Below, piece by piece: positions 1 through 64,000 of a stretch of DNA of 64,000 nucleotides. The stretch comes from Buxus sempervirens (lineage: Eukaryota; Streptophyta; Magnoliopsida; Buxales; Buxaceae). The stretch lies in assembly GCA_947561395.2 (NCBI GenBank), contig OX387183.1, positions 37,188,853-37,252,852 of the forward strand, written 5' to 3'. Made by a program: the position numbers and the translations under genes. How positions within the stretch are numbered: the stretch's first letter is position 1; each line of letters begins with the position of its first letter. The notes under the pieces are model-generated. The model had not been told where the DNA came from, did no database searches, and worked only from the letters and a program-made list of their open reading frames with translations.

Positions 1-1090
1 GTCCATGTGTATCCGGTAACTAAGGCCGGATACACCCCGAATTGTGGTTTTTTTTGTATGTTTTGATGCCTTGCCGAAATTTGGAGCGATTTGAACCAAA
101 AACCACTGAACCAACAGGGTTTCCGGGTCACCCGGAAACCCAACTTGGGACATGGACTGCCGGTCCAACTCGGAATACCCGTGGGCCTTCCAACGGGGCC
201 CACCAAGCCCAATGAACCCCAAAGCATGCTAATTAAACAACTTAAGTAAAATAAGCCATTTGAACCGGGCGGGCCAAACCCAATGCGGCCCACCCGTGCC
301 CTGGAATGTGTAATGGACATATGAATTGCATGGTTCGGCCGAGACCATGGGCTAGGGCCTGTCGGGCCCACCAAAGCCCGCTAACCAAACCAAGGAAGGG
401 TGCAAACCCCAACTTCAAAGCAATGGGCTTTCAAGCCTAAAATCTGGACTACGGGCCCCAAGCCCAACATCCAACCCACCTGGGTGAATTTAAATAAGAT
501 AAATTAAAGACATTTTGGCAACCAACTTGGGGGGCCCACCCAGGGGCCCACAAATCAATGCCGGCCCGCTTCTTACATGGAAATCACTTAAGTATCCAAC
601 TTGAACAAACTAAATAAAACCAACACACTTCACCAAAGCCCACAGGGCCTCCTAGGCTTAGACAGAGGCCCACATGGGCACATGGGCTTACCCAAGCCCA
701 CCAAGGACACCGTGGGCCTTCCAACGGGGCCCACCCAATCAGACTCAGACAATTTAAGTTAAGCAAAGATAAAATCAACTAAAGGGACCCACACCACTCA
801 GGTGGTCCCGCCAAGACCTAACTTAAATACCTGCTGGATTAGGAATCGGGTGAGAACCAAGCAAGAGAGCTGACTCAAACCAAGGAACCCACGGGACCCG
901 TCATCCGACGGGGTGGACTGGGGTGTCTACGGACTTCCCCAGACCACAACCGAGAACCAAACTTAGAATCTCAAGCCGCAGACCAAAAAGCCCTAAATAG
1001 ACGAGATTAGGCACCCAGGTGTCCGCCTGCACCCCATCAGGCGGTGGCGACTCCGAAATTACCCCGTGCCGCGTTTCCCACGCGCGCACA
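1..1090 (+). mobile_element. Family-1 LTR copy A (3' part, cut by window edge)
   Basis: The sequence matches the ends of four other LTR copies in this window (8451-11515, 60704-64000 and, inverted, 14330-17430 and 33139-36320). It ends at 1090 in the family terminus CGCGCACA. It keeps one palindrome at 7-35: arms GTGTATCCGG and CCGGATACAC around 9 nt. The LTR abuts the last coding part of an antisense gene at 1091, so it was inserted there. Whether it is a solo LTR cannot be told, because the other side is outside the window. Confidence 0.85.
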
Positions 1091-2689
1091 GGTCTGTCTA
1101 ATCCGCATGCTCCTAAGGCTGGCTAAAGCATCCTGGTGCTTCTGCCGTATCATCTGGACCTTAAAGCGGCGAGCCTGCCTCTGCTCCTCAAGTTGCTTTT
1201 CCATAGCAAGACGGCGGGATACCTGCTCTTCAAGTTGCCTCTCCATATCAAGGCCTCATATCCTAAGCTACTGGGCCTCTCGTACCCATATCTGTTGAAG
1301 TCGCTTGTAAGAGGCTCTCTTAGACTCCAGGATATCTTCACAAGTAGGAGCCAAAACTGCAGGAGGATCTTCGGGTACTGGGGCCTGACTCTGTATCTGC
1401 TCCTTGATCCAGAAGAGATAGTCCTTCACATGGGACTCTGAGAAGACTGGGCTCCGCATGAAACGAACGTAGGACCACTCCCTCATCAACCAAGCGTTTA
1501 GCTTCATGGTGGTTGGTGAAAGTGGCCCAAGATGGTACTCATACCCACTTGGGATTATAATCCCCTGGGTCACTCTGAATTGACGAAGAACCCGCAAAGG
1601 GAGGTAAAGCACAGCATGACTCAAGCCAGCCAGAACCAAAAATTTGCGGTCTCGAAAGCTGATCACGATCTCGGCATTGGGCTGATAAGTACCAGGTCAC
1701 CTCACCTGATCATCCTGGAGTGTAGCCAAGAAAGTAAACCAACCCTGTTTACCTCCTGGAATGTCAGGACACCCCGGGTGCTCATCAAGATGGGAACCTT
1801 CAAGCTTGGGAAGAAGTGTCTATTGATCTCCTCAATTTGACTCAGGTGGTCAAGTAACCAAAGCTGTAAAGGAGGAGTGATATTTCAATATATTGTAAAA
1901 AACAAAAGAAAAAAAAAGCAAAAAAAAAAAAAAAAAAATAAGAGCAAAGCAAAAGGAAAAAATAAAAAGAAGGAATTTTACCTGCAGGATAGGGGCACAT
2001 GACAGAAGCGCTTCTTCTTCCTGTGATAACAATTAGATAAACCCTGGTACATCCCTGCCAAAATCATAGGGGCCAATCTCTCCTACTCCCTAACCTGGCA
2101 TACAACTGAGATAAGGGCCAAGTCGACCTCATCGTCATCCCGTGGAAAAAGCAGTTGATTAACCACTATCAGGGTTAGAGCATTGAACCTAGCTTCCTTG
2201 TTCTCCCCCCTCAAGAGCTTCTCAATCAGAAAAGACTTGGACAAAGTCAGAAGGGTATCAGAATCCCCTAAATCCTTCTTCCCTATACCCAGAAGAGTAG
2301 AAGCCTCTTTCTTGTAACTAGGCCTAAGGGGTGGGTTCACTACCTTCTCTGCAAACCTCAAGCCCAAGATGGTTTCAACCTCTTCAATGGTGGGGTTCAT
2401 CTCATGGTCTCCAAAACGAAAAAGGTTTAGGTCAGGTACCTAGTGGCCAATCATGGCTTCAATAACTTCAGACTTGAAGGGAATCTTTGGGATAAGCAGA
2501 ACGTGACCTAGATGGGTGGAATCCCATTTCCTCCTCTTCATCAAGAGTCATACAATTAACCCACCTAGTGTAGAATGAATCTACGGGGTTATACCTAGTA
2601 AGGTTAGGGGGTTTTGATCTAAAAGGTTGTTTTCCAGGGGAGGCCGTGTGGATAGATAATAATGGGGCAGAAGATGGTCCGGAATCCAT
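1091..2689 (-). pseudogene. Antisense DUF7745-like gene of element X, truncated by LTR A
   Basis: The likely start is ATG 2689-2687, about 110 nt after a minus-strand TATA box (2807-2801). Coding segments lie at 2689-2083 (one in-frame stop near 2412 and a shift near 2470), then about 2080-1980, 1860-1268 and 1246-1091. Conserved features are a motif FRFGDHEMNPTIEEVETILG near the middle, a block ending in NQLLFPRDDDEVDLAL, and a later LPLRVLRQF...Q block. This order recalls DUF7745 proteins found in plant transposons. That is recognition by eye, not by profile. The C-terminus is a charged coiled coil (repeated RQLEEQ / KQLEEQ). Introns have GT-AG borders, for example the donor GTAAAATTCC near 1985. 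LTR A cuts off the last part at 1090. Function unknown; probably non-functional now. Confidence 0.6.
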
Positions 2690-2800
2690 TGAGGATGATT
2701 GGAGCTTGCTAAGAATCAATGGGAGGAAGAAAAAGGCGAAAAAAGGGTTTTCTAAACTCAAAAACCCGTAAAAAAGACTCAAATCCCGAGGTTGGTTGCA

Positions 2801-2807
2801 TTTATAG
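2801..2807 (-). promoter_or_regulatory. TATA box of the antisense DUF7745-like gene
   Basis: Minus strand reads GCTATAAATGC here. It lies 11 bp from the nearest edge of a four-palindrome array (2818-2962) and about 110 nt before the ATG at 2689. The same array-to-TATA distance is seen in family-1 LTRs. Confidence 0.6.
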
Positions 2808-2817
2808 CATGTTTTAA

Positions 2818-2962
2818 TGTATCCGATATATCAGATCGGATACAAAGGATTTCCTTCATATTCGACAAACAATGCCGGCTACAAAAGGGATCTATGTGTA
2901 TCCGATATAATATGCCGGATACAATAAAATTTCAGTGTATCCGATCTGATATATCGGATACA
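2818..2962. repeat. Four-palindrome array (39/40/39-bp steps) upstream of the antisense gene
   Basis: Palindromes with arms like TGTATCCGA...(T/G)CGGATACA start at 2818, 2857, 2897 and 2936. The second is decayed (CATATTCG...GCCGGCTACA). Each is about 27 bp with about 12 bp between. The phase matches LTR arrays elsewhere in the window. Confidence 0.9.
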
Positions 2963-3162
2963 AGGAAAAAAGGCAAAAAAAAAGAGAGAAGGAAGAAATT
3001 TTCAAAATTTTCACCTATTTTACCTGTGTACAAGTTATAATTGCATAAAAATGAGAAGGAAAAAAGAGCAGAACAAGAGAAAATGAATAAAAAAGTTTTT
3101 TTCATATATAAGCAGGTCTCTTTGTACAAAGGATGATATAAATACAAAGAAATCCTAATCTA
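2963..3162. other. AT-rich spacer between the two antisense genes of X
   Basis: An A/G-rich stretch (2965-3000) is followed by AT-rich DNA with no recognisable gene. It would be the 3' flank of the PMD gene and the upstream region of the DUF7745-like gene. Confidence 0.5.
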
Positions 3163-5991
3163 CTACTCCTGTGCAGGATCACCCCTGCGTCCTCTACCCC
3201 GTGCTCCTCTGCGGCCTCTACCTCGAGATGGTCGGCGCCTATAATATGCCAGAAGTCTCTCTACCATATAGTACGGTCTCCGACCCACGAAGGACTGAAG
3301 CTGATACTCAATACAGTTGTCCGATGTGTCGGGGGAAGGAACAGGAACAGAATCAGAAGAACCCTCTGGCTCAGCAGGAACAGGCTCGACTGGCAGGCTA
3401 GCCGCATCAGGCTCAACTGGGTCCACAACCGCAGCAGTCTCAACTCCCGCAGCTCCAGAAGGCTCGGCAGTGGTAGAAGAAGGACCAGGAACAGAAACAT
3501 ATAGGTCAATGGAAATAAAGTTAGAAATTGAAGCATCAAAATGAACCAAGGAGGGGAAATTAAAGAAAGCTTACCAAGGATGTCTGCAACAGGAACTAGG
3601 GGATCCGGAACAATTGGGTCAGTAGCAGGGATGTCCTCCGGCTCAAGAACTATCATTGGAGATGAGGGTCCCACAGGATCAGATACAGCAAAAGCCACAA
3701 CCGGGTCAACAGCTGGGGTATCCTCGGGATCAGTAGCCCGAACAGGAGATGGATCAGGAACAGGAAGATCTGACTCAAAGGCAGCATGAGGATCCGGGAC
3801 TGGACCCTGCGAAAATCAAAACAGCTCATATCAGAACAAACAGAGAAACATGGAAGTGAAAGAGATGAAGTTATGAAGAACTAGATACCTGGCTAGCCCT
3901 AAGCTCAGCAACCAGAGCCTCCAGATCTCTGATTCGAGCATCACTCTGGGCCACAACCGCATCATGCTCAGCAATCATATCATCAACTGCAGCCCGCTGA
4001 CTTTGGAACCGGTCCCGAAGAGCATTCAACTCCTCTACCTGCCAATGAGAAAGGGATTAGAGTCACAAGTACAGAATTGAGGGAAATGAGATAAAAAATG
4101 AAGATCATGAAACTTACAGTGTCATCATGGACCCAGATGTAGATCCCACCAATCTCTGTCACTCCGGCACGAGTGGGTCTATCCATCAGGCATCCAATGG
4201 ACACCCTCCTGATCCACTCGTCGTAATCCCCAGCTACTGTAAGCCCCTTTGCATCCTGATACTGATCAAACTGATCAACATCAAAACCAGGCAGGAGCGT
4301 GTCGGGACCCACAAGAGGAGGAGGAACTGGGATACAAGGCATGCCTGTGTGCTGATAGTACAGGCGCTCTCCCAGGTACATCACCCTACCAAGCCTCCCA
4401 ATGAAGCACTGGTAGGGCTAACGTCGGAGGTCTCAGTCAAAAGCGTCCTGTACTATCATCTCACGGGCAACCCCGATATCCATATCGTCGAAGCTTGCTG
4501 ATAGGAGCTGCAAAGAAGAATAAGGGTGTCAGATATAAATAAGGTACAAAAAAAGAAAAAAAAAAGAAAGAAAAGAGAAAGGGATCAAGAATTTTACATC
4601 AGATCGTCAGGCACGATCCAAGTAAACCCGAGCAGTACGAGGCTGACTCCTGTCTGCATCTCTGACCTGGGCGGACCACCGCAGGGCAACAGGGAACTCC
4701 GCAACACCAAGCACGGGGGACGGGCGGAAGTAAGTCTTGTAAGTGTACATGAATACTTGACAAAAGAGAAATTAGTCAAGGATAAAGAAGATAAAGCCTA
4801 GGGAATAAGACAAGGCAGATGAATTCAGTACCTGAAGGATCTGCCAGAAGAACCCGCAACTAGCTCCGTCACCCCTCGGAGCGGCCAAGCCTCGAACTAC
4901 TCAGCATAATCCGACCAAGATAGTCCCATATATAAGCCGACCCCATGCTAACTGTCGGGTCTAGTGGAGATCTCTCAAAGCATCCAAAAAGAGAGTACTA
5001 ACACTGGTCATGTCCTCCTGGAAGAAGCAACTCCCGAGCATTAGCAAAAATACATCCCGGAATATAGGTGCAAAGGCTGCATCCTCCATGGTAATGGTCG
5101 CGTGCCTCCCCTCAAAGTGTCGGGTGAGACTCTCTCGCAACCAGATAATGGAGATACGACCGGTCCGCCCGTCCCAAGCAGCGTCAAGCAAGTCCTGGTA
5201 TCCCAAGAGAAGGCCAATGTCTGCAGCTAAAGGCCGGTCCAACACGATAGTTCGCCCCATCAGAGGAATGCCGGTGATCACAACAAAATTGGAAGGGCGG
5301 ATCCCAAGCTCCACGTCCGGCAGATGAAAGGACTGCGTCTCTGGGAAGTACCGCTCCATCATGGCAAAAATAAGAGGGCGGTCAGCTCGAAATGCGGGGA
5401 TACTGAGAAAATAATCCAAGCGGCACCTGCCGAACTCACGCCTAAGTGCCGGAGAAAGCGTCTACACCAACTCATTGAATCTCCCCCAATTGCCTCGTAG
5501 ATGGGAAGGAGGATACGGAAGAGGAACATTGGCCCGGATGCACATGGAGGGGTGGCTATCCAAACCACTAATGAGCTCTGTATCATGAACAGACGCTCTC
5601 AGCTCCGCGGAGATCGCTAGGCGGAAAACTGAAGCAACACCCTCCTGACCTGAAGCACCAGCCCGGCCTCAGCCCCTCTCTTTGACTCGGCCTTGGCCCC
5701 TCTCTCCAACTCTGCCTCCACCTCTCTCTCGGCCTTTACCACGACCTTGAGCAGGAGCAACAACAGGCTAAAAGCATAAATGAATAAGCAAAGTCGGTTT
5801 CGCGGGAAGCAAGAAAAGGAAAAAAGAATTTGAAGGCCTACCTCAGCAGAGACCTCTCCGGAACTCTCTCTGGAATCATCCAGCGGCTCCAACAGGGTAG
5901 CACTAGAACTCACCTCTATCCGAGCCCGCGAAGTGGAGGGCTGATCAGCAGGGTCAGCCTCCTCTCGAGCACGGGAACGACTCCTTGCCAT
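3163..5991 (-). pseudogene. Antisense plant mobile domain (PMD) gene of element X
   Basis: This is a multi-exon minus-strand gene. The start ATG 5991-5989 (MARSRSRAREE) follows a CTATAG acceptor. Exons with GT-AG borders: 5991-5842, 5745-4832, 4735-4598, 4507-4118, 4038-3889, 3806-3575 and about 3490-3163. The PMD core is in the second exon: ERYFPETQSFHLPDVELGI, then an ITGIPLMGRTIVLDRPL block, as in aminotransferase-like PMD proteins. The exon at 4507-4118 carries YLGERLYYQHTG and an EWIRRVSIG block. The next is a coiled coil, followed by a Pro/Asp/Glu-rich linker. The C-terminus is RG-rich (3166-3230: repeated RGRG/RRG), suggesting nucleic-acid binding. In-frame stops (for example near 4945, 4605, 4435) and a phase problem at the second exon show decay. 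The last acceptor lacks its AG. PMD proteins are known in plant transposons and in the Arabidopsis silencing factors MAIN/MAIL1. The role here is unknown. Confidence 0.7.
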
Positions 5992-7500
5992 CTATAGGAA
6001 ATAGGGAAGTGTTTTAACTAGCAAATTTATGTTAAAATTTTGGTGCTAAAACATTGTATCTTAATCCTAAAAGATCTCTACAAGGTTTAATCCCTCTTAA
6101 TGTATTTTGGTTTCAGGAGGTATTTCGAAAGGCAGAACAAATAGCCAAGCACAAAAGAAACTGATATTACAGTGGATCAGTAGTTAAAACAGGAATTGCA
6201 GTCTTAGGATATAAATCGGGAATTAAGAAAGACAACCAAGATATCAAGGTATGGGTGGTGATGCAAACTAAAAAAGTGACCCACAAGACAAAGATTTCCC
6301 AAGGAAAAGTCATGTAGAGGTCCTAGCAGTTGGAACACCATATTGAATCAAGAGTGTATCAAAATCAGAAAAGGTAGGTTGCAAAGGAAAAGAAGAATAA
6401 ATCATAACACTTGGATCAAATTTCCAATGTGAAATTCAGTTGAGGTTCACCACCAGCAATTCAAAATCATGCAATTAGCAGGCAATCCGAAGTTCTCGAA
6501 TACTGTCAATTCAGGGATATCACTAGCTACTATCATATAGGCTATCTGTGTTATAGAACCATAGCTCAGGAATGGGCAGGATCAATTTGAAAGTCAAAGC
6601 AAATTTTAGGAAAACAAACATGGCATCAAGTCTGAAAAATTCTATCATCAGCAATATTGGAAATGCAAAATCATGCCATGAACAATTCAGTTGGGAATTA
6701 GCACGGGTAATCCAATATTCTCAAGATAAAGACATAGGCTTGCAAACAAATTTCAGAGATTATCAAAACCACAAGCTCAAGTTCTCAGATGAGCATTAAA
6801 AGAGTAAACACAGCAAAAAGAAAAAAAATTATGTTGATCACTGTCAATTTCGGCAAGAACAGTGAGGAAATATCAACAGCAGGACAATCTTAAAGAATTG
6901 CAGCAAATTGGATCAAAATTGGGAGATCAAAGCTTGTTGTAGGAAAAGAAAAGAAAAATCTAGCATGCAATCAGAAAAATCTAGCATGCAATCAGAAAAT
7001 CAGCAATCCAGGGAACCAAAGCATGCAATCAGAAAATCAAATCCCAAGTTATGCAAATAATTACCAGTTCCTGTTGGGATAAAATTTTGGACAAAGTAAG
7101 TTCACTTACTTGAAATTATGAGGATTGCCGAAGGAAATGGGATGCTTACTGCCGCTGTTGGATTGGAAACGGAAGAAGGAAAATGCTGGAGCAGGAGCAG
7201 GGATTGAAACTCAGACAATTCGTGCACAAGGGCGTCGGATAGTGCAGTTGCCGCCATAGGATCGCCTGGAACTAATGAAGATGGCGGTGGGAACAAAGAG
7301 CTAGGGCTCAGTGAATACCAATCTCTGGAAATACAGGGAGTTGCCGGAGTTAATAACAATCGTCGGAATCAATAGAAGACGTCAGACCCACTGGGATTCG
7401 TCGGAAGTCACCGGAGAAGAAGAATGTCAACAGTCGGAGGAGAAGGAGGAGGCTGTGTCCGGTGTTTGCAATCGGAGAAGAAAGAAAGGAAGGTGAAGAG
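5992..7500 (-). other. 5' leader exon and long intron of the antisense PMD gene
   Basis: On the minus strand a leader (about 7495-7110) ends in a strong donor (CAA|GTAAGTG, G at 7109). An intron of about 1.1 kb then runs to the acceptor just before the ATG at 5991. The leader holds a short upstream reading frame from ATG 7257. The intron is AT-rich with a 21-bp tandem duplication (AATCTAGCATGCAATCAGAA, 6956-7000). No other gene seen. Confidence 0.45.
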
Positions 7501-7516
7501 TCGCGGTCGTGCGTGA

Positions 7517-7525
7517 CTTATATAA
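7517..7525 (-). promoter_or_regulatory. TATA box of the antisense PMD gene, next to a palindrome remnant
   Basis: Minus strand reads TTATATAAG. One half-palindrome (from 7531) and one full palindrome (7553-7579: TGTATCCGGC, 7 nt, GTCGGATACA) lie 6-50 bp upstream. This is again an array edge abutting a TATA box, though here the array is reduced. Confidence 0.5.
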
Positions 7526-7579
7526 CCTAGTGTATCCGACATGATAACCTAGTGTATCCGGCCATTTATGTCGGATACA

Positions 7580-7755
7580 AAAGGAAAACAAAAAAAAAGG
7601 GAAAAAGAGGAAAAAGAAAAGAAAAAAGAGAAAAAAAGGAGAAAAAGAAAAGAAAAAAGAGAAAAAGGAGAAAAAGAGAAAAAAGAAGAAAAAGAAAAGA
7701 AGAAGAAAAAAACAAAGAAAAGGATAAAAAAAAAGAAGAAAAAAGAGAAAAAATG
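7580..7755. repeat. Purine simple repeat (AAAAG/GAAAA)n
   Basis: Almost pure A/G on the plus strand with irregular AAAAG and GAAAAAGA units. It gives spurious Lys/Glu-rich or Phe/Leu-rich frames on the two strands. Confidence 0.95.
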
Positions 7756-8136
7756 TGTGTTGCAAAATCTGCTACTTTCAAATAAAAAACCTATTTTGGC
7801 TTAAAATCCACTTCACAGCCACGAGAGCTCAGTGGAATTTAGGATAACTTGGGGGAAATGTGTTGGTCAAAAGGAAAATATTCATTCAATTTGGTTTGAT
7901 GAAAAAAGCAGTTTTCAAAAATCTTATTTTTGGGCTTAAAATCCACTTCATAGCCATGAGAGCTCAGTGGAATTTAAGACATCTTGGAGAGATGCCCCCC
8001 TTAAAGTTAGGGCTTTTTGGCAAATCTTTACCCAAAATTATTTTTCAAAATTAAAATTGAACCAAGCAAATCATGGTTAAGGGAGTGCAATTTGGGCTTG
8101 TCTAATCTTTGTAGCTCATTGCTTTGAAACTCCCGC
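7756..8136. other. 3' untranslated internal region of X
   Basis: Two copies of a segment containing AAAATCCACTTCA...AGCCA(C/T)GAGAGCTCAGTGG (7801-7860 and 7938-8000) lie directly upstream of the polypurine tract. No coding signal seen. Confidence 0.5.
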
Positions 8137-8149
8137 AAAGAGGGGCAGT
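8137..8149 (+). other. Polypurine tract of element X
   Basis: AAAGAGGGGCAGT immediately precedes the LTR start TGTAGACACC. Element Z has the same tract on the minus strand (18639-18625). It primes plus-strand DNA synthesis and fixes this LTR as a 3' LTR. Confidence 0.85.
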
Positions 8150-8250
8150 TGTAGACACCCCAAATTGCACAGTAAAAATGATGGATAATTGGAAAAAATC
8201 ATTCCTTCCTTTGAAAACAGCACAAAAATTCAGATTTATGCATTTCTCCT

Positions 8251-8394
8251 TGTATTCGATAACTCAGGTCGGATACAAGCAAATAATTTTATATCCGACA
8301 TAAGTCGTCGGATACAAGCAGACATTAGTGTATCCGACGACACATGTCGGATACAAAAATAATTGCTTGTATCCAATCTGAGTTGTCGGATACA
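8251..8394. repeat. Four-palindrome array, exact 39-bp steps (X LTR)
   Basis: Palindromes start at 8251, 8290, 8329 and 8368: arms (T)GTATTCGA/TATATCCGAC/TGTATCCGAC/TGTATCCAA paired with GTCGGATACA-type arms. Without the nested LTR the array edge lies about 164 bp from the TATA box at 11628, as in LTRs F and H. Confidence 0.9.
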
Positions 8395-8450
8395 AGATTT
8401 TTGCTCAAAATTAGGGTTTTCCGAGAGTTTTCACTTTTTACCATCATATC

Positions 8451-11400
8451 TGTAAGCACCTCATTTTTGTGCTCCCGGAAGTGCCGGAAATGCAAACCCT
8501 GGACAGAAAGTTAAAACCTAAGGGGTGGAAAGTTGACCTTTTAATCAGATAAAATTTGGCCACCTTGCTTTATACCATTGGATAGAGAATCTCGACACGG
8601 TTCCAACGCAACTGAGTTTGCTGGAATCGGAGTCCGGATGAGGGTTCTGCGGGCGGTCAAACTTGAGGATGAGCTGAAAGTTGACTTTTCCTTGATTTTC
8701 GTGCCAAGTACCTTGCCCTATACCATTGGATATAGAATCTCGACACGGTTCGAACGCAATTGAGTTTGCTCAAATCGGAGTCCGGATGAGGGTTCTGCGG
8801 GCGGTCAAACTTGAGAATGAGCCAAAAGTTGACTTTTTGCCGAACCCCGAGCCAGGTGTTTAGCCCAATCCCAATGGATAGAGGACTTCGATACGATTCC
8901 AACGCAATTGAGTTTGCTCAAATCGGAGTCCGGATGAAGAAGATATGAGCAGTCAAAGCTAGGGGCATTATTGGAATTTTAGTGATGCCACATGGGATGC
9001 CACGTGTGCACAAGGAGTGCTCGCATGGGATGCCATGTGTGCACATGGGGGCTCCACATGGGATGCCACATGGACCCAATGCATGCTTCACATGTGTCAT
9101 CTCCCACCAACCCTTCATCTTCCAAACAAAAGCCCTTCATCTTCCCACTAATTCTTAACTTCCCAACAAAAACCCTTCATCTTCCCATTAACTCTTGACT
9201 TCCCCAAGAAGACTCTTAACCTCCTAAGAAGACTCTTGACTTCCCCATAAGACCTTGGCTCTCCCCAGGACAACCATCCATCTTCCAAGGTTTAAAAGGA
9301 TTTTTTCTCCAAGACTTCCAAGGAGAAGCTCCCATTTTCGAACTCTCCCAACTCTCTCCCATCTCTCCCACCTCTCTCCAATTCGTCCCCTCCCAAAGAA
9401 AGAAAAAACCTCTCCTCTCCTTCATCTCCTACCACCCCATTACCCCCTTTGAATCCCCAAGACACAAAAGGATCCCTCTCTCAAGTCTCTTCTTTTCCCT
9501 TCCTCTCTACTTGGAGACCAAGGAATGCACTTGAAGAGCTTGGTGGAGCAATAAGGTGAGCTCAAGGTGCTGTCCTACTCTCAAGGAGCTTCAACCACAC
9601 TCAAGGAGGACTTTAGATCACTAAGGTAAGCATTCTTACCATGTATTGTTGAACATAGTCGGAGTTGAAAGGGTTATGAGCATATTGAAGTAGTTGGTTT
9701 TCCATATGCCTTGTTGTTTCTTTACTTGCTGTTTCCTATCTTTTTTTTTCCTCTCTTCCACTTCTTCTCCTCTCCATGAGGACGAAATCCTATGGTAAGG
9801 GGAGATGACTACGATAGAAAGGTGGGAGGAGAGCCCGACCCGCGGCGTATAAAGAGTCGTTTAAGCACATTTTTCCTCCATTCTGGTTACTTTCAGATTA
9901 TTGAGGAGAGTATGTTCTCCCATTTTTCGCATGTCCAATGTACCCTTAAATCCCCCCTCTCATCATTTCTTTAAAGGTTTCCCATCTAGTGCCATATTTT
10001 CTTCTCTTATGTATATTTGGTGCCATGAAGCATGCTTGCCTAGGGTAGAGTTTTTTTTATGCTTTGGGTAGTATGCTCCCCATATCCCCTCCCATGGTTC
10101 CCCTCATAGCTACCGTTTTAAATCACTTTGCATGCACCCTATCCCTCTTTACATACACCAATGCACACACATGAACATGGCACCAATAAAAGGCATGATA
10201 GTTCCCCTTTGTTTTATCCAACTTGCGCGTATGAGAGCACACACACACTCATCCTTTTGTCTATTGTTCTAGCATGTTTTGCTACCTCATTTAGTATGTC
10301 CTTACATGTTGATTTAGTTGCTTGGTTTAGTATGTCTTTCGGTTCAAAAATCACCAAGGGTGGCCAAACAAGGCCATTCCCTTAATTTTGTACCACCTAG
10401 GGGCCCACACAACTTGTAGAAGCCTCCTAGGAACCCCAAAAACCACCCCCATTGCAAAGCCCTTAAAAACGCATGTTTGGATGTGATTTTTGGTTTTTGT
10501 TAATTTGAATAACCTCACAAGTGAACCAAGCGAACCGATAGGGTTTCCGGGTCATCCGGAAACCCGACATGGGACCTGGACCCTCGGTCCAATTTGGAAC
10601 ATCTGTGGGCCTTCCAACGGGGCCCACCAAGCCCGATGAACCGGAAAGCATGTAAATAAGCAAGATTAAGTGAAATTAACCAATCAAATCGGATGGGCCA
10701 AACCTAATGCGGCCCACCCTAACTTTGTTTGTGGAATGATGTTTAAATTGCGTGGTTTGGCCGAGACCAAGGGCAAGGGCCTATCGGGCCCGTCAAAGCC
10801 TACCAACCAACCAAGTGAGGGTTTAAAACCCTAAACTTCAGGAACATGGGCTTGAGAGCCTAAGATTGGACTAGGGGCCCCAAGCCCCAATGTCCACAAC
10901 CCTTTGGTGAATTTAAATAAGATAATTTGAAAACGTTTTGGCAACCATCATGGGGGCCCACCTAGGGGCCCGCAAATCAATGCAGACCCATTTGTTACAG
11001 GGAAATTACATAAATGCTCAAATTAAACTTTAAGGTAAAATCAATTCACTTCACCAAAGCCTACAGGGCCTCCTAGGCTTAGACAGAGGCCCACATAGGT
11101 ACCTGGGCTTACCCCAGCCCACCAAGGACACCGTGGACCTTCCAACGGGGCCCATACCATCAGGCACAGATCAACTAATTTAAGCGAGATAAAATCAACT
11201 AAAGGGACCCACACCACTCAGGTGGTCCCGCCGAGACCTAACTAAAATGGCATGCTGGATTAGGAACCGGGTGAGAACCAAAATAGACAGCTGACTCAAA
11301 CCTAGGAAGCTCTTTGGGACCTGTCAACCAACAGGGTGGATCGGGATGTCTACGGACTTCCCTGAACCACAAATGAGACCTTACTTAGAATCTCACGCCG

Positions 11401-11515
11401 CAGACCAACCAATTAGACTAACTTAGGCACCCAGGTGTCCGCCTGCACCCCATCAGGCGGTGGCGACTCCGATTTCCCGTTTTCTACCAGTGCGACCGTT
11501 TTTCACGCGCGCACA
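8451..11515 (+). mobile_element. Family-1 solo LTR B with 5-bp target duplication ATATC
   Basis: It starts TGTAAGCACCTCATTTTTG, ends CGCGCGCACA, and is flanked by ATATC at 8446-8450 and 11516-11520. There is no internal region, so it is a solo LTR produced by LTR-LTR recombination. It is more diverged than copies C, D and E. It lacks the GTATCCGG palindromes and instead has a 33-bp array (8991-9075). A TATA-like TTTAAAAGG lies at 9291-9299. The two related stretches 8580-8660 and 8720-8810 form an internal ~140-bp duplication. Confidence 0.9.
8991..9075. repeat. 33-bp array of CATGGGATGCCA units in LTR B
   Basis: CATGGGATGCCA starts at 8991, 9024 and 9057, exactly 33 bp apart. The units include CCATGTGTGCACATGG, a near-perfect palindrome (9033-9048). 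The array occupies the U3 position where sister LTRs carry GTATCCGG palindromes. Confidence 0.85.
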
Positions 11516-11604
11516 ATATCCTTCATTAAAGGAGTGGAAATCTCGGAAATAGCCTTAGGGTTAAGGTTGGTGGACTCTAGACATCATTTTGTGTCTACCA
11601 TCAT

Positions 11605-11636
11605 GCAAACCCTAACCCTAGCCTTTGCCTATATAT
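11605..11636 (+). promoter_or_regulatory. Core promoter of X LTR: telo-box-like motif plus TATA
   Basis: AAACCCTAACCCTAG is followed by CCTATATATTGGAGG. LTR F has the same order on its strand (AACCCTAACCCTAA, then CTATAAATAGG). A telo-box near a transcription start is a known plant promoter element; its role here is not shown. Confidence 0.6.
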
Positions 11637-13689
11637 TGGAGGCTCCTCCTCAAGCAAATGGCCAATAAGTTGGAGATTGAAGAGCTCCGAGTGAAGAAGG
11701 GAACCGCTGCCGCACTGCTTCCAGAACCCAGGTAAGCCTAAAACCTTCTTTATTTTTCTATCTTACATTTTAGGTTTAGTTCTTTTCTTCTACCTTTCTG
11801 TAGAATAAGGCCAATTCTTTTTGTATGCAAACTCTTCCTCTACTCAAAGTACCTCAAGACTCCCCCTAGCCGTAAAATGTGAAGGTGGGATCTAGAGGAA
11901 ATGAGACTGAGGATTGATCCTTAGTGTTAGAACCTTGTTGAAAAGCCTTTTGATTCTATGAAAACCATTTCATACTCAAAGTACTCCAAGATTATCTCGA
12001 AGAACCGTAAAACGGGGAGAGAGAACTAAGGGAAACGAGAATGGAATGGAACCCTAGGTTGTTTTAGAACCCCATTTGATTGATATGAATGCATGTTATA
12101 TGTTGTTATGTTGTTGAAGAGTGGATTTTTACACATACACACATAGCACCTGTTTTTGTCGGAATCGGCTTATATTTCGGATTTATTGCATTCATTGTGA
12201 TAGATCTGAAATAAATAGCCCCAAGCAATTCTGGAATATATCTCAATGATTTTCAAATTGATTTCAATCAAGTTTATCTCAAGTATTGAAGACCTCTAGG
12301 TCTAACCTCTTGGTTTTGTGCATTTTTGCTCACTTTTGGGGTTTTGGCATATTCTTTCCAATCAGAGAGAATGGTGAGCCAAACTTGTGCCCTATTTCTT
12401 CCTAGAGGTTCTTCAACCTTTTTTAAATGATTTTGATTCATATTGCATGGATCACCCACACCTTATCACTGTTTCGAGTTGATTTTGTTTAAAAAGGCTG
12501 AAACTAGACAGCAGCTGTACCCCAACTTCGGACACTCGTAACTTCATTGTCCGGATGAATTTTGGAGTAATTCTAAAGCCATGGGAAAGGTGAGGCTGTA
12601 TAGTTTATGTCTGCAAAATTTCATCAATTTTTATGAAGTGGATTCTTGACACCACTCAGTAGACGTTGATAGGTCAGTTTAGGCCAGATTACAGAACTTG
12701 TCACTTTGACTGAGCGCCATGTGTTTGTTTTAAGTCTGCTTCAAGTGATTCTTTTTTTTTGTGTTTTCCTTCGGAAGTCTAATTTCAAATACAGTTGGTT
12801 TCATAATTTTTTGATTCCATTTGTGTCGTGGGTAACAGATTTACTCAGAACTACTCAACAGCACTTTTCTGGGTTAATCTGTGATCCTTGGGGCCTGTTC
12901 GGGAGGTTACCCAAGGCACATCCGGATGAATTTTTGTATGAGGCTAGTTTCATCTGAAAGATAGCCATACATACTTCATTCACACCAAATTTCATGGATT
13001 TATATGGAGCTGAATTTTCTAAATGATTTTCCAAACTTGCCCACTTGTCACTTTTAACCATCTCCAGTAGCAGATTTCAAAGGAGAATAACTCCTAGTAT
13101 TTTAACCGGAATTGATTGAAAATTTTCATGAGTCTTCTATTTATCATAATCTTTCAAATGGATTTGGTTTGATTCAATTTAAATTAGATTTGAATGATTT
13201 CAAGACAAATGGTTCTAGCTTTTACCGAATTTTCCGGATTTGTCTCAACTTGGTTTTATTCAAGTTTTGCTTTGATTTCCATCTAATGGTGATGGGCCAG
13301 AAGTGATAATGACATAAAAGAGGATCTTTAATTCATTTGGATTTCTCGTGTGGAAATATCATACATTTGTTTAATCCTTTTTCAAGGTTTTTAATTATTT
13401 TAGCAAGCTTTCTTATTCTTGAGCATGAACAACACTTGGCAACCACCTTGTGTGGGTGAATGGGGGTGCTTAACACTTTCCCCCATTCATAATCTAATCT
13501 CCTTAACCATCTCTGGACTTGATTTTCAATTAGGGTTATTTTTACTCTAGTCTTTGCATTTTTTGCTCTTTCTGATGATTTTTTGTGTCCATTCACACCT
13601 TAAAATTGAATGGTGGCAACTCTCCCATATTTCATTGAGCCCGTAAGATGACGAAGCGGATCATCTCAGTGACTTTTCCATGTCTCACA

Positions 13690-14329
13690 AATAAAACCCC
13701 CTACTATTCGAGATGGTCATTAGAAAAGATTGACTCATCCTAAGTTTCCTTTCTATGCGCAGGGAAATGTCGCAGAATTGACCAGAACGCAAAAGCGACG
13801 CTTGCAGCAACAACAAGCTAAGAGACGATACCAGGAGCAGAGCACTGGATCTTCCGAGCCATATTGGTCGTCTAGGTTTACCGCCAAAAGGCACACCCGA
13901 AAACCACAAAAGCTCAAGAAGAGCCCGTTACCTAGTTCATCAGTTGCGTCGGATACTACACCCGAGCATAGTTCCAATGCAATAACGTTAGTAACTGAAA
14001 GACTGGTGTTTGACGATGATCTGACAGACAACTTTGCCAGAGGAGAAGGGGAATAGTTGCTAGTTGAACAGTTGTTAACTGAATATAGCAGAATGTCAAC
14101 TCCCTCCACGGTAGAAGTAACTGAGGAAATGATGCTCAAAGCCCCGAAGGATGAGATTAGTGAATCACTGAGTCAGCCACCATTGAGTGCTTGTGCGTCA
14201 ATAGCCGAAATTTGTTTCGGCCGGATGCCCCCAATACCACTCGACTATCACATGGTCCTCACTTTACCTATGACTTTCAGGGGAAACATGGATTTACCAC
14301 CACTAGAAGAAATCAGTGAGGAAGGAGAA
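13690..14329 (+). pseudogene. Element Y: gag-protease linker region (interrupted)
   Basis: After AT-rich intron-like DNA an acceptor (TTCTATGCGCAG) precedes an open frame at 13763. It contains ELTRTQKRRLQ followed by Gln/Arg-rich sequence, a motif typical of the region between gag and protease in Tat-type Ty3/gypsy polyproteins. An amber codon lies at 14054-14056. The frame then runs, Glu/Ser-rich, to 14329, where element Z interrupts it. It resumes at 36321: deleting Z and one 5-bp target copy keeps the frame. The gag capsid part is not in the window, presumably displaced by insertion of X. The gene is broken. Confidence 0.65.
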
Positions 14330-15369
14330 TGTGCGCACGTGGGAAACGCGGCATGGGGAGATTCGGGGTCGCCACCGCCTGATGGGGTGCAGGCGGACAC
14401 CTGGGTGCCTAATCTTGTCTATTTAGGGCTTTTGGTCTGCGGCTTGAGATTCTAAGTTTGGTTCTCAGTTGCGGTCTGGGGAAGTCCGTAGACACCCCAG
14501 TCCACCCCGTCGGATGACGGGTCCCGTGGGTTCCCTGGTTTGAGTCAGCTTTCTCACTTGGTTCTCACCCGATTCCTAATCCAGCAGGTATTTAAGTTAG
14601 GTCTTGGCGGGACAACTTGAGTGGTGTGGGTCCCTTTAGTTGATTTTATCTTTAACTTAAATTGTCTGAGTCTGATTGGGTGGGCCCCGTTGGAAGGCCC
14701 TACAGTGTCCTTGGTGGGCTTGGGTAAGCCTATATGCCTCTGGTGGGCCTCTGTCTAACCTAGGAGGCCCTGTGGGCTTAGGTTAAGTGAATTGGTTTTA
14801 CATTAAGGTTCAGGTTAGGAGCTTTACGTGGCTTTCATGCAACTGTGGGCTGGATTGGTTTGTGGGCCCCTTAGGTGAGCCCACATGGTGGCGAAGTAGT
14901 TTTATATTATCTTTTTAATTCGCCACAACGGGTTGGTCACTGGGCTTGGGGCCGTGATCCAGGTTTTGGGCTTGAAAGCCCAGTTCTGGGAAGTTTAGGG
15001 CTTGCACCCTAACTTGGTTCGGTTAACGGGCTTTGGCGGGCCCGACAGGCCCTAGCCCTTGGTCTCGGCCAAACCAGGCAATTCGTACATTAATCCACAC
15101 ATCCAAGTTTGGATGGGCCACATTGGGCTTGGCCCGTCTGGTTCAATTAATTCACTTTACTTAGCTTATTTAATTGCATGTTGTAGGGTTCATTGGGCTT
15201 GGCGGGCCCCGTTGGAAGGCCCACGGATATGCCAAGTTGGACCGGTGGTCCAGGTCCCAGGTTGGGTTTCCGGGTGGCCCGGAAAAAACCCTATCGGTTC
15301 AATTGGTTTGGTTCAAAGCATCATGAAATTCGGCCAAGGATCAAAATACACAAAAAACCACAATTCTGT

Positions 15370-15475
15370 GTGTATCCGGCAACTTAGGCCGGATACACAT
15401 GGTCTGCAAGTGATCCGGCCAGAGTGGCCGGATACACAGGGGCCATGGGTGATCCGGCCTGAGTTGCCGGATCAC
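15370..15475. repeat. Downstream three-palindrome run in LTR C, 39-bp steps
   Basis: Palindrome centres are 15384, 15423 and 15462. Arms: GTGTATCCGGC/GCCGGATACAC, ATCCGGCCA/TGGCCGGAT and GTGATCCGGC/GCCGGATCAC. The first and third differ in both arms in a compensating way. Confidence 0.95.
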
Positions 15476-16636
15476 CCTGGAATGGCCTTTTTTGGGACTT
15501 TTCCATTCGGGGTGTTTCCAGGGGGTTCCTAGGGCTGTTCTAGCACTGGTGTGGCCCACGGGGCAGGCTCACAGTGGTTCAACCCTGGGGGAGACCCCAT
15601 TTCGGTCTTCTTTTGGGACACGACGGATTCCAATAGGGAGGAAGAGGCATAAGGTCTTGCCTCCTCTCATTGGGACCTGACCTTGGTAGTCGCACAGGGA
15701 CCTTGACGTCCCTATTTGGTTGTCATCAACTTTACACAGCAGCGAACCTTACGGGAAGTGGTAAAGACAGTAACTAAACTTAACATACATGCTTTTGAAC
15801 CAAGAAGAATATGCATGCGTTCTTGTGTGTTGTGAGCGTGAGGAGTGTGGGGCCTAGGCATGTGCTCATGCATGCCATGAGATGGCTAACGGATCATACA
15901 CAAAGTGACCTAGCATGGCCATAGAGGGTGTGTGCAGGTGTGCATGCATGCATGTGAACAAAAGGGTTAACTAGCATACGTGCTCATAAGCAATAAAATG
16001 ATACTAGCATGTATCACCTAAAATTCTACCCATGGCCGAAATTCCTGCACTTATTCTCCTAGTCCACAAGCATCTAAAGAAGGGAAGGGAGGGGGGATTA
16101 CATGGGGGATACATTGGACGAAGAAGTAGGAACATGCTCCTACTGCAGAAGGTTCAAATAAAACCAAAAAAGACAGTTAAAGGGTGCTGCAAAGTTGGTG
16201 AAAATGGACCTTCATGCTCACTAATTGAGACTTATGAAAATGAACCCATGCAAAGAAGGAAGCAAACATAGGAACATATTCGGAAAAATCTGATTTTAAT
16301 GTATAATGAGTACAACATAATGGGGAATCATACCTGATGGTTCTTGGCTTCCGGGTGGAGGTGGAGGCGCTTCCTTGAGGATGGACAGCTGCTGGAAGCT
16401 CTCCCTCTTGACAGCAACAACAATGGCTCCTTCTTATGTGGGGGTGCAAGTGATGAGGAGGAAGATGGGGGGAGGGTGTAGTGCCTTGGGGTGGTCTAGG
16501 GAGGTGGTGGGGGGCAAGAGGAGCTTGGAGAGGGAGGGATTCGGGTGAGAAGGAGTGGGAGGAGAAGGCTTAAAATCGCAAAAGAAAGGCCAACCCCGAA
16601 AATGAGCTGCTGTTGGCTATTTATAAGCAAACTTAA

Positions 16637-16884
16637 TGTATCCGGCAACTCAGACCGGATACACTAAGGTTCCTTCATATCCGGCCTTTATGACCGGATA
16701 TACTAAGGTTCCTTTGTATCCGGTCTTCAATGCTGGATACAAAACATAATCATTTTAAAATTAAATGCCGCTGCGAATTTGTCGGGCAATCGGCGCGAAT
16801 CTCACGCGAAAATCTTCTTGTATCCGGCCTTCAAGTCCGGTCATGAAGGGGAGCTAGTGTATCCGGTATATTTGACCGGATACA
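16637..16884. repeat. Promoter palindrome runs in LTR C (3 + 2, 39-bp steps)
   Basis: Starts at 16637, 16676 and 16715, then after a 104-bp interval at 16819 and 16858. The edge at 16637 is 10 bp from the minus-strand TATA box. The second palindrome reads ATATCCGG/CCGGATAT, a paired change from GTATCCGG/CCGGATAC. Confidence 0.95.
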
Positions 16885-17425
16885 AATCGAAAAAATACGG
16901 ATTTGCCCTTCGACTTGACCGATTCGACCGATTTGACACTTTTGGATATCTACGGATCGCCTCGTATGAATTTTTGATATTTAAGATTTAGTCCTTGAGA
17001 TATTTTGCTGCGCTCGTCGCCACGTGTGCTGTTCTTGCGCCACGTGTGCAGTTTCCGGCTTTACTGCGCGGAAACTTCGACAACTCATATCTCCTTCATC
17101 CGAACTCCAATTTGAGCAAACTCAATTGCGTTAGGCTCGTATCGGAGCCCTTTACTCAATGACATAGGGCTAAACGCTTGGCACGGAATTCAAGGAAAGG
17201 TCAACTCTCGGCTCTTCCTTAAGTTTGACCGCCCTTAGAACCTTCATCCGGACTCCGATTCCAGCAAACCCAGTTCCGTTGGATTCGTGTCGGGATTCTC
17301 TATTCATTGAGATAAAAGCAAAGTGGCCAAATTTTATCTGATTAAAAGGTCAACTTTTCACCCCTCAGGGTTTGACTTTTTGGCCGGGTTTTGCATTTTT
17401 GGCTTTTCCGGAGCGCAAAAAATGA

Positions 17426-17430
17426 GGTGC
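17426..17430. other. Left target duplication GGTGC of the copia insertion
   Basis: GGTGC precedes the copia LTR start TGTAAGTGTG. It recurs after each copia LTR end (18615-18619 and 24742-24746). Confidence 0.85.
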
Positions 17431-18614
17431 TGTAAGTGTGAAAACTCACACTCCTTTTATGGCAAATGTTTGACAAATTATGTCTTCTAATAAATCTTCA
17501 AGATGTGCAGATTAAGTAATGAAAATTCAGTAAATTTAGTAAAGAAGAAGAAGACAATGCTGCCACACAGCTACCACGCCGCTGGTAGCTCAAGGAAATG
17601 GAAGATTTTCTAAATAAAGCATTTCTTGTAAAGGCACTTGCGAAGATCAACGCCGCTGCCACTCCGCTGGCAGCGCATAAGTAAATCAGTGCTTTGAAGG
17701 AAAGGTACGTGCACTAGCGTCGTAAGGCGACGCCGACCCGCTGCTGGTAGCGCAAAGCGAGATTGAAGATTATATGATTAGCCGTGCACATGCCGCGTTC
17801 TCTCCCGCTAGCAGCTCGCTGGCAGCGCGCCCTTAACTGTTTCAACTTGTTCTGAGCGGGACTAGAGTTCGCTTCTAGCCGTCTACCCCGATCGTTTCAC
17901 GACGCCACCAGCGCTCGACTCGATCTGAGTGTTCTCCTTTAAATAGACGTGCTGTAATTTTTAGACTTTTTTTTTCTTTGGATCATTTTGATTTCGGATC
18001 TTAAGGTGTTTGAGATTCGATCAAATCTTCTTTAGAGAGTCGGCGATCGAGTGAGGGGGAGATCTGAGATAGATCACCTGGAATTGAAGGTAGAGGATTT
18101 TTCTTCAATTCGGAACTTCATCTGATCGTGTGATCGCCTGGACTGGTGATCGGCTTTGATTGTTGCGTAGGTGGATTCCTACTGCATTGGATCATCTCAG
18201 TGGATTCTGAGGTGATTGTTGCGATCTGGATTGATCGTGTTCTGCAGCTTGTGGATTCAAGCTGTGTTGCAGTTCGTGGATTCGAACTGTGGATCACTTG
18301 TGAGTGATTGTTTGCGATCTGGACTGATCGTGTTCTGCAGCTTGTGGATTCAAGCTATGTTGCAGTTCGTGGATTCGAACTGTGGATTGCTGTTGAGTGA
18401 GTTCAATTGTAAAGGTTAAGTTTGTACTCCTTTGTAATTGTCTTTTCATTCAATAGTGGATTTTCGAAGGGTTAGTCGCCTCATATAGACTCGAGGTTTT
18501 TCCTGGATCTGGATCCAGGTTTCCTCGTATAATTCTCTGTGTATTGTTTCCGCATTGTTAAAATTCTGAATTGTTGTAGATCGTGGACCTATAGAGTAGT
18601 CCTCTACTCTTTCA
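17431..18614 (+). mobile_element. Ty1/copia LTR, left copy (1184 bp)
   Basis: It starts TGTAAGTGTG and ends ACTCTTTCA. It is the same length as, and almost identical to, the right copy (23558-24741). The GGTGC duplication flanks it on both sides, so by itself it looks like a solo LTR. On its right it is followed by Z sequence (18615-18937), not by a copia PBS. A TATA-like TTTAAATAG is at 17938-17946. Direct 3' repeats of a 'ctggatt...GCAGCTTGTGGATTCAAGCT' type (18216-18400) form two ~110-bp units. Confidence 0.9.
17569..17827. repeat. Copia LTR palindrome set (GCTACCA/TGGTAGC and GCTGCCA/TGGCAGC)
   Basis: Palindromes: AGCTACCA...TGGTAGCT (17569-17590), CGCTGCCA...TGGCAGCG (17654-17675), an imperfect one at 17728-17752, and CGCTAGCA...CTGGCAGCG (17806-17827). 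Spacing is about 85, 76 and 76 bp. The first two differ by a paired base change. TATA-like sequence follows 111 bp later. The right LTR has the same set. Confidence 0.8.
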
Positions 18615-18937
18615 GGTGCTTACAGCTGCCCCTCTTTGCCGGAGTCACCTTGCGGATGAACGGCAAAGAGAAAAAGAATCTCATTTTTGAGCCTGGCATT
18701 TCTATCGACATGGTTGACTAGTTTAGTCCTTTGAAATTTTCACTTTGAGAGGGAAGCGGCCAAATCATGTGGCGTCACTCCCTGGCTTCAGAGTTTCCTC
18801 ACCCTTTGCTTTTTTGGGTTTTTGTAGGGCAACTCTTCGGCGTTTGATTTAAGTTTGAAGGAGATTAGATTAGACTTGAGCTCGCCAACCTGTTTCGGCA
18901 TTGATGCCAGACACTTGACAATGTTCTTTTCTTCTTG
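18615..18937 (-). repeat. Z internal 3' end, extra copy inside the copia structure
   Basis: It contains GGTGC, the displaced LTR bases TTACA and, on the minus strand, the PPT GCAAAGAGGGGCAGC (18639-18625), followed by 3' internal sequence of Z. It duplicates 24742-25064 over 323 bp with about six differences. At 18938 it switches abruptly to copia pol. Confidence 0.9.
18625..18639 (-). other. Polypurine tract of element Z (duplicated at 24752-24766)
   Basis: Minus strand GCAAAGAGGGGCAGC lies directly before the LTR start TGTAAGCACC. It shares the core AAAGAGGGGCAG with element X. Confidence 0.8.
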
Positions 18938-18938
18938 G

Positions 18939-20541
18939 AAATATTTCAGATGGTGTAAGAACAAGACATCAAGTACATAATGAGGTAAGATTTTCCTCTT
19001 ATCTCTCTCAATTTGAGCCAAAATCATATAAAGATGCCCTGTTGGATGAATTCTGGTTAAATGCTATGCATGAAGAACTAAACCAATTTACTAGAAATAA
19101 TGTATGGGAATTGGTTGAAAGACCCTCTGATCTGAATGTGATAGGAACCAAATGGATTTTTAAGAATAAATCTGATGAGAATGGGATAGTAACCAGAAAT
19201 AAAGCTAGGCTTGTTGCTCAGGGATACACTCAAGTAGAAGGAATAGATTTTGATGAAACCTTTGCTCCTGTAGCTAGGTTAGAATCAATCAGATTACTTT
19301 CGTCTATTGCATGCTATTTGAAGTTTAAACTGTTTCAAATGGATGTTAAGAGTGCTTTCTTGAATGGATATCTGAATGAAGAGGTCTATGTAGAGCAACC
19401 TAAAGGATTTGAGGACACAAATCATCCTAAATATGTTTATAAACTGAACAAAGCCTTATATGGTCTCAAACAAGCTCCTAGAGCTTGGTATGAGAGACTC
19501 ACCTCTTTTTTACTTGAATCTGGTTTTATGAGAGGAAATGTGGATAAAACTCTCTTTATTCAAAGAGAGTCCAAACATATTTTGATTGCTCAAATCTATG
19601 TTGATGACATAGTGTTTGGATCTACTTCTGAAAATCATGCTCATTCCTTTGCTGACTTAATGAAAAGTGAATTTGAGATGAGTATGATGGGTGAACTGAA
19701 CTTTTTCTTAGGGCTTCAGATTTATCAATCTCAACAAGGGATTTTTTTCCCTCAAGCAAAATATGCTAGAAATCTAGTCAAAAGATTCAGTTTAACTCAT
19801 GCAAAACATGCTAGGACTCCTATGAGTACTAGCTTAAAACTTGGAAAAGATGAATCTGGTAAGGATATAGACCCTACCTTGTACAGAGGGATGATTGGAA
19901 GTCTTCTGTACTTAACAGCAAGTAGACCTGATATATGTTTTAGTGTTGGAGTTTGTGCAAGATATCAGGCCAATCCTAAAGAATCTCATCTAAATGCTGT
20001 AAAAAGGATTATTAAGTATGTTAATGGTATTGTTGATCTGGGAATTTGGTTTTCCAAAGAAACAAACCCATATCTGACTGGATACACTGATGCTGATTGG
20101 GCTGGGTGTATGGATGATAGGAAAAGCACCTCTGGTGGTTGCTTTTATATGGGTAATAATCTCATTGCTTGGTTAAGCAAAAAGCAAAACTCAGTTTCTC
20201 TGAGTACTGCTGAAGCAGAGTACATTGCTGCTGGAAGCAGTTGTACTCAACTAATTTGGATGAAACAAATGCTATCTGATTATGGTTTAGATCAGGACCA
20301 AATGATTCTCTTCTGTGACAATCAGAGTGCCATAAATATTTCCAAAAATCCTGTTCAACACTCAAGGACCAAACATATAGACATCAGGCATCACTTTATA
20401 AGAGAGTTAATTGAAGACAAAACTGTTTTGATTGAATATATATCTACTGAAAAACAGTTGGCTGACATTTTTACTAAACCTTTAGATCAGAATAGATTTG
20501 AAACTCTTAGGAAATCCCTAGGAGTTTGCTCTCAAAACTGA
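18939..20541 (+). CDS. Ty1/copia pol fragment: reverse transcriptase and RNase H
   Basis: An open frame runs from the junction at 18938 to TGA 20539-20541; the first in-frame ATG is 19042. There is no native start: gag, protease and integrase are missing upstream. RT blocks follow in order: [73 protein letters not shown] and an intact YVDDIVFGS catalytic motif. RNase H has [21 protein letters not shown] and [11 protein letters not shown], and ends near the usual copia C-terminus (ADIFTKPL). The frame has no stop, so the copy is young or was recently functional, but it is a pol fragment of a rearranged element. It makes cDNA in intact relatives. Confidence 0.9.
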
Positions 20542-21490
20542 AAATCAGGTTCTGTTTTGAGTTAATTTAGATGTAAAATTATCTACATATCTGTTCAAAA
20601 TGTTCTTGTGTGTTCTTGATACTGAAATCTTAATTCAGGAAGCTTGAGTCTATGCATATTGATAGAAATGCTTTATAATCAACTATCATGTTTGTCTTAA
20701 ACACTTTTGTGCATTGAAGTTTATTGTGTGTTTGAAGCTTGGATTCTATAGGCTATCACCTTTATGAAAAGAAAAGTTTTGGAAATGGCTGCCATAGAGA
20801 CTAGAGTGAAAGCCACTGTAATTCTCAAAAAGAAAAAGAGAAAGAAGGTATATCCTTGGAATGAACTGTAAACTCAGGTTTTTTAAGGGTCAATGCCTTC
20901 TACAAAAAGAAAAGAAAAAGAGATCAGAAAAGGCTACCTATCTCTGATGTGCGAAAGCCACCAAAATGAAGTTGGGGTATGTCTATACTTTCCAAGTATG
21001 ATTACACTAAAATAGCCTTCCATATGTATAAAGTGTCAAAGTCAAAAAATGATTTTCACACACTACACAAACATTGACTAATTAATATGCATATGAGCTC
21101 AATATCTTGAAGAAAATTTATAGTATGAGAAACCATGAAGGAATTTTTGTCATAGATATGAATTGTATCACATCTGAATTAACCTTGATAGGTTCCTTAA
21201 GATCGGTTTTGTGAATAAGTACTTCTCTTGGATTGAATAACTGTTGATTATCTGAATGATTTTATTTTAGTTAAAATCTTAGCTTTGTGTTTAGAAGTAT
21301 GATTTTTTTTTCATGAAGAATAGTTCAAACTCCCTTTATAAATTTTTGCCTTATGAGTGTATTTCTGTTTGAGTGTGCATGTGCACCTTCTACGTCGCTA
21401 GAAGCGTGCTGCTAGCTTCTCCTCTATTTCATGCTTTGGCACCTGCCGTGGTAAGCGACGCTGGATGCACGCTGGCAGCGAAATCTTTTT
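20542..21490. other. Copia spacer between pol and the accessory ORF
   Basis: AT-rich, no long frame. The last part (21388-21480) has two palindromic stretches, GCTAGAAGCGTGCTGCTAGC and GCGACGC...GCTGGCAGCG, resembling those of the copia LTR. They lie just before a TATA box. Confidence 0.6.
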
Positions 21491-21492
21491 CC

Positions 21493-21505
21493 CTATAAAA
21501 GGGGG
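21493..21505 (+). promoter_or_regulatory. Internal TATA box for the copia accessory ORF
   Basis: CTATAAAAGGGGG is a strong TATA context. It is followed by a pyrimidine-rich leader with a short intron (CAG|GTAAATTTT to TTTCAG, about 21624-21680) and then the ORF. It suggests separate transcription of the accessory gene. Confidence 0.65.
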
Positions 21506-21800
21506 AAATCTGTTTCATTTTTTACCTCTGTTTTTTTTACTCTCTCTGCTTTTCACCTCGCTCCTCGCGTCGTGGTCTTACTCTGCCTTCGTACTTACCC
21601 TCCGTCACCTTGTCCACTGTTCAGGTAAATTTTTTTTACTGTCTTCATCTTGCTTCTCCATTCTCTACTTCCTATTTCAGTGGTCTTCTCTTGTTCTTCT
21701 TAGCTAGGGTTTGGTAAATTATTCTGCCATTAGGGCTTTATCGTGCATTGTTTGTTTCTGTATGTTTGTTCTTTCTCTTTCATTTTTTTTAATCTTCACC

Positions 21801-23090
21801 ATGCCTCTCAAGAGAAAATCGAGGACTGATTCTCCTTCCACATCTTCTCCTCCTGTGAGGTCTTCTCCTGTTATTTCTTCTCCTCCAGTGAGACCCCCAT
21901 CCCCTTCTCGGTCCTCTGAACCATTCATTGGTAATGGTTCTTCTGATTTTAATGAGTTTTTCAAGCATAGGCCACTTCTGTTGGAAAGGGCCATTAAGCT
22001 TGAGTCTTTTTCTGAATCTCCTCTATACTCATTGTTTTCGGACAATGGTTGGAAAAAATTTGCTTTGGTCAATGGTTTTGCATATCCGGACCTGGTCCGA
22101 GAATTTTATTCAAACCTCCACAATCTTCATCTTGCCAATCAAGGCTATGTCAAAGCCTATGTCAGGGGTCTCTCTTTTGACTTCTCGAAAGAGCTTATCT
22201 CCTCTCTTCTCGAACTGCCCCTTGTTGATTCTCCTTCCTTTAACTTTCTTGATTCTCATACTGATCCTCCGATGGAGTCTATTATTCCTTCACTCATTGT
22301 TCCGGGTGCTCCTACTTCCATCAAAAACAAACCCAACTACCTTCCTCATGGCTCTCTTCAAGATCTTCTCCGGATCTTGAATCTGTTTGTGTGTGCTTCT
22401 CTTGTTCCCTCAGATCACCATTCTGAGATTTCTCACTCGAGAGCAAGACTTCTTCATGCTCTCTGGAACAGAGACAGTGTCTGTATTCCCTCCATAATCT
22501 TCCATCGGATCCTTCAGTCTCGGAATTTAAAATCCAAGACTGCAGCTCTTCCTTTTGGCATATTCATATCTTACCTGTGCATTCATCAGGGGGTACTCCC
22601 TGATCCTGTTGAAATGATCATTCATCCCAGACCTCCCATTGATTCCTCCACTCTGACCAGAAGTAAACGAGCCAATCCTTTTCGTTTGGTGTCTTCTGAA
22701 CCCTCTTCTTCTCAGTCCTCCTTGTCCAGCTCTGATGCTGTGGCAATTATGGACAAACTGCATTCCATGCAAGCCTCCCAGGAGGCTTTCAATTCTGAAG
22801 TTAGGGCTCACATGCTCATGATGAGCATGTTCAAATCAGAGACCCAAGAGAAGCTGGAGAAACTAGCAAAGGATGTTGATTTTACCTGTGGTGAGGTACA
22901 ACGGGATGTTGCTGCTCAACAACGAATGCAAAATGAAGCTGATCATTTTCTGGAAAGCATTCGGAAGACTCAGCTGGAGATGGATCACAAACTCTGTTGG
23001 CTGCACTCTAGGTCCCAAGACGCATACAAGCATTACTCAAGGACTTGGGAACCAAAACCACCTTCCAGAAAGGGGGAGTTTTTTGGATGA
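21801..23090 (+). CDS. Copia accessory protein ('putative plant transposon protein' type)
   Basis: The likely start is ATG 21801 (ACCATGCCTC context, MPLKRKSRTD), giving 429 residues. An in-frame ATG at 21762 would add a short hydrophobic segment. The N-terminus is a Ser/Pro-rich basic tail. Residues roughly 75-220 hold YPDLVREFYSNL, YVRGLSFDFSKELI and LLELPL, which resemble the PF20167 'putative plant transposon protein' domain (by eye). Residues about 320-400 are coiled-coil-like and rich in Gln/Glu/Lys. The frame is intact. It occupies the place of the env-like ORF in some plant copia elements, but I see no convincing transmembrane glycoprotein features. It has its own TATA box and leader intron. 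Function unknown. Confidence 0.7.
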   Translation: MPLKRKSRTDSPSTSSPPVRSSPVISSPPVRPPSPSRSSEPFIGNGSSDFNEFFKHRPLLLERAIKLESFSESPLYSLFSDNGWKKFALVNGFAYPDLVREFYSNLHNLHLANQGYVKAYVRGLSFDFSKELISSLLELPLVDSPSFNFLDSHTDPPMESIIPSLIVPGAPTSIKNKPNYLPHGSLQDLLRILNLFVCASLVPSDHHSEISHSRARLLHALWNRDSVCIPSIIFHRILQSRNLKSKTAALPFGIFISYLCIHQGVLPDPVEMIIHPRPPIDSSTLTRSKRANPFRLVSSEPSSSQSSLSSSDAVAIMDKLHSMQASQEAFNSEVRAHMLMMSMFKSETQEKLEKLAKDVDFTCGEVQRDVAAQQRMQNEADHFLESIRKTQLEMDHKLCWLHSRSQDAYKHYSRTWEPKPPSRKGEFFG

Positions 23091-23546
23091 TGCTGCTGGG
23101 GTTGATGTTTCTGTTGATGGTTTTGCTGGGTTGTTGCTGCTTGCTGCTTGCTATTTTTCTCTCTCTATGTGTTGTGTATTTGTTATGTTTCTAGAAGTTG
23201 GCTTGTAGAGGAATTTTCTGTGGGTTTGTAAGGGAAGTGTTATGTTGGTTGGTCGGATGTGTATATACCTGTGTATATATCTGTTGGAACAATGTATACT
23301 CTTTTTGAATGAATGAAATTCTGGATTCTCATATCTGTTGGAACAATGTATTTTGAATGAATGAAAGTCTGGATTCTCATATCTGTTGGAACAATGTATA
23401 TCCTTTTTGAATGAATGAAATTCTGGATTTCTCCAAAATCACTGTGTCTCTCCTTATCAGTGTGTTTTTAAAACTCTTAAATGAAAATCAATATTAACTG
23501 AGTTTGATATTAAACACAGTTTTAAGGTTGTTGTCAGGCATTTGCC
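23091..23546. other. Copia 3' region with a 48-54-bp tandem triplet
   Basis: CTGTTGGAACAATGTAT starts at 23281, 23335 and 23383, each followed by TTTTGAATGAATGAAA and CTGGATT. It may serve transcript 3'-end formation. Otherwise noncoding. Confidence 0.7.
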
Positions 23547-23557
23547 AAGGGGGAGAT
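23547..23557 (+). other. Copia polypurine tract
   Basis: AAGGGGGAGAT lies directly before the right LTR, whose first bases TTTAAG correspond to TGTAAG in the left LTR. Confidence 0.85.
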
Positions 23558-24741
23558 TTTAAGTGTGAAAACTCACACTCCTTTTATGGCAAATGTTTGA
23601 CAAATTATGTCTTCTAATAAATCTTCAAGATGTGCATATTAAGTAATGAAAATTCAGTAAATTTAGTAAAGAAGAAGAAGACGATGCTGCCACACAGCTA
23701 CCACGCCGCTGGTAGCTCAAGGAAATGGAAGATTTTCTAAATAAAGCATTTCTTGTAAACGCACTTGCGAAGATCAACGCCGCTGCCACTCCGCTGGCAG
23801 CGCATAAGTAAATCAGTGCTTTGAAAGAAAGGTACGTGCACTAGCGTCGTAAGGCGACGCCGACCCGCTGCTGGTAGCGCAAAGCGAGATTGAAGATTAT
23901 ATGATTAGCCGTGCACATGCCGCGTTCTCTCCCGCTAGCAGCTCGCTGGCAGCGCGCCCTTAACTGTTTCAACTTGTTCTGAGCGGGACTAGAGTTCGCT
24001 TCCAGCCGTCTACCCCGATCGTTTCACGACGCCACCAGCGCTCGACGCGATCTGAGTGTTCTCCTTTAAATAGACGTGCTGTAATTTTTAGACTTTTTTT
24101 TTCTTTGGATCATTTTGATTTCGGATCTTGAGGTGTTTGAGATTCGATCAAATCTTCTTTAGAGAGTCGGTGATCGAGTGAGGGGGAGATCTGAGATAGA
24201 TCACCTGGAATTGAAGGTAGAGGATTCTTCTTCAATTCGGAACTTCATCTGATCGTGTGATCGCCTGGACTGGTGATCGGCTTTGATTGTTGCGTAGGTG
24301 GATTCCTACTGCATTGGATCATCTCAGTGGATTCTGAGGTGATTGTTGCGATCTGGATTGATCGTGTTCTGCAGCTTGTGGATTCAAGCTGTGTTGCAGT
24401 TCGTGGATTCGAACTGTGGATCATTGGTGAGTGATTGTTTGCGATCTGGACTGATAATGTTCTGCAGCTTGCGGATTCAAGCTGTGTTGCAGTTCGTGGA
24501 TTCGAACTGTGGATTGCTGTTGTGTGAGTTCAATTGTAAAGGTTAAGTGTGTACTCCTTTGTAGTTGTCTTTTCATTCAATAGTTGATTTTCGAAGGTTT
24601 AGTCGCCTCATATAGACTCGAGGTTTTTCCTGGATTTGGATCCAGGTTTCCTCGTATAATTCTCTGTGTATTGTTTCCGCATTGTTAAAATTCTGAATTG
24701 TTGTAGATCGTGGACCTATAGAGTAGTCCTCTACTCTTTCA
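23558..24741 (+). mobile_element. Ty1/copia LTR, right copy (1184 bp)
   Basis: Same length as the left copy with few substitutions, so the events are recent relative to the other families. The second base of the LTR is changed (TG to TT). It is followed by GGTGC (24742-24746) and the Z sequence. Confidence 0.9.
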
Positions 24742-25064
24742 GGTGCTTACAGCTGCCTCTCTTTGCCGGAGTCACCTTGCGGATGAACGGCAAAGAGAAA
24801 AAGAATCTCATTTTTTAGCCTGGCATTTCTATCGACATGGTTGACGAGTTTATTCCTTTGAAATTTTCACTTTGAGAGGGAAGCGGCCAAATCATGTGGC
24901 GTCACTCCCTGGCTTCAGAGTTTCCTCACCCTTTGCTTTTTTGGGTTTTTGTAGGGCAACTCTTCGGCGTTTGAATTAAGTTTGAAGGAGATTAGATTAG
25001 ACTTGAGCTCGCCAACCTGTTTCGGCGTTGATGCCAGACACTTGACAATGTTCTTTTCTTCTTG
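24742..25064 (-). repeat. Z internal 3' end, original copy
   Basis: Duplicate of 18615-18937. Here the sequence continues without a break into Z's internal region at 25065, so this is taken as the original copy. Confidence 0.85.
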
Positions 25065-28000
25065 TTTGTTCCATTAAAGCTTTTTGGTGTCTTGTACTTG
25101 AAGCTCTTTTATTTTTTTTTAGGGATTTGATGGCCAAGGGTTGGCTTAAGGATGCGGACCGAATGGAGAAAGGAGGAAGGAATAGTGGAGGAGGAGCTGC
25201 TGTTGGTGAGGAGGTGCTTCCAGCGCTGTCCAGTGCCTCAAGGGAGCTCACACACCTGCTCTACTCTATTTATAAAAGTGTGAAATCAAAAATTACAACA
25301 GGGCCATCTTGCCCGATGAGATCTTCATCTTTGCTTGGTCTTCTTCATGTCTTGATTCTCTGTCGTTTCCAGAAATGGGAACAACTTGTTCCACCTTGCA
25401 GAGACACTTTGCTCTGGGGATGCCTTGTCTTTCAACATGGGGAGACGCTCTACTCCTTTAGGGATTTCAAAGGTGGGAGACGCCGTGCTCCTTTAGTCTT
25501 GGGAGACGCCTCGCTCCTTCGGTCTTGTGAGACGCCTTGCTCTTTAGGTACTTCCGATGTGGGAGTCGCCGTGCTCCTTAAGTCTTGGGAGGCGCCTTGC
25601 TCCTTAGGTACTTCAAGCGTGGGAGACGCCTTGCTCCTTAAGGACACATTTCCGTGTCATTCAAATGGTGGGAGACGCCTTGCTCCTTAGGGACACATTT
25701 CCGTGTCATTCGAATGGTGGGAGACGCCTTGCTCCTTAGTATTTCAATCTTGGGAGACACCTTGCTTCATTAGTTTAGGAGTCGCTTTGCTCCAGGGACC
25801 CCTTGCCCTTTCAGTCTTGAGAGACGCCTTGCTCTCGGTGGTTGGGAGACACCTTGCTCTATTAGTTTTGGAGTCGCTTTGCTCCAGGAACGCCTTGCCC
25901 TTTCAGTCTTGAGAGACGCCTTGCTCTCGGTGGTTGGGAGACACCTTGCTCCATTAGTTTTGGAGTCGCTTTGCTCCAAGGACGCCTTGCCCTTTCAGTC
26001 TTGAGAGACGCCTTGCTCTCTGTGGTTGGGAGACACCTTGCTCCTTTAGTTTTTAATTCTTGGGGGCACATTGCTCCATTCTGTGTTCAATTTTTTGGGA
26101 GACGCCTTGCTCCTTAATTCTTCAATTCTTGGAGGCTCCTTGCTCCATTCGGTCTTGAAATCTTGGGGGCTCTTTGCTCCATTCTGTCTTTAATTTTCGG
26201 AGGCTTCTTGCTCCATTCTAGTTGGGAGACACTTTGCTCCTTCTGTTTCTAATTCTTGAAGGCCCTTTGCTCCATTTTGTCTTTGTCCATTACTTGTTTT
26301 GACTTGGTTATTTCTTTTTCTTTCTTGATTGCATTCAGAGTTGCCTCTACCAATCTCTAACTCATTCGCCAGTGGCTTTGGCTTCGCAAACTTGGTCAAC
26401 CAATGTGTGAATACACTGTGATGACTCTTTTTGCACCCCACGTGAGAATACATGGTGGCGATTCTTTTCTCCATCCAACGTGTGAGATACACTGTGATGC
26501 CTTTGTCTGTCTATTTCAGGTCTTGGTTGGTACCTGGAAAAATTCATGTGGGATTTAGTCAATTGGAATTTATTTATCAAAATTACATGCAAGCTCAAGC
26601 AATTTTTCTTTGATTAAAATCTCTTGGGAATTCCTCAAGTGTTTGGATTTTTCCCTCTCAAGTGGGTCCATTGGCAGGACCAGTAATCTTTGGGTCAGTT
26701 ACTTGACACTCTCATTTAGACTTAGGAAGTTATGCCTCCCGGCACTCCCTGTAAGGGTTTCGACATTTTTTTTTTTGCCTTCAAATAGCATGCCCCATGT
26801 AGGAACGAAGGGGATTGTTTTGGTTCAGGGGGTTTCTTTGGCACTGCCCCGCCCTGGCTTTTCCTTGATCTCTCTCTTTTTTCCATTTTCCCACCCTTGG
26901 TTAGGGGTTGTGGAATGTTTTTCTCATTGGCTCCCTCGTTCCAGTTTAGGTGCCTTGCCCCAGTCTGAGGGCCCTGTCAATTTCCACGGATCATGATCCA
27001 ATGATCAGAGAGGACTTATTAGTAGGACGAAATTTAGGCTTTGGTTCCAGTGTTTAGAAACGAAGGATAAACAGGCTCAAACCCTATATAGCTTCACTCT
27101 TATGGGTAACCATTATGTCTAGCCAAAGTTCTTTTCTATTATTATTATTATTTTTTTTTTTTTTGGTTCTGTCATTGCCAGTTTGTCCAAGATTCAATGT
27201 TACATTTTCTGTAATCAGAAAGGGCTTCACAGTAGGACGAAATGTAGGCTGGGTTCAAGGGTCTAGAAGAAATGATATGAAGGCTCAAAATTGATGAATG
27301 GGGTAAGAGCCATGTCCTGTCCACCATTTTTTGTTAGGGCTTGCTTCACCTTTGTTCCTGCAACTTTACACTCAACTTTGATTAGCTTCTTCTCCTTTTT
27401 CCATCTTTGTTCTTCTCTTTCTTTCCCTTCTTTCTTGGGTCTTTTGACCCAATTTTTGATTCTTGCTCTCGGGGTTTGCCCCGGCTTTTGTTTTCTTTTT
27501 TTTTCAAGGGATTGCCCCAGTCCTTTCTTCGAATTCTTGCTTTTTGGGGTTCTCCCCATTCCTCCTTTCTGTCCCATTTGTTCTTAGGGTGCTTTTCGCT
27601 TTGCCCTATCTTCACCTTCATCCTTTTTGTGTCTCCAATTGCACGAAGCTTTATGCCCCCATTTTGAAGACAAGACATGGTAGGGTTAATGAAGGAATTT
27701 TTAAGCTCAAAGGGTTTTGCAAGGGTTTCCTCTTGTGTCAGATGATTTGTGGAGAAGATCAAGGATGGCCTTCGATCCTTTCACAGAGAATGTAACACTT
27801 AATTATTTTTGCACGATTAACTGGTTCAAGAACCATTTTCTTCTTTGTTCATTTTGTTTTTGTTTTTTTTTTTTTTGCTTTTTGACTTTACCCCAGTTTG
27901 GGGTGGCTAGACATAACGTGGGTTAGAAATGAAACGATCAAGCTCAACACGTTTAACTAGCGGAATTTATTTGAAGTATCCGAGCCGAAAAAGGCCTCTC

Positions 28001-28435
28001 ATCATTTCATCGAGATCATTGATCCTGGATCATGTTAGTGACCTTCGACTGGTATGGGGCACCTTGCCCTTTCTTTTCTTTTTTTTTCTCATATCACAAC
28101 TTGCCCCTTGTGTTTGGCATGGTAGGGTTCAAATGTGGTGCTGGCGGGGGATCTTTTGGCCATGTCGACCCTTAGAGTTTGTGCCGTTTAGCACATTTTA
28201 TTTGTCCAATTTGATTGTTCGGGTTTGTCCCGAAATTACGGTCATGCCTTGGTGTGGTCCAACACTTCAATGATTTCCCAAAAGATTTTATAGGCTTGCA
28301 AGAAGAAACCTGCTATCAAGTTCAGAATTTAAACGAAAAGAAAGCATAAGCAAAACAGAACATCAAACTATGCAAAAGGGTGGCCAATGTAATTGGCGTT
28401 CTTGGAATTTAGTTGCATGCCACGGAAGGGAGCTT
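25065..28435 (-). other. Z 3' untranslated region, repeat-rich
   Basis: No pol domain was found on either strand. Contents: the hairpin minisatellite (25435-26290); a direct repeat around AGTAGGACGAAAT(T/G)TAGGCT (27004-27060 and 27213-27290) with matching downstream text; scattered TTGCCCC units (27470-27620); and T-rich tracts (27150-27165, 27855-27876, 28075-28092). Such repeat-rich noncoding regions are typical of large Tat-type elements. Confidence 0.6.
25435..26290. repeat. Hairpin minisatellite with 92-bp higher-order unit
   Basis: More than 20 degenerate units of the form stem-ACGCCTTG-stem, for example GGAGACGCCTTGCTCC, GAGAGACGCCTTGCTCTC and AGGGACCCCTTGCCCT. A 92-bp higher-order repeat starts at 25752, 25844 and 25936, with a fourth beginning at 26028. 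Since 92 is not a multiple of three, it is not a coding repeat. Confidence 0.9.
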
Positions 28436-29197
28436 TCAAGTGTTCTTCTCATCATCATCCTCTCCTTCTTGCGGGGAGATGGCTGGTTCGGATTTCTGAA
28501 TCTGTGCTAACACATCAGAGATGTCTCGTCCTTCGATGGACCTTGGTTTCTTGAGCATTTCCTTCAAGAATCCTTGATCGATCAGATCTTGAATGTCGTG
28601 CCGAAGATCCCAACACCGGCTTGTGTGGTGCCCTGGAGCACCAGAATGGTACTCGCACTGTTCTGCAGCGTTGTAGCTTCTGGCATTAACCAACCGAGGG
28701 TTCGAGGGCTTAATCTGCACATACCCCTCCTTCAACAGCTTCGGTAGTAACTCCGCCGGTGTACATGGTAGTGGGGTAAAAGCTCTCCTCATTCTAGCCT
28801 CCATTTCTTCTTTTGTTCTCCTTGGGGGACCCTCTGAATGATCCATCAGTCTGTCATGCTGCCCTTTGCCACGGTAGACATTCAGGTTCTTCGTGAGTTG
28901 GGGAACGTCTGCTGCAACGGCTTTCCCTTTCTCCTTTTGCATTCGACCGTCTGCTATGGTTAGTGGACGGCTCACTTCTTGTCTGCTCAGGGGCATCTTT
29001 CCCTTCATTCTTTTGATCTCTTCTTCAAGGACCCTTACTCGGGATCGCAGCTCAAAATTTTCTTCGCCTAGCGCTTCCCAGCATTTGTTCATTGTTTCTT
29101 CCTTGATGGTTATTGTTCGTAGTAGGCTCTGTAAAGAGGCCACTATGCTGGTTATTTGCTGGGCTACATCATGATTTGTCCCTGAGGTACGGTCCAT
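28436..29197 (-). CDS. Z second gag-like ORF with zinc knuckle
   Basis: The likely start is ATG 29197-29195 (MDRTSGTNHD). The stop is at 28438-28436, giving about 253 residues. There is no capsid domain. Residues about 15-75 form a coiled coil (ENFELRSRVRVLEEEIKRMK). A C-terminal block, FTPLPCTPAELLPKLLKEG, then a modified zinc knuckle CEYHSGAPGHHTSRC and WDLRHDIQDLIDQG, closely parallels the C-terminus of the preceding gag. An acceptor-like TTTCTACCATCAG lies just upstream (about 29210), so it may be expressed by splicing. It probably arose by duplication of the gag C-terminal domain. The tail is acidic. The frame is intact. Confidence 0.7.
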   Translation of the reverse strand: MDRTSGTNHDVAQQITSIVASLQSLLRTITIKEETMNKCWEALGEENFELRSRVRVLEEEIKRMKGKMPLSRQEVSRPLTIADGRMQKEKGKAVAADVPQLTKNLNVYRGKGQHDRLMDHSEGPPRRTKEEMEARMRRAFTPLPCTPAELLPKLLKEGYVQIKPSNPRLVNARSYNAAEQCEYHSGAPGHHTSRCWDLRHDIQDLIDQGFLKEMLKKPRSIEGRDISDVLAQIQKSEPAISPQEGEDDDEKNT

Positions 29198-29264
29198 GCT
29201 GGCTGTTGATGGAGTTCCTGATGGTAGAAACAAACATTAGAAGTTAAAGTACATAAAATAAAAT

Positions 29265-29368
29265 AAAAAGATGCATGCTGATGATTTTTTCTCTCTTTTC
29301 TTTTTCTCTTTTTTTTTCATATATATATATATATATTTTTTGGTTTTTTTTCTCTTCTCTCTTTTTTT
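29265..29368. repeat. T/CT-rich and (TA)n simple sequence between Z ORFs
   Basis: Pyrimidine-rich DNA with a (TA) run at about 29320-29337. On the minus strand it could supply intron sequence between the two gag-like ORFs. Confidence 0.8.
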
Positions 29369-30775
29369 TTAATCCGACGGAGGATCGATTTTGAATTCCC
29401 TAGCTTCTAGAAGATCTTGGACTGCATGGCGAAGGCCCCAACATCCATCAGTATCATGGCCTTGTACGCCCATGTGGTACTCACAGCTCTTGTTTGGATC
29501 ATAGTCCTTCATTTTCGATGCCTTAGGATTCGGCGTTGCCAATTGCAGGTGTCCCTCTCTCAGGAGCGTTGGTAACAAATCAGCCAGTGTGTACGGAAGT
29601 GGAGTGAACTCCTGATTCTTTCTTTCCTCTTTGGTGAGACGACCCCTGAGGCGAGACAGAGCATTGTTGGTGGAGTGGAAGCTCACGATTCTTGAGGAAG
29701 GGATGTGAAACGGCGCAGAAGGTTGTACACGGTTGACTGCGCTTGCGTCGTCGTCGTTCTCTTGCCTCATGCTACTTGGGATTGTTCCATGCAACAAACT
29801 CGTCATGGGGTCTCCAAGCTTCTCCACTTTAATCGCATCTTCAATTCTTTCTGCTGCCATGACTAGGTCTGTGAAGCTTGTAGTGCATTGTCCCAATAGC
29901 ATTGTGAAGTATGGTTGCCCCAACGAGGATATGAACAGGGGAGTCCACTCTTGTTCGAGAAGAGGGGGTTGCACCACGTTTGCCAGTTCCATCCACCTCT
30001 TAGCATAGTCTCTCACAGATTCGCAGTTTCTCTTTGACAGTCTCTGCAGTTCAGTCCTGGTCCGAACCACTTGGCTATTTAAGTGGTACCGCTGAATGAA
30101 CACGGCAGCGTGGTCATTCCATGCCTTAACCTTCTGCTTATCCAGACTTAAGAACCAAGTGTATGCTGCCCCAGTTAGAGATCTTTGGAAGAATTGAACC
30201 ATAATCCTCTCGTCCTTCGCATATTGGCACATGTCGCCAACATAGGATTGCAAGTGGTTCAATGGACAGCCTGTGCCGTCGAACTGGTGCAGTTCAGGGC
30301 ATCTGAACTTGGCTGGGAACTGGATATCCGAGAAGAAGCAAAGACTTTCTAGCGTAGCCTCGTTCCGAACAGTGCTTGGTTGAAGCTGCTTCAAAAGGTC
30401 CTCACGTATGGCGGCCATCTGTGCCCTGCTATCTTCCTTTATTGCCCCCAGCTACAGCATGCGATCCTCTTTGATTGCTGCCAATCTTTCCTTCAGCTGG
30501 GCTTCCCGTGCCCTATTCCAGTCTAGCTCTTCCTGTCTCAGTTGGATAGGCACAAACGGCTCTTGCTGTGGAGGAGGGATAGGAACTGGAGCGTCTTGTG
30601 GCGGCGGATGCCCTGCCCTGGGTGCTGGCTGAGGTGGTAGCCCCTGTGGAATTTCTGGCATTCGAATCCCTGTGGCATGTATCATGGCTGCCTGTGGGCT
30701 TGGATCCATTATGGCCGGCTGTTCTTCAGCCCTTTGCTGTGATGATGATGGAATTGGGGCCTCAGCGGGATTCAT
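29369..30775 (-). pseudogene. Z gag polyprotein (one in-frame amber codon)
   Basis: Start ATG 30775-30773 (MNPAEAPIPSSS); stop at 29371-29369; 468 codons including one amber at 30454-30452, about residue 108. Domains in order: a Pro/Gln-rich N-terminus; a charged helical stretch (ERLAAIKED, repeated); a retrotransposon gag capsid region with FRCPELHQFDGTGCPLNHL, DERIMVQFFQRSLTGAAYTWF and ESVRDYAKRWMELAN; a basic linker; and a modified zinc knuckle CEYHMGVQGHDTDGC followed by WGLRHAVQDLL. The knuckle spacing (C-x2-H-x4-H-x4-C) is the Tat-type form. Gag packages element RNA. The single stop is either a recent mutation or tolerated by readthrough. Confidence 0.85.
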
Positions 30776-33117
30776 TGCAGTCCTCTCTCACTGTGAAGGC
30801 CAAGTTACAAATGGTGCTCTAAATGTGAATTACCTAAACTGTACCTGATTAAGAGAAATTTTGATCAGTTCCTTCCTTAATTATGAATGAAGTGTCGTGT
30901 GTGACGAGAGCATTACACTGAGTGGTGCTTTTGTGCCGTGCTTGGTGAAAACAAATACGATGCGGCTCATGCATAGAAACCACGACTTGACAAAATGATA
31001 TTGTGAAGAAAGTGTGACAGTGCACCGATTGATCGGAGAACCCCTAGGATGTGAAGTTTAAACCTTGTAATATGGTCTTTCAGAGATTTGAAGCTCTGGA
31101 GATCCTGCTGTACCTGGCAGTTTTCAAAAAGCGTGCAACATGTGCTTTATGCATGGAAATCCTTGAGAAAAAGTTGCGAGGACTAAACCTCAAACTTCAT
31201 GTCTTGATTAACAGCGATTGTAAAATCCTTTAAAATCATGCAATGGCAAATGAATTATAAAGATCAGAAAATGCATTTTGGACAGCCCGCATCAAGCGAT
31301 GACTGGCATGGAGAATGTGCGCCAAAAGTGATTTAATTTTTGTCTATATGGCTAGCCCAATATGCCACAGATGACGGTTTATTGTGCGTCACCAGAGACG
31401 GTGTTTATGTCATGGGAGACGATTCAATGTAGGCCTGGAGGCCACTTTATTGTGTGCTTTGAAAAAGCAACTTTGATGTGCGCCTTGGGAAGCGGCTCGA
31501 TGTACGCTCGTAGGCAATTTGATGTACGCCCAAAGGCGATTTAATGTACGCCTGAAGGCGATTTGATGTATGCCCAGAGGCGACTTTGGTTTAGGAAATT
31601 CTTTTGTGCACTTTGAAAGCAGTTTGGCTAAAAACATTTGTGCAAATGATCTCGAAGTGCGTGCACTTAATATATAAACAGGCATGTACATTAGCAAAAT
31701 GAACTCAAATCCTATTACCATCTAGCAACTCTATGTTATTAAACAATCATAAAAAACACCCAAAAATGTGTGCACAGTCCTAAAAAATTGTTGGTGCCTA
31801 TCAAGGCACGACTCCTAGACATACTTGTGTAAGGAAGCATGTCCAAGTCCCGACTGGCCTTTTGTCTTTCATCTGTTCTTTCATCTGCTTTTGGTGTCGG
31901 ACCACAGCGAAAATTACAACTTGCCATCGAGGGCGAATTTTTACAAGATATTTACAAAAACTACAAAGAATTCATCCTTAAGGCTGTTGGGAGCCAAGAG
32001 GGAGGATACAAATTGCTTTCAAAGCGGGTAGGCTAAAAATTCCTAGATCTAGGGTTTAGTGCCTATGTTCTGATCTGGCCTGCTTTCATCTGTTTGTCTG
32101 ATCTGGCCGGTTTTCATCTGCTCTAAAAGACCAATCTGGACTTAAAGTGCTCCCAGCGGACTCTAATGGATCAAGACCCATATCATACAGGACTCCATGC
32201 ATGGATCTGGGGTGGTTCCCCTGACCAAAATTAGGAGAGTTTCCTAAATTAGGGCTGAGGTCGCCCTGGATCTAGGGTTTACTCAATTTGATGCAAAAAG
32301 CGGGGGTTGCTGCCCCTAATGGACTCTGGATTTTATTCCGATTTTACTCCTCTTATATTCATCATTCACGACATTCTCACCCTCGCATGCTCAACGCATA
32401 GTTTATTCAGATACGTTAGGTGGGGAAGGATACCAAGCCCGAGACATAAGCCTACAAGGGTCTGGACCAGTACTGGATCCTCGCGTGCCACGGCAAGAAA
32501 CCAGTGGTGCTAATGGACTCCAGAAAACTGGGGGGATGGGTTTACCCTGCTTTCCCTGGCAAGCCACGGGAGGGTAGGTGCTAATACCATCCCAAAGTTC
32601 AGTTCATAGGAATCAGAAGGGTAGGCTGCTAGAGAGATCTAGGTTTTGGAAAAGAAGATGCAATATCCTCTCTCATTCATTCAGGGTCCGATCATTCACG
32701 CAGTCCCCCTCGTGCGTGTCACCCCACGCAGTTTATCACAAAATTAAAAATCAAATCCATCCACGGTGTGGTGGTGTGCCCGTGTGTGCAGTTGGGCTGT
32801 GTGCTGTGTCTACATAGGTGAGTTTTCTCTGGATTTAGGTGATAAAGGAATCCTTACTGCCTCGTATAGTAAGGTGCAGAATTGGCACGTATTACGATGT
32901 CCTGGGAGAATCCCCAAGTAAGTGGAGGGTCACAGGGGACCACTTAAATTCCACCTGCCTTAGGCAATTATCGCGTCCTTGTGACAGGACTCCCCAGAAC
33001 ACGTAGTTACGTGTATTCTGCGCCTTGCTAAGCGGGGTAGCGAGGTTTCCTAAATATCCACTAAAAATCCCTCTTTAAGCTGACTCGAGCTAAGCAGGGT
33101 CCTACTGGGCTGAGAGA
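30776..33117 (-). other. Z 5' leader (2.3 kb) with a hairpin array
   Basis: This is noncoding sequence between PBS and gag. It includes the hairpin array at 31406-31592. Nothing else is recognised. Confidence 0.6.
31406..31592. repeat. 22-26-bp array of small hairpins in Z leader
   Basis: Units such as TTTGATGTACGCCCAAAGGCGA, each with a CGCC...GGCG core: CGCCcaaaGGCG, CGCCtgaaGGCG, TGCCcagaGGCG, and upstream degenerate ones (GCCtggaGGC). The last three units are exactly 22 bp. Confidence 0.75.
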
Positions 33118-33135
33118 TCCCCAGCAAAGTCGCCA
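33118..33135 (-). other. Primer-binding site of Z
   Basis: Minus strand TGGCGACTTTGCTGGGGA begins 3 nt after the LTR end. It is complementary to a tRNA 3' end (CCA) and resembles the tRNA-Arg type used by Tat/Ogre-like elements. The tRNA identity is from memory, not aligned. LTR I has the same site with one change. Confidence 0.8.
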
Positions 33136-34179
33136 GGCTGTGCGCACGTGGGAAACGCGGCATGGGGAGATTCGGAGTCGCGACCGCATGATGGGGTGCA
33201 GGCGGACACCTGGGTGCCTAATCTTGTCTATTTAGGGCTTTTGGTCTGCGGCTTGAGATTCTAAATTTGGTTCTCGGTTGCGGTCTGGGGAAGTCCGTAG
33301 ACACCCCAGTCCACCCCGTCGGATGACGGGTCCCGTGGGTTCCCTGGTTTGAGTCAGCTTTCTCACTTGGTTCTCACCCGATTCCTAATCCAGCAGGTAT
33401 TTAAGTTAGGTCTTGGCGGGACCACCTGAGTGGTGTGGGTCCCTTTAGTTGATTTTATCTTTAACTTAAATTGTCTGAGTCTGATTTGGTGGGCCCCGTT
33501 GGAAGGCCCTACAGTGTCCTTGGTGGGCTTGGGTAAGCCTATATGCCTCTGGTGGGCCTCTGTCTAACCTAGGAGGCCCTGTGGGCTTAGGTTAAGTGAA
33601 TTGGTTTTACATTAAGGTTCAGGTTAGGAGCTTTACGTGGCTTTCATGCAACTGTGGGCCGGATTGGTTTGTGGGCCCCTTAGGTGGGCCCACATGGTGG
33701 CCAAGTAGTTTTATATTATCTTTTTAATTCGCCACAACGGGTTGGTCACTGGGCTTGGGGCCCGTGATCCAGGTTTTGGGCTTGAAAGCCAAGTTCTGGG
33801 AAGTTTAGGGCTTGCACCCTAACTTGGTTCGGTTAACGGGCTTTGGCGGGCCCGACAGGCCCTAGCCCTTGGTCTCGGCCAAACCAGGCAATTCGTACAT
33901 TAATCCACACATCCAAGTTTGGATGGGCCACATTGGGCTTGGCCCGTCTGGTTCAATTAATTCACTTTACTTAGCTTATTTAATTGCATGTTGTAGGGTT
34001 CATTGGGCTTGGCGGGCCCCGTTGGAAGGCCCACGGATATGCCAAGTTGGACCGGTGGTCCAGGTCCCAGGTTGGGTTTCCGGGTGGCCCGGAAGAAACC
34101 CTATCGGTTCAATTGGTTTGGTTCAAAGCATCATGAAATTCGACCAAGGATCAAAATACACAAAAGACCACAATTCTGT

Positions 34180-34284
34180 GTGTATCCGGCAACTCAAGCC
34201 GGATACACATGGTCTGCAAGTGATCCGGCCAGAGTGGCCGGATACACAGGGGCCATGGGTGATCGGGCCTGAGTTGCCGGATCA
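34180..34284. repeat. Downstream three-palindrome run in LTR D
   Basis: Centres 34194, 34233 and 34272, exact 39-bp steps. The third has lost one pairing (GATCGGGC against GCCGGATC). Confidence 0.95.
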
Positions 34285-35514
34285 CCCTGGAATGGCCTTT
34301 TCTGGGACTTTTGCCATTCAGGGTGTTTCCAGGGGGTTCCTAGGGGTGTTCTAGCACTGGTGTGGGCCACGGGGCAGGCTCACAGTGGTTCAACCCTGGG
34401 GGAGACCCCATTTCGGTCTTCTTTTGGGACACAACGGATTCCAACAGGGAGGAGGAGGCATAAGGTCTTGCCTCCTCTCATTTGGACCTGACTTTGGCAG
34501 TTGCACAGGGACCTTGACGTCCCTATTTGGTTGTCATCAACTTTACACAGCAGCGAACCTTACGGGAAGTGGTAAAGACAGTAACTAAACTTAACATACA
34601 TGCTTTTGAACCAAGAAGAATATGCATGCGTTCTTGTGTGTTGTGAGCGTGAGGAGTGGGGGGCCTAGGCCTGTGCTCATGCATGCCATGAGATGGCTAA
34701 CGGATCATACACAAAGTGACCTAGCATGGCCATAGAGGGTGTGTGCAGGTGTGCATGCATGCATGTGAACAAAAGGGTTAACTAGCATACGTGCTCATAA
34801 GCAATAAAATGATACTAGCATGTATCACCTAAAATTCTACCCATGGCCGAAATTCCTGCACTTATTCTCCTAGTCCACAAGCATCTAATGAAGGGAATGG
34901 AGGGGGGATTACATGGGGGATACATTGGATGAAGAAGTAGGAACATGCTCCTACTGCAGAAGGTTCAAATAAAACCAAAAAAGACAGTTAAAGGGTGCTG
35001 CAAAGTTGGTGAAAATGGACCTTCATGCTCACTAATTGAGACCTACGCGGACCTCCTACTGGCGGTGACTTTCATGTCACGAAAATAAAGGCAAATGCAT
35101 GCTTAGACACCATGAAAATGAACCCATGCAAAGAAGGAAGCAAACATAGGAACATTTTCGGAAAAATCTGATTTTAATGTATAATGAGTACAACATAATG
35201 GGGAATCATTCCTGATGGTTCTTGGCTTCCGGGTGGAGGTGGAGGTGCTTCCTTGAGGATGGACAGCTGCTGGAAGCTCTCCCTCTTGACAGCAACAGCA
35301 ATGGCTCCTTCTTGTGTGGGGGTGCAAGTGATGAGGAGGAAGATGGGGGGAGGGTGTAGTGCCTTGGGGTGGTGTAGGGAGGTGGTGGGGGGCAAGAGGA
35401 GCTTGGAGAGGGAGGGATTCGGGTGAGAAGGAGTGGGAGGAGAAGGCTTAAAATCGCAAAAGAAAGGCCAACCCCGAAAATGAGCTGCTGTTGGCTATTT
35501 ATAAGCAAACTTAA

Positions 35515-35762
35515 TGTATCCGGCAACTCAGGCCGGATACACTAAGGTTCCTTCATATCCGGCCTTTATGACCGGATATACTAAGGTTCCTTTGTATCCG
35601 GTCTTCAATGCCGGATACAAAACATAATCATTTGAAAATTAAATGCCGCCGCGAATTTGTCGAGCAATCGGCGCGAATCTCGTGCGAAAATCTTCTTGTA
35701 TCCGGCCTTCAAGTCCAGTCATGAAGGGGAGCTAGTGTATCCGGTATATTTGACTGGATACA
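35515..35762. repeat. Promoter palindrome runs in LTR D (3 + 2)
   Basis: Starts 35515, 35554, 35593, then 35697 and 35736. The near edge is 11 bp from the TATA box. Same layout as LTR C. Confidence 0.95.
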
Positions 35763-36320
35763 AATCGAAAAAATACGGATTTGCCCTTCGACTTGACCGA
35801 TTTGACCGATTTGACCGATTTGACACTTTTGGATATCTACGGATCGCCCCGTACGAATTTTTGATATTTAAGATTTAGTCCCTGAGATATTTTTCTGCGC
35901 TCGTCGCCACGTGTGCTGTTCTTGCGCCACGTGTCCAGTTTCCGGCTTTGCTGCGCGGAAACTTCGACAGCTCATATCTCTTTCATCCGAACTCTGATTT
36001 AAGCAAACTCAATTGTGTTAGACTCGTATCAAAGCCCTTTACTCAATGACATAGGGCTAAACACTTCGCACGGAATTCAAGGAAAGGTCAACTCTCGGCT
36101 CTTCCTTAAGTTTGACCGCCCTTAGAACCTTCATCCGGACTTCGATTCCTGCAAACCCAGTTGCGTTGGATTCGTGTCGGGATTCTCTATTCATTGAGAT
36201 AAAGCAAGGTGGCCAAATTTTATCTGATTAAAAGGTCAACTTTTCACCCCTCAGGGTTTGACTTTTTGGCCGGGTTTTGCATTTCTGTCTTTTCCGAAGC
36301 GCAAAAATGAGGTGCTTACA

Positions 36321-37027
36321 GGGACCCAGCAGCGTTGTATGTGATCGATCCGGAACACCTTGAGCAAGAAGAAAGAGATCAGAAACTAGCCGATAATGAC
36401 CAAATCGGCCTAGTTGAAGAGGTATGTTTTGCTAAACCATCTTTAGCCATGACTCAACATCTGAAACCTTTATTTATAAAGGCGTATATGAACGGAATCC
36501 CTATCAATAGAATTCTAATTGATAATGGGGCAGCAGTAAATTTCATTCTGATCTCCACAATGAAAAAGCTAGGTAAGTCTTATTAGGATTTAATTCCTTC
36601 TGAAATCACCATTACTAACTTTGCAGGTGGTGTTACAGGAACTAGAGGAATCCTCCTAATCGAACTAACGGTTGGGGCGCGGCAATCTCTCATGGCATTC
36701 TTCGTGATTGAATCATCGGCTGGATACAACGCATTGCTGGGAAGAGATTGGATTCATTCGAATGCATGTGTACCATCTTCTTTGTACCAATCGTTGTTGT
36801 TTTGGAAAGATGGCAAAATCGAAGAGGTAAAAGCCGACAAGCGGCCTTTCGCTTTAGACTCGAATGCCGCACACGCATCCCTCTATGAAGAAGGGGTAAA
36901 ACCAATTTCATTTAGTGGGTATGACAAGAACGGACAGCTGATCGCCTCAAGTTCGGTTATGCTACAAACGGCACAACAACGGCTAATAGATAGCCGGAGT
37001 CGCCGAACTCAAAGAACTACCAAATGA
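36321..37027 (+). pseudogene. Element Y protease region
   Basis: The frame resumes from 14329 across the Z insertion. Features: DPEHLEQEERD, then the retropepsin-like LIDNGAAVNF (about 36515-36545) with the catalytic Asp present but DNG instead of DTG/DSG. A downstream ALLGRDWIH block typical of Tat protease-RT linkers follows. A TAG at 36584-36586 interrupts it, and the frame shifts near 37010-37024 before RT. Non-functional. Confidence 0.8.
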
Positions 37028-38201
37028 TGGTTGAACCATCAAAAGTTGCAAAAGCCGTCTTGAGAAAGATGACGGCTTATATGCGGGAGGCAAAGGTAAG
37101 GGAATTTCAACAGGATCATGAATGGCTGGGAAACGGCGAGATAATGATAAACTCGGCCGAATTCATCAATGAACAAAATGATGAAGGGATACAAGATCGG
37201 GATGAGATAACTCTCGCCGATCTACAAGCAGCACCAGCCAAGCTAGAAGACTTGAAGGTAGATACCCAAGATCCCTTGGAAGAAGTTAACTTAGGGACAG
37301 AAGTGGAACGAAAGCCTGTTTTCATAAGCAAGTTACTGCCACCCTCGGTCAGGCAAGAAATGAAACAGTTGTTAGCCGAATACTCGGACTGTTTCGCTTG
37401 GACTTACCAAGAGATGCCAGGATTTGATCGAAAAATGGTAGAACACAGGCTCCCTATCAAGCCAGAATTTAGACCATTTAGACAGCCTTCTAGGAGGATG
37501 GGTGATGATGTGATCCGTAAAGTAAAGGTAGAAATAGAACAGCTTTTATCAGTCGGGTTCATTAGGCCAATTCCATATGTCGATTGGCTTTCAAACATTG
37601 TGCCTGTAATCAAGAAGAATGGTCAAATTAGGGTATGTATTGATTTCCGCAATCTGAATTCTGCAACCCCCAAAGACGAGTACCCTATACCGATCACTGA
37701 TCTTTTACTAGATAATACATCACGGCATAAGTTTTTATCATTTATGGACGGCCATTCCGGTTATAATCAAATTTTTATTCCGAGGATGATGTAGCTAAAA
37801 CGGCATTTCGTTGTCCAGGAGCATTAGGAACTTATTGTTGGGTAGTTATGCCCTTCGGGTTTAAAAATGCTGGTGCTACATATCAAAGGGCAATGAACCT
37901 TATCTTCCATGATATGATCGGTCAAATACTTGAGGTTTATATTAACGATGTGGTAATAAAGTCTCAGACCGAAACAGACCATTTGCAACATTTAAAGAGG
38001 GTTTTTGAGCGACTTCGAAAATACAGTTTGAAGATGAACCCATTAAAATGTGCTTTTGGTGTATCGGCCGGAAATTTCCTAGGCTTTCTTGTACACCAAA
38101 GAGGAATAGAAGTTGACAAAAATAAAGCAAAGTCAGTCATAGAAGCCAAGCCACCGGTCAATAAGAAACAGCTACAAAGATTGCTCGGCTAAGTAAATTT
38201 C
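37024..38201 (+). pseudogene. Element Y reverse transcriptase (Ty3/gypsy, Tat type)
   Basis: RT blocks: EYSDCFAWTYQEMPG, HRLPIKPEFRPFRQ, WLSNIVPVIKKNGQ, RVCIDFRNLNSATPKDEYP, MDGHSGYNQI, then a frameshift near 37783, then TYCWVVMPFGFKNAGATYQR. The catalytic motif is YIND (37938-37949; AAC replaces the GAC/GAT codon), so one metal-binding Asp is lost. A stop (TAA 38190-38192) lies after QLQRLLG. This copy cannot make active RT. Confidence 0.9.
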
Positions 38202-38760
38202 TTGAGGAGATTCATTTCAAACTTGGCCGGAAAGATTAGGGATCTATCTCTATTGCTAAAGATCAAGGATACCGAAGAATTTATTTGGAATGCAGAACAC
38301 CAAGCCGCTTTTAAAAGCATTAAGCACTATTTGGTAACACCACCGGTCTTAGTGCCACCTTCAAAAGAATGGCCACTAAAGCTTTACATAGCAGCTGTGA
38401 ATGATTCAATTGGAGTCTTGTTGCGCAAGAGAATGACCAGGGATTCGAGTAGGCTATTTATTATCTTAGCAGATTCCTTAGTCCGGTGGAAGAAAGATAC
38501 ACTAATCTCGAAAAGTTGTGTTTTACACTTTACTATGCGGCTACTAAGTTACGACATTACCTCCTTTCGGCCAGAGAGATTTTTGTTATAGCAACCACTA
38601 ATGTGTTTAAGTATATGCTCACTCGGCCCACTGTAAGTGGTAGACTCGGAAAATGGACTCTGACTCTAATGGAGTTTGACTTCAAATACGTACCACAGAA
38701 AGCTGTAAAAGGGCAAGCATTGGCCGATTTCTTGGCCGATCACCCATCCAGTGTACAAGA
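38202..38760 (+). pseudogene. Element Y first (Ty3-type) RNase H
   Basis: Follows RT: WNAEHQAAFKSIKHYL, PPSKEWPLKLYIAA, a frameshift around 38437-38480, then ERYTNLEKLCFTLYYAATKLRHYL and RLGKWTLTLMEFDFKYV. The domain order is usual for Ty3/gypsy pol. Broken. Confidence 0.8.
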
Positions 38761-39291
38761 AATAGAACTTGATATCCTAGTATTCCATGACAGCTTTTTC
38801 TATGCTGAGTTCCAGCCATGGACACTGAAATTTGATGGTTCAAAAACAGAATTTGCTTCTTGGGATGGGAGTAGTAATAACTTCACCGACCTGCGATAAC
38901 CACGAACATGAATTTCGACTCGAAGAATTGTCTACGAATAATCAAGCGGAGTTTGAAGCTACAATTATAGGGTTGGAAATCTTATGGGAAATGGGTGCTC
39001 GAGCGGTCAATATTGTTGGAGATTTCCAGCTGGTTTTGAAGCAAATGGAAGGCATAATTGCAATAGTGAATCTTTAATACTTTTTCCTCGAATGGCGAGA
39101 TTTTTGGCCCCACAGTTCAATAGAATTGAATTTGAACATTGGCCAAGGAAGGAAAGTTACCAAGCTAATGAATTGGCCCAGTTAGCATCCGGACTCAGGT
39201 TACACGATCCAATCAGAACAGTGACCGTGCAATCTCTCCCCAATTTCGAAAAAAGACCATTCTTGGTGGATTCACTGGCATGTTGTAATTA
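38761..39291 (+). pseudogene. Element Y second (archaeal-type) RNase H
   Basis: A second RNase H follows the first: WTLKFDGSKT (Asp), NNQAEFEATIIGLEI (Glu), VNIVGDFQLVLKQMEG (Asp) and NELAQLASGLR. A dual RNase H is a hallmark of the Tat lineage and supports assigning Y there. Frameshifts near 38860 and 39075 and a stop at about 39289 break it. Confidence 0.8.
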
Positions 39292-39303
39292 GACAATATG
39301 ACA

Positions 39304-40234
39304 GGATTGGAGAGGTAAAATCTGGGAATATCTTAAAGATCCTACTATAAAGATAAGCAGAGCTACTAAAAGAAAAGCTGCAAATTATTTCATTCTGGGC
39401 GGCGAGCTATACAAAATGAGTTTTGATGACATTCCACTTAGATGTATCAGCCCTACGAAAGCCATGATAGTAATGGCCGAAATACATGAAGGAGTCTGTG
39501 GCACACACCAAGCTGGAATCAAGATGCGATGGTTATTACGTCGGCATGGTTATTATTGGCCTTCAATATTAAAGGATTGCAAAATATTTGCCACTGGGTG
39601 TCAAGAATGCCAAAAACATGGACTCGTTCAAAGGGTACCGGCGTTCGAGTTGCAACCAATAGTCAAACCATGGCCTTTCAGAGGATGGGCAATGGATTTA
39701 ATTGGGAAGGTATATCCTCCCTCATCTGGGCTACATAATTTCATCATAGTAGCTACCGATTACTTCACTAAATGGGTAGAAGCCAAACCTTTGAAAAAGG
39801 TGGAACAATCGGATGTAATGGAGTTTATCAGGGAGCAGATAATTCATAGATATGGCATCCCAGAAACCATTATGACCGATTCCGGTACCGTTTTTTTGGG
39901 AGATGAAGTGACTCAATTTGCCAAAACATATGGCATAAGAATGATTCAATCGACGCTTTATTATGCACAGGCAAATGGACAAGCTGAAGTAACCAACAAG
40001 GTATTGAAGAATATTTTAAGGAAGATGATTGAAGATAAGCCAAGAAGTTGGCACAAACTTCTATCTGAAGCCTTATGGGCATATCGTACGTCTTACAAAA
40101 CGTCTATTGGGACTACCCCTTTTGCCTTAACCTTCGGCCATGAGGCAGTTATTCCAGTAGAGATCACGGTCAAATCTTTAAGGGTGGCTATTCAAATAAT
40201 TTTACTCCCAAAGAGTACACGGAAGCCATGTTAG
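39304..40234 (+). pseudogene. Element Y integrase (zinc-binding and catalytic core)
   Basis: An N-terminal HHCC finger (HEGVCGTHQAG...CKIFATGCQECQ) is followed by the DDE core: Asp in GWAMDLIG, Asp in MTDSGTVF and Glu in GQAEVTNK. Then comes WHKLLSEALWAYRTSYKTSIGT and TPFALTFGHEAVIP. All three catalytic residues are present. The frame is lost near 40195. In intact elements it inserts cDNA into the genome. Confidence 0.9.
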
Positions 40235-40617
40235 TTGAGCTAGAAGACTTGGAAGAGATGAGGAGGCTAGCTCTAAACCGACAGATGGCACTTAAACAAA
40301 GAATTGCCAGATCTTATAACCGCCGAGTGAAACATAAGTCATTTCCTCAAGGGGACCTAGTTTGGAAAACCCTTCTGCCAATAGGGAAAAAGGACTCCTT
40401 ATACGGAAAGTGGTCATCTACATGGGAAGGACCACTGCAAGTCAGCAAAGTATTGCCTGGAGGGGCATACCATATACAATCGTTAGATGGCCAAGGAAAG
40501 AAGATTATCAATGGCCAGTTTTTGAAACGGTATTATCCCACTATTTGGCAAAGCCGCGAAAATAATAATGAACTAGAGGAAACCAGGAATAAATTAATTC
40601 CTAACTGCTCAGTATAG
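40228..40617 (+). pseudogene. Element Y integrase C-terminus with GPY/F-like module
   Basis: Continues integrase in a shifted frame: RSYNRRVKHKSFPQGDLVW, then KWSSTWEGPLQVSKVLPGGA (GPL in place of GPY) and a final FLKRYYPTIW. The stop TAG is at 40615-40617. No chromodomain seen, as expected for Tat. Confidence 0.85.
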
Positions 40618-41429
40618 GCAAAGCCAAATCATGGCATTGTCAAATCGAAGTGCCGTCGATATACGGTGTAGAAGGAACAGAACAAAAGATTTTCTTGAGG
40701 TTCGCTAGATCCTATTGATCTTCCTTTGAGTATTTGCTTTATAAATACTAGAGTTAGCTTTGGCCATCTTCGTCATAAGCAAGAGAAGAAAAGCGAATAG
40801 TATGGCGAAAGAAGTATGGTGAAGGATCAAAGGCCAACCACAGACGTAGAAGAAGATCGGGAACTATGAAGCAAACCTAGTAGATATTTTTAGGAATGGG
40901 TAGAATTGGAAAAGGCGGTTCTACTCTCGTTGACCCCATTACGGTAGGTCTTCGACCACCGAGGTCTGTGAAGAGACAAGAGCTCTCCTCTCCGACCGAC
41001 ATTTACGTCGATCGGATTTCCGCCATTCCTCCCTTTCATGTCCCTCTGATTAAATTGCCCCTCACTCACGCCATCCCTGGGGGCATTGGTACAAGGAGCA
41101 ATTTCAGGGACATTCTGGCCCCGGCTGGATTATCTGGCCTTGGTTGTATGAAAGAGCCAGAAGAGCTCGGCTTTGGTTGTATGAAAGATCAATGTTGAAA
41201 TAAATACATTATGATCATTCTCATTTCAAGTTTTAGTCTTTTTGTAACGAGCAGTTGATATAAAATAAAACAACAAGTATGTTATGCATCTAAAAATATG
41301 CAAGAAACGACCGTTCAAATAAAAATAAAAGCCGATAAACCGGCTAAGCAATAGAAGTTTAAAATGCCAAACACATGGCATTACCACCAAAAGTTAAATA
41401 CCGAACAAACGGTATATCGTTAAAGGAAT
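40618..41429. other. Element Y spacer between pol and the antisense genes
   Basis: No conserved domain. It contains a plus-strand frame at 40896-41198 with no family resemblance, and two near-copies of a short GAGCTCGGCTTTGGTTGTATG-like phrase (41129-41180). It would be the shared 3' end of the convergent transcripts. Confidence 0.5.
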
Positions 41430-44197
41430 TTACCTTTCAAATAAAGACTTAAACCGGGCATGATCATACTTCACCCGCTCCAACAGGCACTGCATCTCAG
41501 CTCGGCGTATCTCCACCTCCCGTTCATCTCCCATGTGCCCTTCCAAATGATGACGACTTGACTCGATCAATGTCCATTGAGCTTTAATGGAGTCTTTAAG
41601 ATGTTTTTCCTCTGACTTGAGCTAAGATAATTCGGCCGGAGCAGCCACCGATATACTATCAACCAGAGAGGGTTGTTCATAAGTATTGGCACGAAGGGTT
41701 CGCCTCAGACCTTCAATCTGACGATGATGACCAAACACTTCACTAATTTCCCGACGAAAGTCGGAGCACCTCGTCATGACAGAACGAAGAAAATCCATGG
41801 CTTCCCTCAACCGTGGCACAGCGCTATAGAATTCAAATATAGAAAGTAATTGACCTTCGGCCATGGGATCCCCATGAGAATTCATTCCCATAGCGCGAAC
41901 AAGCAACAATCAGATTTCATTTAGCTCATCATCAGAGAGATCTTCAGGCCGGCGAAGAACAAGAGATCGAAGTTCATCTCGACTGTCAAAGTCTGGAAGG
42001 AATGTTGGACGAAGATCGCTAAGCTCTGGAGATTTAAGACAACGGTCTATCTCCGCAAACCATGATCTGACAAATCCAAAACAAGTGCCAAGGAGATCAC
42101 TGAAATCATCTTGGCCAGCCATGGGAATTTTTGGTTCAGAAGGCAATCAATCAGAAGAAGAATCCGATAAAGTATTGCCAGGAAGGGTAGACAGACCAGC
42201 TTCATCAAGGCCGGGACAAGGAACAGGAGTGGCCTGCTTAAACGCATTAGGCGAAGGATTGGCCGGGGCGGTGACAGGCTCAGCCGAGAGATGTGGGGGA
42301 GGGGTGACATAATCAAACGAATGAGGAGGAGTCGGCATGGGAGACGACTGACCGCTACTCCCAAAACCAACGGGAGGACCATACCGAGGGCAAGATAAGT
42401 CAATATCTTCTTCTTCATTTGAAGAATCATCATCAACATTGATATGTTCACCCGGATGCCGAACCCGAAACCGCATACTGGAACTAGTTGCATAAGGCCG
42501 ACTCCCGGATATCTCGCTAATCCTTCGCTTCTTTAGTGGCGATCTTTTGGATGATGGTTGGCTCCGGTTGGCAGTGGCCTTTGATGGTCGCCTCCAGCAA
42601 GCAGTGACCGTCGGCGTCGTTCGGCCGTTCCTCTTCTTTCTTGGAGCACTGGTCGACCAACGTCCATCTGGTAAACATTGAAAAAGTTAACACGACCGGA
42701 TATAGGAAAATGAATTCACAGGGCAGTAAAAAAAAGAGTTACCTGAATACTTAGTCTCATAAACCTCACGGAGCTTACCAATGCTTACAACATCGGCCTC
42801 AGTCAGCCAAAAGAGCTCAGTATAGGAGGCCAAGTCAAGCTTGACAAAGTCAGAATAAGTTTGAGCCCACCACGACCGAATTGAAGGTTCGGTAGATGAT
42901 TCCCGAGGAGGAGGATAGTTGCGGAAACGGTCGGAGAGATCGTGGAACCAACTGGTGACTAAAGACAAATAGTGGGGATTGAGGACCGACCGAGAATCGC
43001 CGTTGACAGAGGGGGATCAAAGAAGGGGAATCCCTTGGCCATATCCAAGTTGCCGACTAACAAAATGCGGCAGGTAGATTTCAACTCCTTCTCTTCTAGA
43101 AGTAGAAGGAGCATCCCGGTTATGCAAGCCAAAGGGAAGCTCCCAGGCAATAAGGAAACTGGCCATAGCACGTCAGCGAGTTCAGGAGAAGAATTGATGG
43201 CAGCGAAAAGAGGGGACCCATGAAATTCCTCTAAGGAAAAATGATAAAATAAGGATTGATTTTCTTCTTGTATATTCACAAAAAAGAAACGAAGAACATC
43301 ATTAAAAGGCAAACGCCTGGGTGTCGCAGTAAGCCAGCGACGACCGGCGTAATGACAATCAGGAAAAGGATTGTCTACGGCTTCACAGAAGAAGCCGGGA
43401 AAGTATTCGTAAAACCAAAATTGTAAAAACCAGAGAGGGCCACTAGCAGTTCCTAATCGGCTGGAAGATAAGTTATGTAAGCCACGATAGACTTGGCTGA
43501 GAAAGAAAGGAGCTAAAGCTAGACAGTGACCCTGAGCAAGGGCCACCGCAATACCAGCAAACTCCTTGACCATCTGAGCAGATGGGCCACAACAAATAAA
43601 ATGGCAGAAAAGCATCAACAGGAAAGAGCAATGCTCTTGGAAAGAAGGAGTGGTATTAACATTCAAGGTGCGCTTGGCATGAACAAAGGTACTAAAAGCT
43701 GAAGAGGCATAGGTGGTGCTAAAGATAGAAGTAGTGAAAGGAGATAGACCATGATCTATTTCCTCCCCAAGAACCGGAAGACCGGTGATACAGCAAACAT
43801 CTAGGAGTGTTGGAGTCATGGGACCATGATGGAAAGAGAAAGTGTTGGAACCTCGGCACCAGAAGAATGAAGCAACACCGAGCAAGGTAGGATTGAAAAG
43901 GATACAGAAGGTAGAATAAAAGATTATCTCCGCCAACCCAAGCCTAACCCAGGATTCCATGAAATAGGGACGGAGCCTAGCTACTCAGCTATTCCAATTA
44001 GAAGCACGCCTCGGCCAAGAATGGGGAGGCGTAATCAGGGAACCCCAGTTCACATCCTCATTGGTGCCGATTAAGTGATAGGAAGAATCCATGATAGGGG
44101 GGACGTCTGCATCTTCTACATTAGTGCATGGACCAAGAACAGTACCATTTTCACCCTCGTCAAACAGATTCAAGTCATTAGGGTTTTCGTCCGCCAT
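41430..44197 (-). pseudogene. Element Y antisense PMD gene, proximal copy
   Basis: Starts at ATG 44197-44195 (MADENPNDLNLFDEGENG). A TGA at 43987-43985 precedes the PMD core (43960-42960): SNTFSFHHGPMTPTLLDV, CITGLPVLGEEID, then a long helical region and PLWFLQFWFYEYFPGF...RRWL. A frameshift near 42965 leads to HDLSDRFRNYPPP and YTELFWLTEADVVS. An intron (about 42741-42669, GTAAC...TTTACCAG) joins to a basic, NLS-like segment (SKRSPLKKRR) and an acidic/Ser-rich linker, then helical C-terminal blocks. Stops at 42147, 41910 and 41622; the frame ends TAA 41432-41430. The architecture is PMD plus nuclear-localisation-like tail. This is an antisense accessory gene between pol and 3' LTR, as in other Tat elements. 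Decayed. Confidence 0.8.
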
Positions 44198-44642
44198 TTT
44201 CAGTACAAGGTGGGAGACAGAAGAAACTTGCAGAGATGAGGTAGAAAGAAGCGCAGTGGGAAGAACGTCTGCCGAAAGAGAAAAGATTCGTAATGATTCG
44301 AACTATCAGGAAGGACTTGGATAAGACGGTTGTCTTCCCCAAAAAGGTGTTGATGGGACGATTGCCTTCCCGAAAAAATCGAAATGGCGGTTGGATATCT
44401 TCTCAATTAAAGCATTTTAAAAGTAAAGATCATACGAACGAATCGATTTAAAAAGATGAATTTTGTCAAGAAAGGGGCCGATTCTAATAGCCATGACAGT
44501 TGGCACATGGATTTCAAAAACCATACAAATTCATTAAACATATTTACAATGGAATGCTTGCAATTTCATAATACAAACGGTCAAAGGACTCTTGGGCAGA
44601 CCGTTTTCCTTCTAGCATAGTGGACCGAAGCAGCAATGAAAC
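44198..44642. other. Spacer between the two antisense PMD genes of Y
   Basis: Upstream region of the proximal gene. Three related phrases (GACGGTTGTCTTCC, GACGATTGCCTTCC, GGCGGTTGGATATC; 44325-44395) form a weak repeat with steps of about 34-35 bp. No clear TATA or gene. Confidence 0.4.
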
Positions 44643-47593
44643 CTAAGCTGCTTCTATATCTGGTTCCAGCTCACGAGCAATTTCGTCGCATTGACGGGTC
44701 TTTTCCTTCATGGCATCCTCAGCAACATCATTAGCACGGAGGAGTTCCTCCCATTGAGTTACAAGTTCAGATCTCTTAGTCTGCAGCTCTGCAATTTGAC
44801 GGTCAAGATCCGCAATATTACCATCGATGGTTTTTACGTGGTGGGCCGATTCGACATATTGGTCTCGACAAACCTCTCGTTCATTCTTCAGTTGTTGCCA
44901 AAATTGATATCGGCCAGTAACAGAACTAGCCGCATTGGTTATTTCATCTATCTCAGCCGAATAACGGTCGAAAATAACCTTGAAGGAATAAAAGAGAGAA
45001 AGCCGAGAGAACACCGATTTTACATCAGAAGACACTGAAGGAATACACTGGAGCTTTGCTGCCAATGCAATCACACGAGTAAGAGTCGTATCTGAAATTC
45101 CGACTATGCCTGGAGCCAGAAGATTGATAATCTCAGACCGAATACGATTTGGAGATAAGGAGGAGGGAGCAGGAGAACTGTCCGATAGGAACTTGGACCG
45201 AACATCATTCAACATGACATCCAATCGTCCATGATGATCATCAGAAAGAGACCCTGCGCTAGGAACAAATTCCGGAACAAGTGATGAACTGGTATTCCAT
45301 ACGTCAATGGCCACTTGCCTCAGCTGATCAATGCCCTCTTCCGCTCCCATAACAGAAGGACCTAGGGGGATATCAGTCATAGCAGAAGGACCCGGAGGGA
45401 TATCAGTCCCAATAGAGGCAGTAGATGTAGTTGTTTTGACAACCGGAGGTACAACCTCCACTTCATACCCAAGATGCACTTCTGGAGAAGAATCTCTTTC
45501 TGAAGAATCCTCACGAGGAAAAAGATGTTCCTGATCTTCAAGAGAATCCATCGGATCGGTAGGATCGACGAAGTCGGCCGGGCCCAAAGCAGACATTGGA
45601 TCAATAACAAGGGGAACTGGATCCAAGAGGATTCCATGGCATTGGGAGGAAGAATGACCGAACCTGAGGAACTCACTCCCTAGAAAAACAGAGTGTTAAG
45701 AGAAGAAACGAAAGAAAAAAGAATGAATAGTGAGAAGCTTACTGGATCCAACAACTGTCGACGGCGTCGTCGTAATGGAACGTCATCAGGGTCATCAACC
45801 GAATCCATCGAGGAGGCAGGGCGTTCTTGTAATGGAGCATCATCAGGATCTTCGGCCGAATCCCTCAAAGGAGAAGTATACGACGAAGCTTCCAAAGCTA
45901 AAGGAGGAAGAACCGGTGCTTTACCTATTGACCGAAAAACAGACTCAGTATAGCATAATTGGAAACAAGAAGGAGAAGAATGTACCTTTTTCGGTCGGCG
46001 CAGGCAAAGGTTTAAACAGACCTAACTTCTCAAGATAATAATAAGCTGAATGGCGGCAGATTTCCCTCCAGAAAGAATCCCACCATACATGAAAATCACA
46101 TCGGCAATCAGCATGAGAAGGAAGGAAGGGAAGACGAAAGTCGACAGCTACTGCCCTATATCACTCTTCCATTTGAGCAGCATCACCTACAGTGACAGTC
46201 GGCCGCTCAATGGAATTGGTGTCAATAGTAAATAGACTTTCCATATCAAGGTAGGGTATCCTCTGATCACAACAAAATTGCCGGCCTACACAATTCGGTA
46301 AGTAGACTTCGAATCCCGGTTTCTTATTGATTGACTTCACAGAATAATTCAAATTTCGAGCTAGCAAAAAGATGGCCCAAATAAGATGCTGTGCATCGGT
46401 TATGGCATCCACCATAGAAAGGAAACCGGGAGCTTGAGCAGAGATTTTGAAAGGAGGAGTGGGGAAGTGTCGAAGTTCAAAAAAGAATTGAAAGCACTCG
46501 GAAAAAGAGCAATCAACAGGAGTCGCTTCCAAACAAACATAACCACCAAACTCAGCAGGCGTAGGGTTCGTCACCAAAGTATAGAATTTGGACAGAAAAT
46601 AGTGGTAAGCCCAGAATTGGAGAAACTACAACGGACCCCCAGGATTCTGAAGGGTGCCATGAACCAATTCTTGAAGTGAACGGTATAAGACCAATAAAAA
46701 GGAGCAAGTGCAACTTCGTACTCCCCCATAATAAGCTTGACCAGTGAGCTGTATTCTCTGGTAACTGCTTGGGCTTTAGGGCAGAAGACGAAATTGCAGA
46801 AGAAGTAAAGAAGGAATTAAAAGTGCTCCACATCACCCTCGTATTCTGGAGATTGGAACTGTTTACAGTCAGTAATATAGGACCGATAAGAGGTACGAAT
46901 CGGATCCGCCTGTTGAGGTCCACTTCCTGACAATACTTTTCCTTTCTGCCGAGAGGATCCCTCCTTCTTAGAAGGTTTTGGTTCCTTCATTTGGGGTTGC
47001 TTCCTCTTCTTTAGTACCTCTTTTCCCTTTTCACCTACCTCCACCAAGGGTAAATGCTTGTAAGCCTCAAGATTTATCATACCTATCTGAACCTCGTGAC
47101 CAATCACAAAGAAGCCGGTAATGAAGCAGACATCCATAACAGTGGGAGTCATCGGCCCGTAAGGGAAGTTGAAAGTATTGTTTTGGGCATTCTAGAATAA
47201 TCTTATGGCTTAGAGAAGATCGCGATTAAGAGGAATCGGACGGTAGGAAAATTGAATCATATCATAAATACCAGTTTTGCGCTAGGTAACTGCAAAATGC
47301 TCTTTCATTCGGCCGACCCAAGCTGTCCATTCAGGATAAACAGTCGTCCAACTCCGAAAATGGAAAGATTGACTGAGACTTCTTCCATCGGTAAGAAGTA
47401 AGGGGCCCTTCACTTTATCAGTCGAAGCATCTAAAGGAGCATCACGAGAACAAAGGAAAGGATCGACATATAGCGAGCCATTGAAAGATTCGACCGGAGA
47501 AGAGTAGCAAATAATGTTGCCCACCGTTGAAGGAAAAGGAGAAAGAAAAGACAATAGCCGAAAGAGACAAGGAAAGTAAAAATTGGCTGCAGT
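44643..47593 (-). pseudogene. Element Y antisense PMD gene, distal copy
   Basis: Minus-strand TATA at 47603-47594. No clean ATG is visible. The PMD core is broken: WTAWVGRMKEHF (about 47310), FNFPYGPMTPTVMDVCFITG (47150-47095), a Lys-rich linker, FLSMVDAITDAQHLIWAIF (46400) and NCVGRQFCCDQRIPYLD. Two GT-AG introns flank an Asp/Pro-rich exon with a basic RRRRRQ stretch (donor near 46000, acceptor near 45930; donor near 45735, acceptor near 45680). The last exon (45626-44643) is Pro/Ser/Asp-rich and ends in a coiled coil (ADLDRQIAELQTKRSELVTQ). Several stops and shifts. It is a diverged paralogue of the proximal gene, so Y carries two PMD genes in tandem. Confidence 0.75.
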
Positions 47594-47603
47594 ATTTTAT
47601 AAG
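47594..47603 (-). promoter_or_regulatory. TATA box of the distal antisense PMD gene
   Basis: Minus strand CTTATAAAAT. A 9-bp inverted repeat, TCATCATTT (47632-47640) and AAATGATGA (47660-47668), lies 30-65 bp upstream. Confidence 0.5.
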
Positions 47604-47754
47604 CAAGCTGGAAGACGAAGCCCAAAAGGTCTCATCATTTTGATCGTGGGAAAGTGGCGAAATGATGACAGATCTTTCGTATCAAGCAACGGACAAATGA
47701 AATTTCAAAAAATCCAAAATACGTACTCATCACATCAGCTGATGACGGTGTAAT

Positions 47755-47768
47755 AAGTAAGGGGGCAA
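47755..47768 (+). other. Polypurine tract of element Y
   Basis: The purine-rich AAGTAAGGGGGCAA directly precedes the LTR start TGTTTACACCC. Confidence 0.7.
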
Positions 47769-48723
47769 TGTTTACACCCTATACAGACCAACGAATAAGA
47801 TAAGGCCACGTGGTATCTACAGGGCCTAGTTCGGCCATGTCATAAACACACGTAGGCTTTGTGCAGTCAGATAGGCCACGTCAGCATACGCATAGACCAA
47901 GAGTTCAGTTAAGGCCACGCAAGCTCATACAACAAACCACACTCGTGACTATCAAAAGATCGTGCCATCGGTCGTTTGAGAATAATCAATTTAAGATCAT
48001 GGCCGGGCAGTTATCTTTTAGAAGCAGAAGACTGCGGATGTCCAACCTCCATGAAGATCGTGCAAGAGTGGGACGTTAAACAACCGTCAAGGATCGGGTA
48101 TAAAAGGCACAAACTCGAAGAGCTCAAGGACACAATCCATCCAACCGCAACCGGTTATAATATTATTTTGATCATCCGTGATCTTTATCCCCTCTACTAC
48201 ACTGTAGCGAGAAGGATAAACTAGGACTTCTCTCACTACTTCCAGTCGCAGTGACACCTTAGACTCCTGTTTTCCCCGATCAACGCCAGAATCCTGCCAC
48301 TGGAGAGTAAGTTGAGGTAGCCCCTGACTCGTAGTTCTGTACCCCGAACAAGGCTACAGGATCCCGAGCAGCCAGTCCCAAAACTCACTTTGATAAAGCC
48401 AAGTGACTTGTGTATTTTCAGTTAAACAGCAATCCAAGGTGAACCCCTCGAATTGGCTTTGTTAGCAGCCGCCCCCTTCCTCTTGCTCTTATACCCTGAG
48501 TACGGCTATAAGACCAGGACAGGCCGGTCCTGCAAGCTTTGTCAGTTTTCTTTTGCTTTTTGTTTCCTTTTGTGGATTATCTGTTGTAGCTTTCGGCCGT
48601 CGGCCGATTTTATAATAAAAGAGTTTTGTGCCATTAGTTGCTTTCACTTTCAAACACATACAAGAACCCAAACGAAGACCAAACCCCTAGTCTTCATATT
48701 ATCGCCTGATCGGTTTTATTACA
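47769..48723 (+). mobile_element. LTR of element Y and adjoining leader (right limit uncertain)
   Basis: It starts TGTTTACACCC after a PPT. U3 has four GGCCA(C/T)G boxes (47804, 47833, 47874, 47913; the first is a CCACGTGG G-box) and a TATA box TATAAAAG at 48099-48106. A donor (GAGAGTAAGTTG, about 48309) and an acceptor (TTTTATTACAG, ending 48724) suggest an intron. An AATAAA is at 48614. No clear PBS or second LTR copy is in the window, so the LTR end may be anywhere from about 48240 to 48723. Confidence 0.6.
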
Positions 48724-48724
48724 G

Positions 48725-48910
48725 GTGACTTACAGTACGACTGAACCGACCCCTGGTTTAGATTCGGAACAGGTGCCTGGGGTCAGGACCAGACCCGAAA
48801 TCATTGTATCAAACGATACTGGCACGCCCGCGCAGAGACACATCATCAACATCGCCACGTGTCCACACCAGCCCAATTTCGGAGGAACAGAAGTAGAATA
48901 CTCATCATAA
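48725..48910 (+). other. Short open frame after the Y LTR, possibly gag N-terminus
   Basis: Directly after the acceptor a 61-codon frame (VTYSTTEPTPGLDSEQVPG...) runs to TAA 48908-48910. Low-complexity Thr/Pro/Glu content fits a gag leader. It is cut off by family-2 LTR sequence (G). No firm homology. Confidence 0.35.
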
Positions 48911-50388
48911 AATTCAAATTAATCCAATTAAAAGCGAGATAGAAATACTCAAGCAAATCTGCCGTTCAAAATCAGAAAAAGTAACGGGTAACGAACTTTG
49001 AGACTCTATTCGTGGAGATCGGCTCCATATAAATCCTTAAAAACTTGCATGAATGAAGTAGGTGGTGCCATCTTTCAAATGAAATAGGCCTCACATGAAA
49101 CTTCATTCATTTGTGACTTGTATGACCTCTCAAACATGCCTAGAGGGTCATAGATTAACTCATAATTCTGCTACAGAGCAGCTCTGAGTCAATCAAAAAC
49201 ACAAGACACAAATCAAAGTGAAAACTCTTGAAACAAGTTGGATATGAAAGTAGATTCATAGAGGAAAATACAGAGATTAAAATCACTTGAATACGAATTA
49301 AAATGAGCAAATGGTGCTCGATCAAATTAGCAAGTTCAGTAATCTGATCTGAACTGACCTGCTGACTTTGATCAGATGGTATCAAAAAATGGCTCCATAG
49401 AAATTGTTGAAATTTTGCAAGCAATAACTAGACACTTTCCCCTATTACATGTCTTTGGAATCACTCAAAAATTCATTCGGATGTTGAAGTTATGAGTGTT
49501 CTAAAACAGGCCACAGGTGCTGTCCAGGTTTTCAGAATCTTAATGAAATTAAGCAAAACCAGTGCATGTGTGCAATGGATTCGACTAAACTGGTTTGAAA
49601 TCACTAGGAGTACTCTCATGAAGTCCTAAGAGTTCATTCTAAGGCCATAGATCTCAGATTTACCATATTGAGCATGGTGAATCCAAGATCTAGCCTATAT
49701 TCAACCAAAAGAGGTGAGAAGTGTGTGTGATCGTGTAGGAAATCAAGCTTATAGGAGAAGATTGTGATCCATTGCTATAGAGAGCATGGATCCTTGCATT
49801 TCCTCCAAATTTAGATCCAAATCATACAAAAGCATTCATGACAATAGGATCAATATGCATATCATTCAGGCAAGGTTCTAAGCCTAAAAGATCCATTCCA
49901 ACATCTGTTTCCCCAAGCTCTCTCTCCACATTTTACGGCTAAATAGGATTCTTAGGTACTTTAGAAGTGATTTGGGTTTGCACACACACTCCAGGGCCTT
50001 ATACTATAGAATGGTAGAAGATGAGAGTGCTTGGATGTAAGAACAATGAAGAAGAGAGAGGTGAAGTTCTTACCTTAGTAGCTTGAATGACTTGAGCAAA
50101 CAATCCAGCAGAGTTTCACTTCTTCTTCCAGAGCTTCCAAGCTTCAAATCAGCAGCCATTTGCAAGAGGAGGACCCCTCTATTTATAGGCACAGCCAAGG
50201 GTATAAAAGACCCAAGGGTTGGCCAACAAATCCTTCTAGATTACTCCAGTTCAAATTAAAGGTATGAATTGGAGTAATTCCACAAGTTTCTAAGGGCAAG
50301 ATGGGGAGATCAAGTATCCAAGAGAGAGGTAAGATGCGTAAGTAAAGCTCAGATCTTGAGCCTTTGCGCAAATGACCAAATTGACAGC

Positions 50389-50476
50389 AACCGCATACTC
50401 AGTGTGGTTTAGGGAAAACCGCAATCTGTTTGCGGTCGCAGCACAAATCTCAACAAACCGCATATACAAGGCGGTC
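50389..50476. repeat. ACCGCA palindromes in LTR G
   Basis: AACCGCA...TGTGGTT (centre 50399), AACCGCA...TGCGGTC (50427) and AACCGCA...GGCGGTC (50466). Steps are 28 and 39 bp. Further degenerate copies lie beyond LTR F at 53417-53437 and 53455-53475. The array edge is 200 bp from the TATA box, as in LTR I. Confidence 0.75.
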
Positions 50477-52667
50477 AAAATTCAGTTACACGCTAATGAT
50501 TGCTGCCGACGTGACCTAACAGCCTAACGGCCTTGCAGCCACGTGGCAGCCCACTTTCAAGCATGAATGAAGCACGGACCTGTGAGACAAGGGAAAAAAT
50601 CACCGGAATGATCATCCCTCCGTCAGCACATGGGGCTCAATGTAAAAATTGGGAGAGTCGCCACCATTCAGATTTTGGGTGTGAATGGACACCAAAAGTT
50701 TAAAAATAAGCAAAAAGTGCAACAATGCCAATTCTAAGGTAAAAATAACCCTACTTGAAAATCAAATCCAGAGATGGGTAAGGGGATTAGATTATGAACG
50801 GGGGAAGGTGTTAAGCACCCCCATTCATCCACACGAAGTGGTTGCCAAGTGTTTGTTCATGCGAAAAAAGAAATAAGAAAGCTTGCTAAAAGTCATGAAA
50901 AACCTTGGAAAAGGCCAAATATATGATATCTTCACATGAAGATCCAAATGGATTTCAAATCCTCTCTTATGTCAATATCATTTCTGGAATATCACAAAAA
51001 GATGGAAATCAAAGCACAAGTTGCTCAAAACCAAGTTGAATCAAATCCGGTAAATTCGGCGAAAGTAATACCATTTGTCTTGAAATCATTCAAATCCAAT
51101 TTTAAATCAAATCAAACCAAATCCATTTGAAAGATTATGGTAAATAATAGTCTCATGCAAAATTTCAAGTAATTCCGGGTGAAAACCTAGGAGTTATGCT
51201 CCTTGTAAAGTTGCTGCTGGAGAAAATCCGAAATGGCAAGTGGGCAACTTTGGAAACTTATTTAGAAAAATCCACTCCATAAAAATCCACGAAATTTGGT
51301 GTGATTGAAGTCTATATGGCCATCTTTCCAAAGAAACTATCCTCATACAAAAATTCCTTCGGATGTGCCTTGGGTGGTCTCCCGAACAGGCCCCGAAGAT
51401 CACAAATTTACCCAGAAAAGTACTGATGAACAGTTCTGAGTAAATCCGTTACCAATAATTCAAATGGAGTCAAACAATTATGAAACCAATTGGATTTGAA
51501 AATAGACTCATAAAGGAGTGCCCAGAAACAAAAATCATTCGAATCGAACTTAAAACGAACACATGGCGCTCCGTCTAAGTGACAACATCTGTATTTAAAC
51601 CTGAACTGTCCAATCAACTTCGACAGAGAGGTGTCAAAAATCTGCTCTATAGAAATTAATGAAATTTGGTGGACATAAACTAGACAACCTCACCTTTCCC
51701 ATGGTTCTAGAATTGCTCCAAAATTCATCCGGACGATGAAGTTATGAGCGTCCGAAGTAAGGGTACAGTTGCTGTCAAGCTAAGCCATTTTGAGTAAAAC
51801 CAATGCAAAACTGTGACCAAGTGTGTGTAATTCGTGCAAAATGAACACAAAACCTTTAAAAATCATTTAAAAACATTCCAAAATTGATTGAGGCCATTTA
51901 TTTGTGATTTATCACAATGAATGTAATAAATCCCCAAATATGAGCCTATCCCGCCAAAATAGTGCTATGTATGTGCAAGTATGAAAAATCATACAAGATC
52001 AATATAACAATATAGCATACATACATATTCATCAAAATAAGGTTCTAAAACAACCTAGGGTTTAGTTCCATTATCGTTTCGCTTTGTTCTCTCTCCCAGT
52101 TAAACACGGTTCTTCAAGATAATCATGGGATACTTTGAATATGAAACGGTTTTCAATCATTCAAAAAGGCTTTATGCTACATAGGTTCTAGCACTAGGGT
52201 CAATCCCCAGTCTCGTTTCTCCTAGATCCCGCCTTCACGTTTTACGGCTAGGGGGAGTCTTGAGATACTTTGAGCCAGGGAAGGGTTTTCATATACATAG
52301 AAGGCCTTATTCTATAGAAAGGTAGAAGAAGAGATCTAGATCTAAGAATGTAAATATAGAAAATAAAAAAGAGGTTTGAGGCTTACCTGGGTTCTGGAAG
52401 CACTTCCGCAGCGGTTTCCCTCTTCTCTCGGAGCTCTTCTTGGCGAGGATTCAAGGCAAGAGTTAATGGCCATTTGCTTAAGGAGGAGCCTCCTATTTAT
52501 AGGCAAAGGTTAGGGTTAGGGTTGGTGAGAATGGTAGACACAACATAATGTCTATAGCCCACCAACCTTAACCCTAAGGCTATTTCCGAGATTTCCCCTC
52601 ATTTAATGAAGGACATGATGGTAAAAGGTGAAATCTCTCGGAAAACCCTAATTTTGAGCAAAACTTA

Positions 52668-52811
52668 TGTATCCGGCATGTCAGGCCGGATACACAAGTG
52701 CCTTAATGTATCCGGCATATGATGCCGGATACATTAAGGGCTACTTGTATCCGGTATTATCTGCCGGATACAAAGAAGATCCTTTGTATCCGGCATTATC
52801 TGTCGGATACA
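52668..52811. repeat. Four-palindrome array, exact 39-bp steps (LTR F)
   Basis: Starts at 52668, 52707, 52746 and 52785. Arms TGTATCCGGC / GCCGGATACA, with changed bases only in two. Loop contents differ (ATGTCAG, ATATGAT, ATTATCT). The spacers also differ. The edge is about 166 bp from TATA. Confidence 0.97.
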
Positions 52812-52851
52812 AAAAAAAGAAGCTTTTATCCCAATTTTAACACAGGCAATA

Positions 52852-52933
52852 CTTATTTACATGTAATATCGTTTAAGTAAATGTCTTCGTATTTTTTAAT
52901 CTCCATTTACTTAAGATATTACATGTAAATAAG
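52852..52933. repeat. 82-bp foldback with 30-bp arms inside LTR F
   Basis: Arm 52852-52883 (starting CTTATTTACATGTAATATC) pairs with 52904-52933 (ending GATATTACATGTAAATAAG), apart from a 2-nt GT bulge. The loop is 20 nt. A C-tract of about 15 follows at 52939-52953. It could be a small foldback insertion. No target duplication was recognised. Confidence 0.85.
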
Positions 52934-53589
52934 CAAACACCCCCCCCCCCCCCATTTGAATCCATTAAAAATAGTTCCAGACCCAAATTCCAAGTGAATA
53001 AAAAGTCAACTTTCTAGTTCTAGGCAAAATTCCGATTTTCCAGATCCGGTAAAAAGATTCAATATGTTAAAACCAAGGTATTCATCAAGATTTAAAATGT
53101 CAAAAAATTCTTTTATGCAATAACATGGCTAAAAACCTGATTACCGGGAAAAATTATCTTGAAATCTGACTTTAAAAAATATTTCATTTTCTGGGGTCAA
53201 AAGTCAACAAAATTCAACCGGAAAAAGTTTGACTTTGCACAAAAGATTGAATTCGGGCCTTTTCCTTTACGGTTTTGGATTCAAATGGGTTAAGTATCTC
53301 AAACCCAATGCAAAGAATTGAAAATTCCAATAAAATATTTCTCTCCTTCAAGATTTATCAAAAATCGTGCAATTTTTGGGTGTCTATAGGACCTAAACCG
53401 CACTGTGTTCAGTCGCAACCACATACAGAGTGAGGTCGAAACCAAATGACCAAAAACCACATGAAATGTGCGGTCAGCACCTTTTTTGAATATTTTTGAG
53501 TTTTTGACACTTGTCAAAGTTCAAACAAATCATTTAAAAATTCATTTTATTGTTCTCTCATATTATAGTCCAATTTGGGGTGTCTACAT

Positions 53590-53798
53590 TAATGAGTATA
53601 GGTTTGATCTTTGAAGATGTCCGAAGAATTTTAATTAATTGATACAAATAAGTCTAAGGTGTTGTAGGTGTGATTTGGGTTAATAAGAAATAAATTTAGA
53701 ACAATTAAAACCAAACAAATTAACCCAAAAATTAGAAAATTGTAAAATCTGGGAAATCTGTTGGAATTCTATGGGCTCTCAACAGGTCGCCCAAGCGA
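53590..53798. other. Unclassified AT-rich DNA left of LTR H
   Basis: No coding signal. Continuous with 56281 onward once LTR H is removed. Around the junction the motif (A)AGCGACC / GAGCGACC repeats. Confidence 0.5.
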
Positions 53799-53803
53799 CC
53801 TTG

Positions 53804-56275
53804 TGTGAGACATGGAAAAAAATCGAGCTAGTGACTTTCCTAATCATCACACGGCATTCGTCAAAAGGGAGAGTCGCCACCATTCTTTTTAGGTGTGAAT
53901 GGACACCAAAATCATCAAAATAAGCACAAAAGGGTAAATCTAGATTAAAAAGAATTCCACTTTAAAATAAAAAATCCAGAGATGGGTAAGGGGATTAGAT
54001 TATGAACGGGGGAAGGTGTTAGGCACCCCCATTCACCCACACAAGGTGGTTGCCAAGTGTTGTTCATGCTCAAAATAAAGAAAGCTTGCTAATTAAAATA
54101 ATCAAAAAGGCTTTAAAAGGATTAAACACATGTATGATCCCTCCACATGAGAAGTCCAATGAATCTTAGACTTTCTTTTATGGAAGTATCACTTCTGGGA
54201 CATCACTATTAAATTGAAATCAAAGCAAAACTTGAACACGAACAAGTTAAGACAAATCCGGAAAATTCGGTAAAAGATGGAGCCATTTGTCTTTAAATCA
54301 TCCAAATCAAATTTAAATTGAATCAAACCAAATCCATTTGAAAGATTATGATAAATAGAAGACTCAGGAAAATTTTCAAGTAGATCCGATTAAAATCCTA
54401 AGAGCTATTCTTGTTTGAAATTCACTGTTATAAGTTGATAAAAGTGGCAAGTGGGCAAATTTGAAAACCTATTTGTGAAAATTGGCTTCATATAAATCAT
54501 TGAAACTTTGTAAGAATTAAGTACATGGTGCCATCTTTCAAATGAAATAAGCCTCACACGAAACTTCGTTCGAATGTGACTTGTGTGACCTCACGAACAT
54601 GCCCAGAGGATCACAGATCAACACAAAATTGTGCTATGGGATAGTTCTGAGTAAATCAGACACACAAGACACAAATGAAATCAAAAAATTTTGAAACCAA
54701 TTGGATTTGAAATTATACTCATAAAGGTAACACAGAAATCAAAATCACTCAAATCGGACTTAAAACGAGCAGATGGTGCTCATTCAAAGTGACAGGTTCA
54801 GCAATCTGACCTGAACTTACCTGTCGACTTTGATCAAATGGTTTCAAAAATCCACTACATAAAAATGGCTGAAATTTTACAGACAAGAACTAAACAGTCT
54901 CACCTTTCACATGTCTTTGGAATCACTCCAAAATTCATCCGGATGATGAAGTTATGATTGTCCGAAGTTAGGGTACGGATGCTGTCCAGTTTTGACATTT
55001 TAAAGTAAAATCAACCCAAAATAGTGATCAAGTGTGTGTAATCCGTGCAATCCAAACCAAACAAGTGTGTGTAATCCGTGCAATCCAAACCAAAATCATT
55101 TGAAAAAGTATTGAAAATCCTCCAGAAGGAAATAGGGTATGAATTTGGCTCCCCATTCTCTTTGATTGGAGAGAATATACCAAAGCCCCCAAAATGGAGC
55201 AAAATGCCCAAATCAGAGAGATTAGACCGAGGGGTCTTCTATATCCAAGGAGACACTTGCTTGTATTCATTTGAAAACCATTCAGAAATGTCCAAGAAAT
55301 GTTTGGGGCCATTCATTTCAGATCTACCATAACGAGTATGATAGATCCAACATATAAGCCGATTTCGACAAAACGAGTGCGATGTGTGCATGTGTAAAAA
55401 TCATCTCTTAAAATTAATCAACACATTACAAAATATAACATTCAAAACATATCAATCAAATGGGGGTTCTAATCACTAAGGTAGCATTCCCATTCTTGTT
55501 TCCCCTAGTTCTCTCTTCACTTTTAACAGCTAGAAGTAATCTTGAGATACTTTGAGTAGGAAATGGGGTTTCACACAACAATAGGCCATTAAAAGGGTTC
55601 TAGAACTAAGGTTCCATTCCCATTCTCGTTTCCCCTAGCTTTCTCTTCACGTTTTACGGCTAGAGATAGTCTTGAGGTAATTTGAGTAGGGAATGGGGTT
55701 TCAAACAAATTCAGGCCATTATTCTACAGAAAGGAAGAAGGAAGAACTAACCCTAGAATTTAAGAACAAAAAAGAAGAAGGGTTTAGACTTACCTAGGGT
55801 GTTGAAAGCAACGGGACAGAGGTTCCCTTCTTCACTTGGAGCTCCTCAATCTCCAACTCTTGGCCCTTTGCTTGAAGAGAGGCCTCCTATTTATAGGCAA
55901 AGGCTAGGGTAAGGGGTACCCTAATGCTAGACACAAAATAATGTCTAGAATCCACCCACTTAAACCCTAAGGCTATTTCCGGGAATTCCCACTCTTAGAA
56001 CAGGGATAAGATAGTAAAAAGTATAAACTTTCGGAATTTTTCAATTTCTGCAGCAAAATATTAGTATTCAACAGCTCAGGTCGAATACTAATAAACTTCT
56101 TTGTATCCGACATTATGTGCCGGATACATATAAACCAATTTGTATCCGACGATTAATGTCGGATACGCCGAATGATACTTTTATCCGAATTTTGATGTCG
56201 GATACAAAAGAAAAAGCTCTTTTAAGGATATTGGCCAATTATTCATCTTTTCAGGTGCAATTTGGGGTGTCTACA
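53804..56275 (-). mobile_element. Family-2 solo LTR H (2472 bp, TSD CCTTG)
   Basis: Flanked by CCTTG at 53799-53803 and 56276-56280. Plus strand begins TGTGAGACATGG and ends GGGGTGTCTACA. TATA at 55896-55888 (minus CTATAAATAGG). A four-palindrome array lies at 56063-56206. A ~90-bp segment with TTCCCCTAG...TACGGCTAGA...CTTGAG is duplicated (55490-55580 and 55610-55700). A 28-bp tandem duplication lies at 55037-55090. Confidence 0.9.
56063..56206. repeat. Four-palindrome array, exact 39-bp steps (LTR H)
   Basis: Starts at 56063, 56102, 56141 and 56180. The first has arms GTATTC / GAATAC, a compensating change against GTATCC / GGATAC in the others. The edge is about 167 bp from TATA. Confidence 0.92.
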
Positions 56276-56280
56276 CCTTG

Positions 56281-57216
56281 CCGAGCGACCTAAGCTAGAT
56301 TTTAATATTTGGGGATTTTAGGTCTAAATTAATGTTTAATAATTTTTCCTAGTGATTTAATTAATGTAACACCTGTATAGGAGTTAAATTGATGTGTATA
56401 AATTGATAGAACTTAATTAGGTATTAAAACTAATAATTTGGAACCATGAATGCAAATGGGTGACTTAAAGGATAAGGTTTTGGAAATAGGGGATTAGATT
56501 AAGTTAAACATAAATTTTGGGATTAGAACCAACTCTTAATCTTTAATATAGGTCTGTGTGAATTGCTAGAATTGAAAGATAATAGAAATTATAAAACTTA
56601 ACACCTTAGGTTATAACTATAGAAATTTGGATCTTAATAAGTAATTAATTAGGGAAGTTTTAGTCAAGTCATAAGAATCTTATTTTTGCTTATGAATGTG
56701 AACTATAACCTGTCTAAACCTTTAATAATTATGTTTCGGGTACATCAATATTTATGGAATCTGATTTGGAGAATTATTAGTGGTTTTGAATGTGTTTTTC
56801 TCAAAAGGGTTTAATTTCGGGCTAATGAGATTGAGACATGTATATCACTTGAAATTGAGTTATGATAATTGATTTGAATTATTATAGTTGAAAAAGTCTT
56901 TCCGAGGCCCAAGGGGTTTTGAGAAAAAGTCTGAAATTCAAAGGCTTTCAGAGGCCCAAGGAGTTTGAGAAAAAGTCTGAAATTCAAAGGCTTTCAGAGG
57001 CCCAAAGGGTTTTGAAAAAGTCTGAAATTCAAAGGCTTTCAGAGGCCCAAGAAGCCTTTCTCTCACATTTTTTTTATTCAATTATTTTGTTTTTTTTTTG
57101 TTGTTGTTGTTGTTTTTTTGAAGCATTTTATTCAAACTCATTTCCCTTTATCATTATTTAAAGGTTAAAGGAAGATTTTAGTGGGAGAAACTGATTAAAG
57201 TTGAATATTCCGCGAA
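56281..57216. other. Unclassified AT-rich DNA with a 45-46-bp tandem repeat
   Basis: No domain recognised. Tandem units of AAAAAGTCTGAAATTCAAAG plus GCTTTCAGAGGCCCAA recur at 56924, 56970 and 57015, with a partial copy before (56889). T-rich stretches follow (57066-57118). It may be the remnant of an older LTR element. Confidence 0.6.
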
Positions 57217-57349
57217 AACCGTATACACAGTACGGTCCAGCCCTGCCCGTATTCAAATTACGAGCAAGCTATGACCGTATGGAAATCACGGGCGAGCCCA
57301 GCCCGTATAACTAATACGGGCAAGCCCAGCCCGTGTACTAAATGCGGTT
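57217..57349. repeat. Five CCGTA palindromes at exact 28-bp steps
   Basis: Centres 57227, 57255, 57283, 57311 and 57339. Arms AACCGTA/TACGGTC, GCCCGTA/TACGAGC, GACCGTA/CACGGGC, GCCCGTA/TACGGGC and GCCCGTG/TGCGGTT; 7-nt loops and 7-nt spacers. Related to the array in LTR I but not inside a recognised LTR. Confidence 0.92.
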
Positions 57350-58552
57350 TTACAGAACTTTGTTATATTTTTCCAGTTTTTACATGGTTTGATCACTTTG
57401 ATTGCTCATCCAAACATACGGTTCACCCATTGTAGAGCTTCTAAACTGTCCCAAAGTGGACCTTGACCTATTTGCAAAACACATGCTTAGGAGGGCACAC
57501 GTACCCTCCAAATTGACACCATACTCATACTTTGGTACCCTTTTGTTGCCTCTTGTACAAACATTGGGTAGGATTGATTCTAAACAGAGTTAGAGACTCT
57601 TCCAATGGGCTACACCATGCTTAAGAACATGCATATTTGGGACCAATTTTGTCCCCAAACCAATGGGCACCCTGACACCCCTATGACATGAATACAATGT
57701 AGAAAAATAGGATTACCTTGTTACCTTGTTTACCTTCAATATGGCATCTGCATTATGCCTTGGTTTGTAAGCCATGCAAACGGCCTTCCCACAATTACAA
57801 ACCCATATTCCCACGTAATTGTGTATTTTAGCCAAAAACATGTATCTCCACCTTCAAGCATAGGGGTTTTGGGTTTTGGCTTAATGGCAACTTAGCACTC
57901 AAGCCTAGTGATGACCAGAATCCCAGATCCACATTATTATCACATCATTGGCCCAAAGTTCTAAGGTAAATGTTTTCACTTTCGCTTTCCGAAGTATCGA
58001 CCTCGTTGCGCCAAGCTACACACATTCGGGTTCAACTTCCTATAGGTTAAGGGTAGGCTGTGTAAAAAAATAAAATGTGCACAGTGCATTGTAAAAATAG
58101 GGTGCATTCACACCGTCCCAAACCCTTGCCACTCTTTTCGCAGCCATGCATAAACAAACCAGGGCATAATAGGAAAGCATATTTAAAGTAAACAAGTAAA
58201 TAAAGCAATCCTATAGCACCTAAAACATGCTCATAAAAAAAATCATCTAATCATGCAAACATATGATCATGTTATACACCCAAAAACGCATCATGGAGAT
58301 CATGCTGAAAATTAAAACATGCTATCATAAAAATATAGCAAGAAATAAACATGGTTCAGCAAAACGAACCTCCCCTACGCATGTTTGTAGAAACAATCCT
58401 ATAAATCAAAATTAAGCATGTTTCTACCCCCATGAATTCTTAAGCCATAATTCAAATTTAAAACATACCCAACATACTTAAGAACACAAAATAGCAAGCA
58501 AATCCAAAATATCAAAAACATGAACTAACACAAAAAGGCTGAAATCCTCAAA
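57350..58552 (-). mobile_element. Leader of element I (minus strand), no coding sequence
   Basis: Lies downstream of the PBS of LTR I on the minus strand. It has no recognisable gag or pol and is presumably a deleted element; its left limit is unclear. The stretch ATCATG/CATGATC-rich (58190-58350) is AT-rich filler. Confidence 0.45.
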
Positions 58553-58570
58553 TCCCCAGCAGAGTCGCCA
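58553..58570 (-). other. Primer-binding site beside LTR I
   Basis: Minus strand TGGCGACTCTGCTGGGGA, 2 nt from the LTR end. It differs by one base from the PBS of element Z, so I is a 5' LTR. Confidence 0.8.
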
Positions 58571-58572
58571 GT

Positions 58573-60380
58573 TGTGAGACATGGGAAAAAATCAGAAAAT
58601 CCAATGACTTCCTCTATCATCACGCGGGATTAAATAAAACAAAGAGTCGCCACCATTCAATTTAGGTGTGAATGGACACCAAAATATTAAATAAGCACAA
58701 AAGGCAATTTTAGGGTAAAAATAACCCTCCTAAAAAAAACCAGAGATAGGTAAGGAGATTAGGTTATGAACAGGGGAATGTGTTAGGCACCCCTATTCAT
58801 CCACACAAGGTGGTTGCCAGGTATTGTTCATGTTTTACAAAGAAAAAAAAACTTGACATAAAAATCACAAAAATCACAAAAAAGACAAAATTGTATGGTT
58901 TTTTCATACGAATAGCCTGATTGATCCAGAACTTTCAAATATGATCATGCCATTCCTAGGCTTTCATGATCAAAATAAAATTAAGATAAAATCAGATAAA
59001 ATCAATTTAAAGTGAAAAATCCAAAAATCTAGCTTCTAGTCAAATTCTAGAAATCTAGAAAAATATGATTTTTATAAAATATTTCAAAATTGAACTTGAA
59101 TAGTCCAGGACATAGATATAGCCCATATTTCACATTAAATCTGAAAATCAAAACCAAAAACACCCACGTTGATGAAGAACATCAAAAGGGGCGAACTTAG
59201 ACCGTAGGGTCTTCTCTCAATAATGAAAAATGATTTAAAAACCACTTCATGAAACCCTAGAATTTATTTTCAGGCTTTTGGATCCAGATCTATCATATTG
59301 ATCATGATAAATCCAAGATCTTAGCCTAAAATCACAAAAATCATGAAAACAGTGCTGTAGGTGCAAAAGTGGTGAAAAGTCCAAATTTTATCAAAAAGTG
59401 GGGATCTCATGTTATAAACATCATGGATTCATGTTATTCATTCAGATTCATCATTAAAACAATTAAAACATGATCAAGATATTTAAAGCAGCCACATCTC
59501 ACAGATTAGAGCACATGGGGGTCTACCCTACGGATCCACCTGTTCTCTTTTCCCCTAGCTCTCTCTTCACGTTTTATGGCTAGAGAGACTCTTAAGGTAC
59601 TTGGAGATAGGTTTGGTTATACAAACACAATCACAGGCCTTATTCTAGAAAAAAGGAGAAAAATAGATATGGGGTTCTATTCTAGGGATCCACCTGTTCT
59701 CTTTTCCCCTAGCTCTCTCTTCACGTTTTACGGCTAGAGAGACTCTTGAGGTACTTGGAGGCAAGTTTAGGAATACTAGATACAAAAGTGGCCTTATTCT
59801 ACAGCAATAGAGAAGATCCTATTATCTCTAGAATTGAAAACCGAAAATAAAAGGGAAAAGGGACTTACCTGGATTGAGCAGGCAGGGCAGTAGGGATTCC
59901 TCTCTTCTCTTGGAGCTCCTTGGACTTCAAATTTTCGTGGCCCCTAGCCTAAGAATCTCACCTCTATTTATAGGCAAGTACAGGGGCAAGGCTGGTCCAG
60001 AAGGATATATCCTGATCCTCAGGATAGAGTGAAAGTTGGAGATAAGGCCCATCCATAGCCAACCAAGGTGGCTTCAGCGAATAAAAGACATAATTCGCTC
60101 ATTTAAAGGGATATTGGACTAAAGATAAAACTCAGAAATCGAGAGAAGAACAAAACTCGCACGAGTCTTAAGTGACCGTAAATGATTTACGGTCCAATGG
60201 TGCCTGTATTATCATTACGGGCGCTACGTGCCCGTATGCAAAATTCAGGCATGCCTAGCCCGTAGTGGCAATACGGTCCAGGCTCTAATTATTGATTTTC
60301 ATGCAATTTTGGCCTATTTTGAATTCCAATTAATGTTTTCATTATTTCCTCATTTTGTAGTGCAATTTGGGGTGTCTACA
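58573..60380 (-). mobile_element. Family-2 5' LTR I (1808 bp)
   Basis: Plus strand begins TGTGAGACATGGG and ends TTTGGGGTGTCTACA. It is shorter than X, F and H. TATA at 59974-59964 (minus CTATAAATAG). It contains two copies of a TTCCCCTAGCTCTCTCTTCACG block (59540-59610 and 59700-59765). A PBS on its left marks it as a 5' LTR. The partner 3' LTR is not in the window. Confidence 0.85.
60174..60278. repeat. Four CCGTA palindromes at exact 28-bp steps (LTR I)
   Basis: Centres 60184, 60212, 60240 and 60268. The first is GACCGTA-7-TACGGTC (perfect); others have GCCCGTA or GCCTGTA with TACGGGC, TTCAGGC or TACGGTC. Edge 200 bp from the TATA box. Confidence 0.92.
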
Positions 60381-60703
60381 ATCCTACTCCTACATCTTCT
60401 AGAGACATGATCAACGATATTCAAATTTAATTCAATCATAAATCATGTTAAAATTTAGAGAATTTTTCATCTATGCACATAATTGTTAAACTCAATCCCA
60501 AGCAAACTAAGCAACGATTAATCTCCAAAATTCATCTGCAAATCCAAGGAAACCGAGTGTTGCTTACCTGAGATAAGCAAAGATTACTAGAACTTTGAAT
60601 TCTTCGACCTCAATCAACTTAGAGCTCCAAATTTGCTTGCCGATGGATCACTGATCGAACAGAATCAAATTTGATTAGATCTAAATTAACTTATGGTTGT
60701 TCT
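60381..60703. other. Unclassified spacer between LTR I and LTR E
   Basis: 323 bp of AT-rich DNA with no reading frame, RNA gene or repeat that I recognise. It could be pre-insertion host DNA or part of a third element. Confidence 0.5.
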
Positions 60704-61274
60704 TGTAAGCACCTCATTTTTGTGCTCCCAGAAGAGCTGGAAATGCAAAACTCGACTAAAAAGTCAAACCCTGAGGGGTCGAAATTTGACTTTTTGATCA
60801 AGTGAAAATTGTCCACCTTGCCTTATCTCAAGGGATAGAGAATCCCGACACGAGTCCAACGCAACTGAGTTTGCTGGAATCGGAGTTCGGATAAGGGTTC
60901 TGTGGGCTAGTCAAACTTGAGGATGAGCCGAAAGTTGACTTTTCCTTGAACCCCGTGCCTAGTGCTTAGCCCTATTTCATTGAATGGAGGGCTCCGATAC
61001 GAGTATAACGCAATTAAGTTTGCTCAAATGGGAGTTCAGATGAAGGAGATATGAGCTGTCGAAGTTTCCGCGTAGCAAAACCGGAAACTGCACATGTGGC
61101 ATAGGAACTGCCACGTGGCAGCCAACGCAGCAAAATATCTCGGGGACTAAATCTTGAATATCCAAAAATCTCAAGGACTAAACAAAAATTCGTACGGGGC
61201 AATCCGTAGATATCCAAAAGTGTCAAATCGGTCGAATCGGTCAAGTCGAAGGGCAAATCAGTAATTTTTTGATT

Positions 61275-61522
61275 TGTATCCGGTCAAATATGCCGGATAC
61301 ACATACCCCAGTGTGTAACCGACATCAAATGCCGTATACAAAAAGATTTTCACGCGAGATTCGCGCCGATCACCAGACAAATTCGCGGCGACATTTAATT
61401 TTCGAATGATCATGTTTTGTATCTGGCATTGAATGCTGGATACAAAGGAGCACCTGTGTAACTGGCCATGAAGGCCGGATATGAAGAGGGCTTAGTGTAT
61501 CCGGCCTGAGTTGCCGGATACA
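61275..61522. repeat. Promoter palindrome runs in LTR E (2 + 3, 39-bp steps)
   Basis: Starts 61275 and 61314, a 104-bp interval, then 61418, 61457 and 61496. It is the mirror layout of LTRs C and D, as expected from the opposite orientation. The last palindrome ends 11 bp before the TATA box. Confidence 0.95.
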
Positions 61523-62980
61523 TTAAGTTTGTCTATAAAAGTCAAACAGCAGCTCATTTCCGGGGGTTGGCTTCCTTTGGCTGTTCTCCAGCTCTCTTCT
61601 CTCACTTGCTCCCCTCCGAACCTTGCTTCTTTCAACCCCATTTGCCTTCCACCACCTCTCCACACCATCCCAAGCCACCCTTATCACCCTTCTCCTTCTC
61701 CCTCTCCATCTTTACTACAGTAAGAAGGTGGTAGTTTTTGCTGGTGCAAGAGGAGGAACTCTACAACTGCTGTCCAACCTCAAGGAGGAGTCTTCACCCC
61801 GTGCTAGGGCATAAGAACCTTCAGGTAAGGTTCCTCATCACTTTATGTAGTACATATATTAAAATGGATTTTTTTTAAGGAGTTCAAGGAATCTGATCTC
61901 CCACTGCTGTATGGCTGTGTTAGTGCTTCTTTGCATGCGTTTTCTTCCATAGTTCGGTAATATAGTGGCCTCCAAGGGCAAGTGAGCCCCCCATGCATGA
62001 TTTTCAGATAGAATGAGAAGCTTTGTTGTCCCATTCTAAGGCACCAAGTGTTCTGTTTTGAGGGCCTCGGTTACTCAAGGAAGGGAGAATGTTCCCTCAT
62101 GCAAGGATTGTCTAATGTATCCCTATGTAAACCCCCTTCCCTCACCCTTCTATACATTTTCGTGGGTTTAAGTATAAAGTCTTGGGTTTAGATGTTGCTA
62201 AGAGGTGGACAAAATGCATGTTAGATCATGGTTCATCCCATTGGTTTCCTCGCATGTATTGGTTTTTTTTACCTTGTTGATTTCCTTATTTCCTGCATGC
62301 TGTGTGGATCTTTTTTCCGATTGTGGGTGGTCAAAGTATGCTTTTGTTCTTTGCATATGTATGAAAACTTGCTGCCCATTTAACCACTGCCATGATCTCT
62401 CTTATTTTGGGTTGGTGCCTTGCTGTTTTGATCCCCGAGTATGTTCCCTCTTCCCCTTATATCCACTGGTTTTAGCATGCCTGTAACCTCCAGGATAGCA
62501 GCTGTCCCAATAGAAGTGGCCTCCCCTTTGCATGCTTAACCCAGTCTCAAGCCTCCCCCACGAATGCAAGCCTCCCCCACCATACCCCCATGTGTGCATC
62601 GAAATCAGACTGAAGCTTAAGTTGCAAGCCGCTATTAGGAGTCTCGTTATATTGTGGGTTTGGTAATTAATTCATTTAGTTTGAGATGCATGCTTGGTGG
62701 ACTTCAATGGTTTATAGATTAATGAGGTGAGGTTATGAAATGTGGGGTGCTAAGACCCCATCTCAGTGCTGATGGTTGCTGGAAATGGAGGGCATCAACC
62801 TCGTTGCCCTCCCCTCTCTCCCTTGTCTAGCTAAGAAACCAAGAAAAGAAGCCAAGAGAGGAGATCCCCAAACCTGAACCAATGTGGGCCCATCCGAGGG
62901 TCCACATGACCTGCAGAAACCTCTAAGAAGCCCTTGGAAGTCACCCCAACTGCCAAAATCCAAAAAAAGGCCATTTTTGT

Positions 62981-63047
62981 GTGATCCGGCAACTCAGGCC
63001 GGATCACCTATGGCCTGTGTGTATCCAGCAACTAAGGCCGGATACAC
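62981..63047. repeat. Downstream palindrome run in LTR E
   Basis: GTGATCCGGC/GCCGGATCAC (centre 62994) and GTGTATCCAGC/GCCGGATACAC (centre 63033), 39 bp apart. Confidence 0.92.
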
Positions 63048-64000
63048 ACAGAAATGCATCTTTTTGTGTTTTGTGATCTTTGGCCGAATTTTGTGACGGT
63101 TTGAACCAAACCAAGTGAACCTATAGGGTTTCCGGGCCACCCGGAAACCCAACTTGGGATCTGGACCAATGTCCAACTTGGAAACACTAGTGGGCCTTCC
63201 AACGGGGCCCACCAAGCTCGGTAAACTCAAAGCGTGCAAATGAATGAGTTAAATAGAATGAACCATTTGAATCAGGTGGGCCAAACCCAATGCGGCCCAC
63301 CCAAACCTTATTTTGTGGATTAATGCATGAATTGCGTGGTTTGGCCGAGACCACGGGCAAGGGCCTATCGGGCCCACCAAAGCCCACTAATCAACCTAAG
63401 TTAGCGTGCAAGCCCTACACTTCTAGGACTCAGGCTTTCAAGCCTAAAATTGGGCTATGGGCCCCAAGCTCAATGACCAATCCACTCTGGCTCAAATCAA
63501 GAAGAATAAATCAAAAACATTTTGGCAACCATCATGGGGGCCCACCCAGGGGCCCGCAAACCAACGTCGGCCCACTATTTGCATGAAAACCACTTAAGCT
63601 CCAAATCTGAACCTTAATGTAAAATAAATTCACTTATCCTAAGCCCACAGGGCCTCCTAGGCTAGACAGAGGCCCACCAGGGGCACATGAGGTTGCCCAG
63701 GCCCACCAGGGACACCGTGGGCCTTCCAACGGGGCCCACCCAATCAGACTCAGACCACCTAAAGTTAAGCAAGATAAAATCAACTAAAGGGACCCACGCC
63801 AACTCAGGTGGTCCTACCAAGACTTAATCTAAATTGCATGTTGGATTAGGAACCGGGTGAGAACCAAAAGAGAGCTGACTCAAACCAGGGAACCCACGAG
63901 ACCCGTCATCCAACGGGGTGGACTGGGGTGTCTACGGACTTCCCCCGACCATAGCCGAGACCCCGACTTAGAATCTCAAGCCACAGACCAAGGCCCAAAA

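Follow-up and report, generated by a model that had tools for sequence, protein, structure and literature searches.

Phased palindrome arrays in the window

The window, the 64-kb stretch of DNA analysed here, contains arrays of a 27-bp palindrome of the form TGTATCCGG-N9-CCGGATACA (9+9+9), whose copies follow each other at a step of 39 bp and are separated by spacers of 12 bp. Array F (52668..52811, minus strand) comprises four palindromes starting at 52668, 52707, 52746 and 52785, and lies upstream of the TATA box of a minus-strand LTR. Array X (8251..8394, plus strand; starts at 8251, 8290, 8329 and 8368) and array H (56063..56206, minus strand; starts at 56063, 56102, 56141 and 56180) also hold four palindromes each, and all twelve sites that the initial annotation had placed at exact 39-bp steps in these LTRs were recovered. 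In X and F, every one of the four passes the arm threshold. The first palindrome of H (56063) has degenerate arms (AGTATTCAA/TCGAATACT), yet it is palindromic and in register. LTR X starts at 8150..8170 (plus strand; TGTAGACACCCCAAATTGCAC), just behind a polypurine-like tract, GGGGCAGT. No TATAAATA was found for this LTR, and the sequence further downstream of array X is non-homologous to the other LTRs; this part of LTR X may have been recombined or truncated. A 148-bp tandem repeat lies just after array X (8562-8937) and also at 60761-61066.

The arrays had been described as an LTR feature, which applies to X, F and H; others lie outside LTRs. An internal quartet with steps of 39, 40 and 39 bp (2818..2962, minus strand) adjoins an antisense reading frame, ORF1, and appears to belong to the same element as LTR X, in which that element would end. 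Palindrome 7553 and a lone half-site at 7531, 22 bp apart and out of register (7531..7579, minus strand), are the counterpart of the two-site arrays upstream of a second antisense frame, ORF2. This pair, the sole clear off-register neighbour in the window, probably arose by deletion from a two-site array. Long LTRs of a gag-only family carry a three-site array whose third site is degenerate (15371..15475, no strand assigned; TGATCC arms), and an array of the same type occupies a second long LTR (34181..34285, no strand assigned). These two LTRs also hold 3+2-site arrays (16637..16884 and 35515..35762, both minus strand), with a minus-strand TATA box 10-11 bp and a TATA box 10 bp from the proximal site, respectively, and a 2+3-site array of the long-LTR family (61275..61522, plus strand) has a TATA box 11 bp downstream. 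The count of exactly four sites is therefore correct for X, F and H and does not extend to all arrays, as arrays of two, three and 3+2 sites occur; among 18 LTR arrays, 17 have four sites. Compared with its relatives, a three-site LTR array at L018:2446-2550 has lost exactly one unit of 39 bp.

The window was chosen independently of any step search. Allowing up to five arm mismatches with a 9-bp loop, we found 41 sites in it, giving 22 steps of 60 bp or less, 21 of which measured 39 bp and one 40 bp. When loops of 0-40 bp and at most one mismatch per arm were allowed, the loop was 9 bp in 26 of 30 arm pairs, 5 bp in three and 31 bp in one. GTATCCGG occurred 35 times (0.77 expected), and the 27-bp palindrome with up to three mismatches 33 times (0.04 expected). 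A sequence-blind scan of the window and 20 loci for chains of at least three palindromes returned a step of 39 bp in 31 of 43 cases, with no other step seen more than three times, while five mononucleotide shuffles contained no such chain. In this wider sample, 109 steps did not exceed 60 bp; 104 of them measured 39 bp, four 38 bp and one 40 bp. As every one of the loci (L005-L024) lies on contig C1 and was chosen from lists of exact matches, the step statistics outside the window are biased.

Other palindromes are present as well. A GGTTTCCGGGTCACCCGGAAACC-like palindrome occurs in three copies of a different repeat family (118-140, 10542-10564 and 63127-63149), and single palindromes of the same size, AGTTTCCG-N11-CGGAAACT, lie at 17050, 35937 and 61063, 192-212 bp from long-LTR arrays.

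Loop and step lengths across the genome

Across the host genome (676 Mb), a loop of 9 bp separates GTATCCGG from CCGGATAC in 20,444 of 20,703 pairs whose loops span 0-30 bp; like those below, this raw count is not one of independent events, since many copies are young and near-identical (four LTR pairs share 99.5-100% identity). Neighbouring starts with spacers of 0-30 bp were separated by 14 bp between the 8-bp cores, corresponding to a step of 39 bp, in 11,447 of 13,009 cases, and the double step appeared as a spacer of 53 bp in 6,844 of 7,937 (range 38-68). Reversed-pattern controls yielded genome counts of 0-2. A spacer of 27 bp was found 2,456 times; among the matches listed, the loops begin with ATAC or end with GTAT, and the spacer-27 matches look like shadows of such loops. 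If strand symmetry makes half of these shadows separate starts, we estimate, rather than count, truly off-step starts at about 330 of about 11,780 (3%). Variable steps among genome-wide copies, which had been named as an observation that would speak against a conserved register, were thus rare.

Arms are conserved, intervening DNA varies at fixed length

Across the 18 LTR arrays (22 found, minus four second LTRs of pairs), pairwise identity reached 0.87 and 0.89 in the two arms, compared with 0.56 in loops and 0.56 in spacers. In the flanks of the same LTRs it was 0.66 upstream (45 columns) and 0.82 downstream (119 columns, which take in X, partly non-homologous there). Between two LTRs, a mean of 30.6 of the 72 loop and spacer positions differ. 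Nevertheless, in 16 LTRs the array acquired only 0.006 indels per substitution, against 0.065 downstream and 0.073 upstream, with bootstrap intervals that do not overlap; X was left out because its downstream part is non-homologous, and L018 because it lost a whole unit. With L018 restored, the values were 0.009, 0.065 and 0.084. Per substitution, indels are about tenfold rarer in the array than in its flanks. These data bear out the earlier view that length is held fixed while sequence varies, and loops and spacers are not as conserved as the arms. That the intervening sequence is free, however, is true only in part. Loops of the TATA-proximal (fourth) sites of LTR quartets start with YCTGA in 15 of 17 distinct sites, loop 1 resembles inverted loop 4 (0.60), the outer loops tending to be inverted copies, and loop positions 9 and 17 covary.

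As 39 bp correspond to 3.7 helical turns, neighbouring palindromes do not lie on one face of the DNA. Core centres are 18 bp apart within a palindrome and 21 bp, or two helical turns, apart across the spacer, and dimer-dimer contacts across the spacer would fit a fixed length with variable sequence.

The last base of the half-site GTATCCGR (R8) varies by array: two sites agree in 0.847 of pairs within the same array and in 0.669 between arrays. In 38 arrays, R8 is A in 8/8 half-sites of X and of L023_679, in 7/8 of H and of L017 (7A/1G each) and in 6/8 of the window quartet at 2818 (6A/2G); L020 and the L022 internal array read 4A/4G, and the remaining 31 are mostly or only G. Palindrome 7553 of the X element is mixed. 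Whether R8 is G or A depends mainly on the array as a whole, the pattern that a shared trans-acting reader would give; the array-wide change could in part reflect shared ancestry or ageing. CpG was kept in 133 of 142 cells of the eight CCGG-core columns (sum of rows), in 142 of 178 over all ten arm columns and in 93 of 197 cells of flank columns, counted where at least three LTRs have CG. Within 71 LTR sites, the inner positions changed often (G8 to A in 23, C18 to T in 18), whereas the outer C5 and G21 changed in three and one. We therefore reject methylation decay as the sole cause of the R8 switch, as the equally methylatable outer C hardly changes. The sequence pattern speaks for a protein that recognises specific bases in the arms, with some pressure for symmetry on the outermost arm base and beside the loop.

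Four array classes lie at set distances from TATA-like boxes

Searching outward from the arrays, without a shuffled control, we found a TATA-like box at a fixed distance in four of six array classes, namely family-i LTRs, antisense ORF1, antisense ORF2 and the long-LTR family. For 16 of 18 family-i LTRs, the distance from the end of the quartet to TATAAATA downstream is 154-155 or 165-167 bp; of the other two, X has no TATA box and H reads 206 bp, which becomes 167 bp once its undetected fourth site is added. The two distance classes are about one helical turn apart, and the shift may be a single event. In the window, the TATAAATA of LTR F lies at 52494..52501 (minus strand), 166 bp from array F, and the box of LTR H has a derived position of 55888..55895 (minus strand), 206 bp from the third detected site and 167 bp from the array end.

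At antisense ORF1, the TATA box lies 11 bp from the array in 6/6 elements, although elements within a class are homologous and these represent fewer than six independent events. The window quartet at 2818..2962 has its box, antisense to pol, at 2801..2806 (minus strand), likewise 11 bp away. Arrays at antisense ORF2 have a TATA box at 6-7 bp in 5/6 elements, L013 having none; for the ORF2-type copy in the window (7531..7579), an antisense TATATAAG follows 6 bp beyond the site measured, which is the lone, out-of-register half-site. In the long-LTR family, the box is 10-11 bp away in 5/5 LTRs of four elements. No TATA box was present within 230 bp of the leader quartets (three elements, both sides) or of the 15371-type arrays, the second long-LTR class (either side examined), so an enhancer-like or other role is possible for these. 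Outside these two classes, the arrays keep a constant position ahead of a putative core promoter, as LTR cis-regulatory arrays do. About 100 bp past the TATA box, most family-i LTRs in the alignment contain a splice-donor-like CAGGTAAGCC, which suggests that the leader has an intron, and the leader array might lie within it.

Host elements and their antisense genes

Three elements of about 20 kb on contig C1 (L008-L010, L011-L013 and L014-L016) contain gag, pol and two antisense ORFs as judged by tblastn. Their shared genes are 88-99% identical over aligned pieces, and their LTR pairs, which start with TGTAGACACC, are 99.8-100% identical over 600 bp. Pfam domains at L015:3970-6867 follow the order RVT_1, RT_RNaseH, RVT_3, Integrase_H2C2 (below cut-off) and rve; in the other copies, pol was identified by tblastn alone. 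The second, archaeal-type RNase H (RVT_3), the pol order and the LTR pairs mark the hosts as putative Ty3/gypsy elements of the Tat type. Pfam further matched gag and G-patch in L009. The antisense genes, two per element, are of the plant-mobile-domain (PMD) type: ORF1 combines a weak PMD/DUF7745 match (L015) with a C-terminal part that looks coiled-coil-like by eye, and ORF2 an RG-rich N terminus with a PMD (L016, L010). In the window, remains of ORF1, with a PMD/DUF7745-like N-terminal and a coiled-coil-like C-terminal part, lie at 1040..2824 (minus strand; 73-87% identical to L015 copies over aligned pieces) and those of ORF2, with a PMD, at 4034..5683 (minus strand; 70-77% identical to L016 copies over aligned pieces).

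In these three elements, the arrays are placed in the LTR, in the leader and just upstream of the antisense ORFs. Coding parts contain only lone five-mismatch matches, in the antisense region, such that motif copies are confined to non-coding regions, as in the VANC system.

In a 9.5-kb element (L006/L007; LTRs 99.5% identical), tblastn matched part of gag but neither pol nor ORF1 or ORF2. This element has kept its LTR, leader and ORF2-promoter arrays, which regulation in trans would lead one to expect. The same arrays are found in a second family, whose LTRs measure at least 2.9 kb (window 14330-17210 and 33139-36097); its gag (PF03732; 29369..30451, minus strand) is 38-40% identical to that of the 20-kb elements, and the window copy gave no match to pol, ORF1 or ORF2. 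The window contains two further elements. A gypsy element at 36317-47317 has a pol 33-39% identical to that of the 20-kb elements over long pieces, and apparent antisense PMD ORFs at 42959-43984 (minus strand) with no GTATCCGG array near. A nested Ty1/copia element at 17433-23859 (its flanking repeats share 99% identity over 300 bp; RVT_2 at 18919-20541) carries an extra sense ORF, 21708-23090, between the reverse transcriptase and the 3' repeat, matching PF20167, 'putative plant transposon protein'; for copia elements, the accessible parts of PMC9289625 report no domain gain.

The arrays as putative protein-binding operators

The arrays are probably cooperative protein-binding cis-regulatory operators or enhancers of related Ty3/gypsy Tat-type elements. 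Each palindrome would present two GTATCCGR half-sites to one protein, and several copies of this protein would bind neighbouring palindromes at the 39-bp step, touching each other; protein copies in contact at a fixed step would make base identity matter in the arms and mainly length matter between them. The protein reader, its cooperativity and the sign of its effect are what we infer from these patterns. Activation or anti-silencing appears likelier than repression, because the elements were copied very recently and have the arrays in promoter-like places. The arrangement itself is real, strongly constrained, cis-regulatory in appearance and of a known general kind, and the class of mechanism is likely. 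None of the open-licence papers listed in our literature searches described palindromes phased at 39 bp in LTRs, which does not prove them unpublished, and the matches listed in a literature search with the motif letters look like chance primer matches.

As for who reads the arrays, a conserved plant transcription factor that recognises TATCC/GGATA-type half-sites, its sites having been collected by the elements, is a credible candidate that we rate somewhat short of probable; single-Myb SHAQKYF proteins, for example, may fit such half-sites. Repeated motifs through which an LTR recruits host activators are known (Tnt1, Tto1, ONSEN), which counts in its favour, as does the recurrence of the same arms and geometry in the long-LTR family with its distant gag and in a window copy of that family without pol, ORF1 or ORF2 match. 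However, L008-type LTR arrays and long-LTR arrays both adjoin TTAAGTTTGCT, so that common descent is possible instead of repeated recruitment, the R8 switch would require a host factor tolerating both bases, and no known site of such length, geometry and step appeared among the open-licence papers listed.

Alternatively, and tentatively, the elements may supply their own reader: antisense PMD-type ORF1/ORF2 proteins would bind the arrays and activate or unsilence the element promoters, including their own, in a VANC/VANDAL-like manner. Both antisense ORFs were matched in the three 20-kb elements, in the partly fetched L021 and in the window, ORF1 also in L022, and each has an array just upstream, with a TATA box in all but one case. 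The array-wide one-base switch also parallels the switch between C- and T-type VANC21 motifs described in the available text of PMC5735166. On the other hand, Pfam, PDB-sequence and NCBIfam searches found no DNA-binding domain in ORF1 or ORF2, and AlphaFold models from four-row alignments were unusable (mean pLDDT 35.5 for ORF1a and 33.2 for ORF2). Among 7,988 candidates scored in a large protein set, no ORF2 homologue reached E<=0.001; the PDB sequences gave a single chance-level row for ORF2 (E 0.79), NCBIfam returned coiled-coil-type matches for one window ORF and nothing for the others, and Pfam scans named no VANC-type protein, the matches being of gag, G-patch, pol and PMD types. Arrays occur in L006/L007 and in the window copy of the long-LTR family, neither of which gave a PMD match, whereas the gypsy element at 36317-47317 apparently has antisense PMD ORFs (42959-43984) and no GTATCCGG array near them. 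Many ORF2 copies among the best 116 of 3,334 candidates scored (91-100% identical) contain in-frame stops, and the accessible parts of PMC7156037 link Arabidopsis PMD proteins to both silencing and activation.

It is improbable that the palindromes act as RNA stem-loops or DNA cruciforms, with pairing rather than base identity conserved. Array F folds far better than shuffles (z -13.8 for DNA and -13.4 for RNA), but palindromes fold by construction. Some arms have changed on both sides and stayed palindromic (AATAACCGG/CCGGTTAAT and TTGATCCGG/CCGGATCAA), and in 119 distinct sites covariation exceeded column shuffles at pairs 0/26, 8/18, 9/17 (0/2000) and 4/22 (1/2000). Under a stricter control, in which partners were swapped among sites of the same array (5000 permutations), pair 0/26 kept its excess (25/5000; 67/5000 in the 16 less similar arrays) and pair 4/22 showed some (64/5000 in all arrays, 976/5000 in the 16 less similar ones). 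Complementarity at pair 8/18, in turn, was not higher inside single sites than across the sites of an array (700/5000), and the excess at 9/17 in all arrays (4/5000) was lost among the 16 less similar (3527/5000). Changes at arm positions 0-7 were one-sided in 106 cases, against 18 complementary and 8 non-complementary two-sided ones. There was no clear G-U preference (A-C 7 versus G-T 2 in the LTR sense, 8 versus 7 over the 119 sites), arrays that lie upstream of TATA boxes on one strand or the other do not match a single RNA, and no Rfam match above gathering score was obtained in the window. On these grounds, a hairpin or cruciform was rejected as the main reading.

Very improbable is an origin as young 39-bp minisatellites by tandem duplication or template switching, with the regularity reflecting origin only: although Tandem Repeats Finder assigns F a period of 39 (79% match), L018 lost exactly one unit and template switching can perfect palindromes, the loops of one array, compared directly, reach just 0.24-0.56 identity (14 quartets), each site is traceable across elements, indels are suppressed, and arms evolve more slowly and loops and spacers faster than the flanks, a pattern that duplicated units would not acquire by ageing neutrally. 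Plain tandem duplication was thus rejected, in agreement with the initial annotation, which had set the arrays apart from an ordinary tandem repeat. A tandem palindrome repeat of ordinary appearance occurs at L008:9457 and L008:9867 (CGTCTAAAA-gcctctgaa-TTTTAGACA, step 40-41, 11 units in one run); its loops are copied, in contrast to the 39-bp arrays.

Discussion

Read as putative operators, the arrays would work like VANC, E2 or EBNA1 arrays, a likeness that implies no membership. Papillomavirus E2 and EBV EBNA1 sites are multicopy palindromes at strict distances beside control regions, read by a self-encoded protein, and E2 sites have a variable centre of fixed length. The elements concerned are unrelated to ours, however, and no replication role is suggested for the arrays. 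U3 activator repeats upstream of TATA are known from Tnt1 (BII boxes), Tto1 (AC-I repeats), ONSEN (heat-shock elements) and HTLV-1 (21-bp Tax repeats); what differs here is the strict 39-bp phasing of palindromes, the variable spacers and the fact that the arrays recur at internal promoters in antisense orientation. VANDALs belong to the MULE-type DNA transposons, whereas the array hosts are LTR retrotransposons. Even so, according to the accessible parts of PMC5735166 and PMC10398659, the Arabidopsis VANDAL/VANC system likewise involves a mobile element with many short-motif copies in non-coding regions, a family-wide one-base motif switch and an element-encoded candidate regulatory protein. 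VANC21 motifs are described there as having one orientation and high density within rapidly diverging tandem repeats, in contrast to the inverted pairs at fixed step seen here.

In the consulted parts of PMC7264820 and PMC11963269, Tat/Retand-type elements have a long region between pol and the 3' LTR with antisense ORFs, as here. Retand antisense ORFs carry TRP28 (PF04195) according to these texts; in our Pfam scans, the antisense ORFs of L015/L016, L009 and L010 had no TRP28, but PMD/DUF7745 or nothing significant. Retand-type tandem arrays are called family-specific there, without an assigned function, and promoter-phased palindromes do not appear in those parts. The role of the antisense ORFs is called open and possibly regulatory in the same texts, and PMC7264820 mentions an own antisense promoter for maize Grande gene23. 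PMD occurs in plant gypsy elements (PMC9289625, in part), and the PMD proteins MAIN and MAIL1 act on genes with a common promoter motif, 'DOWN', in the portions of PMC7156037 available. Such work on antisense ORFs and PMD proteins makes a self-encoded reader attractive. One could then imagine, speculatively and on balance against the odds, a virus-like self-regulating circuit, in which an antisense-PMD oligomer on 39-bp phased palindromes activates or unsilences the element, its own genes and, in trans, gag-only relatives, and in which half-site base and reader shift together between lineages.

If the operator reading is true, the arrays would be a clear case in which distance and half-site identity are kept and the DNA between them is not, in an arrangement that recurs over 20,000 times within a single genome and is linked to promoters of several kinds. 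As bait DNA or through spacing mutants, they offer a handle on the control of giant Tat elements and on the role of their antisense PMD genes. Were the circuit also to prove true, it would give a function to the long-unexplained antisense ORFs of Tat elements.
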